From positions 1 to 51,694 of the forward strand of contig SCSX01000008.1 of NCBI GenBank assembly GCA_004297825.1: a stretch of DNA of 51,694 bases. The letters are read 5' to 3'. The DNA is from Spirochaetota bacterium. GTDB taxonomy: Bacteria; Spirochaetota; UBA4802; UBA5368. The notes under the pieces are model-generated. The model was not told the origin of the DNA. It did no database searches and saw only the letters and a program-made list of their open reading frames with translations. Both the position numbers and the translations under genes were made by a program. Numbering within the stretch: the first letter of the stretch is position 1; every line of letters begins with the position of its first letter. Positions 1 to 51,694 of the stretch are shown here, piece after piece.

Positions 1-2
1 TC

Positions 3-626
3 CCCGCGGACGTACAGAATCCCAAAATTGCGGATTCGGAGAAATCGACTTCAATCTATGCGCCCGGCTGCAAAGTGAACGACTATGATATCGACGTGAA
101 GAGCACGCAGTTTTACAGTGGAAGCAAGCAGCTTCCCAAGGTGTATCTCGTGGGCAAGGAAGGCACCAATAAGCTCGGTGACAAGCGTGTAAGCTACAGC
201 GTTCAGCCTTCGGATATCAGCTATACCTTCGCCGGGGCGCTGAGCGGGAAAAAGATAGTCCCCTATGTCAAGGACACCGAATCGAAAATGGTCGCGAATC
301 CCGGTGAATTCAAACAGCTCCTTGCCCAGATCAAGGGCGAAGACCAGATGATGGGCTATATCTGGTTTGGGGCCGGTTTCATACTCATGGCCGCGGGCCT
401 CATGATGCTGGTGGGCCCCATCACCACGCTGCTCGAGTTCATCCCCTTTATCGGCGGACTGGGTTCCGGTCTCATCAAGGTGGTATTGGCAATCGTGGCT
501 TTCGTACTCTCGGCGATATTCTGGTGGGTGGTGAAGCTCTGGTGGCTCATTTTGCTGGTGGTTCTCGGGTTCGTCGCGTTCGGGATTTACAAGAAAAAGA
601 CGGCGGCGGCGCCAAAACCCGCCTAG
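3..626 (+). CDS. TMEM43-like membrane protein, C-terminal part
   Basis: The reading frame is open to the left edge of the window, so this is the 3' part of a longer gene; the GTG at 75 is probably internal. The visible protein has a soluble part with GDKRVSYSVQPSDISY and a late VPYV segment, followed by four hydrophobic segments encoded at about 345-590 (one contains IPFIGGLGSGL) and a short basic tail. This order, a soluble domain of the 'GD.R.S/V..P' type and then a four-helix C-terminus, fits the TMEM43 (LUMA) family, which occurs in bacteria with no settled function. It converges with the rrf2 gene and ends 39 bases before a strong hairpin. The family call rests on pattern recall. Confidence 0.6.
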   Translation, partial: PADVQNPKIADSEKSTSIYAPGCKVNDYDIDVKSTQFYSGSKQLPKVYLVGKEGTNKLGDKRVSYSVQPSDISYTFAGALSGKKIVPYVKDTESKMVANPGEFKQLLAQIKGEDQMMGYIWFGAGFILMAAGLMMLVGPITTLLEFIPFIGGLGSGLIKVVLAIVAFVLSAIFWWVVKLWWLILLVVLGFVAFGIYKKKTAAAPKPA

Positions 627-664
627 CGAATTTTCAGGGAATTCAGATGTTCATAATAAAAGGA

Positions 665-694
665 GGCGCGGTCGAACGACCGCGCCACTTTTTC
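665..694. terminator. Bidirectional terminator hairpin
   Basis: GGCGCGGTCG (665-674) and CGACCGCGCC (677-686) form a perfect 10-bp stem. On the plus strand it is followed by ACTTTTTCT; on the minus strand by TCCTTTTATT. It sits between two convergent genes and can serve both. Its GGCGCG core resembles the palindromes at 3590, 12215, 14898 and 44005. Confidence 0.75.
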
Positions 695-701
695 TCGTAC
701 T

Positions 702-1103
702 TCATTCTCCGATAAACTGGTCGAAGGTGAGCTCCTTAAACAGCTTCTCGACACCGGCCCGTATTTTGAACCAGAATGGGTGTACCATGCACTGCGCGCT
801 CATGCCGCAGGCTTCGCTCGATTCCATGCAGGTGTTGAGCGCGAAGGGTCCCTCTATGACGGTCACGACATCGAACAGGGTGATGGAGGCAGGCTCCCGG
901 ACGATCCGGAAGCCCCCCTTTGCCCCCTGGTGGGAGGCGACAATCCCGGCGCGCACGAGCTTCTGAAGAATTTTCGCCGCGAAGCTCCTGGGTATGTTCA
1001 TCGCACCGGAAATCTCGTCGACCATAGCCACGGTGCCGTCCTTCTTGCCGCAGAGATAGCACACGCACCTGATCGCGTAATCCGTCTCCCTCCTGATCTG
1101 CAT
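702..1103 (-). CDS. Rrf2-family transcriptional regulator with Fe-S ligands
   Basis: A 133-residue Rrf2 regulator. An N-terminal winged helix (about 1-70) contains the typical MQIRRETDYAIRC start and the GAKGGFRI wing. C92, C99 and C105 with H108 match the IscR/NsrR cluster-binding arrangement, so a [2Fe-2S] or [4Fe-4S] sensor is likely. It lies 13 bases behind cydB on the same strand and is probably the last gene of a cydA-cydB-rrf2 operon. The cydA promoter carries a near-ideal Rrf2-type operator (3535-3559). I infer that this protein represses the bd oxidase operon, including itself, in response to oxygen, iron or NO. Which signal it reads cannot be seen. Confidence 0.9.
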   Translation of the reverse strand: MQIRRETDYAIRCVCYLCGKKDGTVAMVDEISGAMNIPRSFAAKILQKLVRAGIVASHQGAKGGFRIVREPASITLFDVVTVIEGPFALNTCMESSEACGMSAQCMVHPFWFKIRAGVEKLFKELTFDQFIGE

Positions 1104-1116
1104 GACGCCCTTCCGC

Positions 1117-2145
1117 CTAGTACGCGTCCTCGTCTCGTGCGATTCCCTCGACCGAAATCCTGTCGCTGAACACCTTGTATGTCCACGCCTGGTACAGGAT
1201 CACGATGGGTACGAAGAGCAAGGCGACTACCGTCATGATCGTGAGCGTGTACTGGCTGGACGACGAGTTGAAGATGGTCAGGCTGTATTTCGTATCGATG
1301 CTCGATGGAATTAAATTCGGGTAAAGCCCCGCCACCCCCGTAAAGGTAACCATGAGGATGGTAACGCACGAACTCACGAACGCATGCGCCGACTTCCCTT
1401 TGAATATGAAATACCCGGCGGCCAGCAGGGCGAGCACCGCGAGAACGGGAAGGGGCGCGAGGAACGGCATGGACAGGTAGTTGTCATAAAGCCTGGTGGC
1501 GAAGGCGGTTGCGACAAGGAAAGCGACCGCGACGACCGTCAGCACCGGCCATAGTGTTTTTGCCATGCCCCGCGCGCGTTCCAGTATCTCGCCCTCCGTT
1601 CGTACCGAGAGCCATAGCGCCCCGTGCACCGCGAAGAGGAGCACGAAAAGAGCGCCCGTGAGAATCCCGTAGGGATTCAGGAGCGTGAAAAGCGTGCCGT
1701 GGTAGCCGGAGGCGTCCATGGGGAGGCCCTGGAAGATATTCCCGAACGCGACCCCGAAAAGGAGCGCGGGAACGAAGCTGCCCACCACGAAGGCCCAATC
1801 CCATGCGCGCCGGTACAGCGGGTTTTCGCTCTTGCCGCGGAACTCTATGGAAACGCCCCGGACGATGATCGCGCACAGAATGATGAACAGCGGCGTATAG
1901 AGCGCGCTGAACATGACGGCGTACGTAGTGGGAAACGCGGCGAAGGTCGCGCCCCCGGCGGTGATGAGCCAGACCTCGTTGCCATCCCAGACGGGGCCTA
2001 TCGAATTGAGGACCAGCCTGCGCTCGGCGTCGTTTTTAGCGATAAAGGGCTGGAGGATCGAGACCCCGAAGTCGAACCCGTCGAGCATGAAATAAACGGC
2101 CCACAGCACTCCCCAGAGAATGAACCATGTTATTTGAAAGATCAT
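1117..2145 (-). CDS. cydB: Cytochrome bd ubiquinol oxidase subunit II
   Basis: A 342-residue polytopic membrane protein, the normal size for CydB. The N-terminus has the family pattern WGVLWAVYFMLDGFDFGVS, followed by GPVWDGNEVWLITAGGATFAAFP and an IEFRGK motif. With CydA it forms the terminal quinol oxidase that reduces oxygen to water with high affinity and without proton pumping. It starts 12 bases after cydA ends and is followed by the rrf2 gene, so the three are probably one transcript. Function in microaerobic respiration or oxygen scavenging fits the anaerobic enzymes elsewhere in the window. Confidence 0.95.
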   Translation of the reverse strand: MIFQITWFILWGVLWAVYFMLDGFDFGVSILQPFIAKNDAERRLVLNSIGPVWDGNEVWLITAGGATFAAFPTTYAVMFSALYTPLFIILCAIIVRGVSIEFRGKSENPLYRRAWDWAFVVGSFVPALLFGVAFGNIFQGLPMDASGYHGTLFTLLNPYGILTGALFVLLFAVHGALWLSVRTEGEILERARGMAKTLWPVLTVVAVAFLVATAFATRLYDNYLSMPFLAPLPVLAVLALLAAGYFIFKGKSAHAFVSSCVTILMVTFTGVAGLYPNLIPSSIDTKYSLTIFNSSSSQYTLTIMTVVALLFVPIVILYQAWTYKVFSDRISVEGIARDEDAY

Positions 2146-2157
2146 CGTATGCCTCCC

Positions 2158-3501
2158 CTATGCCCTTTTCATATTTACGATTTCATCGACGCCCTTGTCG
2201 GGTCCCTTCCTCGCGAACTTGAAAAGGAGATACGCGTCGACAGCCGCGAGTCCCCCGTACAGGAGCGTGAAGCCCGCGAGCGACCCCACCACCTGCGCCA
2301 CATCGATGCCCGTCGATACGCCCTGGGACGTGCGAAGCAGCCCGTAGACGATCCACGGCTGGCGCCCCATCTCGGCGACTATCCATCCGAGCTGCGCCGC
2401 GATATAGGGCAGGGGTATCATGAGCATCATGATCCCAAGGAACCGTGGGGAGGATTCGAGCGTTTCCTTCCTGGATAGGAATACGGCTGTCGCCGATACC
2501 AGGATGAAAAGCATTCCCAAAAATACCATCGTCCTGAAACTCAGGAACACCGGGAGCACGGGCGGCCTGTCTTCCCTTGAGAATTCCTTGAGGCCTTTCA
2601 CCTCGGCATTGGGATCGTGGTAGGCCATGAGGCTGAGCATGTTGGGTATCTTGAGCCCCTCGACCACATTCCGCTCGTTTTCGGAGTCGGGGAAGGCGAC
2701 GAGCGTCATGGGGGCGGCCTTGACGGTCTCCCATTGCAATTCCATGGCGGCGAACTTCGAAGGCTGGGTGCGCGCGACGATCACCCCTTCATGGTCGCCG
2801 GTGAACCCGATCAACAGGCTCGCGACGAGCCCGAACACGGCGGCGTAATGAAATGATTTTTTAAAAATGAAGGTCTCTTGCTTTTTGCGCAGATGATACG
2901 CGGATATTCCCATGACGAAGAAGGCGGCGATCACGTAGCCCGATATGGTCGTGTGAAAAAATTTGCTGACGCCGTTCGCGTTGGTGAGCAATGCCATGAA
3001 GTCCACCATCTCCGCACGCCCATTATTTAGAACGTAGCCCACGGGGTGCTGCTGCCAGCCGTTTGCGAACAGGATCCACAGTGCGGAGAGGTTGGTCGCG
3101 AATGCGACGATGGTAATCGATACCGCGTGCAGCTTTTTGGAAATCCGGTTCCACCCGAAAATCCACACGCCTATGAAGGTGGATTCCAGGAAGAACGCGA
3201 GTGTCGCCTCGATGGCCAGCGGGGCGCCGAATATATCCCCTACGTATTTCGAGTATTCCGCCCAGTTCATTCCAAACTGGAATTCCATGGAGATGCCGGT
3301 AACGACACCAAGGGCGAAATTTATAAGGAAAAGCTTGCCCCAGAATTTCGTCATGCGCAGATATTGTACATCTCCGGTTTTAACATAGCGCCATTCCATG
3401 TACGCGACCAGCCAGGAAAGGCCCAGGGTGAGCGGGACGAAAATGAAATGGAACATCGCGGTGACTGCGAACTGCAATCGACTGAGTGACAATACATCCA
3501 T
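2158..3501 (-). CDS. cydA: Cytochrome bd ubiquinol oxidase subunit I, short Q-loop
   Basis: A 447-residue CydA. H18 and H183 align with the haem b595 and b558 histidines, M325 in SFRTMVFLG is the likely b558 methionine, and E98/E106 (IEATLAFFLES) match the conserved proton-path glutamates. GWIVAEMGRQPW (372-383) is the family signature. The periplasmic Q-loop is short compared with the 522-residue E. coli protein, as in the short-loop class. The ATG has a GGGAGGT ribosome site just upstream. It is first in the cydA-cydB-rrf2 operon, behind a promoter whose -10 box lies inside an Rrf2-type palindrome. Confidence 0.95.
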   Translation of the reverse strand: MDVLSLSRLQFAVTAMFHFIFVPLTLGLSWLVAYMEWRYVKTGDVQYLRMTKFWGKLFLINFALGVVTGISMEFQFGMNWAEYSKYVGDIFGAPLAIEATLAFFLESTFIGVWIFGWNRISKKLHAVSITIVAFATNLSALWILFANGWQQHPVGYVLNNGRAEMVDFMALLTNANGVSKFFHTTISGYVIAAFFVMGISAYHLRKKQETFIFKKSFHYAAVFGLVASLLIGFTGDHEGVIVARTQPSKFAAMELQWETVKAAPMTLVAFPDSENERNVVEGLKIPNMLSLMAYHDPNAEVKGLKEFSREDRPPVLPVFLSFRTMVFLGMLFILVSATAVFLSRKETLESSPRFLGIMMLMIPLPYIAAQLGWIVAEMGRQPWIVYGLLRTSQGVSTGIDVAQVVGSLAGFTLLYGGLAAVDAYLLFKFARKGPDKGVDEIVNMKRA

Positions 3502-3534
3502 TGGTTGACCTCCCGGGAAGTGATTACTCCATAA

Positions 3535-3559
3535 AAACAGGACTATAATAGTCCTGTTT
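3535..3559. promoter_or_regulatory. Rrf2/IscR-type operator over the cydA promoter
   Basis: AAACAGGACT (3535-3544) and AGTCCTGTTT (3550-3559) are perfect 10-bp inverted arms around ATAAT. The centre GACT-ATAAT-AGTC fits the core of the IscR type-1 consensus GACTRWWWYAGTC at every position. The -10 box of the predicted cydA promoter (3545-3550) lies inside it, so bound regulator would block RNA polymerase. The natural partner is the Rrf2 protein encoded at the end of the same operon. Confidence 0.85.
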
Positions 3560-3572
3560 GCCGTGACGTCAA
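3545..3572 (-). promoter_or_regulatory. cydA promoter
   Basis: On the minus strand, TTGACG (plus 3567-3572) is followed after 16 bases by TATTAT (plus 3545-3550), a good sigma-70 match about 44 bases from the cydA start codon. The -10 hexamer coincides with the centre of the Rrf2-type operator. Confidence 0.75.
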
Positions 3573-3589
3573 GTATTTTTTGCGGTATA

Positions 3590-3619
3590 TGAAGGCGCGG
3601 TTATATAACCGCGCCTTCA
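3590..3619. repeat. Perfect 30-bp palindrome over a stop codon
   Basis: GAAGGCGCGGTTAT (3591-3604) is followed directly by its exact complement, with one more pair outside and no loop. It includes the last codons and TAA stop of the minus-strand iron-sulfur gene. There is no T-run on either side. It shares the GAAGGCGCG core with the palindromes at 12215, 14898 and 44005 and may end or protect the transcript. Confidence 0.7.
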
Positions 3620-5166
3620 GGCGCCTTAGGCACCCTCACACGGATCGCGGCGCTTCCCGCGACCGGGCACTTGTTTTCACAGATTCCGCACCCGGTGCAA
3701 AGGTCTTCGCGCACGTAGGGGAATTTCACCGTGACGCGCTCCCCGGTCCTGGATTGCGCTGTTTCTTCCTTAAATCGAATCGATTTTGTGGAGGTGGGGC
3801 ATACCTCCTCGCACACGAGGCAGTTACGGCCCTCGGCCCAGGGAATGCACAGGTCGCGCCGGATCACCGCGGTTCCGATAACGGACCTTTCCTTCCCGGC
3901 GCGGGTGAGTTTCCGGATCGCGCCCGTGGGGCATACCTCTCCGCACAGCACACAGTCTTTTTCGCACCATCCGATCCTTGGAACGAGCCGCGGGGTGAAG
4001 ATGCCCCGGGCGCCCGATTCGAAAAGCACAGGATGCAGGGCGTTGGTGGGACACGCCTTCATGCATTCCCCGCAGCGAATACAGAGCTCCATGAAGCGCT
4101 CTTCGCCGTGCGCGCCGGGAGGCCGGATGAGCGCGGAATGTTCCTCCCTGAGGGCCGGGTTAAGGCGGACGGCGGGGACCATGATCGCCGATACGCCCAC
4201 GATGGTGATCGCCTGTCTCCGCGTAAGCCGCGACGAAGGGGCCTGCGGACTCGTTTCGGTTCCCGCGCGCAGCGACGCCTTGAACGCAATGGCGCCCTGC
4301 GGGCAGGCCTTCAGGCATTCGAAGCACTGGACGCACTCGGCGCGGTCGGTGCCGAGTCCCGAGTCGGTGATCGCGTTCATGCGGCAGGAACGCTCGCATG
4401 CACGGCAGCGTGTGCACGCGGCCGCGTCGACGGTCCTCCGGAGAATTCCGAACCGCCCGGCAAGCGCGAGAAGGGCGCCCAGGGGGCAGATAGCCTGGCA
4501 CCAGAACCGGCGCGCGAAGACGGAGGAGGCGAGCACGGCGGCGAAGAGCGCGAGGATCCACGCGTGGTTCAGGAACATGAGCGGGTTGTGGTCGAGCAGG
4601 GTGCCCCTGAGTGCACCGTACGCGGGAGCGGCCGCGTGTTTCAGCAGGGGCGTATCGGCGGCCCCGCCCAAAACAGCCTTTGCGAGATGATCGAAATAGG
4701 GGTAGAGCGCCGTCGCGTAGGTTCGCACCGCGAGCGACAGGGGATCGATCACGCCCGCGAGCTGTATCCCGCCCAGGGCGAGAAGGAGCGACACGGCGAG
4801 GACCCCGTATTTCCACGGCTTGATCGCGCGCGGGGAGCCCGCGCGGGCCGCGGTATTCCTCCGTGCGCGGTTGAAAATGCCGCCCGTCGCGTCTATGCTT
4901 GCGCCTAACGGACAAAGCCACCCGCAGAAAAACCTTCCCAGCGCGAGTGTCGGGACGAGCACGGCGAGGGCGGGCAGGAACGCGTCGACGAGCCTGCCCG
5001 CGGCGAGCGAGGTCGCGATTCCCAGGTGCGCGGAGAGGCGCGGAAAGACGGTGTACCACCCGCCTGACTCGACGGGATCGCGCGTCGCGACGATGAGCGC
5101 GATGAACGCGAGCCACACGGAAAGCTGCGCAGCCGCGCGAAGGGTCGACCAGAAGGGCCGTGTCAT
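3601..5166 (-). CDS. NapH/NapG-like fused membrane ferredoxin
   Basis: A 521-residue protein. Residues 1-245 are a NapH-like membrane part with CGWLCP (81-86) and CQAICP (223-228) at the membrane face. Ferredoxin clusters follow at 251-261 and 278-288. Then comes a second, NapG-like half with four more cysteine clusters near 362-372, 401-412, 440-456 and 490-500. At the junction, RLTRRQAITIV (314-323) looks like a leftover Tat signal followed by a hydrophobic stretch, as expected if separate napH and napG genes fused. The protein probably moves electrons across or along the membrane; its donor and acceptor are unknown. Start: the ATG at 5166 overlaps the end of the DUF362 gene by 4 bases (ATGA), indicating coupled translation. 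Much longer frames upstream run antisense or out of frame over that gene and were not used. Confidence 0.85.
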   Translation of the reverse strand: MTRPFWSTLRAAAQLSVWLAFIALIVATRDPVESGGWYTVFPRLSAHLGIATSLAAGRLVDAFLPALAVLVPTLALGRFFCGWLCPLGASIDATGGIFNRARRNTAARAGSPRAIKPWKYGVLAVSLLLALGGIQLAGVIDPLSLAVRTYATALYPYFDHLAKAVLGGAADTPLLKHAAAPAYGALRGTLLDHNPLMFLNHAWILALFAAVLASSVFARRFWCQAICPLGALLALAGRFGILRRTVDAAACTRCRACERSCRMNAITDSGLGTDRAECVQCFECLKACPQGAIAFKASLRAGTETSPQAPSSRLTRRQAITIVGVSAIMVPAVRLNPALREEHSALIRPPGAHGEERFMELCIRCGECMKACPTNALHPVLFESGARGIFTPRLVPRIGWCEKDCVLCGEVCPTGAIRKLTRAGKERSVIGTAVIRRDLCIPWAEGRNCLVCEEVCPTSTKSIRFKEETAQSRTGERVTVKFPYVREDLCTGCGICENKCPVAGSAAIRVRVPKAPEGAVI

Positions 5167-6107
5167 ACCGATCTGCTGATCACGTTCATGGCGGCCGGGT
5201 TGATCTCGCCCATTCCCTCGCGTCCCGCGAGGGCGAGGTAGCCAATCGCGCCCGGCTGCATGCCGAACAGCGTAACCGCCCAGGCGTCGACGGTCACGGG
5301 GTTGGTGCCCATGACGATGGTCTTCGTCTCGCGGATGTCGGCGGCCTCCCCGCCGTTGGGGCCGTGCGCGGTGAGAATGCGGGTCGCGTCGAGTATGACG
5401 AGGTCGCTCTTCACCGCCTTGTTGAAATCGACGATCGCGGGATGAAGGTCCCAGTGGTAGAGGCCGCGTTCCCCGCCCAGGACCCCCATCAGGTTTTTCA
5501 TCGACAGGGTGAGCGTCGAGGAGCCGTGGTGCTTGGCGATGGGCATGTTGATGAGGAAATCGGCGTCCATGATGTCGCCGTATACGGGAAGCGATTTGTA
5601 GACCAGGCCCGACGGCACGGCGAGCTTGAAGTACTTGTTGTCGTCCATGTACGAAATATCCGCGCCCGCGTTCTTCGCGGCCTGGGCGATACCGCTGCGC
5701 CGATAACACAGTTGCGGCGTGTTGACGCTCCTGTCGAATATCTTCACGCGGGCTCCCTGCGCGATGCAAAGGCGGGCGACCGCTTCGACGAGGTCGGGGT
5801 TGGTGTTGTGCGCCCTCTCGGGCGGCGAGTTCCACCCGATATTGGGCTTGATCACGACGTTCATGTCGGGCTTGATGAAGCGCCCCACGCCGCCCAGGGC
5901 CTCGAAGCCTTCATCGACCATGCGGTTGATCACGGCGGCCGATAGATCGTTGCCCTTAATTACCGCTATGGTGGAACCGTTCTCCCGTGCCGCCCACACC
6001 GCGCGCGCCGGCGGACGTACATACCCGCCGAGCAGCATGCCCGCGACGACGGCGCACGCCCTGACGAGAAATCCCCTCCTGCTGTGACCGCCCATTCCCT
6101 GTTTCAT
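5163..6107 (-). CDS. DUF362 protein with Tat signal
   Basis: A 314-residue DUF362 protein. The N-terminus SRRGFLVRACAVVAGMLLGG is a twin-arginine signal, so it is probably exported folded. Typical DUF362 segments follow: VIKPNIGWN, NTNPDLVEAVARL, NMPIAKHH, LTLSMKNLMG and VMGTNPVTVDAWA. The family is often found with ferredoxin domains and its chemistry is not established. It is coupled by a 4-base overlap to the NapH/NapG-like gene, so the two probably act together at the outer face of the membrane. A second ATG at 6095 is also possible. A promoter with a dyad lies just upstream. Confidence 0.85.
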   Translation of the reverse strand: MKQGMGGHSRRGFLVRACAVVAGMLLGGYVRPPARAVWAARENGSTIAVIKGNDLSAAVINRMVDEGFEALGGVGRFIKPDMNVVIKPNIGWNSPPERAHNTNPDLVEAVARLCIAQGARVKIFDRSVNTPQLCYRRSGIAQAAKNAGADISYMDDNKYFKLAVPSGLVYKSLPVYGDIMDADFLINMPIAKHHGSSTLTLSMKNLMGVLGGERGLYHWDLHPAIVDFNKAVKSDLVILDATRILTAHGPNGGEAADIRETKTIVMGTNPVTVDAWAVTLFGMQPGAIGYLALAGREGMGEINPAAMNVISRSV

Positions 6108-6136
6108 TTGCCCGCTCCCGAAATCATTTCATAGTT

Positions 6137-6173
6137 GTATACGGAGCATATCACGTATACGGCCGGGTGTAAA
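6137..6173 (-). promoter_or_regulatory. Promoter and operator-like dyad of the DUF362 operon
   Basis: On the minus strand, TTTACA (plus 6168-6173), a 17-base spacer and TATGCT (plus 6145-6150) form a plausible sigma-70 promoter. GTATACG (6137-6143) and CGTATAC (6154-6160) are perfect inverted arms flanking the -10 box, which suggests a repressor site. The regulator is unknown. Confidence 0.5.
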
Positions 6174-6542
6174 GAATTTATAAATTGACCGTCCGTTCAT
6201 CTTTTTTATCGACGCTAATTATTTTGGTTGACGCGCCAATTTGTTGAGGTGAAATGGATTCGATTGATTGGTCAAATAATCAATTAACTGGACAAGCGAC
6301 TAAGCACCGGGACGGAATTGGCGGCGCGCAGAATCGCTGTCCGGCGGCACTGTGCCTGAGGAAAAGTGAACAGGGATGACCGGGGTGATATCAGGCAGCG
6401 TGCTACATAATAACGAAAAGCGGCTAAATATTTTTTTTGAACACGTTTTGGTCGGTTGTCCAATCTTGTCGGCTGATCCGGGGACGCCGGCGAGCGCTCC
6501 CCGCACGGGATCCCTAAAAACGCGCAGGGATCGGTGGACGGC
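6174..6542. other. Intergenic region between divergent genes
   Basis: About 370 bases without a convincing gene. It holds one dyad, ATTGATT (6263-6269) and AATCAAT (6278-6284) with an 8-base spacer, which could be an operator. I see no clear promoter for the PHP gene and no RNA gene. Confidence 0.5.
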
Positions 6543-7091
6543 ATGCTGATGAAGGGCTGTCTCCACACGCACACGACCTGCTCCGACGGAAAAATGAGCC
6601 CGCGGGAGGTCGCCAGGGCGTACGAGTACCTGGGGTACGATTTCATCGCCTTCACCGATCACGACTACCTGTTGAAGCCCTTCTACCGGGACATGTACGA
6701 CGAGGTCGAGACGGACATGATCATCTTCACCGGGGTCGAGCTCACGGTGTTCGTGAAGGGCTACATCCACGTTAACAGGATCGAGGGGACGAGCGAGTTG
6801 CTGCACATCTTCAACCATATCGGGGAATACGACCTTTCGCCCGCGCAGGTACTGGAGCGTCTCGCGGAGCTGGAGCGCATGTTCCCGATCGACGCGGTGG
6901 AGATCACCTCGAAGGGTTTCCGCGACGAGACCTTCGAGAATCTGCCCATCCGCTATCCTAAGATCGCCTCCGACGATGCGCACGGCAGCGTGGGAATAGG
7001 CAGGGGATGGATAGAGCTCGATACGGCGAGGGACAAGGATTCGATAATCCGCGCGGTCAAGCGCGGCGAATTCTGGAATTGCTACATATGA
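6543..7091 (+). CDS. PHP-domain metal-dependent phosphoesterase
   Basis: A 182-residue protein with the PHP motifs in order: CLHTHTTCSDG (HxH), FTDHD, a metal-binding glutamate in GVEL, the histidine of FNHIGEYD and the terminal SDDAH. These residues bind two or three metals in the family, which hydrolyses phosphoesters; substrates range from histidinol phosphate to nucleotides and are not predictable here. The ATG at 6543 follows GGTGG at good spacing; GTG 6534 and ATG 6549 are alternatives. It stands 120 bases before the acyl-CoA cluster and a weak hairpin separates them, so membership of that operon is uncertain. Confidence 0.8.
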   Translation: MLMKGCLHTHTTCSDGKMSPREVARAYEYLGYDFIAFTDHDYLLKPFYRDMYDEVETDMIIFTGVELTVFVKGYIHVNRIEGTSELLHIFNHIGEYDLSPAQVLERLAELERMFPIDAVEITSKGFRDETFENLPIRYPKIASDDAHGSVGIGRGWIELDTARDKDSIIRAVKRGEFWNCYI

Positions 7092-7132
7092 CGCGATCCG
7101 GCGCGCCGGGCCGGCGGTTCGGGAGAGAAAGC

Positions 7133-7198
7133 CGGTACCCCGTGTACCGATAAACTTTTTCAAGGAGGATGTGAGGTGATCTTTTATCGGCTGATCAC
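7133..7198 (+). promoter_or_regulatory. Leader of the acyl-CoA cluster: hairpin and dyad
   Basis: CGGTAC (7133-7138) pairs with GTACCG (7144-7149) and is followed by ATAAACTTTTTC, a possible weak terminator after the PHP gene. Further on, GTGATC (7176-7181) and GATCAC (7193-7198) form a dyad immediately before the AGGAGG of the first thiolase-fold gene. It could be an operator, for example for the TetR protein at 20995, or a leader RNA hairpin. No clear -35/-10 pair was found. Confidence 0.35.
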
Positions 7199-7215
7199 AT
7201 TCCAGGAGGATGATA

Positions 7216-8361
7216 ATGGGCAAAAGAGTGGCGGTCTGCGCCGTGGCGCAGATTAAAAACGACCCGAATTACTGGCATCTGCGGTTTCAAAACATGCTGC
7301 ATGAGTGTTTCGAGTCCATCATGGGGCAGACCAAGGTCAACTTCGACATGGAGAAGGGGATCAGGACCGTCATCACCTGTTCTGACGACGTGTTCGACGC
7401 GCGGACGATTTCCAACAACGGCGTCACCGACGTGGTGGGCGCCCAGTTCCGCGGCGAGGAGAAGATGGCCCAGGAAAGCATCAACGGCCTCGGGTACGCG
7501 ATGGCGAGCATTCTTGCCGGGCACGACGACGTGGTGCTGTTCATGGGGCACTGCAAGGAATCCCAGGGCGAGAGCAAGAAAATGGTCATGAACCTCGCGT
7601 ACGACCCGTTTTTCTGCAGGCCGCTGGGGATGGATTTCGTGAACGCGGACGCGCTGCAGGCGCGCGCCTACATGCAAAAGTCGGGCGTGACCGATGCGCA
7701 TCTTGCAAAGGTCGTGGTGCGCTCGCGAAAGAACGCCCGAAGGAACCCCTATGCGCGCGAATGCGCACTCGTGGACGAAAACGAAGTAATGAATTCGCCC
7801 ATGCTCGCGGATCCGATGCGCGAGATGCACTACTATCCCGATACCGACTGGGCCTTCGGGATGCTGCTCTGCTGCGAGGAGCGCGTGAAGGAGTTCACGA
7901 AGAAGCCCGTGTGGGTAAGCGGGTACGGGAGCTGCATGGACAGCTATTTCCTGGGCGACCGCGACCTCACCTCGAATTTCTCGCTCAAGAACGCCGCGAA
8001 GCGCGCGTACGAGAAGGCGGGGGTGAAAGACCCGCGCAGGGAGATCGATATTTTCGAACTTTCGGATCACGCCGCGTACCAGCTTCCCATGTGGGCCGAG
8101 GGTGTGGGGATCGCCGATGAGGGCAAGGGCGGCGCCTGGATCGACGAGGGCGGAATGGAAAAGTATAACGTGAACCTTTCGGGCGGCCAGTTGAACGGAA
8201 ATCCCCTCCTCCTGGGCGGCGCCGCGCGGGCGATCGAATGCGTGCTGCAACTGCGCGGCGAGGCCGGTGACCGGCAGGTGAAGGGGGCGAAAAAGGCCCT
8301 TGCGCAGGCCGCATACGGCGGGGCCGGTCAGCACCAAGCCGTCGTCATACTGGAAGCGTGA
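7216..8361 (+). CDS. Thiolase-fold protein, type A, module 1
   Basis: A 381-residue member of the SCP-x/lipid-transfer branch of the thiolase superfamily. Superfamily landmarks are present: SILAGHDDVVLFMG, YFLGDRDL, ELSDHAAYQLP, NLSGGQLNGNP and RGEAGDRQVKGAKKAL. Counting back from the 'AG' before HDDVV, the residue expected to be the nucleophilic cysteine falls in KMAQESING and is not Cys. The usual His before 'DAF' reads SDH, and GHP reads GNP. Thiolytic activity is therefore doubtful, and a cleavage such as that of Ltp2-type aldolases is a possible alternative. ATG 7216 has AGGAGG at 6-base spacing; the in-frame ATG at 7210 has none. It is followed 12 bases later by a second thiolase-fold gene. 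Confidence 0.8.
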   Translation: MGKRVAVCAVAQIKNDPNYWHLRFQNMLHECFESIMGQTKVNFDMEKGIRTVITCSDDVFDARTISNNGVTDVVGAQFRGEEKMAQESINGLGYAMASILAGHDDVVLFMGHCKESQGESKKMVMNLAYDPFFCRPLGMDFVNADALQARAYMQKSGVTDAHLAKVVVRSRKNARRNPYARECALVDENEVMNSPMLADPMREMHYYPDTDWAFGMLLCCEERVKEFTKKPVWVSGYGSCMDSYFLGDRDLTSNFSLKNAAKRAYEKAGVKDPRREIDIFELSDHAAYQLPMWAEGVGIADEGKGGAWIDEGGMEKYNVNLSGGQLNGNPLLLGGAARAIECVLQLRGEAGDRQVKGAKKALAQAAYGGAGQHQAVVILEA

Positions 8362-8373
8362 GGAGGCATGGCA

Positions 8374-9591
8374 ATGGCACACAGGAAGAAGAACAGGAAT
8401 GTAGGCATTATCGGGATAGGCCAGACCAAGTATTCCAGTCATCGCGAGGACGTCAACCAGCCCGAAATGATCCACGAGGCGGTGATCGCTGCGCTCAAGG
8501 ATGCGGGCCTCACGATGAAGGACGTGGACTGCATAGTTCACGGAAACATGGAGCTCTTTGAAATGGTCCACCAGCCTGACCTCTGGCATACGCTGGGAAC
8601 CGGCGCGTACGGGAAGGACTGCATACGCATTACCACGGGAGGCACCGTGGGCGCGACGGTCGCCTGCGCTGCGGACAACCTCGTGGCCTCGGGGATGTAC
8701 GACATCGTCATGGCGATCGGCTTCGAGAAGCTCCAGGAGGGTCACACGACGGGCGGCATCACCAACATGGCCGACCCGCTCTGGTTCCGCCATCTGCAGA
8801 CGGGCGCCCTCACGGGCACCAAGGCGTACGACGTCATAAAGGAATTCGGCGAGGAACGCGCCAAGCGCGCCTCGCTCATGTACCGCATCATCATGGACAA
8901 GCACGCGGGACTCAACCCGAACGCCCACCGCGCGTTTGGACTCGAGTTCGAGCAGATCGACGACCTCATCAAGACCTCGCCCAGGCTCGTGGGTGATCTC
9001 AAGCTCATTGAGATGTGCTCCCAGTCGGACGGTGCATGCTGCGTGATCTTTGCCTGTGAAAAGAAGGCGAAGGAGCTCTCTAAGAAGCCCGTCTGGGTGC
9101 GCGACCATATCACCGTTCACCGCGAGGAGGTGTTCGTCATGTTCGGCTACGACGACAGGAACCCCTTCCCGGCGACGCACCGGTTCGCGGCCGAGCAGCT
9201 CTACACGCGCAATGGCGTCACGAGCCCGGTCGATTATTTCGACGTATTCGAGATGTACGACCCGGCGTCCTGGTGGGCGGTCGACTGGCTGCGCGACTTC
9301 TTCATGTTGAAGGGCGATGAGCACCTGAAGCTCGTTGAAAACAAGGAAATTATGATTGGCGGGAAGATCCCGGTCAATCCCTCCGGCGGCGTGATCGGCT
9401 CCAACCCGATTGGCGCCACGGCGCTCGTGCGCGTGGCGGAAGCCGCGCTGCAGGTCCGCGGCGACGCGGGCGCGCACCAGATTCCCACGCCCGTGAATCA
9501 CGCGCTGGCGTCCGGGTTTGGCGGGACGATGTGGACGGTGCTCATGATGCTTGAAAAGGAGCTTAACTGGCAGGAGGCGCACAATGGCTGA
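8374..9591 (+). CDS. Thiolase-fold protein, type B, module 1
   Basis: A 405-residue SCP-x-type thiolase-superfamily protein. The nucleophile region reads RITTGGTVGATV, with GGTVG where thiolases have CASG, followed by LVASGMYDIVMAIGFEKL. The first catalytic His region reads EMYDPAS, and the GHP motif reads SNPIGATALV. None of the three standard catalytic residues is obvious. It probably pairs with the type-A protein just upstream and with the DUF35 proteins downstream. ATG 8374 is preferred because AGGAGG lies 7 bases away; ATG 8368 is too close. The 3' end overlaps the next gene by 8 bases. Confidence 0.8.
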   Translation: MAHRKKNRNVGIIGIGQTKYSSHREDVNQPEMIHEAVIAALKDAGLTMKDVDCIVHGNMELFEMVHQPDLWHTLGTGAYGKDCIRITTGGTVGATVACAADNLVASGMYDIVMAIGFEKLQEGHTTGGITNMADPLWFRHLQTGALTGTKAYDVIKEFGEERAKRASLMYRIIMDKHAGLNPNAHRAFGLEFEQIDDLIKTSPRLVGDLKLIEMCSQSDGACCVIFACEKKAKELSKKPVWVRDHITVHREEVFVMFGYDDRNPFPATHRFAAEQLYTRNGVTSPVDYFDVFEMYDPASWWAVDWLRDFFMLKGDEHLKLVENKEIMIGGKIPVNPSGGVIGSNPIGATALVRVAEAALQVRGDAGAHQIPTPVNHALASGFGGTMWTVLMMLEKELNWQEAHNG

Positions 9592-10762
9592 ATATTGGGG
9601 TATGAAGGTTGAAGATATATTCAACACCATGAAGGAACGCTTCCGGCCCGAGGGCGCCAGGGACGTCAATGCCTCGTTCGGCTATGACATCAAGGGCGAG
9701 GGCAGGTGGCGGCTGACGGTCAAGAACAACGCGATGGACATCGATAAGACCGATGACCTCGCGGGGTGTGCGGCGATCATGCTCGCGGACGGCGAGACAT
9801 TCGTGGGCGTCAATACCGGGAAGGTCGACGGCGCGGGCGCCTTCACCTCCGGCAAGGTGAAAGTCGAAGGGAGCCTTTCCGACTTCGGGAAAACGGCGAA
9901 GATGTTCCGCAAGTTTTCGCCGCCCAGGAAGGAGTATATGGATAAGGATTACATCCTGGACATGTTCGGGACGATCGTATCGCGTTTTCAGCCCCAGAAC
10001 TGCGAGGGCTTGGAAGCGGCGATCGCGTACGATCTAAAAGGCGATGCGGGGGGCCAGTGGACCGCGGTCATCAAGGACGGGAAGTGCGCGCTTAAGAACA
10101 CCATCGAGGGCAAACCCACCGTACGGCTCGAAGTCGCGGCGTCCGACTGGGTGCGCGTGATGATGGGCAAGATCGACGCCATGAGTCTCCTCGCGGAGGG
10201 CAAGGCGGCGATCGTGGGGGACACGAGCCTGGCGCTCAGGCTGGGCCAGATCTTCGCGAAGTACACGCCCACGTGGGCGGCGCCGGAGCAGGAGCTCATC
10301 ATGCTCAAGAGGACCATATCGGTGAACCAGAAGTTTTCGACGGGTCCCGTCATGGGCAAGTTTCTCAACGCGCTCAAGGAAAAGAAAATTTTCACGAACA
10401 AGTGTCCCCGGTGCGGAAGGGTGCATCTGCCCGCGCGCGAGGTGTGCGCGGAATGCCGCGTCCCCGCGACGGAATGGGTCACCGTGGGACCCAAGGGGCA
10501 GGTTCGGTTCATGGAATACGTGTACTACGCCTCCCCGGACCCGCTCACGGGCGAGACCCGCGACACGCCGTACGGCATGGGCAACATACTGCTGGACGGC
10601 TGTATCGGCAACGACACCTTCGCGCACCTGATACGGCGCGACCAGATCGACCGGATCAAGGGCGGCAATAACGAGGTTTCGGGTACCCGCGTGCGCCCCG
10701 TCTGGAACGAGACGCGCACGGGTAGCATTCACGACATCAAGTATTTCGAAATAGACGAGTGA
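9584..10762 (+). CDS. Tandem SCP2 domains fused to a DUF35 OB-fold
   Basis: A 392-residue three-domain protein. Residues about 5-105 and 115-225 are two SCP2-like sterol-carrier domains; both repeat an 'F.P..... AAIAYDLKG' pattern and a later ADWVRVMMGKID-type segment (the first copy is more diverged). Residues about 250-392 are a DUF35 domain: a zinc ribbon CPRCGRVHLPAREVCAEC followed by an OB-fold with the insert DPLTGETRDTPYGMG. DUF35 proteins bind thiolase-fold enzymes and shape their acyl-CoA site. The SCP2 part may hold a hydrophobic substrate. The ATG at 9584 has AGGAGG upstream and overlaps the previous gene by 8 bases. Its DUF35 part resembles the one encoded at 19599. Confidence 0.8.
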   Translation: MAEYWGMKVEDIFNTMKERFRPEGARDVNASFGYDIKGEGRWRLTVKNNAMDIDKTDDLAGCAAIMLADGETFVGVNTGKVDGAGAFTSGKVKVEGSLSDFGKTAKMFRKFSPPRKEYMDKDYILDMFGTIVSRFQPQNCEGLEAAIAYDLKGDAGGQWTAVIKDGKCALKNTIEGKPTVRLEVAASDWVRVMMGKIDAMSLLAEGKAAIVGDTSLALRLGQIFAKYTPTWAAPEQELIMLKRTISVNQKFSTGPVMGKFLNALKEKKIFTNKCPRCGRVHLPAREVCAECRVPATEWVTVGPKGQVRFMEYVYYASPDPLTGETRDTPYGMGNILLDGCIGNDTFAHLIRRDQIDRIKGGNNEVSGTRVRPVWNETRTGSIHDIKYFEIDE

Positions 10763-10773
10763 GGAGGGGAGCA

Positions 10774-12198
10774 ATGAGTCTGGATTTCGATCGTAAGGAT
10801 TGCTTCGTCGTTGATGGGAAACTCGCACTCCCCTACACCTACTTTGCCGGCAGGATGGGGAGCAAGTTCATCACCACGCTGCGGGACGAGAAGAAGATCA
10901 TGGGAGTCAAGTGCCCGGTCTGCAACAAGGTGTACGTGCCGCCGCGGCAGACGTGCGAGATCGACATGACGGATATACGCGAAAACTGGGTGGAGCTCAG
11001 GAACACGGGCGAGGTCACGAATTTCACCGTGATCCGCTACGACGACAAGCACCTGCCCAGGAAGGCGCCGTTCATTCTCGCGCTCGTCAAGCTTGACGGC
11101 GCGGACAGCCCCTTCGCGCATATCCTCGAAGGGATCGTGCCGGAGGAGGTTACCCTGGGAATGCGGGTCGAGGCCGTATTCGCGAAGGCGACTACGAGCA
11201 CGATACTCGATATCGACCATTTTGAGCCCGCCAGGGTATCGAAGGTTCAGGTTTCCGAACCGGCACCGCGCGCGCAGGAACACGCGGCCGTACCAAAATC
11301 AAAAGAAGAGCTTGATCAGGACGAGAGGAGGAAAGCAATGTCGAAAAAAATCATTATCACCGCGGCCCTTGCGGGTGCCGCAACCATGAAGAATCAGAAC
11401 CCGGCCGTCCCGTATTCACCCCAGGAGTTCGCGGATGACGCGTACAAATGCTGGAAGGCAGGCGCGGCGATGGTCCACGTCCACGCGCGCGAGGACTCGG
11501 GCATGGCGACGCACGACCACGGCCGCATCAAGGATACGCACGACGCCATCAGGGAAAAATGCCCGGACCTCATCGTGAACATGAGCTCCGCCGTGGGCAT
11601 GGGCAAGACCGCGGAGCAGCGTATCAGCCAGATCATCCACGTGAAACCGGAGATGGCGTCGCTCAATACCAACACGATGAACTTTTCGCTCGTCGACCGC
11701 AAGTCGGGCAAGGTCTTCATCGATTTCGTATTTGAGAACACCTTCACCATGCTGCAGGATTTCGGGAAGGCCATGGAAGAGGCCGGCGTGAAACCGGAGA
11801 TGGAGCTGTACGACATGGGCGGGCTGGACAACTGGGCCCTCATCGCGAAGCAGGGTTTCTTCACCAGGCCCTTCAATTTCAACTTCGTGTGGGGGGTCGC
11901 GGGCGGTCAGGCGTTCCGGCCGGATGCGTTCATGACCATGAAGCACGCGCTGCCTGAAGGCGCGAACTTCACCACGTGCGGCGTCGGCACGGACCAGTTT
12001 CCGGCCATCACAATGTCGTCGCTTGCGGGCGGACACATGCGCGTGGGTCTGGAGGACAACATCCGCATACCCACCGGCGAGCTCGCAAAGGGAAGCTATG
12101 AGCAGGTCGAGTGGGCAGTGAAGATCGCCCAGATCGCCGGCCGCGAGGTCGCGACGCCCGACGAGGCGCGCGCGATCATGGGTCTCCGGAAAAGGTAA
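10774..12198 (+). CDS. DUF35 OB-fold fused in frame to a BKACE (DUF849) enzyme
   Basis: One uninterrupted 474-residue frame. Residues 1-160 are a DUF35 domain: an N-terminal helix region, CPVCNKVYVPPRQTC, and an OB-fold ending GMRVEAVF. The zinc ribbon has only three cysteines; the fourth position is Asp or Met. A Pro/Ala/charge-rich linker (about 160-188) leads to a complete 286-residue BKACE domain with the zinc motif VHVHARED and a late GGHMRVGLEDN. BKACE enzymes cleave a beta-keto acid with acetyl-CoA into acetoacetate and an acyl-CoA. A strong ribosome site and an in-frame ATG at 11338 mean BKACE may also be made alone. The gene starts at ATG 10774 behind GAGGAGG. It closes the first module and is followed by a perfect palindrome. 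Confidence 0.8.
   Translation: MSLDFDRKDCFVVDGKLALPYTYFAGRMGSKFITTLRDEKKIMGVKCPVCNKVYVPPRQTCEIDMTDIRENWVELRNTGEVTNFTVIRYDDKHLPRKAPFILALVKLDGADSPFAHILEGIVPEEVTLGMRVEAVFAKATTSTILDIDHFEPARVSKVQVSEPAPRAQEHAAVPKSKEELDQDERRKAMSKKIIITAALAGAATMKNQNPAVPYSPQEFADDAYKCWKAGAAMVHVHAREDSGMATHDHGRIKDTHDAIREKCPDLIVNMSSAVGMGKTAEQRISQIIHVKPEMASLNTNTMNFSLVDRKSGKVFIDFVFENTFTMLQDFGKAMEEAGVKPEMELYDMGGLDNWALIAKQGFFTRPFNFNFVWGVAGGQAFRPDAFMTMKHALPEGANFTTCGVGTDQFPAITMSSLAGGHMRVGLEDNIRIPTGELAKGSYEQVEWAVKIAQIAGREVATPDEARAIMGLRKR
11323..11340 (+). promoter_or_regulatory. Internal ribosome site and ATG for BKACE
   Basis: GAGAGGAGG (11323-11331) stands 6 bases before ATG 11338, in frame with the upstream DUF35 domain and with no stop between them. 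The spacing and strength equal the best start sites of the cluster. It marks the likely ancestral start of a separate BKACE gene and may still be used. Confidence 0.75.
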
Positions 12199-12214
12199 AA
12201 TTTATACGCCCGAA

Positions 12215-12258
12215 GGCGGTCCGAAGGCGCGAATATATATTCGCGCCTTCGGACCGCC
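12215..12258. repeat. Perfect 44-bp palindrome after the BKACE gene
   Basis: The 22 bases 12215-12236 are followed directly by their exact reverse complement (12237-12258). The core is GAAGGCGCGAATAT and the outer arm GGCGGTCC is specific to this site. It begins 17 bases after the stop codon; no T-run follows. It probably folds as a very stable RNA hairpin at the end of the first module. Confidence 0.85.
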
Positions 12259-12291
12259 GGGCTCGCATGCGTGAGAATTGAGGTGGAGCAA

Positions 12292-13068
12292 ATGGCCAAG
12301 TGCGTTTATGAAGTGAACGACAGGGGGATTGCGTTATTAAAGATCAATAATCCGCCCATGAACGCGCTGGACGAGCAGACGATGCTGGAGCTTGAGTTCT
12401 CGATGCGCCAGGTCGAGGTCGACGATCGCGTGAAGGTGGTAATCATAACCGGCGAGGGGACGACCTTCGTGGTGGGTGCGGATGTGAACAAGGTGCGCAA
12501 CGTGAAAAGGGCGGAGGACGGGCGGAGGCTCACGACCCGCGCCCATGAAATCATGGACCTAATAATGAATTCGAGGAAGCCGGTGATCGCGGCCATAAAC
12601 GGGCTGTGTCTCGGAGGCGGCATGGAGCTCGCAATGGCGTGCCACATCCGGATCGCGGGCGACCAGGCGCAGATGGGCCTTCCCGAGATCATGCTCGGCA
12701 TCATGCCCGGTTTTGGCGGAACGCAGAGGAGTGCGAGGCTCCTGGGGGCCGGGAAGGCGCTCGAAATAATGCTCACCGGGAAATTCATCGACATGACCGA
12801 GGCGAAAGAGATCGGGCTCGTCGGCCGGGTAGTGCCTCAGTCCGATATCATGAATGAAGCCGAAAAGCTCGCGAAACAGATCGCGTCGAAGGGGCAGCTG
12901 GCGGTGCGCGCAATCGTGGAGGCGGTCATCGAGGGCGGACGCATGACGCTCAGGGAAGGACTCGAACTCGAATCGGAACTTTTCGGGAGGCTCGCAGAAT
13001 CCGAGGACAAGGAGGAGGGGATAAACGCATTTCTCGAAAAGCGCACACCGGCGTTCAAAGATAAATAG
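12292..13068 (+). CDS. Enoyl-CoA hydratase (crotonase family)
   Basis: A 258-residue crotonase. It has the oxyanion segment GADVNKVRN near residue 62 and GLCLGGGMELAMAC, with E112 and E132 in the places of the two catalytic glutamates of rat enoyl-CoA hydratase (20 residues apart), followed by GIMPGFGGTQR. Both glutamates being present favours true hydratase activity on 2-enoyl-CoA. A ring-cleaving hydrolase of the same fold remains possible, given the neighbours. ATG 12292 follows AGGTGGAG; the GTG at 12271 is less likely. It begins 34 bases after a perfect palindrome and is followed after 22 bases by an acyl-CoA synthetase gene. Confidence 0.9.
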   Translation: MAKCVYEVNDRGIALLKINNPPMNALDEQTMLELEFSMRQVEVDDRVKVVIITGEGTTFVVGADVNKVRNVKRAEDGRRLTTRAHEIMDLIMNSRKPVIAAINGLCLGGGMELAMACHIRIAGDQAQMGLPEIMLGIMPGFGGTQRSARLLGAGKALEIMLTGKFIDMTEAKEIGLVGRVVPQSDIMNEAEKLAKQIASKGQLAVRAIVEAVIEGGRMTLREGLELESELFGRLAESEDKEEGINAFLEKRTPAFKDK

Positions 13069-13090
13069 AAAAAATCCCGGAGGACTCGTA

Positions 13091-14905
13091 ATGGAAGAAA
13101 AAACCATTAACTCGGTCTTTAGAAACAGGGTTAAAAAATACGGCGACAGGCTCGCGGTCGAAAAAAAGCTCAAGGGCGCATGGCAGCAGGCCACGTGGAA
13201 CCAGTATTACGGCAATGCGCGCGCGGCGGGTCTGGGGCTCCATGAACTGGGCGTACGCAAGGGCGACCGGGTCTGCCTTATCTGCGACAACCGCCTCGAG
13301 TGGCTCTATACCGACATGGGCACGCTGGGAATCGGCGCCGTGCTCGTCCCCATCTACGCGACGCTCGCCGATGAAGAAGCGGAATACATTATCGGCCATT
13401 CGGACGCCAGGGTCGTGATCGTCGAAAACAATGCCCAGTACCGGAAGGTGTGCGAGGCGCAGAAAACCTGCCCGGCGCTGGTTAAAACCGTGCTCATCGA
13501 CGGGGAGGATGTCGGCGCGCTGCCACCGTCCGTAATGATGTTCCAGGATCTCATGGCGCTCGGCGGAAAAAGGCACGAGGCGGAGCCGGCCCTGTTCGAA
13601 AAGCTCGCGGACGGCGTCGATCGCGAGGACCTGGCCACCTTCGTGTACACCTCGGGCACCACGGGACCGCCCAAGGGCGCGATGATTTCCCACAAGAACA
13701 TTATGGCGCAGATGCTCGCGCTCGACGCGGTCAGGCCTCAGTTCGGGTTTGATACCGATAACACCGTTCCCTTCCTGCCGCTTTCTCACGTGTTCGAAAG
13801 GATCGCCGGCCATTTTTACGGAATGTACGTGGGACTCACCGCGTCATACGCCGAGAGCATGGACACGATCGTCGCCGATATCCAGGAGAAACGGCCCACG
13901 GAGATACTCGCGGTGCCGCGCGTGTGCGAAAAAGTCTTTCAGCGCATCACCATGCAGGTGAAGGAGCAGCCGGTGTGGAAGCAGAAGGTGTTCTACTGGG
14001 GACAGAAGGTGGGTCAGCGCATCTCCGAGTTGCGCGAGGCGAAAAGGCCGATTCCCCTGGGGACGCGCCTCCGTTACGCGATAGCCTACCGCATGATCTT
14101 CAAAAAACTCGCGATGGCGCTTGGCGGGCGCGTACGATGGATGACGGCGTCGGGGGCGCCCACGGCCAGGGAAATCATTCAATTCTTCAACGCGGCGGGA
14201 ATCCAGGTGGTGGAGGGCTACGGCATGACCGAGCTCACCGCTCCCGCGACGATGAGCAACCTCGCGGATTACCGGATAGGGACTGTCGGCAAGCCCCTTC
14301 CCGGTTACCAGATCAAGCTCGCGGACGACGGCGAGATACTGGTCAAGGGAGAGTGCGTGATCAAGGGATACTGGAAGCTTCCGGACGCGACCAGGGATTC
14401 GTTCACGCGCGACGGATTCTTCATGACGGGAGACATAGGCGCATTTACCGATGAGGGGTTTCTCATGATCACGGACCGCAAAAAGGACCTGATCATCACC
14501 TCGGGCGGCAAGAACGTGGCCCCGCAGAATATCGAAAACCTCTTCAAGAGCGACCCGCTGTTTACCCAGTTCATCGTGATAGGCGAGCGCAGGAAATACC
14601 TGAGCGCGCTGTGCAACATCGACCTCGTGCTCGCCGCGAAGCTCGCGAGCGATCGGAAGATCGCGTTCGGGAAGCCCGAGGAACTGCTCGATAACCGGGA
14701 ATTCCTGGATATCGTGGACGAGCGTGTGGCCGAGCGCAACCGTCACCTCGCGAAATACGAATCCATCAAGAAATACCGCATCGTGAAGCGCGAATTTTCA
14801 AAGGAATCCGGCGAGCTCACCGCGACGCTCAAGGTGAAGCGAAAGGCGGTAGGCGAATTATATAAAGACCTGATTGAAAGCATGTATGCCGAAAATGAGG
14901 CCTGA
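13091..14905 (+). CDS. Long-chain acyl-CoA synthetase (AMP-forming)
   Basis: A 604-residue member of the ANL superfamily, similar to long-chain fatty acyl-CoA ligases. The ATP loop YTSGTTGPPKG lies near residue 186, the EGYGMTELTAP motif in the middle, and TGDIGAF, DRKKDLIITSGGKNVAP and a C-terminal lysine region complete the two domains. It activates a carboxylic acid to its CoA thioester with ATP, the likely entry step of the pathway. ATG 13091 follows GGAGGA. The stop codon lies inside a perfect palindrome (14898-14941). The acid it uses cannot be read from the sequence. Confidence 0.92.
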   Translation: MEEKTINSVFRNRVKKYGDRLAVEKKLKGAWQQATWNQYYGNARAAGLGLHELGVRKGDRVCLICDNRLEWLYTDMGTLGIGAVLVPIYATLADEEAEYIIGHSDARVVIVENNAQYRKVCEAQKTCPALVKTVLIDGEDVGALPPSVMMFQDLMALGGKRHEAEPALFEKLADGVDREDLATFVYTSGTTGPPKGAMISHKNIMAQMLALDAVRPQFGFDTDNTVPFLPLSHVFERIAGHFYGMYVGLTASYAESMDTIVADIQEKRPTEILAVPRVCEKVFQRITMQVKEQPVWKQKVFYWGQKVGQRISELREAKRPIPLGTRLRYAIAYRMIFKKLAMALGGRVRWMTASGAPTAREIIQFFNAAGIQVVEGYGMTELTAPATMSNLADYRIGTVGKPLPGYQIKLADDGEILVKGECVIKGYWKLPDATRDSFTRDGFFMTGDIGAFTDEGFLMITDRKKDLIITSGGKNVAPQNIENLFKSDPLFTQFIVIGERRKYLSALCNIDLVLAAKLASDRKIAFGKPEELLDNREFLDIVDERVAERNRHLAKYESIKKYRIVKREFSKESGELTATLKVKRKAVGELYKDLIESMYAENEA

Positions 14906-14941
14906 GAAGGCGCGAATATATATTCGCGCCTTCTCAGGCCT
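14898..14941. repeat. Perfect 44-bp palindrome over a stop codon
   Basis: The 22 bases 14898-14919 are followed directly by their exact reverse complement. The core AGAAGGCGCGAATAT is shared with the element at 12215, while the outer arm GGCCTG belongs to this site and includes the TGA stop of the acyl-CoA synthetase. No T-run follows. Confidence 0.85.
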
Positions 14942-14980
14942 GGCCGGTTCGACCGGCGATAATTTTATGGAGGACCAGAT

Positions 14981-15970
14981 ATGACGATGGATCTCAAGTC
15001 GGGAATAAACACCCTGTTCACCGATCCCGATCCGGACAATGCGCGTGAATTTTTCAGGCACAAGTCCCGGGCGATGAAATCAAAGCTCACCACCGTGCAG
15101 GAAGCGGTGCGCACGATGATCAAGGACGGCGACTATGTCGCGATAGGCGGGTTCGGGGCGAACAGGATCCCCACGGCGATACTGCACGAAATGGTGCGCC
15201 AGAAGAAAAAGAACCTGGGCTTCGCGGGACATACCTCTACCCATGACTTCCAGATACTGGTCGGCGGGGAATGCATCGACCGCTGCGACGTGGCCTACAT
15301 CATAGGCCTCGAGGCGCGGGGATTGTCGGCATCCGCGCGGCGCTACGTCGAGAGCGGGAAGCTCAAGCTCACTGAGTGGACGAACGGGACCCTCTCGTGG
15401 AGGCTCAAGGCGGCGGCCATGGGGCTTTCCTTTCTGCCGGCGCGCAACATTATGGGGACCGATACCTTCAAGTACAGCGCCGGCAAGGAGATCGAGTGCC
15501 CGTACACAGGGAAAAAGTTCGCGGCGCACCCTGCGCTCTACCCGGACTTCGCGGCGATCCACGTGCACGAGTGCGATGTCTATGGGAACGCACGCGTCTA
15601 CGGGGCCTCGGTCTCGGACCAGGACCTGGCGAAGGCGGCCAAGCGCGTGGTGCTGACCACGGAGCGCATCATCTCCACCGACAAGATCCGGCAGAACCCG
15701 GAGTGCACGTTCATCCCGTTCTGGTGCGTGGACGCCGTCATCGAGGTGCCCTACGGGAGCTACCCGGGCAACATGCCCTACGAGTACTTCTCGGACGAGG
15801 CGCACATCAAGGAATGGCTGACCGTGGAGAAGGACCCGGACGAGTTCAGGAAGTTCCTGGATAAACAGATCTACGGGACGAAGGACTTCTACGAATACCT
15901 GGAGCTTAACGGCGGTATCGGGAAGATGATGAAACTGCGGTCGATCGAGCTTTTGACCGACAGGCAGTAA
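14981..15970 (+). CDS. CoA-transferase alpha subunit (GctA/IpdA-like)
   Basis: A 329-residue class I CoA-transferase alpha subunit. Visible landmarks are AIGGFGANRIPTAIL, GLEARGLS, TEWTNGTLSWRLKA, HVHECDVYGNARVYG and VPYGSYPGNMPYEYFS; the last is typical of the glutaconate CoA-transferase A group. The same fold includes IpdA, part of the steroid ring-cleaving hydrolase. It works with the beta subunit encoded 11 bases downstream. An N-terminal extension of about 25 residues precedes the usual start (KSKLTTVQEAV). ATG 14981 has TGGAGGA at 6-base spacing. It probably moves CoA between an acid intermediate and an acyl-CoA donor. Confidence 0.88.
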   Translation: MTMDLKSGINTLFTDPDPDNAREFFRHKSRAMKSKLTTVQEAVRTMIKDGDYVAIGGFGANRIPTAILHEMVRQKKKNLGFAGHTSTHDFQILVGGECIDRCDVAYIIGLEARGLSASARRYVESGKLKLTEWTNGTLSWRLKAAAMGLSFLPARNIMGTDTFKYSAGKEIECPYTGKKFAAHPALYPDFAAIHVHECDVYGNARVYGASVSDQDLAKAAKRVVLTTERIISTDKIRQNPECTFIPFWCVDAVIEVPYGSYPGNMPYEYFSDEAHIKEWLTVEKDPDEFRKFLDKQIYGTKDFYEYLELNGGIGKMMKLRSIELLTDRQ

Positions 15971-15981
15971 GGAGGACGACA

Positions 15982-16752
15982 ATGGCAGATTACAATGCGA
16001 TGGAACTCATGATATGCGTTGCCGCGCGCAACCTCGAGGACGGCGCGACGGTGGTCGTGGGCACGGGGGCGCCCTGCGCGGCCGCCATGCTCTCGCAGAA
16101 GACGCACTCCCCCAATCTCACGATCATGTTCGAGGCGGGGGGCGTGGCGCCCATCCTGCCGTCCATGCCCATCTCGGTGGGCGACTCGCGCACCTTTCAC
16201 AAGGCGATCATGGCGAGCTCGATGCCGGAGATCATGGAGACGTGCCAGCGCGGGATGGTGGACTACACCTTCCTGGGCGGGGCGCAGATAGACATGTACG
16301 GGAATATCAACTCGACGATGATCGGGAAGGACCACCAGAAACCCAAGGTGCGCTTCCCCGGTTCCGGCGGGGCGAACGACCTGGCGAGCCTCTGCTGGCG
16401 CACGATGATGATGACTGTTCAGGACGCGAAACGCTTCACGGACAAGCCCGATTTCATCACCTCGCCGGGTTACCTCCAGGGCGGAAATTCGCGCTACGAG
16501 GCGGGGCTGCCCCTGGGGACGGGACCGTACCGCATCATCACGAACATGGCGATCATGGGATTCGACGCCGAGACGAAGTGGATGACGGTGCTCTCGATCA
16601 ATCCCGGGTACAGCCGCAAGGACGTGCAGGACAACTGCGGCTTCGAGCTGAAGTGGGCCCAGAAGATCACCGACACCGACCCGCCGCACGCGGAGGAGCT
16701 CAGGATATTGCGCGAGGTCGTGGACCCGCATCGTTATATAATAGGACGATAA
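15982..16752 (+). CDS. CoA-transferase beta subunit (GctB/IpdB-like)
   Basis: A 256-residue class I CoA-transferase beta subunit with VVGTGAPCAAAML, NLTIMFEAGGVAP, FLGGAQIDMYGNINS, FPGSGGAND and a C-terminal INPGYSRKDVQDNCGFEL. The glutamate in MFEAGG lies where true CoA-transferases carry the residue that forms the glutamyl-CoA intermediate. As I recall, IpdB of steroid degraders lacks this Glu, so genuine transferase activity is favoured over ring hydrolysis. It forms a heteromer with the upstream alpha subunit. AAGGAGG precedes the ATG. A weak hairpin separates it from the next DUF35 gene. Confidence 0.88.
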   Translation: MADYNAMELMICVAARNLEDGATVVVGTGAPCAAAMLSQKTHSPNLTIMFEAGGVAPILPSMPISVGDSRTFHKAIMASSMPEIMETCQRGMVDYTFLGGAQIDMYGNINSTMIGKDHQKPKVRFPGSGGANDLASLCWRTMMMTVQDAKRFTDKPDFITSPGYLQGGNSRYEAGLPLGTGPYRIITNMAIMGFDAETKWMTVLSINPGYSRKDVQDNCGFELKWAQKITDTDPPHAEELRILREVVDPHRYIIGR

Positions 16753-16756
16753 GAGT

Positions 16757-16787
16757 TTTACCCCCCTCAAGGGGGAGGGTATAAAAG
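16757..16787 (+). other. Imperfect hairpin between CoA-transferase and DUF35 genes
   Basis: TTTTACCCCCC and GGGGGAGGGTATAAAA form an imperfect stem around CTCAA. It lies directly before the ribosome site of the next gene and may be an attenuating or processing hairpin. It lacks the usual T-run after the stem. Confidence 0.3.
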
Positions 16788-16799
16788 GAGGAACTCACT

Positions 16800-17270
16800 A
16801 TGGCAGACATTTTCAAGGGCGTCGAGCCCCTGGTAGTGAAGAGCAAGATAAGTGTTCCCTACCACTGGTGGGCCGGAGAAACGGCGAGCACGTTCTACGT
16901 AACCCTGCGCGATAAGCAGGCGATCATGGGCACCCGTTGCGCGAAATGCGCGAAGCTCTTCTTGCCGCCCCGCAAGACGTGTCCCCTGTGTTTCGGCACG
17001 GAGATGGAATGGAAGGCGGTCAAGACGGCAGGCGTCGTCCAGGCCTTCACCGTGGTACGCAGGCAGCTCGCGGCGATGTCGAAAAAGGCGCCGGTAATCT
17101 ACGCCCTTATAAAGCTCGAAGGCGCGGATTCCGGGTTCCTTCACGTCCTGGACCAGGTGCGCCCCGAGGACGTGAAGATCGGGATGCGGGTCGAGGCGAA
17201 GTTCGCCGGAAACAGGACGGCGACCATCTTCGACATAGAATATTTCAAGCCGGCCAGCCAGGAGAAATGA
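16800..17270 (+). CDS. DUF35 OB-fold thiolase partner, module 2
   Basis: A 156-residue stand-alone DUF35 protein. An N-terminal helix region (VPYHWWAGETASTFYVTLRD) leads to a complete zinc ribbon, CAKCAKLFLPPRKTCPLC, and an OB-fold ending GMRVEAKF. It matches the DUF35 half of the BKACE fusion closely (shared KKAP or RKAP, ALxKLxGADS and GMRVEA), so the two are paralogues. In known thiolase-DUF35 pairs it binds the enzyme and completes the CoA or acyl channel. The stop is one base before the next ATG, which implies co-expression with the type-A thiolase-fold protein. GGAGG precedes the start. Confidence 0.85.
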   Translation: MADIFKGVEPLVVKSKISVPYHWWAGETASTFYVTLRDKQAIMGTRCAKCAKLFLPPRKTCPLCFGTEMEWKAVKTAGVVQAFTVVRRQLAAMSKKAPVIYALIKLEGADSGFLHVLDQVRPEDVKIGMRVEAKFAGNRTATIFDIEYFKPASQEK

Positions 17271-17271
17271 C

Positions 17272-18417
17272 ATGGATAACGCGGCGATTATCGGCATTGG
17301 CATGACGAAGATAGAGGCCAGGAAGGTGGACATGACGTTCGCCGACATGGCCTTCGAGGCGACCAGGAAGGCCCTGGACGACGCGGGGATGACGATCGAC
17401 GACATCGATAACGTGATCACCACCTCGAACGATTTCTGGGACGGAAGGACTATCTCCTGCATGGCGGTGGGCGACGCGAGCGGCGCGAACGACAAGAACG
17501 TTTCATGCGTGGAGGGAGACGGCGCCTTTGGCGCGTTTTACGGGCTCGCGCGGTCGCTTTCGGGTTCGTACGGCACGACCCTCGTGACGGGCCATTCGAA
17601 GGGATCGCAGAGCGTATCGAGCCTCATCACCAACGCGGCCTTCGATCCCATTTACAACAGGGCGCTCGGCCTGGACATGATCGGCGCATGCGCGATGCAG
17701 GCCTCCGCGTACATGCACCGGACCGGCACCACGGCGCGGCAGCTCGCGGCCGTTTCGGTGAAAAACCACGGGAACGCGCTGAAAAACCCGAACGCCCAGC
17801 TCGGTATGAAGCTTTCGGTGGAGGACGTGCTCAAGTCGGAGATGATCGCGGACCCGCTGCACAAGCTGGACTGTTCACCCGTATCGGACGGGTGCTGCGC
17901 GATCATCATCGCGAACGAGGACCGGGCGAAAAAGTACAAGGGCAAACCGGTCTGGATCAAGGGCGTGGCGATGTGCGCGGACGCGTACTTTTTCGGAGAC
18001 CGCGACCTGTCCAGGGCCGATTCGCTCGTCAAGGCGGCGAAGCAGGCCTGCGCGATGGCGGGCGTATCGGACCCCGCTAAACAAATAGACTTTGCCGAGG
18101 TGTACGACGCGTTCAGCTACCAGGAGCTCATGTGGCTGGAGGGCCTGGGCCTGTGCGCGGACGGTGCCGCCGGGAAGCTCATCGAGGACGGGGCGTTCGG
18201 GATCGAGGGGAGGCTGCCGGTGAACGCGTCGGGCGGGCTCCTGGGCGGGCACGCGGTGATCGCCGCGGGACTGTATCGGATCGCCGAGGTCGTGAAGCAG
18301 ATTCGCGGCGAAGCGGGTGCGTACCAGGTGAAGAAGGCCCATGTAGGCCTCGCCCACGGTGTGAACGGCCTTGCGGGCCAGTCGCACTGCGTGTGGATTC
18401 TCGGCAAGGACAGGTAG
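17272..18417 (+). CDS. Thiolase-fold protein, type A, module 2
   Basis: A 381-residue SCP-x-type thiolase-superfamily protein, paralogous to the one at 7216 (shared RTIS, GHxKxSQ, YFxGDRDL). The nucleophile region reads SCVEGDGAFG. Counting back from LSG puts Glu, not Cys, at the active position, although a Cys lies two residues earlier and could matter. The first His is replaced in EVYDAFSYQEL, while the second motif NASGGLLGGHAV keeps its His. It may be an aldolase or a structural partner of the type-B protein that follows 10 bases downstream. The ATG sits one base after the preceding DUF35 stop. Confidence 0.8.
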   Translation: MDNAAIIGIGMTKIEARKVDMTFADMAFEATRKALDDAGMTIDDIDNVITTSNDFWDGRTISCMAVGDASGANDKNVSCVEGDGAFGAFYGLARSLSGSYGTTLVTGHSKGSQSVSSLITNAAFDPIYNRALGLDMIGACAMQASAYMHRTGTTARQLAAVSVKNHGNALKNPNAQLGMKLSVEDVLKSEMIADPLHKLDCSPVSDGCCAIIIANEDRAKKYKGKPVWIKGVAMCADAYFFGDRDLSRADSLVKAAKQACAMAGVSDPAKQIDFAEVYDAFSYQELMWLEGLGLCADGAAGKLIEDGAFGIEGRLPVNASGGLLGGHAVIAAGLYRIAEVVKQIRGEAGAYQVKKAHVGLAHGVNGLAGQSHCVWILGKDR

Positions 18418-18427
18418 GGGGCGCGTT

Positions 18428-19588
18428 ATGGCAAAGAGGGTTGCGATAGTCGGAACGGGCCAGACTTTCCACAAGAGTCACAGGCCCGACGTGAACGGAC
18501 AGGAGCTCATCAACGAAGCGGTCCAGCGCGCGCTCCGGGACGCGGGGCTCACCATCGGGGACATAGACGCCATCGTTATCGGGAACATGGACCACTTCGA
18601 GGGGATCAATTACGTGGATTGCTGGAGCGTGGACGGCGCCGGCGGTTTCATGAAGCCCGTTCTAAAGATAACCACGGGCGGCACGACGGGGTGCACGATC
18701 GCGATCGGGGGCTACCACCTGGTCGCCTCGGGCATGTACGACAAGGTGCTCGTCATCGGGTGGGAGAAGAATTCGGAATCGGACACCTCGGGTGCGATCA
18801 CGACGGCCTTCGATCCCATCTGGGACCGGCTGGTCTTCGCGGGCGCGATCTCGGGCCTGGCCGCGGAGGCGCAGGCGTACATGGCGCGCTACGGCGCGAC
18901 CGACAGGGATGCCGCGCGGGTGTCGGTGCGCGACAGGAAGCACGCGCTCAACAACCCGCACGCGCAGCTTCGCAAGGAGGTCTCGATCGAGGAGGTGCTG
19001 GCGTCACCGATGCTCGCTGACCCCATACATCTGCTGGATATCTGCCCCCGCACCGACGGCGCGTGCGCGGTCGTTATGGCGAATGAGGACAGCGCGGAGA
19101 AGCTCTGCGAAAATCCCGACTGGATATGGGGAACCGGTAACCGGCACTCGTACGCCTACATCGGTGACGCCGACATGGGAAGACTCACCAGCATGGAACG
19201 CACCGCCCGCGAGATATTCAAAAAGGCGGGGATCAGGGAGCCGCGCAAGGAAATTAATGTCATAGAGCTGTATCAGCCCTATTCCTTCGCGGGGATCATC
19301 TGGATCGAGGACATGGGAATCGTCCCGCCGGGGAAGGGCGCGGAGTACATCTGGAGCGGGGCGACCGACATGGGCGGCGAGCTCCCGGTGAATCCCTCGG
19401 GGGGGGTGATCTCCTGCAATCCCATAGGCGCGACCGGCCTGGTACGGTGCGCCGAGGCGGCGATGCAGGTCATGGGAAATGCCGAGGGGCGTCAGGTGCC
19501 AAACGTGAATTTCGCGGTGAGCACGGGCTTTGGCGGATGCTGGTGGACCGATATGATCCTCCACGGAAAGAAAAAACCGAATTACTAG
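18428..19588 (+). CDS. Thiolase-fold protein, type B, module 2
   Basis: A 386-residue SCP-x-type thiolase-superfamily protein, paralogous to the one at 8374. Shared motifs are KITTGGTTGCT at the nucleophile site (GGTTG in place of CASG), LVASGMYDKVLVIGWEK, ELYQPYS instead of a His motif, and NPSGGVISCNPIGATGLVR. A Cys is present in TGCT but shifted by several residues from the expected place. It probably forms a complex with the type-A protein and DUF35 partners. The start at 18428 follows AGGGGGCG; longer frames upstream run inside the previous gene. Its stop is 10 bases before the next DUF35 start. Confidence 0.8.
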   Translation: MAKRVAIVGTGQTFHKSHRPDVNGQELINEAVQRALRDAGLTIGDIDAIVIGNMDHFEGINYVDCWSVDGAGGFMKPVLKITTGGTTGCTIAIGGYHLVASGMYDKVLVIGWEKNSESDTSGAITTAFDPIWDRLVFAGAISGLAAEAQAYMARYGATDRDAARVSVRDRKHALNNPHAQLRKEVSIEEVLASPMLADPIHLLDICPRTDGACAVVMANEDSAEKLCENPDWIWGTGNRHSYAYIGDADMGRLTSMERTAREIFKKAGIREPRKEINVIELYQPYSFAGIIWIEDMGIVPPGKGAEYIWSGATDMGGELPVNPSGGVISCNPIGATGLVRCAEAAMQVMGNAEGRQVPNVNFAVSTGFGGCWWTDMILHGKKKPNY

Positions 19589-19598
19589 GAGCGCGGAA

Positions 19599-20063
19599 AT
19601 GGCAGAAAACGAGCATATCGTCATAGAGTCCGGGGACGCGGCGCAGCCGTTCGATTACGCCGTGGGCATGCACGGTTCCAAGTTCTTCAAGGAGCTTCGT
19701 GACAACAAGAAGATCATGGGGATACGCTGTCCCAAATGCGGGAAGGTCTACGTTCCGCCCCGCGGGGTGTGCGGTCCCTGTTTCCAGGAAATGAGCGAAT
19801 TTGTGGAGGTGGGGCCGGGCGGCTATATCGGCACCTACACCATCCTCCGCTTCGCGTTCATCGATCCCGAGACCGGGCACCAGAAACCCGTTCCCTATGG
19901 CTACGGCTTCATCAAGTTCGACGGCGCCGACACGCTGTTCCAGCATTACATCGACATCGAGGACGAGAAGAAGGTAAAAATCGGCGCGCGCGTAGAGCCC
20001 GTCTTTGCCGCGGAGCGCAAGGGAACGATCAAGGACATTCAGTATTTCCGGGTGGTGGATTAG
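19599..20063 (+). CDS. DUF35 OB-fold thiolase partner, type B
   Basis: A 154-residue DUF35 protein with a complete zinc ribbon (CPKCGKVYVPPRGVCGPC) and an OB-fold carrying the insert DPETGHQKPVPYGYG. This insert is shared with the DUF35 part of the SCP2 fusion at 9584 and is absent from those at 10774 and 16800, so there are two DUF35 classes, one per thiolase type. The protein ends at GTIKDIQYFRVVD. It closes module 2 and is followed after 36 bases by a phosphatase-like gene. Confidence 0.85.
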   Translation: MAENEHIVIESGDAAQPFDYAVGMHGSKFFKELRDNKKIMGIRCPKCGKVYVPPRGVCGPCFQEMSEFVEVGPGGYIGTYTILRFAFIDPETGHQKPVPYGYGFIKFDGADTLFQHYIDIEDEKKVKIGARVEPVFAAERKGTIKDIQYFRVVD

Positions 20064-20099
20064 ATACGCAACGGCGGCTGACGGAAATATGGCAATACA

Positions 20100-20981
20100 A
20101 TGACGACGGGCGAAATCATGATCAACGCGGCGGCAAGGACGCTCGTGAAAAACGAACAGGCGTGCGCGTTCGTCATCACGGGCAGCGACAAGGTGGCGAG
20201 CGGATACGGGAACGGCGACTGCCTGCTCCTCGACTTCGGCCGGGCGCTCTTCGCGCTTTCCGACAGCGCCGAACGCTACCCGTCCGCCTCGAGGGACCTT
20301 CTCGCGCGTTTTGTCCAGGGGCTCGGGGGGGCCGATACGCCGGGCTCCCCGGAGGGATGGCTCGCGGCGGTGAACAGCGCGTACGCGGGGCAGCCCTATC
20401 ATCACAAGACGACCTTCTGCTGCGCCGTCCTGGAAAGTTCGGGATCCGGGAGCGCGCTTACGGTGCTTCACGGCGGTGACAGCATCGTGTATGTCGCCTG
20501 CCGTGACACCGGGGAAATCCTGTTTTGCACCGCGCCCAACATGAACTTTGCGGGGCGAAGCCCGGCGATTCACCATATCGAGCGCGTCCCCCTCGCGCGC
20601 GGAACGGAACGGGTGGTGCTTTGTTCGGACGGGCTGGCCGACATGGCGAAGAATTCCGGCGTGTCGGGCGAAGAGTTCATGCGCCAGGTATTCACCCGGG
20701 AGATCGGAACGATCCCGGAGCGCGTGCGCGATCTTGCCGGCGCCTGGGATGGGGGAGGTCGTTCGGGTCATTTCGACGACGTGGGGGTGATCGCGTTCGA
20801 CCCGGCGCGGCTGGATGGATCGGACCGCATGCGGATTCTCATGGGAGGCACCACCCCGCACCATGAGCGTGATTTCCAGGCTTCCGGCATCGCGCGGGAG
20901 CCGGAAGAGCGTTGGGTGCGCGCGAGCGACCTGGCGCAGCATGCCGCCCTCATGGAGCGATGCGGAATTGTGATCGTGTGA
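20100..20981 (+). CDS. PP2C/SpoIIE-like phosphatase
   Basis: A 293-residue protein with the PP2C fold signatures: CLLLDFGRALFALSDSAER early, KTTFCCAVLE and LTVLHGGDSIVYVA in the middle, LCSDGLAD, and late FDDVGVIAF. The aspartates in FALSDS, LHGGDS, CSDG and FDD are in the usual metal-binding places, so it is probably an active Ser/Thr phosphatase. The C-terminal 60 residues after the PP2C core are unassigned. Its place between the thiolase module and the TetR gene suggests a role in controlling the pathway, an inference only. The ATG lacks a good ribosome site, so expression may be coupled or weak. Confidence 0.75.
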   Translation: MTTGEIMINAAARTLVKNEQACAFVITGSDKVASGYGNGDCLLLDFGRALFALSDSAERYPSASRDLLARFVQGLGGADTPGSPEGWLAAVNSAYAGQPYHHKTTFCCAVLESSGSGSALTVLHGGDSIVYVACRDTGEILFCTAPNMNFAGRSPAIHHIERVPLARGTERVVLCSDGLADMAKNSGVSGEEFMRQVFTREIGTIPERVRDLAGAWDGGGRSGHFDDVGVIAFDPARLDGSDRMRILMGGTTPHHERDFQASGIAREPEERWVRASDLAQHAALMERCGIVIV

Positions 20982-20994
20982 CGGCGCGCGGCGG

Positions 20995-21672
20995 ATGCAA
21001 AATAAAAGCGTACATGATGGGAATATGAGACGAGTGATGGACAAAACCGAGAACGAGAGCCGGAAGGAAAACGCGCAGAACGATATCGGCCGCATGCGGC
21101 GCTCGCAGCTCACGAGGGCGGCGTACAAGGTGGTCAGCCGGAAGGGCTATTACAACTTCACCATACGCGACATCGCGCGGGAGGCGGGGCTTTCGGCCGG
21201 GCTGGTCCATTACTATTTCAAGGACAAGCAGGACCTGCTCCTGAATCTCTTAAAAGAGATAAACACGAACATCAAGTCGTACCTCCACCGCGAGCTTGTG
21301 AAGACCGATTCATGCCGGCAGAAGATCATGGCGTTCATGGATCAGGCGTTCGGGCTGGTCGAGAAGGAGAAGGAATACTTTTACGTCCTCATCGATTTTT
21401 GGACCCAGGTGAACCATAACGCGAGGATGCGCCAGGCCAACATCAAGCTGTTCCAGAGCTACCGCGACGAGTGCGCCGCCATACTCACCGAGGGCGTCGA
21501 AAAGGGCGAGTTCGCGGCGATGAACGTGCGCTACTACGCGTCCATAATCATTTCCCTCATCCAGGGAACGATAGTGCAGTACGTGATCGACAACAACGCG
21601 TTCGATTACGCGGAGTACACGGAAAGAATCAAGTCGCAGATAATCAGCATGATCATAAAACCGAAAGAATAG
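20995..21672 (+). CDS. TetR-family transcriptional regulator
   Basis: A 225-residue TetR regulator. The helix-turn-helix lies at about residues 37-85, with RRSQLTRAAYKVVSRKGYYNFTIRDIA and LSAGLVHYYFKDKQDLL; the rest is a helical ligand-binding domain. Such regulators of acyl-CoA pathways usually bind a CoA thioester, and its place inside the cluster suggests it represses these genes. A candidate operator is the GTGATC dyad at 7176-7198. The start is uncertain: ATG at 20995, 21025 and 21037 are all in frame, and none has a strong ribosome site. It precedes the two acyl-CoA dehydrogenase genes by 15 bases. Confidence 0.88.
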   Translation: MQNKSVHDGNMRRVMDKTENESRKENAQNDIGRMRRSQLTRAAYKVVSRKGYYNFTIRDIAREAGLSAGLVHYYFKDKQDLLLNLLKEINTNIKSYLHRELVKTDSCRQKIMAFMDQAFGLVEKEKEYFYVLIDFWTQVNHNARMRQANIKLFQSYRDECAAILTEGVEKGEFAAMNVRYYASIIISLIQGTIVQYVIDNNAFDYAEYTERIKSQIISMIIKPKE

Positions 21673-21687
21673 GCGAAGGGGGCGATT

Positions 21688-22836
21688 ATGGAATTCGGGT
21701 TCACGGAAGAACAGTTGATGTTCAGGGAAACCGTCTATAAGTACGCGAAAAATGAAATCTACCCGCTGTGCGAAGAAGCGGATCTCAAGTCGGAGTTCAG
21801 CCGCGAGGTGTGGAAAAAGCTCGGATCCATGGGGCTCTTGGGGCTGCCCTTCCCCGAGGAGCTGGGAGGATCGGGCGCCGACGTGGTGACCTGCTGCCTC
21901 GCCGGCGAGGCCATGGGACACGCGGGTGTCGACAGCGGGCACCTGCTCGCCCTGGGGGCGCACACCTATCTGTGCGCCGACACGCTCCACAAGTGGGGCA
22001 ACGAAGCGCAGAGAAAGAAATATATTCCCCGGCTCGCAAGCGGTGAATGGATCGGGGCCATGGGTCTCACCGAGCCCGGCGCCGGTTCCGACGCCGCGTC
22101 CATGCAGACGACCGCGACGAAGAAGGGGGACCGATGGGTGCTCAACGGCAGCAAGACCTTCATCACCAACGCGCCGGTCTGCGACGTGTGCGTGGTGTAC
22201 GCCACTATCGACCGGGCGAAGAAACACCAGGGCATCACCGCGTTCATCGTCGAAAGGGGAACAAAGGGTTTCTCTACGGGAAAACCGTTCCACAAGATGG
22301 GTGTGCGCGCATCGGCAACCTCCGAGGTGTTCCTGGAGGATTGCGAGATACCGGAAGAGAACCTGCTGGGCGAGGTCGGCATGGGATTCATGTATACCCA
22401 TGAGACGCTTTCCTGGGACCGCAGCGCGCTCCTGGCCCCGTTCGTGGGCGGCCTGCAGTTCATGATCGAGCAGTGCGGGCAGTACGCGACCGACCGCGTC
22501 CAGTTCGACAAGCCCATAAAGAGCTTCCAGGCGATACAGCACAAGCTTGCCGACATCAAGGTCATCCTCGAGGGATCGCGCATGGCGGTGTACCGCGTGG
22601 CGTTCGATAAGGATTCCGGCAAACCCCTCAACCACATGCACACCTCGATCGCCAAGGCGTTCGTGGGCGACTGGGGCATCAAGGCGGCCTCGGAAGGGGT
22701 CCAGATTTTCGGAGGGTACGGATATATCCACGATTACCCGATAGAAAAATACCTGCGCGACGCGAAGCTCGCGCAGATAGGCGGCGGCACCTCCGAGGTG
22801 CAGCGGTTTATCATATCCCGTCTCATGAGCTTCTAA
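21688..22836 (+). CDS. Acyl-CoA dehydrogenase, subunit lacking the usual Glu
   Basis: A 382-residue acyl-CoA dehydrogenase-family flavoprotein with GAMGLTEPGAGSDAASMQT and GGYGYIHDYPIEKYLRDAK. The C-terminal motif reads IGGGTSEVQ: the catalytic Glu of the common EGT motif is Gly. In isovaleryl-CoA dehydrogenase the base instead sits on another helix, in an LDLER-like segment; here that segment is LSWDRSAL, with Asp. The protein may use that Asp or may be a helper subunit. It is directly followed by a second dehydrogenase gene, like the heterotetrameric ChsE enzymes of steroid degraders. Electrons would go to an electron-transfer flavoprotein not present in this window. Confidence 0.9.
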   Translation: MEFGFTEEQLMFRETVYKYAKNEIYPLCEEADLKSEFSREVWKKLGSMGLLGLPFPEELGGSGADVVTCCLAGEAMGHAGVDSGHLLALGAHTYLCADTLHKWGNEAQRKKYIPRLASGEWIGAMGLTEPGAGSDAASMQTTATKKGDRWVLNGSKTFITNAPVCDVCVVYATIDRAKKHQGITAFIVERGTKGFSTGKPFHKMGVRASATSEVFLEDCEIPEENLLGEVGMGFMYTHETLSWDRSALLAPFVGGLQFMIEQCGQYATDRVQFDKPIKSFQAIQHKLADIKVILEGSRMAVYRVAFDKDSGKPLNHMHTSIAKAFVGDWGIKAASEGVQIFGGYGYIHDYPIEKYLRDAKLAQIGGGTSEVQRFIISRLMSF

Positions 22837-22858
22837 GCGTGAAAAGGAGAATGCAGGC

Positions 22859-24031
22859 ATGAACTACGATTATTCCGACGTACAGAATTCGGTCCGTGAG
22901 AATTTCGCGAACTTTTGCCAGAGGGAGCTCGCGCCCCGCGCGCCCATGCTTGACAGGGCTCACGAGGACGAGGTGCCCGCGCTTATAAAGGAAAACATCA
23001 GGAAACTCGCCTCCGTGGGCTTTCTCGGGATGGCGCACGAGGAAAAATACGGCGGGACCGCGCTTGACCTCGTGACACAGGCGATCGCCGGCGAAGAGGT
23101 CGCCAGGGCGTGCGCGTCCTCGTTCCTCTCTGCGGGCGCGAGCTGCGGCCTGTGCGGGGTGCCGATAAAACTTTTCGGATCCGACGCGCAGAAGCAGAAA
23201 TACCTGCCCGGCATCGTGAGCGGCGACCTCGTAGGGGCGTTCGGCCTTACCGAGCCCGAGGCCGGCTCCGACGCCGCGGCCATAAAGACCACCGCCGTGA
23301 AAAAAGGCGCGGAGTGGGTGCTCAACGGCGTGAAGACGTTCATCACGAACGCGACCATCGCGGACGTCGTGCTCGTAATGGCATATACCGACAAGGCCGC
23401 CGGTCCCGGCGCGGGCGTCACCGCGTTCCTGGTGGGCAAGGACGCCCCCGGCTATTCCGTGAGCACGCCGTTCGACAAGCTCGGCTTCCGCGGGTCACCC
23501 ACGGCCGAGGTTATTATGCAGGAGTGCCGCGTTCCCGAAGGCGCCGTGCTCGGCGAGGTGGGGAAGGGATTCATACAGGCGATGCAGACGCTCGAGTTCG
23601 GGCGCATCGGCATGGCCACGGTATCCCTGGGGATCGCGGTCGCCGCAATGGACTTCGCGAACAGGTACTCGAAGGAGCGCAAGGCCTTCGGGAAGCCCAT
23701 CAACCGGTACCAAGAGGTCTCATTCAAGCTCGCGGACATGATGATCATGACCGATATCTCACGCCTGCTCATCCACAAGGCGGCATGGGCGAAGGACGTC
23801 AAGGATCCGGAGTCCGCGACGCTGGCCTCGTGCGCGAAGCTTTTCGCGAGCGAAGCCGCCACGCAGATCGCGAGCCTCGCCGTCCAGGTGCACGGTGGTT
23901 ACGGCTACATCAAGGAATTCCCCGTCGAGCGTCTCTATCGCGACGCGAAGCTCGGCGAGATAGGAGAGGGGACCTCGGAGATACAGCGTGTGCTCATCGC
24001 CAGGAACATACTCGCGCGATTCGCTAAATAG
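22859..24031 (+). CDS. Acyl-CoA dehydrogenase, catalytic type
   Basis: A 390-residue acyl-CoA dehydrogenase. It has GAFGLTEPEAGSDAAAIKT, the FAD-binding segment FITNATIADVVLVMAYT, YSKERKAFGKPI and the C-terminal GEIGEGTSEIQR with the catalytic Glu of the EGT motif. It oxidises an acyl-CoA to 2-enoyl-CoA and probably partners the preceding subunit. AAGGAGA stands 8 bases before ATG 22859; an out-of-frame ATG at 22851 was rejected. It ends 10 bases before the MaoC gene pair. Confidence 0.92.
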   Translation: MNYDYSDVQNSVRENFANFCQRELAPRAPMLDRAHEDEVPALIKENIRKLASVGFLGMAHEEKYGGTALDLVTQAIAGEEVARACASSFLSAGASCGLCGVPIKLFGSDAQKQKYLPGIVSGDLVGAFGLTEPEAGSDAAAIKTTAVKKGAEWVLNGVKTFITNATIADVVLVMAYTDKAAGPGAGVTAFLVGKDAPGYSVSTPFDKLGFRGSPTAEVIMQECRVPEGAVLGEVGKGFIQAMQTLEFGRIGMATVSLGIAVAAMDFANRYSKERKAFGKPINRYQEVSFKLADMMIMTDISRLLIHKAAWAKDVKDPESATLASCAKLFASEAATQIASLAVQVHGGYGYIKEFPVERLYRDAKLGEIGEGTSEIQRVLIARNILARFAK

Positions 24032-24041
24032 GAGGAAAACA

Positions 24042-24479
24042 ATGTCAATCGACACGAAGTTTATCGGCAAGACGTACCCGACGAAGACCTATGACGTAAG
24101 CAAGGACAAGATCGCCGAGTTCGCGCACGGCATCAAGAACCCGGACCCGCATTTTATCGACGAGGAATTTGCGAAGAAATCGAAATACGGCTGCGTGATC
24201 GCGCCGCCCACGTTCGCGGTACTGTTCGGGGCGCAGGTCATCGCGCCCATGTTCTTCGACGCCGAGCTCAATCTCAACATGTGGATGCTGGTTCATGGCG
24301 AGCAGGAGTTTGAGTTCATGGAAGTCGTGAAGGCGGGGGATTCCATCACCACCAGCGGCAAGATCGTGAACATCGTGAACAAGGAAAAGCTCGACGTGAT
24401 TTCCTACGAAGTAAATTCTAAAAATCAACTTGGGAAAGACGTCTGCAGGGGAATGTATACGTTCGTGGTGAGGAAATAA
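24042..24479 (+). CDS. MaoC/HadA-like hot-dog protein
   Basis: A 145-residue hot-dog protein of the MaoC_dehydrat_N type, with HFIDEEFAKKSKYGCVIAPPTF and the HGEQEFEFMEVVKAGD segment typical of HadA-like and FAS1-like dehydratase subunits. It lacks the D-x4-H catalytic motif and is probably the substrate-binding half of a heterodimer whose catalytic half is the next gene. The ATG at 24042 follows AGGAGGAAAAC. The stop is 2 bases before the next ATG, so translation is coupled. Confidence 0.85.
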   Translation: MSIDTKFIGKTYPTKTYDVSKDKIAEFAHGIKNPDPHFIDEEFAKKSKYGCVIAPPTFAVLFGAQVIAPMFFDAELNLNMWMLVHGEQEFEFMEVVKAGDSITTSGKIVNIVNKEKLDVISYEVNSKNQLGKDVCRGMYTFVVRK

Positions 24480-24481
24480 CG

Positions 24482-24871
24482 ATGAATACGAAATTGGAAA
24501 TGGGTGCTGTCTACAGCGCAAAGGAAGAGGTCGACAAGTACCGCGCGCTCTATTACGCGGGCGCGTCGGGGGATTTTAATCCCATTCACATTGACCCTGA
24601 GTTCGGGAAAATGGTGGGCCTGGGGGGTGTGATACTCCAGGGCCTGTGCACGCTTGGCTTCGTCGCAAAATCGGTCACGGACTGGGCGGGGGACCCCGGG
24701 CGGCTCAAGAGGATCAAGTGCCGGTTCGCCGCGCCGGTCCACCTGGGCGACTTTGTGCAGACGGCGGGCGAGGTCGTCGAGATGAGCGGCGGCCGCGCGA
24801 AGCTTGACATCAAGGTCACCAACCAGGACGGTACGGAGGTTCTCAAGGCGGTCCAGGCGGAGGTCGAATAG
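24482..24871 (+). CDS. MaoC/HadB-like enoyl-CoA hydratase, catalytic subunit
   Basis: A 129-residue MaoC-fold protein with the hydratase-2 motif YAGASGDFNPIHIDPEFGK, carrying the catalytic Asp and His, then VILQGLCTLGF. With the HadA-like partner just upstream it would form an (R)-specific enoyl-CoA hydratase, as do HadAB and the ChsH1-ChsH2 pair. It probably hydrates the product of the paired acyl-CoA dehydrogenases. It is the last gene of the catabolic cluster; an intrinsic terminator follows 47 bases later. Confidence 0.88.
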   Translation: MNTKLEMGAVYSAKEEVDKYRALYYAGASGDFNPIHIDPEFGKMVGLGGVILQGLCTLGFVAKSVTDWAGDPGRLKRIKCRFAAPVHLGDFVQTAGEVVEMSGGRAKLDIKVTNQDGTEVLKAVQAEVE

Positions 24872-24917
24872 GGAAATACTTACCGGAGCATCATTTAAGA
24901 CGAGCCACGATTTGAAT

Positions 24918-24946
24918 GGGCGGGACCGGTGTCCCGCCCCTTATCT
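24918..24946 (+). terminator. Intrinsic terminator of the catabolic cluster
   Basis: GGGCGGGAC (24918-24926), loop CGGT and GTCCCGCCC (24931-24939) form a perfect 9-bp stem followed by CTTATCT. It lies after the last MaoC gene and before the transposase relic. Confidence 0.75.
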
Positions 24947-24997
24947 ATGGTGCGCACGGCACGGGCGTACGCTTGGTGGTGAAAGTCTTCTATGGAG

Positions 24998-25278
24998 ATT
25001 GAAAGCACCAATCGGATACCGGATTTACGGCCGAATTCCGCTATTACGGCATTTACGCCTACGGAGCAGGCGAGAAGCTCAGGAAAATCCGGAGCGCGGC
25101 ATGGAAGGCGGCAATAGAGCATTCGTTCGAGACCAATCCCGAACAATGCCCCGACTGCGGCGCGCGCATGTTTCCCTCCGTGGTATTTTCGAGTTTTGCG
25201 GAAAAGGTATGGTACAGGACTTGGAGGGAGTGCTCGCTTTACAAGGGGTATTTCCGGTCCATGAAGAGGGGGCCGTAG
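24998..25278 (+). pseudogene. 3' relic of an IS91-like transposase
   Basis: In one frame the DNA reads RYYGIYAYGAGEKLRK, EQCPDCGARMFPSVVFSS and finally KGYFRSMKRGP before TAG 25276. The 'RYYG.YA' phrase followed by a CPxCG zinc knuckle and a basic tail resembles the C-terminal end of IS91/IS801-type transposases. There is no start, and a TGA interrupts the frame upstream, so only the 3' end survives. It lies between the catabolic cluster and the AT-rich island, marking past mobile-element activity. The family call is from memory. Confidence 0.5.
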
Positions 25279-25312
25279 GCAACCTGCGTTTTTTTGCATC
25301 ACCGATTATGGA

Positions 25313-25340
25313 TTGACTTTTCATCACCGCTTTCTAATAT
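25313..25340 (+). promoter_or_regulatory. Promoter at the left edge of the AT-rich island
   Basis: TTGACT (25313-25318), a 16-base spacer and TAATAT (25335-25340) make a strong sigma-70-like promoter reading into the island. No intact start codon lies close downstream, so it may be left from a lost gene or serve the frame at 25510. Confidence 0.55.
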
Positions 25341-25460
25341 CTGAGAAACGGTCAGAGGCCATTTTGCCTGGATATACAGAAAAATCGTAATTTTGGAGCG
25401 TTTGCAAATTTTAAGCCTCCAGCCTGGGAGCTTTTTGCCGGGGAAGGGCAGCTTCATTAA
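25338..25460 (+). pseudogene. C-terminal relic matching the protein at 28051
   Basis: The frame after TAA 25335 encodes about 40 residues with no start and ends NFKPPAWELFAGEGQLH-stop. The same 17 residues end the 232-residue protein at 28051-28749. This is the coding part of the left copy of the 132-bp direct repeat. It shows that the repeat arose from the 3' end of that gene. Confidence 0.75.
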
Positions 25461-25537
25461 GGAGCACACTTCCGGGAAGCGGGGTTATGTCAGGAAGCTT
25501 TAACCTTAGCGAGGGCGCAGTTTCCTTGATGTTAAAT
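25406..25537 (+). repeat. Left 132-bp direct repeat of the island
   Basis: Matches 28695-28826 with only three differences, all G here and A in the right copy. It carries the last codons of the 28051-type gene and about 77 bases after its stop. The two copies bound the AT-rich island and are 3289 bases apart. Confidence 0.9.
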
Positions 25538-26367
25538 TGGCCACTCATTTTAAATGGGATGGGGATTGCGGAATAAGATATCTATCGGAAGTGCCACTAG
25601 ATCAAGGTCGTTACAATACCATTTATATCGGGCTGGACTGCATCGGATTTCAACTAACGGGTCTATATATTCTGGGATATATCAAGGATAATATCCACTG
25701 CGTGGGGACAAACGTTGGTGGCGTGATAAGCTCCCAGGAAGCCATCGATCTGAATTTATATGAAATAGATGATAATTATATCCCATTTCTTGTTCGTACG
25801 GAGGAAAAGAAATTTTACATATTTACTCATGAAGGGGTCAAATATTGGTACGCGTATGATGATTTTAACGATATTACACCCGAAGATAAAAGAACCGTGG
25901 AATTTTTTGTAGAGGTAAGGGAAAACGATAAATTCATAGGATTAAATCCGGCAACTATAGAAAATCTTCCGGAAGAAGTTCGGAACAAGGCTTTATATAA
26001 ATTGATACCAAGTGAGGAATATATTCAAAAGTGCGTTCCCAATGACGGCGAGCATTATTATTCAGCCGGGGTGGGTAATACTTTGGCAAATGTTTTTGGA
26101 CTCTTCAAATTTTATTATACTGCCCAGGTGGCCGAACAAGACCGAGTGGGAATGATTGGGGTGATGAGGCAGCTGGATAATCGCATACTAGCAATGGATC
26201 ATACGGGAACCATAAAGACATATCGAACTGACTACGTAAGTCATGTATATACGGTTTTACCAGGAGATCGAGTAGCAGATAGTTCAATAGATGCTGGATT
26301 GTATATTTGGGAACCTAATAAATATAAAGACCTTACAAAATATTACCTGCAAATACAATTAAAATAA
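25510..26367 (+). CDS. Island protein 1, unknown function
   Basis: An open frame of about 285 codons from just after TAG 25507. There is no good ATG; the TTG at 25537 would give 276 residues (ATHFKWDGDCGIRYLSEV...). I recognise no family. It lacks a signal peptide. It is hydrophilic and rich in Asp, Tyr and Ile, and its codon use is AT-rich, unlike the neighbours. The C-terminal 109 residues, from NDGEHYYSAGVGNT, are repeated in a decayed copy at 27040-27366. The missing start suggests the gene is itself the tail of a larger protein or was joined to new upstream DNA by the repeat. It may be a polymorphic-toxin or surface-protein tip; this is only inference from the pattern of C-terminal duplication. 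Confidence 0.5.
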   Translation, partial: RGRSFLDVKLATHFKWDGDCGIRYLSEVPLDQGRYNTIYIGLDCIGFQLTGLYILGYIKDNIHCVGTNVGGVISSQEAIDLNLYEIDDNYIPFLVRTEEKKFYIFTHEGVKYWYAYDDFNDITPEDKRTVEFFVEVRENDKFIGLNPATIENLPEEVRNKALYKLIPSEEYIQKCVPNDGEHYYSAGVGNTLANVFGLFKFYYTAQVAEQDRVGMIGVMRQLDNRILAMDHTGTIKTYRTDYVSHVYTVLPGDRVADSSIDAGLYIWEPNKYKDLTKYYLQIQLK

Positions 26368-27033
26368 GGTAGCAGTTGGAGGCTCATTCAATGGAAACGA
26401 CGAATTCTAGGGGTAAGAGTTGTATTATATATAAGTCATTCAAGGTCTTCATGTCATTTATTCTGCTAGCACCAATATTATTATATGATGCGACTTTTTC
26501 GCAGAATAGAGTAGCAACAACAAATTATCCCCTGGAAAATATCGTTTTGATAAAAAACAGCTTTGACTATGGCGAAATAAAAGAAATTAAAGCAGACTTA
26601 CTTCAACAGATATTAGTTGGTGAATGGAGGTCTACACCTAGCGAGTTCGTTACGTTTAAAACGGACGGTACTTTTAAAGTTCGATGGAATAATAGCTGGA
26701 CACCATACGAGGGGCAATGGAAAGCAGAAGATAATGCTATTCTGTTCAGAGTTAAAATCGATGCAAAAGGAAACCTGTCCGAATGGAAAGTTAGCAAAAT
26801 TACACATACTGAATATCGGTTGTGTGAATCATGTGGATCTAGAGAGTCCTTTATGATAAAATTGGAGCACACTTATTTTGATACATGGGAAATTCATAAT
26901 GCCTATTTTTTAACTGGTCAAATCTGTATCAATTTCAATTAAATAGATCAGGATAAAGTCAATGAATATAATATTCAAGTCCACCATATATTCTGCGTAC
27001 TATTGTTGATTGCTAAAGATAACCAATCGGCCT
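26041..27033 (+). repeat. Tandem duplication, unit 1
   Basis: This stretch (the C-terminal part of island protein 1, the secreted protein gene, and a tail ending AAAGATAACCAATCGGCCTG) is repeated at 27040-28037. The first half is nearly identical at the DNA level; the secreted genes have diverged further. The start-to-start distance is 999 bases. Confidence 0.85.
26391..26942 (+). CDS. Secreted lipocalin-like island protein, copy 1
   Basis: A 183-residue protein with a signal-anchor-like hydrophobic segment at about 15-35 (FKVFMSFILLAPILLYDATF). The mature part contains LVGEWRSTPSEFVTFKTDG, YEGQWKAEDNAILFRV and a later RLCESCGSRESFM with two cysteines. The 'L.G.W......FxxDGtf......G.W' pattern is that of lipocalin-like beta-barrel domains. 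Function is unknown. GGAGG lies 9 bases before ATG 26391. A diverged second copy follows at 27395. AT-rich codons mark it as foreign to the GC-rich background. Confidence 0.65.
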   Translation: METTNSRGKSCIIYKSFKVFMSFILLAPILLYDATFSQNRVATTNYPLENIVLIKNSFDYGEIKEIKADLLQQILVGEWRSTPSEFVTFKTDGTFKVRWNNSWTPYEGQWKAEDNAILFRVKIDAKGNLSEWKVSKITHTEYRLCESCGSRESFMIKLEHTYFDTWEIHNAYFLTGQICINFN

Positions 27034-27039
27034 GAAGGC

Positions 27040-27366
27040 AATGACGGCGAGCATTATTATTCAGCCGGGGTGGGTAATACTTTGGCAAATGTTTTTGGAC
27101 TCTTCAAATTATATTATGCCGCCCAGGTGGCCGAACAGGACCGCGTGGGAATGATTGGGGTGATGAGGCAGCCGGATCATCGCATACAGGCAATGGATCA
27201 TACGGGAACCATAAAGACATATCGAACGGACTTCGTGAGTCATGTATATACGGTTTTGCTTGATGATCAAGTAGCAGATAGTTCAATAAAGGGTGGATTG
27301 GATATTGGGAAATAGGAAGACTATAAAGACCTTACAAAATATTACATGCAAATACAATTAAAATAA
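27040..27366 (+). pseudogene. Decayed copy of the island protein 1 C-terminus
   Basis: In-frame copy of the last 109 residues of island protein 1, starting NDGEHYYSAGVGNTLANVF. An in-frame TAG at 27313 interrupts it; after that the frame continues with DYKDLTKYYMQIQLK to a stop at 27364. It is 5'-truncated by the duplication and has no start of its own, although a TTG at 27010 opens the same frame through the preceding tail. It is the first half of tandem unit 2. Confidence 0.75.
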
Positions 27367-27394
27367 GATAGATAGTTAAGTTGGAGGTCATACA

Positions 27395-27946
27395 ATGGAA
27401 ACGACGAAATTCGGGGGCAAGAGTTATATTAAGTACAAATCATTTATGCTCTTAGTGACATTTATTCTTCTATCACCAATATTATTAAATGATGCAACTT
27501 ATTCACAGAATAGAATAGCAGGAACAAATTACCCCCTGGAAAATATCGTTTTGATAAAAAAAAGTTTCGAGTTTGGCGAAATACAAGAAATTAAAGCAAC
27601 CTTGCTTCAACAGATATTAGTTGGTGAATGGAGATCTACGCCTAGCGAATTCGTTACGTTTAATGCGGACGGTACTTTTAAAGTTATATGGTATAATAGC
27701 GGGACATCATACGAGGGTCAATGGAAAGCAGAAGATAATGCTATTCTGTTTCGAGTTAAAATCGATGCAAAAGGAAACCTGTCCGAATGGAAAGTCAGCA
27801 AAATTACACATATTGAATATCTGTCGTGCGAGCGATGTGGATTTAGAGAATTTTTTATGATTAAATTGGAGCACACTTATTTTTATACATGGGAAATTAA
27901 TAATGCATATTTTATAACTGGTCAAATCTCTATCCGGTTCAATTAA
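27395..27946 (+). CDS. Secreted lipocalin-like island protein, copy 2
   Basis: A 183-residue paralogue of the protein at 26391, same length, with the same hydrophobic N-terminus (LLVTFILLSPILLNDATY) and mature landmarks LVGEWRSTPSEFVTF, YEGQWKAEDNAILFRV and SCERCGFREFFM. Its frame is intact although the neighbouring duplicated fragment is broken, which suggests that this gene was kept under selection. TTGGAGG precedes the ATG. Function is unknown; an immunity-like role in an antagonism system is one untested idea. Confidence 0.65.
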   Translation: METTKFGGKSYIKYKSFMLLVTFILLSPILLNDATYSQNRIAGTNYPLENIVLIKKSFEFGEIQEIKATLLQQILVGEWRSTPSEFVTFNADGTFKVIWYNSGTSYEGQWKAEDNAILFRVKIDAKGNLSEWKVSKITHIEYLSCERCGFREFFMIKLEHTYFYTWEINNAYFITGQISIRFN

Positions 27947-28050
27947 GTAGATGTGGACAGCTCAATGAATAATATAATAAAGTCCAGCACATCTTCCGGC
28001 TACTATTCTTAATTGCCAAAGATAACCAATCGGCCTGGGGGCGAAACTAC

Positions 28051-28749
28051 ATGAACGCGACAATCGAGAACTGGATCGGGCGATTACATAACGGTGAAAA
28101 GGTCAATCTTGCTGCAATATCTGAAATATTCCATCTATTCCCCGGCATCGATCATGGCTCCATTTTGGCTCCGTTACTGTTAACCCAGGAAAATATCGAA
28201 ATCACTGGAATTGATCAAACACTATCAGATGGCAACCAAGATATCGCGAATATTTCCTTCGACCTCTCGTTAACTCAAGCAGTCTCCATTATGAATGACA
28301 GATTCTCCTTATCGAATATTCATATGGAGCTCAATTATGTAACACCGGAAAATAGTTTTGGCGATCTTAACGCGTCATTGATTGGCAATATGACAAACCC
28401 GGAGAATACGATTTCACAAGCCGTCTTTCTTGCGATTAATACCAATGAATCGTTCAGCAGGCAATGGGTTCTTTATTCAAGCATGGAGGCGGGTGCGCTC
28501 TCTGAATTTGAACTATTGAAACAAATAGTGAACGCACCCGATCTTCAAGAAGGCCTCCCTGGATATCTGCCGCCTCCGGATACGGCGCGTATTACAAATC
28601 TCGGAATTAATTTATCAAAGGACCTGGCTGAAACCAAGAATATATCATTCGAGCTCGAATACGGCGGGTGGATGATTGCAGAACCGGTCGCATTAAATTT
28701 TAAGCCTCCAGCCTGGGAGCTTTTTGCCGGGGAAGGGCAGCTTCATTAA
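28051..28749 (+). CDS. Island protein of unknown function with duplicated C-terminus
   Basis: A 232-residue protein of alternating hydrophobic and polar stretches, probably rich in beta strands (ITGIDQTLSD, ISFDLSLTQAV, ITNLGINLSKDL, ISFELEYGGW). It has no signal peptide and few cysteines, and I recognise no family; it could be one repeat unit of a larger beta-rich protein. It ends NFKPPAWELFAGEGQLH, which is also present as a relic before the island. The ATG at 28051 has only a weak ribosome site and lies just past the end of the tandem duplication, so the N-terminus may be artificial and the gene a fragment. Confidence 0.5.
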   Translation: MNATIENWIGRLHNGEKVNLAAISEIFHLFPGIDHGSILAPLLLTQENIEITGIDQTLSDGNQDIANISFDLSLTQAVSIMNDRFSLSNIHMELNYVTPENSFGDLNASLIGNMTNPENTISQAVFLAINTNESFSRQWVLYSSMEAGALSEFELLKQIVNAPDLQEGLPGYLPPPDTARITNLGINLSKDLAETKNISFELEYGGWMIAEPVALNFKPPAWELFAGEGQLH

Positions 28750-28826
28750 GGAGCACACTTCCGGGAAGCGGGGTTATATCAGGAAGCTTTAACCTTAACG
28801 AGGGCGCAGTTTCCTTGATATTAAAT
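28695..28826 (+). repeat. Right 132-bp direct repeat of the island
   Basis: Copy of 25406-25537 with three G-to-A differences. It covers the last codons of the 28051 gene and its 3' flank, ending just before a strong terminator. Confidence 0.9.
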
Positions 28827-28829
28827 CGA

Positions 28830-28879
28830 CATGCATGCGAAAAGGGCGGGAAATTCATCCCGCCCTTTTCGCATGCATG
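28830..28879. terminator. Bidirectional terminator, 22-bp stem
   Basis: The 22 bases 28830-28851 pair perfectly with 28858-28879 around the loop AATTCA. The inner part AAAAGGGCGGGA / TCCCGCCCTTTT is a classic A-tract/stem/T-tract bidirectional terminator, extended by GCATGCATG-type outer arms. It separates the convergent island and LPP20-like genes. Confidence 0.8.
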
Positions 28880-28908
28880 AACGGCCGGCCGCGTCCGCGG
28901 CTTTTCGA

Positions 28909-29250
28909 TTATCGGCGCCCGCTGATCACTCCTTCCAGTTGAATGACATACGTGATGACGACGTAGTCGTTCGCGCTTTGGTAATCTTCCACGATGCCGT
29001 TGCGGATCACATCGACGCTCACGTCCAGGAATTCCTGCGAAAGCACCTGCGCGTTGGTAAGCGCGGCCTCTTTCGCCGATTCATACCGCTCGGTTTCGTT
29101 TTTCAGGGCGGCATTCGGGTAACCTTTGCAAACCACGAAAAAGGTGTTGTCGTCCCTGAATCCGCGGTCAATGAGCACGTCCCTGGAAAAGAGCCCGGAC
29201 GCGGTTAATAAAACGATGAATGCCGCGACGATAATTCCGTATTTGTTCAT
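28909..29250 (-). CDS. Small exported protein, LPP20-like
   Basis: A 113-residue protein with a signal peptide (NKYGIIVAAFIVLLTASGLFS). The mature part, VVCKGYPNAALKNETERYESAKEAALTNAQVLSQ, has the 'G.P......A...A...A' layout of the LPP20 family of small exported proteins, in which an early alanine-rich helix precedes a beta segment (YVVITYVIQLEGV). No lipobox cysteine is clear. Function is unknown. It ends just before a bidirectional terminator. Confidence 0.55.
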   Translation of the reverse strand: MNKYGIIVAAFIVLLTASGLFSRDVLIDRGFRDDNTFFVVCKGYPNAALKNETERYESAKEAALTNAQVLSQEFLDVSVDVIRNGIVEDYQSANDYVVITYVIQLEGVISGRR

Positions 29251-29403
29251 GATACCTTCACAAGTGCCCGTTTAGCCTAAGAAGCGCAGTAACTCCGCAT
29301 ATGTCAAGGGATGGGTACCGAAAATTCCATTCTCCTGTTTTCTGCTTGATAAATAAAATGAGAACACGATAGTAAAAAAGCCGGGTGCCACGTTTTCCGT
29401 GCA

Positions 29404-30123
29404 GTGAAAATGATGATGACAGCCATAATCAGCCTCCTGCTCCAGTTCGCTCCCCATGCGGTCGAGGACTACCGGCAGATATTCGGGAGGAACTACCAGG
29501 CTGCCGTCATGTACGTGATCGAGCGCCGTCCCTGGCTGGTTTCGACGCTGCGCGCGTATGGACAGGACCCGGGGGTGCTCGTGCCGGCGGTCTTCCCCGA
29601 GCTCGTGCGCTATTCGCTGCTCCGGGACAAGATGGAGACAGGAGGCCTCATCGTCTTTTACGTGAACCTGGGAAAAGAATACGCGAATTTTTCCGTAGGG
29701 CGCTTCCAGATGAAACCGGCGTTCGTTGAAAAACTCGAGCGGGCGATGGCGGACGACGGGGCGGGCGCCGATTCGCTATCCGCCGTTTCGACCTTTCCCT
29801 CGAATGATCCGCGCGAAATGCGCGTCGCGCGCGTCGCGCGCCTCCGGGACGACGAATGGCAGCTGCGCTACCTGGCGTGCTTCGCATACCTGCTCGACAG
29901 GCGGTTCGGACCGCGCATGCGGGAAATGGACGCGGAGGAAAGGATACGCTTTGTCTCGACCGCCTACAATCGGGGATTCGACCGGGAGTTCGACGACCTA
30001 GTCGAATGGCAGGGGAAGCGCGTCTATCCCTACGGGCCGGGGAGCATGCTTCCCCAGTACAATTACGCGGACATCGCGGCCGATTTTTACCGGCGCTACT
30101 GGAAAGATATGATGGAGGAATGA
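29404..30123 (+). CDS. Exported protein with lysozyme/transglycosylase-like motif
   Basis: A 239-residue protein with a short hydrophobic N-terminus (MMMTAIISLLLQFAP). The centre has VFPELVRYS followed by YANFSVGRFQMKPAFVEKLE, and later AYNRGF and YPYGPGSM. An early Glu in a helix plus an 'S.GrFQMkP' strand resembles goose-type lysozyme and soluble lytic transglycosylase active sites, so peptidoglycan cleavage is a reasonable guess but not firm. The GTG at 29404 and ATG at 29410 are both possible starts. It ends one base before the histone-deacetylase-family gene, so the two are co-transcribed. Confidence 0.5.
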   Translation: MKMMMTAIISLLLQFAPHAVEDYRQIFGRNYQAAVMYVIERRPWLVSTLRAYGQDPGVLVPAVFPELVRYSLLRDKMETGGLIVFYVNLGKEYANFSVGRFQMKPAFVEKLERAMADDGAGADSLSAVSTFPSNDPREMRVARVARLRDDEWQLRYLACFAYLLDRRFGPRMREMDAEERIRFVSTAYNRGFDREFDDLVEWQGKRVYPYGPGSMLPQYNYADIAADFYRRYWKDMMEE

Positions 30124-30124
30124 C

Positions 30125-31069
30125 ATGGCGAAGACGGCGTACCTGTTCGATCCCGTTTACCTTGAGCATAAAACGGAGTGGGGCCATCCCGAGCGCCCCG
30201 AACGCCTGGCCGCCATCGACACGCTTTTAAGAAAGCAGCCGTATTTCAACGAGCTCGTGCGCGTGGAGAAGAAAATTCCCGACCTTAAGCACATCGAGAT
30301 GATACACGATCCCGAGTATATCGCGCGCGCGAAACGCACGATCGAGGGGGGTGAATCGTATTTCGACTCGATGGACACCTCGGTATGCACGCGCTCGTAC
30401 GAGGTCGCGCTCTACGCCGTAGGGGGGTGCCTCAACATGTGTGACTGCATCATGAAAGGGAAGGCGCGGCACGGCTTCTGCGCGGTGCGGCCGCCCGGAC
30501 ATCATGCCGAGCGGAATCAGTCGGCGGGATTCTGCATCTTCAACAACGTGGCGATATCGGCGCGCTATGTCCAGAAGGAATACGGGATCGAGAGGGTTGC
30601 GATCGTCGACTGGGACGTTCACCACGGCAACGGCACCCAGCACTCCTTTGAGGACGACGATTCCATCTATTACATAAGCCTGCACCAGTATTCCTACTAC
30701 CCGGGGACGGGCGCGGAGGGCGAGAAGGGATTCGGCAACGGGAAGGGCTACACGCTGAATTTGCCCATGCGTATGGGAAGCGGCGACGAGGAATACCTTT
30801 CGGCATTCGAGGATTTCATTGTGCCGGAACTCGAGGATTTCGCGCCGCAGGTGATCTTCATCTCCGCGGGATTCGACGCGCATAAAGACGATCCCCTCTC
30901 CGCGATCGAGCTGAGCTCAGGGACCTATTACAAGTTCACGAAGCTCATCCAGGACGTTGCGCGCGGCTACGCCGACGACCGCATCATCGCCGTGCTCGAG
31001 GGGGGCTACGACCTTGACGCCCTCGCCGACAGCGTCGAGCGCGTCATGCAGGCCTTCGTGGAGGCGTAA
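30125..31069 (+). CDS. Histone-deacetylase-family amidohydrolase
   Basis: A 314-residue arginase-fold zinc deacylase. Family motifs in order: GHPERPERLAAI, HDPEYI, RPPGHHA (catalytic histidines), NNVAISARY, IVDWDVHHGNGTQ (zinc Asp and His), ISAGFDAHKDDPL (second zinc Asp) and VLEGGYD. Bacterial members deacetylate polyamines (AphA) or acetyl-CoA synthetase (AcuC) or act on unknown amides. It is translationally linked to the exported protein upstream. The substrate is not predictable here. Confidence 0.9.
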   Translation: MAKTAYLFDPVYLEHKTEWGHPERPERLAAIDTLLRKQPYFNELVRVEKKIPDLKHIEMIHDPEYIARAKRTIEGGESYFDSMDTSVCTRSYEVALYAVGGCLNMCDCIMKGKARHGFCAVRPPGHHAERNQSAGFCIFNNVAISARYVQKEYGIERVAIVDWDVHHGNGTQHSFEDDDSIYYISLHQYSYYPGTGAEGEKGFGNGKGYTLNLPMRMGSGDEEYLSAFEDFIVPELEDFAPQVIFISAGFDAHKDDPLSAIELSSGTYYKFTKLIQDVARGYADDRIIAVLEGGYDLDALADSVERVMQAFVEA

Positions 31070-31099
31070 AAAAGCCGCGTGCGCCTGCGCGCATGCGGC
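31070..31099 (-). terminator. Terminator of the rubrerythrin gene
   Basis: GCCGCGTGCGC (31074-31084) and GCGCATGCGGC (31089-31099) pair around CTGC with one wobble. On the minus strand the stem is followed by TTTTTTAC, a good intrinsic terminator for the rubrerythrin gene. It sits right behind the convergent deacetylase stop. Confidence 0.75.
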
Positions 31100-31129
31100 C
31101 TTGATGCCCGTACGGGTGACGGACGCGTC

Positions 31130-31705
31130 CTAATAGTTTTCAGCCAGGATTTCGAAATACGCCTTTGCGTGCGCGCACGCCGGGCATGCCTCGGGGGCTT
31201 CGGCACCCTCGTGGACATAGCCGCAGTTCCGGCACTTCCACTGCGTCTTCGAGTCCTTCTTGAAAACCTTTCCATCCAGGATGTTTTTCATGAGTTGGAT
31301 ATACCGCTTCTCGTGGTGCGCCTCCACCTCGGCGACCTTGCGGAAAATGAACGCCACGTCCATATACCCCTCTTCCTCCGCGATGCGCGCGAACCCGGGA
31401 TAGATGCTTGTGTGCTCCATATTTTCGCCGCCCGCCGCGGCCTTGAGGTTTTCCATCGTGCTGCCGACCGTCCCCGCGGGGAATGCGGCAACTATCTCCA
31501 TCTCCCCGCCCTCGAGAAACTTGAAGAAACGCTTCGCGTGCTCCTTTTCGTTCTCGGCGGTTTCCTGGAAAATTTCCGCTATCTGCTCATACCCTTCCTT
31601 TTTCGCCTGCGAGGCGAAGTAGGTGTATCGGTTGCGCGCCTGGGATTCCCCCGCGAACGACGCGAGCAGATTTTTCTCGGTTTTCGAACCCTTGATGCTC
31701 TTCAT
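31130..31705 (-). CDS. rbr: Rubrerythrin
   Basis: A 191-residue rubrerythrin. The four-helix diiron domain has the two ExxH pairs (NEKEHAKRF and VEAHHEKRY) and the other ligands in [11 protein letters not shown] and AEEEGY. The C-terminal rubredoxin-like domain has [10 protein letters not shown] and [13 protein letters not shown]. It reduces hydrogen peroxide in anaerobes using electrons from rubredoxin, which is encoded next door at 31850. AGGAGG precedes the ATG. Confidence 0.95.
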
Positions 31706-31849
31706 CAGTCCTCCTTCGAAAGGTTGTGTTTAACAGCGACGTGCCCGGAATTGCAAGGAAACGGCCGGGCATAATCCGCGCGTCCGGCGTTTTCTTACGC
31801 GCGACGGGCGAATCGGCGCCAAATTAAGAAGCACGATTGCAAATTTGTT

Positions 31850-32011
31850 TCAATCCATGGGCTCGAACGCGCCCTTGTCCACGCCGCATACCGGGCAGAC
31901 CCAGTCGGCGGGAATATCCTCGAATTTCGTACCGGGCTTGATCCCGCCATCGGCGTCACCCACGGCGGGGTCGTAGACATATCCGCATACGCTGCATTTG
32001 TATTTCTTCAT
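31850..32011 (-). CDS. Rubredoxin
   Basis: A 53-residue rubredoxin, easily missed because of its length. C6-x2-C9-GYVYD and C39-P-V-C42-G bind one iron; the middle [18 protein letters not shown] is characteristic. GAGGA precedes the ATG at 32011. It carries electrons to rubrerythrin (31130) and probably to the flavodiiron protein (33116), forming a small oxygen and peroxide detoxification set. Confidence 0.95.
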
Positions 32012-32109
32012 CCAGTCCTCCGTTGTAATAGGGAATGTAGTTGCACGGCTATTTGAATATGGGGTCGTCCGGCTTTTTTACCCGCGCGGCGCGCCCATGT
32101 TCCTGCGAA

Positions 32110-32307
32110 TCAATCGACGACGGAGGGAGAGTATCCGGCCCCCTTTATCGCGTCCAGGATCGCCGACTGGGCGGCGCTCCCCGTCACCTCCACCAGTTTA
32201 TCCGATAGGGTGATGTTCACGGTATCGACGCCCGCGACTCCCTTGAGGGCATCCGAAATCCGCGTAACGCAATGCTGGCATGACATGTCTGAAATAACAA
32301 GCTTCAT
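32110..32307 (-). CDS. Copper-chaperone-like HMA-domain protein
   Basis: A 65-residue heavy-metal-associated domain with the metal site MSCQHC (C10, C13) and the ferredoxin-like fold pattern VxITLSDKLVEV...AIKGAGYSP. It binds Cu(I) or another soft metal and passes it to a transporter or regulator, neither of which is seen here. AGGAAAGG lies upstream of the ATG. An operator-like dyad is located 37 bases upstream. Confidence 0.9.
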   Translation of the reverse strand: MKLVISDMSCQHCVTRISDALKGVAGVDTVNITLSDKLVEVTGSAAQSAILDAIKGAGYSPSVVD

Positions 32308-32344
32308 TTTAAGAACCTTTCCTATTTTTATCGTAGCTTTTTAA

Positions 32345-32361
32345 TAGTATCAAAAATACTA
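32345..32361 (-). promoter_or_regulatory. Operator-like dyad before the HMA gene
   Basis: TAGTAT (32345-32350) and ATACTA (32356-32361) are perfect inverted arms around CAAAA, 37 bases upstream of the HMA start in an AT-rich stretch. A metal-responsive repressor site is plausible; no matching regulator gene is nearby. Confidence 0.4.
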
Positions 32362-32510
32362 AAGATCATCAAGAAAATTTTACATTGTTCCGCACATTTT
32401 CCGGGTGTGAATTATTTTTCGGGCGCCCGGATCATAGCCGGGAAAACCGTTAATATTTTTCTTTCCCCATTCGTATCCATTTTGGACGCCTTTGTCCCGG
32501 AGGATACGGA

Positions 32511-32990
32511 ATGCTTCGCACTTCTATAAACATGAGCCACATCGTCTACGTGAATATCGCCCTTGCCGCGGTAAAGCTGAAAACAAGCCGCCAGCAGGTC
32601 GTCATTATGCTCCTGAAGCGCGTTTTGCGCGATATTGATCGGTTTCAGGGAGGGTTTACTTTGGTGAAGTATCAGCCCCGTGACCCCTGGAAACGATGGC
32701 ATTGTTTTCCGATTTGCTTCAGGAAGAACGAGAATGAGTTTGCTTCGGATTTCCGTAAGTTGAGCCGGTTCTCGGTCTCCTATCTGGTAGCGATCGCGAC
32801 CAAGCGCTACCTCCACGAACTGCTGCGCGATTCAGCTGAAAGGCATAATTATGTTCGGCTCCCCCATTATGCCATCGGCAGGAGGAGCGCAGGGGGCATT
32901 CTGTGCTGGGAATTCTACTGGGGAGATACCAAAAACCACCCTACAAGAGCCTCACCCACCAAAATACTCCGCCGCACCTCCTCGCGTTAA
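32511..32990 (+). CDS. DUF1564-like small protein
   Basis: A 159-residue protein. Residues about 20-105 (KTSRQQVVIMLLKRVLRDI, LVKYQPRDPW, FPICFRKNENEFASDFRKLSRFSVSYLVAIA) resemble the DUF1564 family, which is many-copied in Leptospira: an N-terminal RHH-like helix pair, a 'vkYQ' strand and a C-terminal 'S.S.L...' helix. The role is unknown; the RHH-like start suggests DNA binding. The ATG has CGGAGGA upstream. The last 45 residues do not look like the family and may reflect a frameshift or a drifted end. This is one hint toward Spirochaetota. Confidence 0.5.
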   Translation: MLRTSINMSHIVYVNIALAAVKLKTSRQQVVIMLLKRVLRDIDRFQGGFTLVKYQPRDPWKRWHCFPICFRKNENEFASDFRKLSRFSVSYLVAIATKRYLHELLRDSAERHNYVRLPHYAIGRRSAGGILCWEFYWGDTKNHPTRASPTKILRRTSSR

Positions 32991-33084
32991 TCATCACACA
33001 CCCGCACGCACACCAAACCAGGGGTAAGGTATGCCCATGCACGCCCACCTCATCGGAAAATGTCACACTCTTTTCCGTTCGCGT

Positions 33085-33114
33085 GTCGGGCTTTTTGCGG
33101 CAGGCAAGCCCGAC
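33085..33114. terminator. Hairpin between convergent genes
   Basis: GTCGGGCTT (33085-33093) pairs with AAGCCCGAC (33106-33114) across a 12-base loop. It lies between the DUF1564-like gene and the end of the flavodiiron gene. There is no long T-run, so it is a weak or factor-aided terminator. Confidence 0.5.
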
Positions 33115-33115
33115 T

Positions 33116-34276
33116 CTAAAGAGCGGCTTCCAGCCGCGCGCTTATCTCGTGGAGGGTGGTTTCGTCGGGGATGTACTGGACCTTGATCCTGTCGAGCATG
33201 GTGAATCCGCAGTCGCGAAGCACGGCATCGATCTGTTCGATGCTCTGCCCCCCCCAGCCGTAGGAGCCGAACGCGAGCGCCGTGCGTCCCTTGGGCGCGA
33301 GTCCTTTGAAATAGGTAAGGAAAGCAGCTACGGTGGGGAGCATGTTGTTGTTAAGCGTGGGCGAACCCACGCAGATGTACTTGGCGGTAAGGACCTCCGT
33401 CATGATGTCCGATATGTGATTGTTTTTCAGGTCGAGCATGCAGGTACTGATATTCTTATTCTCGAAGGCGCGCTGGATCGCGTAGGCCATCTTTCGCGTC
33501 GAGCTCCACATGGTATCATAGATGATCAGGGCACGGTCCTCGGTGGCGTTGGCCGACCATCGGCCGTATGATTCCAGTATCGCGCCGATATTCGACCTCC
33601 AGATGATGCCGTGGCTGGGGGCGATCACCTCCGGGGAGATCGAGGATACCGCCTCAAGGGCCTTCTTGACCTGCGCCGAGTAGGGGAGCACGATATTCGC
33701 GTAATACTTCTTCGCCTCCTCCATAATGATGTTGACGGGATACTGGTCGTCGAACCGCTCCGAGGTCGCGATATGCTGGCCGAAGGCGTCGTTCGAGAAC
33801 AGGATCTTTTCCTCGGGCATCCAGGCGACCATGTTGTCGGGCCAGTGCACCATGGGCGTGTGGATGAACTGGAGGCTGCGTTTCCCCAGTTTCAGGCTCT
33901 CTCCCGATTTAACCGCGCGCAGGTTCAGGTCTTCCCGGTAGTGCATCCTGAGCCCTTTTTCACCGTTCACCGAGGTGAGCACCTCCGCCCTCGGGGCGAG
34001 CTTTTTCAGGAGCGGAATGGAACCCGAATGGTCCATTTCCACGTGGTTTGAAACAATGCAGTCGATCCTGGACGGGTCCGCGACCGCGGATATCCTCTCC
34101 AGCATCTCGTCGCAGAGATAGTGCTTCACGGTATCGATGAGTGTTATCTTTTCATCCAGGACCAGGTACGCATTGTAGGTGGAGCCGCGCTGGGTGAGGT
34201 ATCCGTGGAAGTTCCTGAGCTCCCAGTCTATGCCCCCGACCCAGTAAATGCCGTCCCTGATTTCTATTGGTTTCAT
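33116..34276 (-). CDS. Flavodiiron protein (oxygen or NO reductase)
   Basis: A 386-residue A-type flavodiiron protein. The beta-lactamase-fold domain has H78-x-E80-x-D82-H83 (NHVEMDHSG), the His of HTPMVHWPDN, the Asp of FSNDAFGQH and the late His of APSHGIIWR. The flavodoxin domain starts near residue 250 with IIYDTMWSSTRKMA. It reduces oxygen to water or NO to N2O at the diiron site, using electrons from rubredoxin. The ATG at 34276 has GGGAGA upstream; in-frame codons further upstream run into the MITE-like element and are not likely to be coding. Confidence 0.93.
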   Translation of the reverse strand: MKPIEIRDGIYWVGGIDWELRNFHGYLTQRGSTYNAYLVLDEKITLIDTVKHYLCDEMLERISAVADPSRIDCIVSNHVEMDHSGSIPLLKKLAPRAEVLTSVNGEKGLRMHYREDLNLRAVKSGESLKLGKRSLQFIHTPMVHWPDNMVAWMPEEKILFSNDAFGQHIATSERFDDQYPVNIIMEEAKKYYANIVLPYSAQVKKALEAVSSISPEVIAPSHGIIWRSNIGAILESYGRWSANATEDRALIIYDTMWSSTRKMAYAIQRAFENKNISTCMLDLKNNHISDIMTEVLTAKYICVGSPTLNNNMLPTVAAFLTYFKGLAPKGRTALAFGSYGWGGQSIEQIDAVLRDCGFTMLDRIKVQYIPDETTLHEISARLEAAL

Positions 34277-34294
34277 GGTTATCGTCTCCCTCGC

Positions 34295-34431
34295 GTAACT
34301 ACTCAGCTGTTTGTTAAATATATGCACGTAAAATAATAAGTGTCAGAAATACCCCCTCGCCGCCTCTGGCGGCGAGGGGGTATTCAATACTTCTAATTAT
34401 TTTATGTATTTCATAATAGCTGAGTAGTAAC
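34295..34431. mobile_element. MITE-like palindromic element with target-site duplication
   Basis: A 127-base element (34300-34426) begins TACTCAGCT and ends AGCTGAGTA, perfect 9-bp terminal inverted repeats. It is flanked by direct 5-bp copies GTAAC (34295-34299 and 34427-34431). The whole element is an imperfect long palindrome whose centre is a perfect 17-bp stem (34348-34364 with 34368-34384, loop TCT). It contains no gene. It sits 19 bases before the flavodiiron start codon, between that gene and the hydrolase gene, so it may alter expression of the former or end transcription of the latter. Confidence 0.8.
34348..34384. terminator. Central hairpin of the MITE-like element
   Basis: AATACCCCCTCGCCGCC (34348-34364) and its exact complement (34368-34384) surround TCT. 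This strong stem lies after the hydrolase gene on the minus strand and may terminate it, although no clean T-run follows. Confidence 0.5.
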
Positions 34432-34437
34432 AAAGCA

Positions 34438-35370
34438 TTATTTTAAAAAGCGATGAATGGATTCGTTCACGATGCCCGGGTGAGTCTCCATCACGCCGTG
34501 CGGGCCGTCCGGCACGGTCACCAGGATCGAGTTTTGAAGCCTTGTATGCATGCGTTCCGCGGCCGCAATCGGGATAATCCTGTCCGCCGTCCCATGTATG
34601 ATGAGCGCGGGGGCCTTGATTGCCTCCATGCAGTCCTCCGCGCTCCACAGGGGGCTGGAAAAGTTGCGGAGAATATTGAGGAACATGTAATTGAAACCGC
34701 GCAGGGCGGCCGGCAGGCTGTAACGGTCGATGTATTCGTCGCCTATCTCGATCATGCCGTTGAAATTGATCGAATGAATGCCCTTCTTTAAAACGGGCTT
34801 GAAATTGAAGAGCAGCAGGAATTCGCCCAGAAGCGGCACGCGTAGCAGTGAAAAAACCGCGCCCCCCGATTCGTGGCGGACGCCCGCGCTCCCGATAAGC
34901 GCGATGCGGTTGACCAGGGGGGGGTACATGCACGCGAATTTCATGACCACGGCCCCGCCCATCGAATGGCCGACGAGGTGAGCGCGGGGAATTTTCAGGG
35001 CTTCCATGAAATCCCTGAGCTGGTCCGCGTAGGATTCCAGGCGGTAGCGGTACCCGTAGGGCTTGTCGCTCATACCGTGCCCCAGCAGGTCGACCGCGTA
35101 TACCGTGAATCCCGCGTCGCCGAGCGCTTTCACGGCGGCGTCCCACACGAGCATGGATTCGCCGAACCCATGCACCAGGATGACCGGGTATCCGGCGCCG
35201 TACTCGGAATACGCCATGACATGGCCTATCGACCAGGCGGTTTTAAAACCGGATTGGGAACCCCGCACGGTTGCAGTCGAGGGACGAAGGCCTTCGACTA
35301 TCAAGGGGGTGAAATACAGGACGAGGAGGAAAACCGCCGCGCCGGAGATTACTTTTTTCAAGTGAGGCAT
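34438..35370 (-). CDS. Membrane-anchored alpha/beta hydrolase
   Basis: A 310-residue alpha/beta hydrolase with an N-terminal hydrophobic segment (SGAAVFLLVLYFTPLIVEGL), so probably anchored or exported. Catalytic elements: oxyanion VHGFGESM, nucleophile elbow VGHSMGG, Asp in IIHGTADRIIP and His in GPHGVMETHP. It hydrolyses an ester, lactone or C-C bond; the substrate is unknown. The ATG at 35370 has AAGGA upstream and is preferred over a codon 36 bases earlier. It stands alone between the MITE-like element and the deaminase gene. Confidence 0.88.
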   Translation of the reverse strand: MPHLKKVISGAAVFLLVLYFTPLIVEGLRPSTATVRGSQSGFKTAWSIGHVMAYSEYGAGYPVILVHGFGESMLVWDAAVKALGDAGFTVYAVDLLGHGMSDKPYGYRYRLESYADQLRDFMEALKIPRAHLVGHSMGGAVVMKFACMYPPLVNRIALIGSAGVRHESGGAVFSLLRVPLLGEFLLLFNFKPVLKKGIHSINFNGMIEIGDEYIDRYSLPAALRGFNYMFLNILRNFSSPLWSAEDCMEAIKAPALIIHGTADRIIPIAAAERMHTRLQNSILVTVPDGPHGVMETHPGIVNESIHRFLK

Positions 35371-35530
35371 TGATTCCTTGCCGCTTATGGGCCGCGTGCT
35401 ATTCAAAATAGTAACGGCGGAAATTTACAATTATTATTTATTTGAACAAGAAATAATTTAGGTGAAGGGAGCCGATCACAGACTGAGCGCGGAACACGCC
35501 GTGGATGTATCGGCGCCCATATCCCCGTCG

Positions 35531-35986
35531 TTATCGCCTGCCCGCGTAGACGGAAATCTCCACGCCGGCCTCCCGGATCATCTCGTCGGCGAGCGGGTCG
35601 TTGTACGGGTCCCTGAATATGAACTTCATGATGCCGCTGTTTATGAGCATCTTCGTACAGATGCTGCACGGTTGGTGCGTGCAGTAGATGGACGCGCCCT
35701 TGATCGATACGCCGTGGAGGGCCGCCTGGATGATCGCGTTCTGCTCGGCGTGGAGGCCCCTGCACATCTCGTGGCGCTCCCCCGAGGGGATGTTGAATTT
35801 CGTGCGAAGGCAGGTTTCAGGGGTACAGTGCGATATTCCCACCGGGGGTCCGTTATAGCCCGTGGTGAGTATCCGGCGATCCTTTATGATGACCGCGCCC
35901 ACCTGCCTGCGGATGCAGGTCGCCCTGGTCGCCACGTCCGAGGCGATGGTCATGAAGTATTCGTCCCACGAGGGTCGCTGGGTCAT
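35531..35986 (-). CDS. dCMP deaminase family protein (ComEB-like)
   Basis: A 151-residue cytidine/deoxycytidylate deaminase. Zinc site: LHAEQNAI (HAE) and QPCSICTKM (PCxxC). The [24 protein letters not shown] start and [17 protein letters not shown] segment are those of dCMP deaminases, which make dUMP for thymidylate synthesis. The ATG at 35986 follows AAGGAG; a codon 42 bases further upstream gives an atypical N-terminus. Confidence 0.9.
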
Positions 35987-36202
35987 TCCGGTCTCCTTGG
36001 GCCGTGATGGGCGCCGATATGCGTTCAACCATATGCCGCCCGCCCTGTCAATAGATTATCGGGGGGGCCGATACACCGACGCCCGGGAATGTTAAAATTT
36101 GCTTGATCGAAATCCCGATTCATGAATGAAATACTATTGCCGCGGAACGAATTCCGCAGGCAGGGTTGCCATTGTGAAATGCAGATAATCCATACTGTGT
36201 AA

Positions 36203-37927
<1,725 letters not shown>

Positions 37928-37931
<4 letters not shown>

Positions 37932-38527
37932 GTTCGAACCAGATTACAGATTGTATGAACGAAATCAAGCCGGAGCGGTTCCCCAGCACTCCCCGCGATG
38001 AGCGGGTCATTCGCTGGCAGCTGGGCCGGGACGATATCTTCCTGGGCGGTGTCGTCGAACGGTGCGATTATGGATTCCCCCGTATAATGCTCCTTAACCC
38101 GCTGCCGTCCGATGAAACCCGGGGAGGGGTGCGTTACGAGGCGGTGACCAATATCATCTGGCTGACATGCCCCTTCCTTAACGAATGTATCCACGAATTG
38201 GAGCAGGAAGGGTATATCGAAAAGGTGTCGGCGCTCATTGGCGGGGATCTCGAGTTGAGAACTAAAATGGAAGCCGCCCACGCGCGCTTCTACTATCTTC
38301 GAAAGAATTTTTACAAGCGGTATTTCGGAACCGCGCCGGAAGAGGACCGCGCGAGCGTTTTCAATGTGGGCATCGCCGGCATTAGGGACATCGGGGCGAT
38401 CAAGTGCCTGCATGCGCATTTTGCCCATTTTCGGATTTGTGACGACAATGTCGCGGGCGTGATCACGTCCCGCCTGCTGAACGACAAAATAAATTGCGAC
38501 GAGGTACGGTGCCGCAATGCTGGTTAA
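37928..38527 (+). CDS. DUF501 protein
   Basis: A 199-residue DUF501 protein. VIRWQLGRD, VERCDYGFPRIMLLNPL, TNIIWLTCPFLNECIHELEQEGYI match the family core: an 'LGR' start, a C.(Y)G.P strand, and an 'LTCP.L' helix followed by LE.EG. Later DIGAIKCLHAHFAHF is also typical. The function is unknown. In Actinobacteria DUF501 sits between an FtsB-like gene and a Ppx/GppA gene behind enolase; here the order eno-divIC-DUF501 is kept and a YrdC-domain gene follows. It overlaps the neighbours at both ends. Confidence 0.85.
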
Positions 38528-39185
38528 ACCCTGCGAGCCTCTTATCATCAAGAATTTAAAAAAAGACGGATCCCTGGGGGAAGAGGTGATCGCGGGGGCC
38601 GTGCACACCCTCGCCTCCGGGGGAATTGCGATTCTTCCTATAGACAACATCTACGCTGCGGCAGGAATAGCGTCACCGGACATGGAGGCGCGAATCTCCA
38701 AACTGATAAAACGATCCAAGAAACGCTATATCCGGCTCATTTCGAATTTTAAAATGCTCGACAACCTGGCCGAATTTTCGAAGGAAGATTATGATTTTCT
38801 CAATCGCGTCTGGCCGGGGGAGGTGACCGTCATTTTAAAAAGCAAGAATGCGGACAACCCCCAGGGCACCATCGCGGTGAGATACCCGCGGAGCAAATAC
38901 GTCCAGGCCATTATAAGCCGCGTGGACGCCCCCCTGGTCTTCGCGAACCTCTACAAGGGCGCAGGGAAGCAGCCCGTGTACCGGAAGGCGGAGATACTCA
39001 AGCTTTCGCAGGGCGCGGACCTTTCCCTGATCGTGGAAGAACTTTGCCGGAGGCACCAGCTGTCGAGTCTCATCGATATCAGCACGCACGTCCTCGAAAT
39101 TCTCAGGGAAGGACGGGTCTCCGCGGACGAGATACGGTCATTGTACTTTGTCGGGCGCGATAACGCGGAAGAAGGGGCCGATTAA
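38517..39185 (+). CDS. Sua5/YciO/YrdC-domain protein
   Basis: A 222-residue YrdC-domain protein with GGIAILPIDNIYAAAGIAS, KLIKRSKKRYIRLIS, VWPGEVTVILKSK and GTIAVRYPRS. These are the nucleotide- and carbamoyl-binding segments of threonylcarbamoyl-AMP synthases, which make the precursor of t6A in tRNA. The usual 'PTDTvYGL' reads PIDNIYAAA, so it may be a YciO-like paralogue rather than the essential Sua5. It overlaps DUF501 by 11 bases and ends 3 bases before the convergent CheW-like gene. Confidence 0.8.
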   Translation: MLVKPCEPLIIKNLKKDGSLGEEVIAGAVHTLASGGIAILPIDNIYAAAGIASPDMEARISKLIKRSKKRYIRLISNFKMLDNLAEFSKEDYDFLNRVWPGEVTVILKSKNADNPQGTIAVRYPRSKYVQAIISRVDAPLVFANLYKGAGKQPVYRKAEILKLSQGADLSLIVEELCRRHQLSSLIDISTHVLEILREGRVSADEIRSLYFVGRDNAEEGAD

Positions 39186-39188
39186 CGA

Positions 39189-40091
39189 TCATCCCAGGCG
39201 CGCTATATCCAGGTACAGGTGTATCGTACCAAAAATCCTGACCCTGCCCCGTATAAAACCCGGTTCCCGGCGCGGCTGGATGCGCTCGCGGAGAAAGTCC
39301 CGCCGCGCGCCGATTTTCCTGCCGACTCGCGTGGCGGCGAGGGCGATCCGGTGGTCCCTCTCACGAAGGATTAAATACGATTCCGGGGGCGCAGAATTCC
39401 GGGGAGCCCGAAAGAAGAGATCGGTGACCGGGATTGAACTGGACCCGGACATGACCCCGTATCGGGCGCTTCCCTCCATGGGAATGATATCGGCATCGCT
39501 GAAAACGATTCTCTCCATCGTGTCGTAGGACGAAATAAACCAGCTTCCATTCCTCTCGAAACATATCCACCGGAAAGGCATCTCGTCCGGATTCGCCGTC
39601 GATCGCGCATCGGAAGCCTGCTGGTCCAGCGGGCGGCCGGCATGTTCGAGCCGTGGGAAGCGGCTTATCTGCTGTTCGCGCAACTCGATCGTTTTCGCAT
39701 GGAGAAAATGCATAAGGTTGAAATCAATACCCTCGTGCGTATAACGTTTCCTGTAGTCTTCCAGCAGGGCCTTCAACCTTAGAATGTATTCATGACCCGT
39801 CAGTGAATTGTAATGAGAATAAATGGAAGAAAGGATGTCCAGTTGGCCAACTATGGTGCCGTAGATTTCATCGAAATCGAAGTATTTCTCCTCGAGCCTG
39901 ATAAGCGTTTTTTCAAGCTTCTCCGAGATTTCATGCACTACCTGCAGATTTCCCTGCCAGAATTCGCGGTACTTTTCATAATACGGCCCGTACCCGTTTT
40001 CTCCCGGGATCAGCGTATCGGCTGATTGACTGAAATATTTTTCCATGCGCGATTCCAATAGAAGCCTATCGGGTTGATTTTTCAAAGTCAA
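39189..40091 (-). CDS. CheW-like C-terminal domain protein
   Basis: A 300-residue protein. Residues about 1-150 are helical, with charged coiled-coil stretches (HEISEKLEKTLIRLEEKYFDFDEI). The C-terminal 130 residues (FISSYDTMERIVFSDADII, PVTDLFFRAP, SYLILRERDHRIALAATRVGRKI, PGFIRGRVRIFGTIHLYLDI) follow the layout of CheW domains: strands, 'PV.DL', 'LVl....iAL..D.V', 'P.fi.G......G...LYLD'. It could adapt a receptor to a histidine kinase, though no other chemotaxis gene is near. Starts: TTG 40091 with GGAG upstream or ATG 40046; the choice is open. Confidence 0.6.
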   Translation of the reverse strand: MTLKNQPDRLLLESRMEKYFSQSADTLIPGENGYGPYYEKYREFWQGNLQVVHEISEKLEKTLIRLEEKYFDFDEIYGTIVGQLDILSSIYSHYNSLTGHEYILRLKALLEDYRKRYTHEGIDFNLMHFLHAKTIELREQQISRFPRLEHAGRPLDQQASDARSTANPDEMPFRWICFERNGSWFISSYDTMERIVFSDADIIPMEGSARYGVMSGSSSIPVTDLFFRAPRNSAPPESYLILRERDHRIALAATRVGRKIGARRDFLRERIQPRREPGFIRGRVRIFGTIHLYLDIARLG

Positions 40092-40102
40092 TCATTTTGC
40101 AC

Positions 40103-40143
40103 TCCAGTGAGCAGGCGCTCACTGGAATCCCGCGCGGGATTCC
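40103..40143. other. Hairpin and adjoining palindrome upstream of the CheW-like gene
   Basis: TCCAGTGAGC (40103-40112) pairs with GCTCACTGGA (40117-40126) around AGGC. It overlaps a perfect 20-base palindrome, GGAATCCCGC-GCGGGATTCC (40124-40143). These may be operators or the end of an unseen transcript. They lie in the region between the divergent CheW-like and nifJ genes. Confidence 0.5.
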
Positions 40144-40443
40144 GGCTCCGTGTGGAAAATTTTTTCCTTGTTATCTGTTGGAAAGATGTTATTTATTAAT
40201 ATAATGGGGTGATTTGGTCAATCGGCGTGACATAAGGGAACACTGCGAATTAATCTGGTTAATTGTTGAAAATATGTTGAATTAAATCATCCCTACTAAA
40301 GTAATTGCTACAGCTTTTTGAATACATACATGGGGCGCCGGCGGAGCAGAACCTGGGGGTGTGAAACATGCATTCCCGGGCTTGTACGTCAGCGCGGGGA
40401 TTATTAAAGAACTGAAAAAATTTTAAAATAGAAGGGGTGCGTC
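40144..40443. other. Intergenic region upstream of nifJ
   Basis: About 300 bases, AT-rich near 40180-40330, without a gene. The direct repeat GTTGAA at 40265 and 40275 is visible. A promoter for nifJ must be here or nearer the gene but I could not choose one; I see no RNA gene. Confidence 0.4.
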
Positions 40444-43400
40444 ATGTCGGAAACGAAAAAAGAAATGAAATCGATGGACGGCAACATGGCCGCGGCGCAT
40501 GTTGCGTACGCGTTTACCGAGGTGGCGGCGATTTATCCCATTACTCCTTCGTCACCCATCGCCGAATACATTGACGACTGGGCGGCCGCCGGGAAGCGGA
40601 ATATTTTCGGAAATGTCATCCGTGTGGTCGAACTGCAGTCCGAGGCGGGAGCGGCGGGGGCCGTTCACGGCGCGCTGCAGTCAGGGGTCCTGTCGAGCAC
40701 CTATACCGCGTCCCAGGGTCTCCTCCTGATGATCCCCAACATGTACAAGATGTCGGGGGAGTTGCTGCCCGCGGTCCTTCATGTCACCGCGCGTTCGCTC
40801 TCCACCCATGCCCTTTCGATTTTTGGAGACCATTCCGACGTTTACGCAGTGCGCCAGACCGGTTTTGCGATGCTCGCGAGCGGGAGCGTCCAGGAGGTGA
40901 TGGACCTGGGAAGCGTGGCGCATCTCGCGGCCATAAAAGGGCGTGTCCCGTTCCTGCACTTCTTCGACGGGTTTCGCACCTCCCACGAGATCCAGAAAAT
41001 CGAGGTCATCGATTACAACCAGCTCGCGGGGCTGCTGGATTATACCGCGCTCGAGGAATTCAGGCACAGGGCCCTCAATCCGGAAAATCCGGTTACACGC
41101 GGTACGTCGCAGAACCCGGACATCTATTTCCAGATGCGCGAGGCCTCGAACAGGTATTACGACGCCATCCCCGACATGGTCGAAGGATACATGCGGGAGA
41201 TCAGCAATATTACGGGACGCGAATACCTGCCCTTCAATTATTACGGCGCGAAGGACGCGGAATACGTCATCGTCGCCATGGGCTCGGTGACCGAGACGCT
41301 CAAGGAAGTGATCGACGTGCTTGTGAGCCAGGGCGAAAAGGTGGGCCTGCTCTCGGTGCACCTGTACCGACCGTTCTCGAAGAAATACTTCATGAAAGTC
41401 ATCCCCAGCACGGTGCGCCGTATTGCGGTGCTGGACAGGACCAAGGAGCCGGGCGCCAACGGCGGACCTCTTTACCGGGAGGTAAGGGAAATTTTTTATA
41501 CCGCGGACAAGAGCCCGATCGTCGTGGGCGGCATCTATGGCCTTTCCTCTAAGGACGTGACGCCGGGCAGGCTCCTGCCGGTGTTCGACAATCTCAAATC
41601 GTTCGAGCCCAAGAACTTCTTCACCGTAGGCATTATCGACGACGTAACCTTCAGATCGCTGCCCATTGGTGAGCAGAGGTACCTTGGGCCCAAGAACACC
41701 TTCGCCGCGAAGTTCTACGGCTTAGGCGCGGACGGAACGGTGGGTGCGAATAAGAACTCGATGAAAATCATCGGAGACAATACCGGCCTCTACGCGCAGG
41801 CGTATTTTGCGTATGACGCGAAGAAATCAGGCGGACTCACCGTGTCGCATCTCCGGTTCTGCAAGGATCCGATCAAATCGACGTACCTCATTCATCACCC
41901 GAGCTTTGTGGCGTGTCACGTGCCGTCGTACATCTACCAGTACGACGTCCTGGACGGCCTGGATCGCGAGGGAACCTTCCTCCTTAACAGCATCTGGGAC
42001 GCCGAGGAGACCAAGCGGCGACTCCCGGACCGGATGAAGAAATACCTGGCGGATTACGAGATCAAGTTCTATGTCATCAACGCGACGAAAATCGCCGAGG
42101 ACCTTGGCCTGGGCAACAGGACGAATTCGATCATGCAGGCGGCGTTCTTCAAGCTTTCCGGCGTCATCGAATACGAGAAGGCCGTCGAGTACATGAACAA
42201 GGCGATAAAGAAGAGCTACGGCCTTAAGGGCGAGCATGTCGTCAAGATGAACATCGACGCCATCGCGCACGCAGCCGAAGGACTAATCAAGATCGAGATA
42301 CCCTCCGAATGGAAGAATATCAGCCTTCTGAAGTCGAATAACATATTCGGCAAGAAGAGCTTTGTAAACAAGGTGTTCGAGCCCATGAACGTCCAGGAGG
42401 GAAACCAGCTTTCCGTAAGCGCGTTCATTGACCGCCCGGATGGGACATTCCCGCAGGGAACGGCGGCGCTGGAAAAGCGCGGGATCGCGGTCAAGGTGCC
42501 CGAATGGATACCCGCCAATTGCATACAGTGTAACCAGTGTTCGTACGTGTGCCCGCACGCGGTAATCCGCCCGTTCCTTCTGGATGCAAAGGAGGCCGCG
42601 AGCCTTCCCGGCGGCATTCCGGTGCTGGATGGAAAGGGGAAGGACCTTGATGCCTACAAATTCCGTATCCAGGTGAGCGTACTCGACTGTACAGGGTGCG
42701 GCAATTGCGCCGATATCTGCCCGGCCAAGGAGAAGGCGCTCGTCATGATGCCATTGGACAGCCAGCTTGACCAGGCCAATAACTGGATGCACATGCACCA
42801 TAATGTCACCTACAAAGACACCGTACTGCCGAAGACCACCATTAAGGGAAGCCAGTTCGCCCAGCCGCTCTTCGAGTTTTCGGGCGCGTGTTCCGGCTGC
42901 GGTGAAACGCCGTATATCAAACTCCTGACCCAGCTTTTCGGTGATCGCATGATGATCGCCAATGCCACGGGATGCTCCTCGATCTACGGCGGAACCGCGC
43001 CCTCCACGCCCTATACCGTGAACGCGAAGGGGCGGGGACCCTCGTGGGCAAGCTCTCTTTTTGAGGATGCCGCGGAATATGGGTATGGCATGTACCTGGG
43101 CGTCGAGCACATGAAGCAGCGGATCATCGACCTGACGAAAAAATTCCTGGAAGGCGGGTTATCCCCCGAGACGAAACTGGCGCTGGGGGAATGGATTGAA
43201 AACAGAAACGATGCTCAGAAGAGCATCGAGATAACCGCGCGCCTTATTCCCCTGCTTGAGGCCGAGAGCGACAACAGCGCGAAAGAGATCCTGAGCCTCC
43301 GCCAGTATCTCATCAAGAAGTCGGTGTGGTCTATCGGCGGGGACGGCTGGGCGTACGATATAGGGTTTGGCGGACTGGATCACGTTATCGCCAGCGGTGA

Positions 43401-43980
43401 AGACATTAATCTGCTCGTGCTCGATACCGAGGTGTACTCGAACACCGGCGGCCAGTCCTCGAAATCGACCCCCACGGCGGCTGTTGCCAAATTCGCAGCG
43501 GCGGGCAAAAGGATCCGTAAAAAGGACCTGGGCATGATGGCGATGTCCTACGGCTACGTGTATGTCGCGCAGATCGCGATGGGGGCCAGCCAGATGCAAA
43601 CGCTGCGGGCGATACAGGAAGCGGAGGCCTATCCCGGCCCCTCGCTCGTAATCGCGTATTCCCCGTGCATCAACCACGGGTTGCGGAACGGAATGGGAAA
43701 ATCCCAGAAGGAAGAAAAGCTCGCGGTCGAGTCCGGGTATTGGGCCACGTACCGCTTCAATCCGCTTCTCGAAAAAGAGGGAAAGAATCCCTTTACGCTC
43801 GATTCCAAGGAACCGGACTGGACAAAATTTCAGGACTTCCTGTCCGGCGAGGTCCGATATTCTTCGCTTAAAAAGCAGTTTCCCGAAGCGGCGGACGAGC
43901 TTTTCCAGGCGGCCGAGACGAACGCGAAATGGCGCTACAATTCCTATCGCCGGCTCGCGGCATTGGATTACTCGAAGTAG
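40444..43980 (+). CDS. nifJ: Pyruvate:ferredoxin (flavodoxin) oxidoreductase
   Basis: A 1178-residue single-chain pyruvate:ferredoxin oxidoreductase, full length. Domain I has DGNMAAAHVAYAFTEVAAIYPITPSSPIAEY; the ferredoxin domain has CIQCNQCSYVCPHAVIRP and CTGCGNCADICP; the thiamine-diphosphate domain has ACSGCGETPYIKL, ANATGCSSIYGGTAPSTPY and GGDGWAYDIGFGGLDHV. It converts pyruvate and CoA to acetyl-CoA, CO2 and reduced ferredoxin. This oxygen-sensitive enzyme marks anaerobic metabolism. GAAGGGG precedes the ATG. A perfect palindrome follows the stop by 24 bases. Confidence 0.97.
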   Translation: MSETKKEMKSMDGNMAAAHVAYAFTEVAAIYPITPSSPIAEYIDDWAAAGKRNIFGNVIRVVELQSEAGAAGAVHGALQSGVLSSTYTASQGLLLMIPNMYKMSGELLPAVLHVTARSLSTHALSIFGDHSDVYAVRQTGFAMLASGSVQEVMDLGSVAHLAAIKGRVPFLHFFDGFRTSHEIQKIEVIDYNQLAGLLDYTALEEFRHRALNPENPVTRGTSQNPDIYFQMREASNRYYDAIPDMVEGYMREISNITGREYLPFNYYGAKDAEYVIVAMGSVTETLKEVIDVLVSQGEKVGLLSVHLYRPFSKKYFMKVIPSTVRRIAVLDRTKEPGANGGPLYREVREIFYTADKSPIVVGGIYGLSSKDVTPGRLLPVFDNLKSFEPKNFFTVGIIDDVTFRSLPIGEQRYLGPKNTFAAKFYGLGADGTVGANKNSMKIIGDNTGLYAQAYFAYDAKKSGGLTVSHLRFCKDPIKSTYLIHHPSFVACHVPSYIYQYDVLDGLDREGTFLLNSIWDAEETKRRLPDRMKKYLADYEIKFYVINATKIAEDLGLGNRTNSIMQAAFFKLSGVIEYEKAVEYMNKAIKKSYGLKGEHVVKMNIDAIAHAAEGLIKIEIPSEWKNISLLKSNNIFGKKSFVNKVFEPMNVQEGNQLSVSAFIDRPDGTFPQGTAALEKRGIAVKVPEWIPANCIQCNQCSYVCPHAVIRPFLLDAKEAASLPGGIPVLDGKGKDLDAYKFRIQVSVLDCTGCGNCADICPAKEKALVMMPLDSQLDQANNWMHMHHNVTYKDTVLPKTTIKGSQFAQPLFEFSGACSGCGETPYIKLLTQLFGDRMMIANATGCSSIYGGTAPSTPYTVNAKGRGPSWASSLFEDAAEYGYGMYLGVEHMKQRIIDLTKKFLEGGLSPETKLALGEWIENRNDAQKSIEITARLIPLLEAESDNSAKEILSLRQYLIKKSVWSIGGDGWAYDIGFGGLDHVIASGEDINLLVLDTEVYSNTGGQSSKSTPTAAVAKFAAAGKRIRKKDLGMMAMSYGYVYVAQIAMGASQMQTLRAIQEAEAYPGPSLVIAYSPCINHGLRNGMGKSQKEEKLAVESGYWATYRFNPLLEKEGKNPFTLDSKEPDWTKFQDFLSGEVRYSSLKKQFPEAADELFQAAETNAKWRYNSYRRLAALDYSK

Positions 43981-44004
43981 CAACAGCCGCACGGGGAATA
44001 CACG

Positions 44005-44052
44005 CACCAAAACCGAAGGCGCGGATATATATCCGCGCCTTCGGTTTTGGTG
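44005..44052. repeat. Perfect 48-bp palindrome after nifJ
   Basis: The 24 bases 44005-44028 are followed directly by their exact reverse complement. The core GAAGGCGCGGATAT matches the elements at 12215 and 14898 except for one base pair; the outer arm CACCAAAACC is specific to this site. It starts 24 bases after the nifJ stop; the right arm contains GGTTTTGG but no T-run follows. Confidence 0.85.
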
Positions 44053-44072
44053 ACTGATTTAATAAAATAAAA

Positions 44073-44335
44073 TGAACCCGCGATGCCGTGTAGGAGGCGA
44101 ATCTTTTGAACCTGTTATTACAGGTGGGTTCCCGCACGCGTACCTCGGTCTACTCTTTGAGGAGCATGACCTACACACGCAAATCTTGAGATCCCAGATT
44201 CTCTAGTGTTGGTTCAAAAATTATGGTCCCTAAGCGCGAACATCGCAGGCTCAGTGATAATAAACAGGATGCCCCATCCGCTATCAACAAAAAATTGCCG
44301 CGCTCCATTTTTTAATTGAACTGCTGCGGCTTTTC
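44073..44335 (+). ncRNA. Candidate structured RNA
   Basis: This gene-free stretch contains nested complementary segments: TGAACC (44073-44078) with GGTTCA (44211-44216); GTGTAGG (44088-44094) with CCTACAC (44170-44176); a hairpin CCTGT-TATT-ACAGG (44111-44124); and CCTC (44143-44146) with GAGG (44159-44162). An AT-rich TAATAAAATAAAA just before could hold a -10 box. A possible terminator, GCCGC (44297-44301) with GCGGC followed by TTTT, lies near 44335. The nested layout recalls 6S RNA or another regulatory RNA, but I cannot match a family. The 3' end is uncertain; it could be near 44216. Confidence 0.4.
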
Positions 44336-44373
44336 ATTGATAAAGCGCTGAGTTACATTATAACTGGTTCAAA

Positions 44374-47268
44374 ATGAGATATGGACGAATACATCGGTGC
44401 AAAGGTGCGGCCGGTTTTTTTATAGTGGCTGTCGCGTTGTGCGTATTCCTTGCATCGGAGGCGGTGCCGTTCGGGAAGAACAAGGTCAACAAGGACACCT
44501 TTCAGTGGAATATCCTGAAAACGATTCATTTTGACGTGTATTATCCCTCCGGCATGGAGGATCTGGCCGTGCGCTCCGCGCAGTATGCCGAGGAAGGATA
44601 TGCCCACCTTGCCGACTACCTCCGCCATGAATTGACGCAGACAATCCCGGTAATCATTTATCCCTCGCATATCGCGTTCCAGGAAAACAACATCCTTCTC
44701 GAAATTATCGGCGAAGGCACCGGGGGTTTCACCGAGGCGTTCAAGAACCGGGTCGTGGTCCCCTTCACGGGATCCTACGCCGATTTTCACCATGTGCTTG
44801 TCCACGAGCTGACCCACGCCTTCCAATATAACATGCTTTTCGACGACCAGTCCGGGGCGCGCATGTCCTCGCTTTCATTCGGGGGAATGCCATTGTGGAT
44901 GATGGAGGGGATGTCGGAATATCTCTCGATCGGCTACGACGAGACCGCGGACATGGTGATGCGCGACATCATCTACAATGAAAAATACGCTACGCTCATG
45001 GACCTTACCAGGATGCACGTGCGCAGCCCGTACCTGTTCTACAAGGAAGGGCAGGCGTTCTATTATTTCCTGGAAAAACAATACGGAAAGCAGAAAATCG
45101 GCGAGCTTTTCAGGGACGTGCGCGATGTGGGCGATATCGACGAAGCCTTCAAGACCGCGACGGGGAAAAATCTTGAGGACCTGAACCAGGATTGGATTCG
45201 CTTCTATAAGAAGCGGTATTACCCGGTCGTGAAGGGAAAGGTTTTCGACGAGGAGGAGGGCGAGCAGCTCACGTTTCACCTTAAAACCGAATCATCGTTC
45301 AACGTGTGCCCGGCGGTGTCTCCCGACGGCAAACGCATCGCCTTCATAACGAACATGGATATTTATTCCGCCATCTCGATCGTCACCATCGAGAAAAAAG
45401 AGGAGCGGAAGGTGAAAACCGTCCTCATGGGGGATACCAGCGCGAAGTTCGAGGGCATGCACCTGCTCTCGAACAACCTGTCCTGGTCCAGGGACGGGAA
45501 GGTGCTTGTGTTCGTCGCGCAGTCCGGCGGCCGCGACGTTATCTTTCTCATCGATCCCGAAGAGGGCGGAATCCGCGACGAGATCGCGCTTCCCTTCCGC
45601 GCGGTCATGGATCCCTCGCTGTCCCGGGACGGCACGCTCATCGCGTTTTCGGCGCAGGACAACCTCTCCACCGACATATATATTTTCGATCTTAAATCGC
45701 GCGCGCTCACGCGGGTCACCCGCGACGCCTTTACCGACCGCTACCCGGTCATCTCGCCGGACAACCGGCATGTGCTGTTCTCATCGACGCGGGGCGACGG
45801 CCGTGACGCGGCCGCCGACAATTTCGACATCCATCGCGTGGACATGGCATCCGGAGATCGCACGGTGCTCGTGAAGTCGGCAGGGAGCGACCTCCAGGCG
45901 GATATCGCGCCGGATGGAAAGAGCATTGTCTTTATCTCGAACAGGTCGGGCATTTATAATGCGTACCGGTACAAGCTTGATTCGGGCGAGGAGGCGAAGG
46001 TCACCGACGTGCTGTGCGGCATTTTTTATCCGCGCTGGTATCCGGACGGAACCAGGCTCGCCTTCGTGGGTTACCAGAACCTTGGGTACGACATCTTCGT
46101 CAAGGAATTCGACGAGAAGAAGCTCAAACCCGCGACGGACGAGCGCGACACGGAGTATATCCGCCATGATTTTCCTTCTCCCTATTTTCCTATGGGGCAG
46201 GCGATTTTCGACGATTACACGACCAGGATCAGTCCCGATTATCTGTTTTTCGGCATAGGGGGCACTATAGGATACGGGTTCGCCGGGTTTGCGCGCATGG
46301 GGATTTCGGACTACCTGGGCGACCACCGGATCGAGCTTACCACGGATTATCTTAACTATTCGGGAAGCCAGTCGGACATAAATTTCGACGCGGCGTATTA
46401 TTACCTCAAGTACCGGTGGGACTTCGGCGTGGGAATGTTCCGGCAGCGCAATCCGTACGGAATATTCACCCTTTCGAGCGTCAACGACCTCATTCATAAT
46501 GTCTATGCCAGCACGCTCTACGTGAATCACTACGGGGCATACGCGGTCGCGAGCTACCCCTTCTCGAAATTCTTCCGCTTCGGCCTGCGCGCCACATCGA
46601 GCAGGTATGAGCATGACTACTCGCTCGACAGCGAGAGAAGGGACGTTTTCGCGAACCTCAACCAGCTTGCCGTCTCGCTGAACTACGACAATGTGCTCTG
46701 GGGCTACATGGTGCCGCTGGACGGATTCCGGGGCCAGATCGAGGTGGAGCAGGCCTTCAACCTGACCGGACAGGATTTCCAGTTCACGAGCTACAGCATC
46801 GACCTGAGGAAGTATTTCTTCATCTACAAGCGCTATACCTTCGCACTCAGGGGCAGCGCCGGGAAAATAACGGGCAAAGACAGCGAGTTCTTCAAGTTTT
46901 TCCTGGGCGGGTTCAACACCCTGCGCGGGCACCCCTTTCTCGAATATAGCGGCAATAATTACTTCCTCTGCAGCACGGAGTTCCGATTCATCTTCATCGA
47001 AGGGATCAAGATGGGGTGGCCCCTGTTCTTCCGGATCGGCGGTATTGGGGGGGTGCTCTTCAGCGATTTCGGTTCGGCCTGGGACGGGCGCTACCGCTTC
47101 ATCGACAGCGAGACCGGCAATTTCGGCGATTTCAAGTCCGACGTGGGGTTTGGGTTCCGATTGACCCTGTTCCCGCTCATCATTATAAAGCTTGACTACG
47201 CCTGGGCATATTATTATAAGTCGTTCGGCAACAGGCATATCATATTCAGCCTGGGCTTCGAATACTAG
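44374..47268 (+). CDS. Peptidase MA-like, beta-propeller and outer-membrane barrel protein
   Basis: A 964-residue three-part protein. A signal peptide (AAGFFIVAVALCVFLASEA) leads to a zinc peptidase-like domain with VLVHELTHAFQ near residue 145. About 290-600 is a TolB/PD40-type beta-propeller with repeated 'SPDGKRIAFITN', 'SRDGKVLVFVAQ', 'SPDNRHVLFSST', 'APDGKSIVFISN' and 'YPDGTRLAFVGY' blades. About 600-964 is a BamA/Omp85-like barrel with GGFNTLRGHPF and a terminal SLGFEY ending in an aromatic residue, the outer-membrane insertion signal. It is therefore an outer-membrane protein with periplasmic or surface domains; its role is unknown. HisB starts 9 bases later. Confidence 0.85.
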   Translation: MRYGRIHRCKGAAGFFIVAVALCVFLASEAVPFGKNKVNKDTFQWNILKTIHFDVYYPSGMEDLAVRSAQYAEEGYAHLADYLRHELTQTIPVIIYPSHIAFQENNILLEIIGEGTGGFTEAFKNRVVVPFTGSYADFHHVLVHELTHAFQYNMLFDDQSGARMSSLSFGGMPLWMMEGMSEYLSIGYDETADMVMRDIIYNEKYATLMDLTRMHVRSPYLFYKEGQAFYYFLEKQYGKQKIGELFRDVRDVGDIDEAFKTATGKNLEDLNQDWIRFYKKRYYPVVKGKVFDEEEGEQLTFHLKTESSFNVCPAVSPDGKRIAFITNMDIYSAISIVTIEKKEERKVKTVLMGDTSAKFEGMHLLSNNLSWSRDGKVLVFVAQSGGRDVIFLIDPEEGGIRDEIALPFRAVMDPSLSRDGTLIAFSAQDNLSTDIYIFDLKSRALTRVTRDAFTDRYPVISPDNRHVLFSSTRGDGRDAAADNFDIHRVDMASGDRTVLVKSAGSDLQADIAPDGKSIVFISNRSGIYNAYRYKLDSGEEAKVTDVLCGIFYPRWYPDGTRLAFVGYQNLGYDIFVKEFDEKKLKPATDERDTEYIRHDFPSPYFPMGQAIFDDYTTRISPDYLFFGIGGTIGYGFAGFARMGISDYLGDHRIELTTDYLNYSGSQSDINFDAAYYYLKYRWDFGVGMFRQRNPYGIFTLSSVNDLIHNVYASTLYVNHYGAYAVASYPFSKFFRFGLRATSSRYEHDYSLDSERRDVFANLNQLAVSLNYDNVLWGYMVPLDGFRGQIEVEQAFNLTGQDFQFTSYSIDLRKYFFIYKRYTFALRGSAGKITGKDSEFFKFFLGGFNTLRGHPFLEYSGNNYFLCSTEFRFIFIEGIKMGWPLFFRIGGIGGVLFSDFGSAWDGRYRFIDSETGNFGDFKSDVGFGFRLTLFPLIIIKLDYAWAYYYKSFGNRHIIFSLGFEY

Positions 47269-47277
47269 GTGCGTACC

Positions 47278-47868
47278 ATGCGTAAAGCCGAAATCAAACG
47301 CTCGACATCGGAGACCGATATTACCGTAAAGCTCGTGCTCGGAAGCCCGGACAAGCCGGTCGTTCGCTCGGGCGTGCCCTTCTTCGACCACATGCTGAAC
47401 GCGATGGCGCGCCACGGGCACGTCTTTCTCGACCTTGAATGCAGGGGCGACAACGAGCTTGACGACCACCACTCCGTTGAGGATATCGGGATCTGCATGG
47501 GTAAGGCGTTCCGGAAGGCGATGGGCGACAAGGCCGGGATCGTGCGGTTCGGCCAGGCGACGGTACCCATGGACGACGCCCTGTGCCTCGCCGCCGTGGA
47601 TATATCGGGCCGATGCTATTTCCGCTATACCGGCCCTGACCTGAAGGGATACATCGGGAACTACCACGAAGAGCTCACCCTTGAGTTCCTGCGTTCCTTC
47701 GCCGATAACGCCGGGATAAACCTGCATGTCATGCTGTACTATGGCGAAAACCGCCACCACATCCACGAGGCGATATTCAAGGCCCTGGGGATAGCCCTGT
47801 ACCGTGCCTATTCGATCGATCCGGGTTACGCGGACCAGGTCCCCTCCACCAAGGATGTACTCGCATGA
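47278..47868 (+). CDS. hisB: Imidazoleglycerol-phosphate dehydratase
   Basis: A 196-residue IGP dehydratase. The metal-binding motifs FFDHMLNAMARHG, DDHHSVEDIGI and the second-half FFR..-like NYHEE and GENRHHIHEAIFKALG are present. It makes imidazole acetol phosphate in histidine synthesis. The ATG at 47278 is preferred over GTG 47269. Its stop overlaps the hisH start by 4 bases. Confidence 0.95.
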   Translation: MRKAEIKRSTSETDITVKLVLGSPDKPVVRSGVPFFDHMLNAMARHGHVFLDLECRGDNELDDHHSVEDIGICMGKAFRKAMGDKAGIVRFGQATVPMDDALCLAAVDISGRCYFRYTGPDLKGYIGNYHEELTLEFLRSFADNAGINLHVMLYYGENRHHIHEAIFKALGIALYRAYSIDPGYADQVPSTKDVLA

Positions 47869-48476
47869 TAACCGTCATCGATTACGGCATGGGCAACCTT
47901 CGCTCGGTGGTGAAGGCGATCGAGAAATACACCCCGGACGTCCGGGTATCGAGCGATCCCGCATCCATAAAGGATTCGGCCGGGCTCATCATGCCGGGGG
48001 ACGGAGCGTTCGGGATGGCGATGCAGCACCTGCGTGAAATGGGCTGGCTCGAACCCCTGCTGGAATATATCCGCGGGGGCGGCTATTTCATGGGCATTTG
48101 CCTGGGATACCAGCTTCTTTTTTCCACAAGCGAGGAATTCGGGCACCACGAGGGTATGGGCGTAATCCCCGGAAAAGTCGTGCGCTTTCCCGCCGGGGAT
48201 CTCAAGGTCCCGCACATGGGATGGAACGATGTGGCGCTCAGGCGCGATTCGGTGTTCCTGAAGGGAGTCCCCGACGGTTCGCATTTTTATTTCATCCACA
48301 GCTACTACCCCGAGATAGGCGATCCCTCCTGGGTACTGGGCGAGGTCCGCTACGGCGTATCGTTCCCCTGCATCGTGGGGAAAGGCAACGTGGTCGCCAC
48401 GCAGTTCCACCCTGAAAAAAGCTGGAAGGTGGGCCTTAGGATAGTCGAAAACTTCGTCGGGGCGGTATGCTCGTAA
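47865..48476 (+). CDS. hisH: Imidazole glycerol phosphate synthase, glutaminase subunit
   Basis: A 203-residue class I glutamine amidotransferase. C79 in GICLGYQLL is the nucleophile and FHPEKS holds the His and Glu. MPGDGAFG and YFIHSYY are HisH landmarks. With HisF (not in the window) it makes IGP and AICAR. It overlaps hisB by 4 bases and hisA by 10, showing a tight operon. Confidence 0.95.
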   Translation: MITVIDYGMGNLRSVVKAIEKYTPDVRVSSDPASIKDSAGLIMPGDGAFGMAMQHLREMGWLEPLLEYIRGGGYFMGICLGYQLLFSTSEEFGHHEGMGVIPGKVVRFPAGDLKVPHMGWNDVALRRDSVFLKGVPDGSHFYFIHSYYPEIGDPSWVLGEVRYGVSFPCIVGKGNVVATQFHPEKSWKVGLRIVENFVGAVCS

Positions 48477-49186
48477 TTCCCGCCATCGACCTTCGAAATG
48501 GGAAATGCGTGCGGCTGATCCAGGGAGACCCGGAACGCATGACCGTATATTCCGACGATCCCGTGGAGATGGCGCGCCGCTTCCAGGACATGGGGGCGAG
48601 GCTCATTCACGTAGTGGACCTGGACGGGGCGTTCGAGGGGAAGCCGGTGAACGACGCGCTGGTGGTGCGGATGGCGGCCGCGGTGAAGGTTCCCCTCGAG
48701 ATCGGGGGCGGCATCAGGAACGCCCAGGCCATCAGGCGCTATGCGGATGCGGGCATCGGGAGGATAATCATGGGCTCGGTCGTCCTGGACCCGGGGTTCG
48801 GGGAATTGCTCACGGAATTTGGAAAATATATAGTGGCGGGCGTCGATGCGCGTGACTCCATGGTCGCCGTGCACGGCTGGAAGACGGTGTCCGGGGTAAA
48901 GGCCTTCAATTTTATAAATATGTTGAAAAATTCGGGGCTCGATGAGATCATCTACACGGACATCTCCACCGACGGCATGCTCTCGGGTCCCAATATCGCC
49001 GCGATGAGACGCATCCTGGAGGATGTCCCGGGGATCAGGCTGGTCGCCTCGGGCGGTGTTTCCTCGATGACCGATATTGAGAATCTCGCCGAGCTGGAGC
49101 CCATGGGCCTTATAGGCTGCATCGTGGGAAAAGCGTACTACGACGGCAGGGTAGATTTGAAAGAGGCGTGTGCCAGGTTCGCATAA
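48467..49186 (+). CDS. hisA: ProFAR isomerase
   Basis: A 239-residue TIM barrel. PAIDLRNGKCVRL at the start carries the catalytic Asp (D8); LIHVVDLDGAFEG, IGGGIRN, DISTDGMLSGPN and ASGGVSS are the phosphate-binding and family motifs. It catalyses the Amadori isomerisation in histidine synthesis. It overlaps hisH by 10 bases. No hisF follows directly; the next gene is a GGDEF protein. Confidence 0.95.
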   Translation: MLVIPAIDLRNGKCVRLIQGDPERMTVYSDDPVEMARRFQDMGARLIHVVDLDGAFEGKPVNDALVVRMAAAVKVPLEIGGGIRNAQAIRRYADAGIGRIIMGSVVLDPGFGELLTEFGKYIVAGVDARDSMVAVHGWKTVSGVKAFNFINMLKNSGLDEIIYTDISTDGMLSGPNIAAMRRILEDVPGIRLVASGGVSSMTDIENLAELEPMGLIGCIVGKAYYDGRVDLKEACARFA

Positions 49187-49277
49187 ACGGTAAGGCGCGA
49201 ACGGGGAGCCCGCTTCCCAGACCCGAATTGCGGAATAGCGGACGACACATAAAACGCTGCGTGAAGGGTAATCCCTG

Positions 49278-50336
49278 ATGGATGACATGAAAGAGTTCGA
49301 CATAGAAATAAAGATGCCCGTCGAGATCGAGCAGTACGAGCGGAAGATCTACGATCTCAAGCAGCTCATAGAAATAGGCAAGGGACTCAATTCCACCCTC
49401 GACTCGAATGTGCTGATAGAATCGATCCTTCTCACCTGCATGGGACATATGCGGCTCCTCAAGGCCGGTATCTTCCTGAAAAAAGGCATCGATGAAAACG
49501 TCTACATCCTGCATCGCAATTACAAGGGATTCGAGCTGGACCATTCGCTGGAATACGAGATCGCGACCGATTCCCGCTTCATCAAGTACATCGAGAACCA
49601 TTTTCGGTGCTATTCCCCGGAAGAGCTTAACGTGATATTCCCGGACGACCCGGCGGTGAACACGCTCATGGTCATTCGCCCCACGCTTATCGTTCCGCTC
49701 AAGGGCAAGGGAAAGCTCAACGGGATCATCATCCTGGGGGAGCGCATCAATAACGCACCCTTCATGGAATCGGAAAAGGAATACCTCTTGAACATCGCCT
49801 CGCTCGCGGGAATATCCATCCAGAACGCGTCGCTCTATGAAATGGCCACCACGGACATGATGACCCGCCTCAAGATACACCACTTTTTCCAGGCCGCGCT
49901 CGTGGAAGAAAGAGAAAAGGCCGTTCGGCAGAAAACGCCGCTCTCGCTCATCATGATGGATATCGATCATTTCAAGAAATTCAACGACACTTATGGCCAT
50001 ACCTGCGGCGACATAGTGCTGATACACGTGGCCCAGATCGTGATGAACAGCGTCAGGCAGATCGATGTCGCCGCGCGGTACGGTGGCGAGGAACTGGCCG
50101 TTATACTCCCCGGGACCAGCCTGGAGTCCGCGCTCGTCGTCGCGGAGCGGATTCGCAAGAGCATCGAGGACGCGAAAATCATGTGCGGCGACATTCGGCT
50201 GGGCGTGAAGATATCGCTGGGTGTCACGCAGTTCATCCCCGAGGCCGACAGGGACAATAAAGGCATCATCGAGCGTGCCGACCGCGCCCTCTACAACTCG
50301 AAGACGAACGGCAGGAACCGCGTCTCGTTTTTATAA
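49278..50336 (+). CDS. GAF-GGDEF diguanylate cyclase
   Basis: A 352-residue signalling protein. A short coiled start (EQYERKIYDLKQLIEIGKGLNS) and a GAF domain (about 25-180) precede a GGDEF domain. The active loop reads YGGEELAVILP (GGEEL, an active variant), with DIDHFKKFNDTYGH upstream. It should make cyclic di-GMP in response to whatever the GAF domain binds. No I-site RxxD is obvious in the expected place. It stands alone, 91 bases after hisA. Confidence 0.92.
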   Translation: MDDMKEFDIEIKMPVEIEQYERKIYDLKQLIEIGKGLNSTLDSNVLIESILLTCMGHMRLLKAGIFLKKGIDENVYILHRNYKGFELDHSLEYEIATDSRFIKYIENHFRCYSPEELNVIFPDDPAVNTLMVIRPTLIVPLKGKGKLNGIIILGERINNAPFMESEKEYLLNIASLAGISIQNASLYEMATTDMMTRLKIHHFFQAALVEEREKAVRQKTPLSLIMMDIDHFKKFNDTYGHTCGDIVLIHVAQIVMNSVRQIDVAARYGGEELAVILPGTSLESALVVAERIRKSIEDAKIMCGDIRLGVKISLGVTQFIPEADRDNKGIIERADRALYNSKTNGRNRVSFL

Positions 50337-50422
50337 ACGGGCCTCGTGAAAAATTCTTGCTTTTGTCCATGATTCCCGTAGTATTCACCTGAAAGAACGC
50401 GAGAGAGTCCACGGAGTGTGAC

Positions 50423-51016
50423 ATGATCATTACCAGAAGCGAGCGGCAGACTATCCCGAATACCAGGGGAAGGGCTATCAGGACCATCGCCCTGCTCACC
50501 GCCATGATCGTGCTTGTCGATTTCCACCTTGCGCCCGCCCTGCGCGCCGCGGACGAGCTTACCGTGGAAGAAGCGGCGGGAAAGCGCGACAAAAAGCCCG
50601 CCTCCAAGTATATCGACGAGTTCGGCGGGAAGGCGCCGGAGCGCAGGGATTCGGGCACGGGCTTGCAGGTGAAGGACCCCAGGCTCGCATGCATGCTTTC
50701 GCTCATCGTTCCCGGTGGCGGACACGTGTATCTGCGCCAGGACCTCAAGGGAATCACCTTCTGTCTCCTCACCGGGGTAGGATATGGGGCCTCGGCCTAT
50801 TACCTGTATCTCTCGCTGTTCGGGGGCGCATCGGGGACGGAGGCGCGATCGGACCTTATCGTGGCGGCGCTCCTTTTCGTAGTGGCGGCGATCATTCATG
50901 TCGTGGGGGTGGTCGAGGCCTATAACGACGCGGTCGACATCAACGAGAAGAAGTTCTACTACGGGCAGGCGCAATCGGAGTCGCCCTACGTGGCAAGACT
51001 TGAATACAAAGAGTGA
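50423..51016 (+). CDS. DUF5683-like membrane protein
   Basis: A 197-residue protein with a hydrophobic N-terminus (AIRTIALLTAMIVLVDFHLAPALRA-like, probably a signal peptide), a charged linker, then LACMLSLIVPGGGHVYLRQDLKGITFCLL, a second membrane helix (LIVAALLFVVAAIIHVVGVVEAY) and NDAVDINEKKF. 'S...PG.G..Y.....KG' followed by a helix ending in 'A..DA...N' is the DUF5683/TM2-like pattern of small membrane proteins. The function is unknown. It precedes the tRNA gene. Confidence 0.65.
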   Translation: MIITRSERQTIPNTRGRAIRTIALLTAMIVLVDFHLAPALRAADELTVEEAAGKRDKKPASKYIDEFGGKAPERRDSGTGLQVKDPRLACMLSLIVPGGGHVYLRQDLKGITFCLLTGVGYGASAYYLYLSLFGGASGTEARSDLIVAALLFVVAAIIHVVGVVEAYNDAVDINEKKFYYGQAQSESPYVARLEYKE

Positions 51017-51046
51017 TCAAAAAAAAGCCAATCCTATAAATATTTG

Positions 51047-51076
51047 TTGACCCGCGACATAAGCAGGTAATAATTT
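51047..51076 (+). promoter_or_regulatory. Promoter of the tRNA gene
   Basis: TTGACC (51047-51052) and TAATTT (51071-51076) are 18 bases apart; TAATAA at 51068 with a 15-base spacer is an alternative. Transcription would start a few bases before the tRNA at 51088 and may continue into rplU. Confidence 0.55.
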
Positions 51077-51087
51077 GTCCACATTTC

Positions 51088-51161
51088 GGGCCCATAGCTC
51101 AGTCGGTTAGAGCATCTGACTCATAATCAGGGGGTCCAAGGTTCGAGTCCTTGTGGGCCCA
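51088..51161 (+). tRNA. tRNA with CAU anticodon, probably Met
   Basis: A complete cloverleaf: acceptor GGGCCCA (51088-51094) with TGGGCCC (51154-51160), D-arm AGCTC...GAGC, anticodon loop CTCATAA (anticodon CAT) and T-arm CAAGG-TTCGAGT-CCTTG. The discriminator is A and CCA is not encoded. The paired first position and the absence of three G-C pairs in the anticodon stem argue against initiator tRNA. Elongator Met is most likely, but a lysidine-modified Ile2 tRNA cannot be excluded. Confidence 0.93.
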
Positions 51162-51196
51162 CACAGGGATTTTCTAATTATTGGAAAGTCCAGCAG

Positions 51197-51214
51197 CGGG
51201 GAGGCGACTCCCCG
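51197..51214 (+). promoter_or_regulatory. Leader hairpin of rplU
   Basis: CGGGGAG (51197-51203) and CTCCCCG (51208-51214) close a GCGA tetraloop of the GNRA type, 26 bases before the rplU ATG. It may be a protein-binding leader for autoregulation by L21 or a processing site between tRNA and mRNA. Confidence 0.45.
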
Positions 51215-51239
51215 TAACGTTATCGAGAAGGTTGAGGCG

Positions 51240-51554
51240 ATGTACGCAATAGTTGAAATCGGCGGCAAGCAGTACAAGGTTGAAAAGGACATGACTCTCG
51301 ATGTCGACAAGGTCCCGGCGGGAGCCGCGGACGGCATGAAGCTCGACAGGGTGCTCATGCTCGTGGACGGCGAAAAGGTGATGATCGGGACACCGTACCT
51401 GAATAATGTCAAGATCACGGCGGCGGTGCTCGGTATGCATAAGGGCGAAAAGGTGCGCGGCGTCAAGTTCAAGAAACGCAAGAACTATACCAGGACCCTT
51501 GGACACAGGAGACAGCTTCTCCAGCTCAAGATCCAGGAGGTCGCGCTTCAGTAA
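51240..51554 (+). CDS. rplU: 50S ribosomal protein L21
   Basis: A 104-residue L21 with the family start MYAIVEIGGKQYKVEKD and the RNA-binding C-terminal KFKKRKNYTRTLGHRRQ. It binds 23S rRNA domain VI. The ATG at 51240 follows GAAGG; an in-frame extension upstream runs into the tRNA and was rejected. It precedes the Prp gene, giving the usual rplU-prp-rpmA order. Confidence 0.97.
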   Translation: MYAIVEIGGKQYKVEKDMTLDVDKVPAGAADGMKLDRVLMLVDGEKVMIGTPYLNNVKITAAVLGMHKGEKVRGVKFKKRKNYTRTLGHRRQLLQLKIQEVALQ

Positions 51555-51557
51555 TCC

Positions 51558-51694
51558 GTGATCAGGATAGCGCTCACGAATATCGGCCCCGCGGGCCTGC
51601 CCGTAAAGGCCGGAATACCGCTGGGTATCCTGGTCGAGGGTCATGCGGATACGGGAACCAGGGGTGAGGATATCGTGTGCGCCGGCGTTTCGGC
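51558..51694 (+). CDS. prp: Ribosomal-processing cysteine protease Prp, N-terminal part
   Basis: The start of a gene that runs off the right edge. GTG 51558 begins VIRIALTNIGPAGLPV and continues to LVEGHADTG and GEDIVCAGVS, the His and Cys of the Prp catalytic pair. Prp removes an N-terminal extension from ribosomal protein L27. It lies 3 bases after rplU, and rpmA should follow outside the window. Confidence 0.85.
   Translation, partial: MIRIALTNIGPAGLPVKAGIPLGILVEGHADTGTRGEDIVCAGVS

Follow-up and report, generated by a model that had tools for sequence, protein, structure and literature searches.

A DUF35-BKACE fusion gene with a retained internal start site in a Spirochaetota bacterium

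Introduction

In the MaoC hydratase Shy, it is the DUF35 domain, and not the MaoC domain, that copurifies with the thiolase-fold protein Sal (PMC11321319). Sal carries Gly in place of Cys and is incapable of thiolysis, and it is held by the hydratase's DUF35 domain on a long flexible linker, an arrangement that its authors consider inconsistent with direct channelling (PMC12329534). BKACE enzymes convert a beta-keto acid and acetyl-CoA to an acyl-CoA and acetoacetate, and one characterised member of the family is a homotetramer that is inhibited by acetoacetate (PMC11961710). The roles of the BKACE zinc ligands and of an active-site Tyr have likewise been described (PMC12871164).

Here we analyse a gene of a Spirochaetota bacterium in which a DUF35 domain and a BKACE domain are joined. 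It lies on contig SCSX01000008.1, in a stretch of 51,694 nucleotides that we call the window. A preliminary description of this DNA had stated that BKACE is not a known partner of DUF35. A structural paper on DUF35 names fusions to thiolase, SDR, SCP2 and dehydratase domains and to no others (PMC2954200), and the literature that we searched, mostly papers available without subscription, holds no report of a DUF35-BKACE protein and no paper containing both terms. Thus, as far as could be searched, the pairing is unreported.

Results

One open reading frame encodes both domains

Positions 10774-12198 of the forward strand form a single open reading frame of 474 residues that runs to the TAA at 12196-12198 with zero in-frame stops and encodes a DUF35 domain followed by a complete BKACE domain (Table 1). 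Residues are numbered from the ATG at 10774, which is preceded by further in-frame codons. Pfam searches with the 474-residue product matched OB_ChsH2_C (PF01796) at residues 72-136 (48.6 bits; cut-off 27.1) and BKACE (PF05853) at residues 192-471, spanning positions 1-274 of the 274-position profile (318.6 bits; cut-off 24.8). The open frame and the Pfam matches thus agree with the preliminary description, which had placed both domains in one stop-free frame, and the product sizes that it gave, 474 and 286 residues, are correct. In an AlphaFold2 model, linker residues 155-174 are disordered, with pLDDT below 50, and residues 177-188 are helical.

Table 1. Features of the fusion gene and of the surrounding operon in the window.
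Feature	Position	Strand	Basis
PHP-domain protein, at the head of the conserved core	6534..7091	+	Pfam; synteny
Thiolase-fold protein A1 (ThlA1), no nucleophilic Cys	7210..8361	+	profile match; alignment
Thiolase-fold protein B1 (ThlB1), Cys to Gly, YDPA motif	8368..9591	+	profile match; alignment; AlphaFold2/Foldseek
SCP2-DUF35 fusion; true start probably ATG at 9584	9551..10762	+	open frame; Pfam
Ribosome-binding site of the fusion gene, AGGAGG, 6-nt spacing	10763..10773	+	sequence
DUF35-BKACE fusion gene, 474 aa	10774..12198	+	open frame; Pfam; recurrence of the fusion at about 25 distinct loci
DUF35 domain: zinc-ribbon remnant and OB fold; model core residues 42-152	10774..11235	+	PF01796; AlphaFold2; Foldseek
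Linker of ~34 aa, most simply the former intergenic spacer plus BKACE leader	11236..11337	+	split orthologs; pLDDT below 50
Internal Shine-Dalgarno AGGAGG, codons of R185 and R186	11326..11331	+	sequence; codon conservation
BKACE domain / putative free 286-aa BKACE from ATG 11338-11340	11338..12198	+	PF05853; invariant active-site residues
Enoyl-CoA hydratase family protein	12271..13068	+	Pfam; NCBIfam
Acyl-CoA synthetase (FadD-like)	13091..14905	+	
CoA-transferase subunit A, glutaconate CoA-transferase type	14981..15970	+	Pfam; nearest structure
CoA-transferase subunit B	15982..16752	+	Pfam; NCBIfam
Stand-alone DUF35, 45% to the fused DUF35	16800..17270	+	Pfam
Thiolase-fold protein A2, no nucleophilic Cys, YDAF motif	17272..18417	+	alignment
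Thiolase-fold protein B2, Cys to Gly, YQPY motif	18371..19588	+	alignment
Stand-alone DUF35	19599..20063	+	Pfam

An assembly or frame error that merged two genes is conceivable in a draft assembly of 96 contigs, but many independent assemblies share the open frame, as does a second fused copy in the same genome (at C74, 72% identical). We therefore reject this explanation and regard its probability as negligible. Relatives from the same order of Spirochaetota carry the fusion at 68-95% identity, again with the frame open, and about 25 distinct loci with the same fusion were found in databases. Among 393 genomes of the phylum, 20 have a match at E 1e-100 or better, all within that order; outside it, a few 'Deltaproteobacteria' MAGs carry the fusion too (L042, L043 and L097). 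None of the plasmid BKACE matches covers 80% of the fusion. In a BKACE tree, for which the phylum names of MAGs come from NCBI titles and are uncertain, the 25 fused sequences fall on one side of a branch with support of 83/89, a placement that fits a single fusion event.

The linker corresponds to an intergenic spacer in outgroups

Outgroup anaerobes (Syntrophaceae and other 'Deltaproteobacteria' MAGs) have DUF35 and BKACE as adjacent but separate genes, in the same gene order as the fused loci. In these split orthologs the DUF35 gene stops one residue past a DHFEP motif and is followed by a spacer, a strong ribosome-binding site and the ATG of BKACE, with usually 20-85 nt (200 in one case) from stop to start. 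In the fusions, a variable linker, roughly 28-36 residues long, instead connects DHFxP with the BKACE Met. Given where the split DUF35 proteins end, the linker is most simply read as the old intergenic spacer and the internal ribosome-binding site as the old BKACE start. The preliminary description had named a stop codon near the junction in relatives as the sign of two separate genes; such stops do occur, but in outgroups only, where they represent the state before fusion. The comparison thus points to an ancestral operon in which the gene of a DUF35 docking protein adjoined that of a zinc-dependent BKACE, and in which loss of the DUF35 stop codon turned the spacer into a linker and created the fusion.

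BKACE also adjoins DUF35 in different gene orders in Clostridia MAGs and one Syntrophaceae MAG (L064, L065 and L053), which suggests that the association of the two predates the fusion. In the Clostridia MAGs the neighbours include a thiolase-fold pair as well.

Codons at the internal start site are unusually conserved

The ATG at 11338-11340 encodes residue 189 and is preceded by AGGAGG at 11326-11331 with a 6-nt spacing, equal in strength and spacing to the gene's own site upstream of 10774. This bears out the earlier claim of a full-strength ribosome-binding site and ATG at the junction. Since 3 of the other 187 in-frame ATGs that lie inside genes of the operon (1.6%) also have a Shine-Dalgarno match of at least 6 nt at a usable spacing, a lone site is modest evidence. 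The site also lies in RNA that is less structured than 99% of the same-length windows of this gene.

We examined codon conservation in 12 fusions, chosen by their shared junction peptide, ERRK[A/E]M. Their junction codons are GAR-AGG-AGG-AAA, and of the two Arg positions at the junction, the first has AGG in 12 of 12 cases and the second in 11 of 12; elsewhere, as many as 6 codons occur at an invariant Arg. Codon identity, averaged over pairs of sequences, is 0.875 for ERRK, compared with 0.435 as the mean of 261 invariant positions, and ERRK ranks first among 56 four-residue runs, the next of which has a value of 0.693. Relatedness is controlled in this comparison because ERRK and the comparison codons come from the same sequences. 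Synonymous reshuffling at single loci of the group, with a codon background drawn from the operons, gave P of about 0.02-0.11 only, and is alone too weak to decide on constraint at the internal site. The conservation across loci turns the modest evidence of the lone site into strong evidence, and we reject a chance Shine-Dalgarno match on this ground. The junctions of other fusions are RGGKPDM-like; in these, GGAGG lies in a different phase, at a distance of ten bases from the ATG.

The site could nevertheless be an uneroded fossil of the gene as it was before fusion, with the fusion as the sole product. Its derivation from the old BKACE start would be expected on this reading, as would its decay elsewhere: L026 and L074 have ATA in place of the internal ATG, L042 has CTG, and the internal Shine-Dalgarno sequence has decayed in L023, L024 and L078. 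A fossil should, however, drift like the other synonymous sites of the same genes, and in the ERRK group the junction codons are far more conserved than these, so we hold the fossil reading to be unlikely, if still worth weighing. Rare Arg codons and Shine-Dalgarno-like motifs have also been proposed to slow ribosomes, and AGG-AGG sits exactly between two folding units. It might thus be kept for an inter-domain pause, or for another RNA function, and not for initiation. A pause requires neither an ATG nor its spacing, though, and the spacing to a conserved ATG here suits initiation, as does the unusually unstructured region; we consider a pause improbable.

We conclude that in the window's lineage the internal ribosome-binding site appears to be still under selection, so that the preliminary description's retained start is joined by synonymous constraint, and the cell probably makes both tethered and free BKACE. 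Since several fusions have lost the start or retain a weak one, two products are, to judge from these loci, not required everywhere, and the internal start is dispensable where it has been lost. The fusion alone would suffice in some other lineages; the genome of L042 shows no other close BKACE.

The BKACE domain has an intact active site

The zinc ligands H235, H237 and E427, together with the catalytic Tyr (Y346), R423 and D428, are invariant in an alignment that includes fused, split and close solo homologs. From what is known of the family and from this intact active site, the fused BKACE would be expected to run the usual reaction. The closest structure to this half is Kce. Identity as the Kce of lysine fermentation was rejected, as the NCBIfam score (NF052387, 274.4 bits) falls below the cut-off of 382. 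Ala (A203) aligns with Glu14 of Kce, its residue for the substrate amine.

Close BKACE homologs also exist with no DUF35 gene nearby; BKACE therefore does not need DUF35. One such solo gene lies near 3-hydroxyacyl-CoA dehydrogenase and ordinary thiolase genes (L062) and another near a 3-hydroxyacyl-CoA dehydrogenase gene (L087), and neither neighbourhood gave a substrate for the fusion. A DUF362 and Fer4 pair follows the solo BKACE of L087 (9648-12107), and DUF362 and polyferredoxin-like genes adjoin the operon in the window (3601-6107, minus strand).

The DUF35 domain resembles ChsH2 and neighbours Cys-less thiolase-fold proteins

In a Foldseek search with the AlphaFold2 model, the best DUF35 structure match of the fused domain was 6ok1_B, from the Ltp2-ChsH2 aldolase complex. 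Three zinc-ribbon Cys residues (window 10912-10959) are invariant. The fourth is Asp in the window protein and many fusions, and Cys in split orthologs and some fusions; the zf-ChsH2 model was not reported for the window protein.

The fused DUF35 has a thiolase-fold pair in its gene neighbourhood, and wherever the flanking sequence suffices, fused and split loci alike contain the core ThlA1-ThlB1-SCP2DUF35-DUF35-BKACE. In most Spirochaetota loci, the genes that follow encode the hydratase, the synthetase, the CoA-transferase and a second thiolase-fold pair, which has two DUF35 genes of its own. An assignment of the CoA-transferase genes to IpdAB-like hydrolases was rejected, as the nearest solved structure is a glutaconate CoA-transferase. 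A PHP gene usually heads the core, in the window a small, metal-dependent phosphoesterase-like protein beside acyl-CoA genes. A shorter paralogous module, with the order ThlA1-ThlB1-SCP2DUF35-fusion-two acyl-CoA dehydrogenases and no PHP gene, is present at L072 (the C74 copy of the window's genome, G000), L074 and L077; some genomes have both this module and the long operon.

All four thiolase-fold genes match thiolase families. The nucleophilic Cys is nevertheless absent (Gly or a gap) from A1, B1, A2, B2 and all of their orthologs, and three of the four have Asn for His in the GHP motif, so their automatic annotation as thiolases is probably misleading, and we rejected a canonical thiolase as the partner. 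Aldolases of the Ltp2/Sal type have Gly for this Cys and a catalytic Tyr in a YDxF-like motif; here, Gly stands in B1 and B2, and Tyr in B1 (YDPA), A2 (YDAF) and B2 (YQPY) but not in A1. By Foldseek fold ranking, ThlB1 is no closer to one of thiolase and aldolase in a way that would tell them apart. The genes around the fusion are suggestive of anaerobic acyl-CoA catabolism, and the loss of the nucleophile in all four thiolase-fold proteins hints at a catabolic route in this operon that does without classical thiolysis.

Discussion

Given the Cys-less neighbours, the ChsH2-like DUF35 and the disordered linker, we favour tethering over channelling, and the partner of the fusion is probably a thiolase-fold complex of the aldolase type rather than a thiolase. 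The preliminary description had proposed that the fusion may tie BKACE to the thiolase complex and so channel a beta-keto acid. Tethering is plausible in the light of the conserved synteny and of the precedent of Shy and ChsH2, but the complex would not be thiolytic, and a beta-keto acid from a working thiolase is not to be expected of four neighbours that lack the nucleophile. The conserved gene order with thiolase-fold genes would also suit a true thiolase, and DUF35 mediates channelling in the archaeal thiolase/HMG-CoA synthase complex. Against this stand the missing Cys in the four proteins and their orthologs, the substrates (BKACE uses a free acid, the thiolase-fold enzymes CoA esters) and the linker, which is modelled as disordered, of a kind that the authors of the Sal study deem inconsistent with direct channelling (PMC12329534). 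We regard a true thiolase partner with channelling as very improbable.

In the tethering mechanism that we propose instead, the fused DUF35 would still bind A1/B1, in the manner of the DUF35 domains of ChsH2 and Shy with Ltp2 and Sal, and would thereby hold BKACE to the A1/B1 complex on a flexible arm. To judge from the codon-level constraint, the mRNA would also yield the free 286-residue BKACE from the selected internal site. Because a characterised BKACE is a homotetramer, we suggest that free subunits may mix with fused ones, which would leave fewer DUF35 arms per BKACE tetramer and might avoid cross-linking of dimeric thiolase-fold complexes. Taken whole, this explanation (fusion by stop-codon loss, a DUF35 dock that tethers BKACE to a thiolase-fold complex, and free BKACE from an internal start) seems to us moderately probable. 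A more elaborate version, in which the ratio of tethered to free enzyme sets the number of DUF35 arms per tetramer on a Cys-less scaffold of an intermediate-state fusion, and in which BKACE and the operon's CoA-transferase together replace thiolysis (beta-ketoacyl-CoA and acetyl-CoA giving a shorter acyl-CoA and acetoacetyl-CoA, with acetoacetate as an internal shuttle), is doubtful.

The loci form a before-and-after series of a gene fusion, comprising separate genes, a fusion with a constrained internal start and a fusion without the start, and this series makes directly testable why a fusion retains a free copy of one domain. The operon is widely conserved in uncultured anaerobes, and we found no earlier description of it in the literature searched. 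The fusion would extend the set of DUF35-docked enzymes and is not a new kind of system; if the docking holds, it adds a C-C-cleaving TIM-barrel enzyme to a short list.

ChsH2 and Shy, MaoC hydratase-DUF35 proteins docked to Ltp2 and Sal, respectively, are like the fusion as we picture it, in that the DUF35 attached to a catalytic domain binds a Cys-less thiolase-fold partner. Partner genes are neighbours in both, and long flexible linkers have been modelled for Shy-Sal, as predicted for the fusion. In contrast to ChsH2 and Shy, the fusion carries a TIM-barrel BKACE and not a hotdog hydratase, and has an internal start for the enzyme domain. The Asp at the fourth zinc position of the window protein may be compared with the Cys3His1 zinc finger reported for Shy. 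In the archaeal acetoacetyl-CoA thiolase/DUF35/HMG-CoA synthase complex, DUF35 likewise scaffolds a thiolase-fold enzyme and a second enzyme, but the thiolase is a true one with its Cys, the DUF35 is a separate chain, and the window DUF35 is structurally closer to ChsH2. The Kce of Ca. Cloacimonas (2y7f) and BKACE15 (8rio) share the whole fold, zinc ligands, Tyr, Arg and Asp with the fusion, from which they differ by its N-terminal DUF35, its Ala at Kce E14 and its score below the NCBIfam Kce cut-off. The bifunctional 3-aminobutyryl-CoA ammonia lyase/Kce (NF052389) also has BKACE as the C-terminal half of a natural fusion, but its partner is a catalytic lyase instead of DUF35, and the window protein, at 188.8, falls below the cut-off of 725, with a match that is essentially the BKACE half. 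Finally, SpaO (PMC13059759) has an in-frame internal start by which one frame gives two products, the short form being the C-terminal part; here, the evidence is at the codon level only, the short form would be a complete enzyme, and the site appears to predate the fusion.
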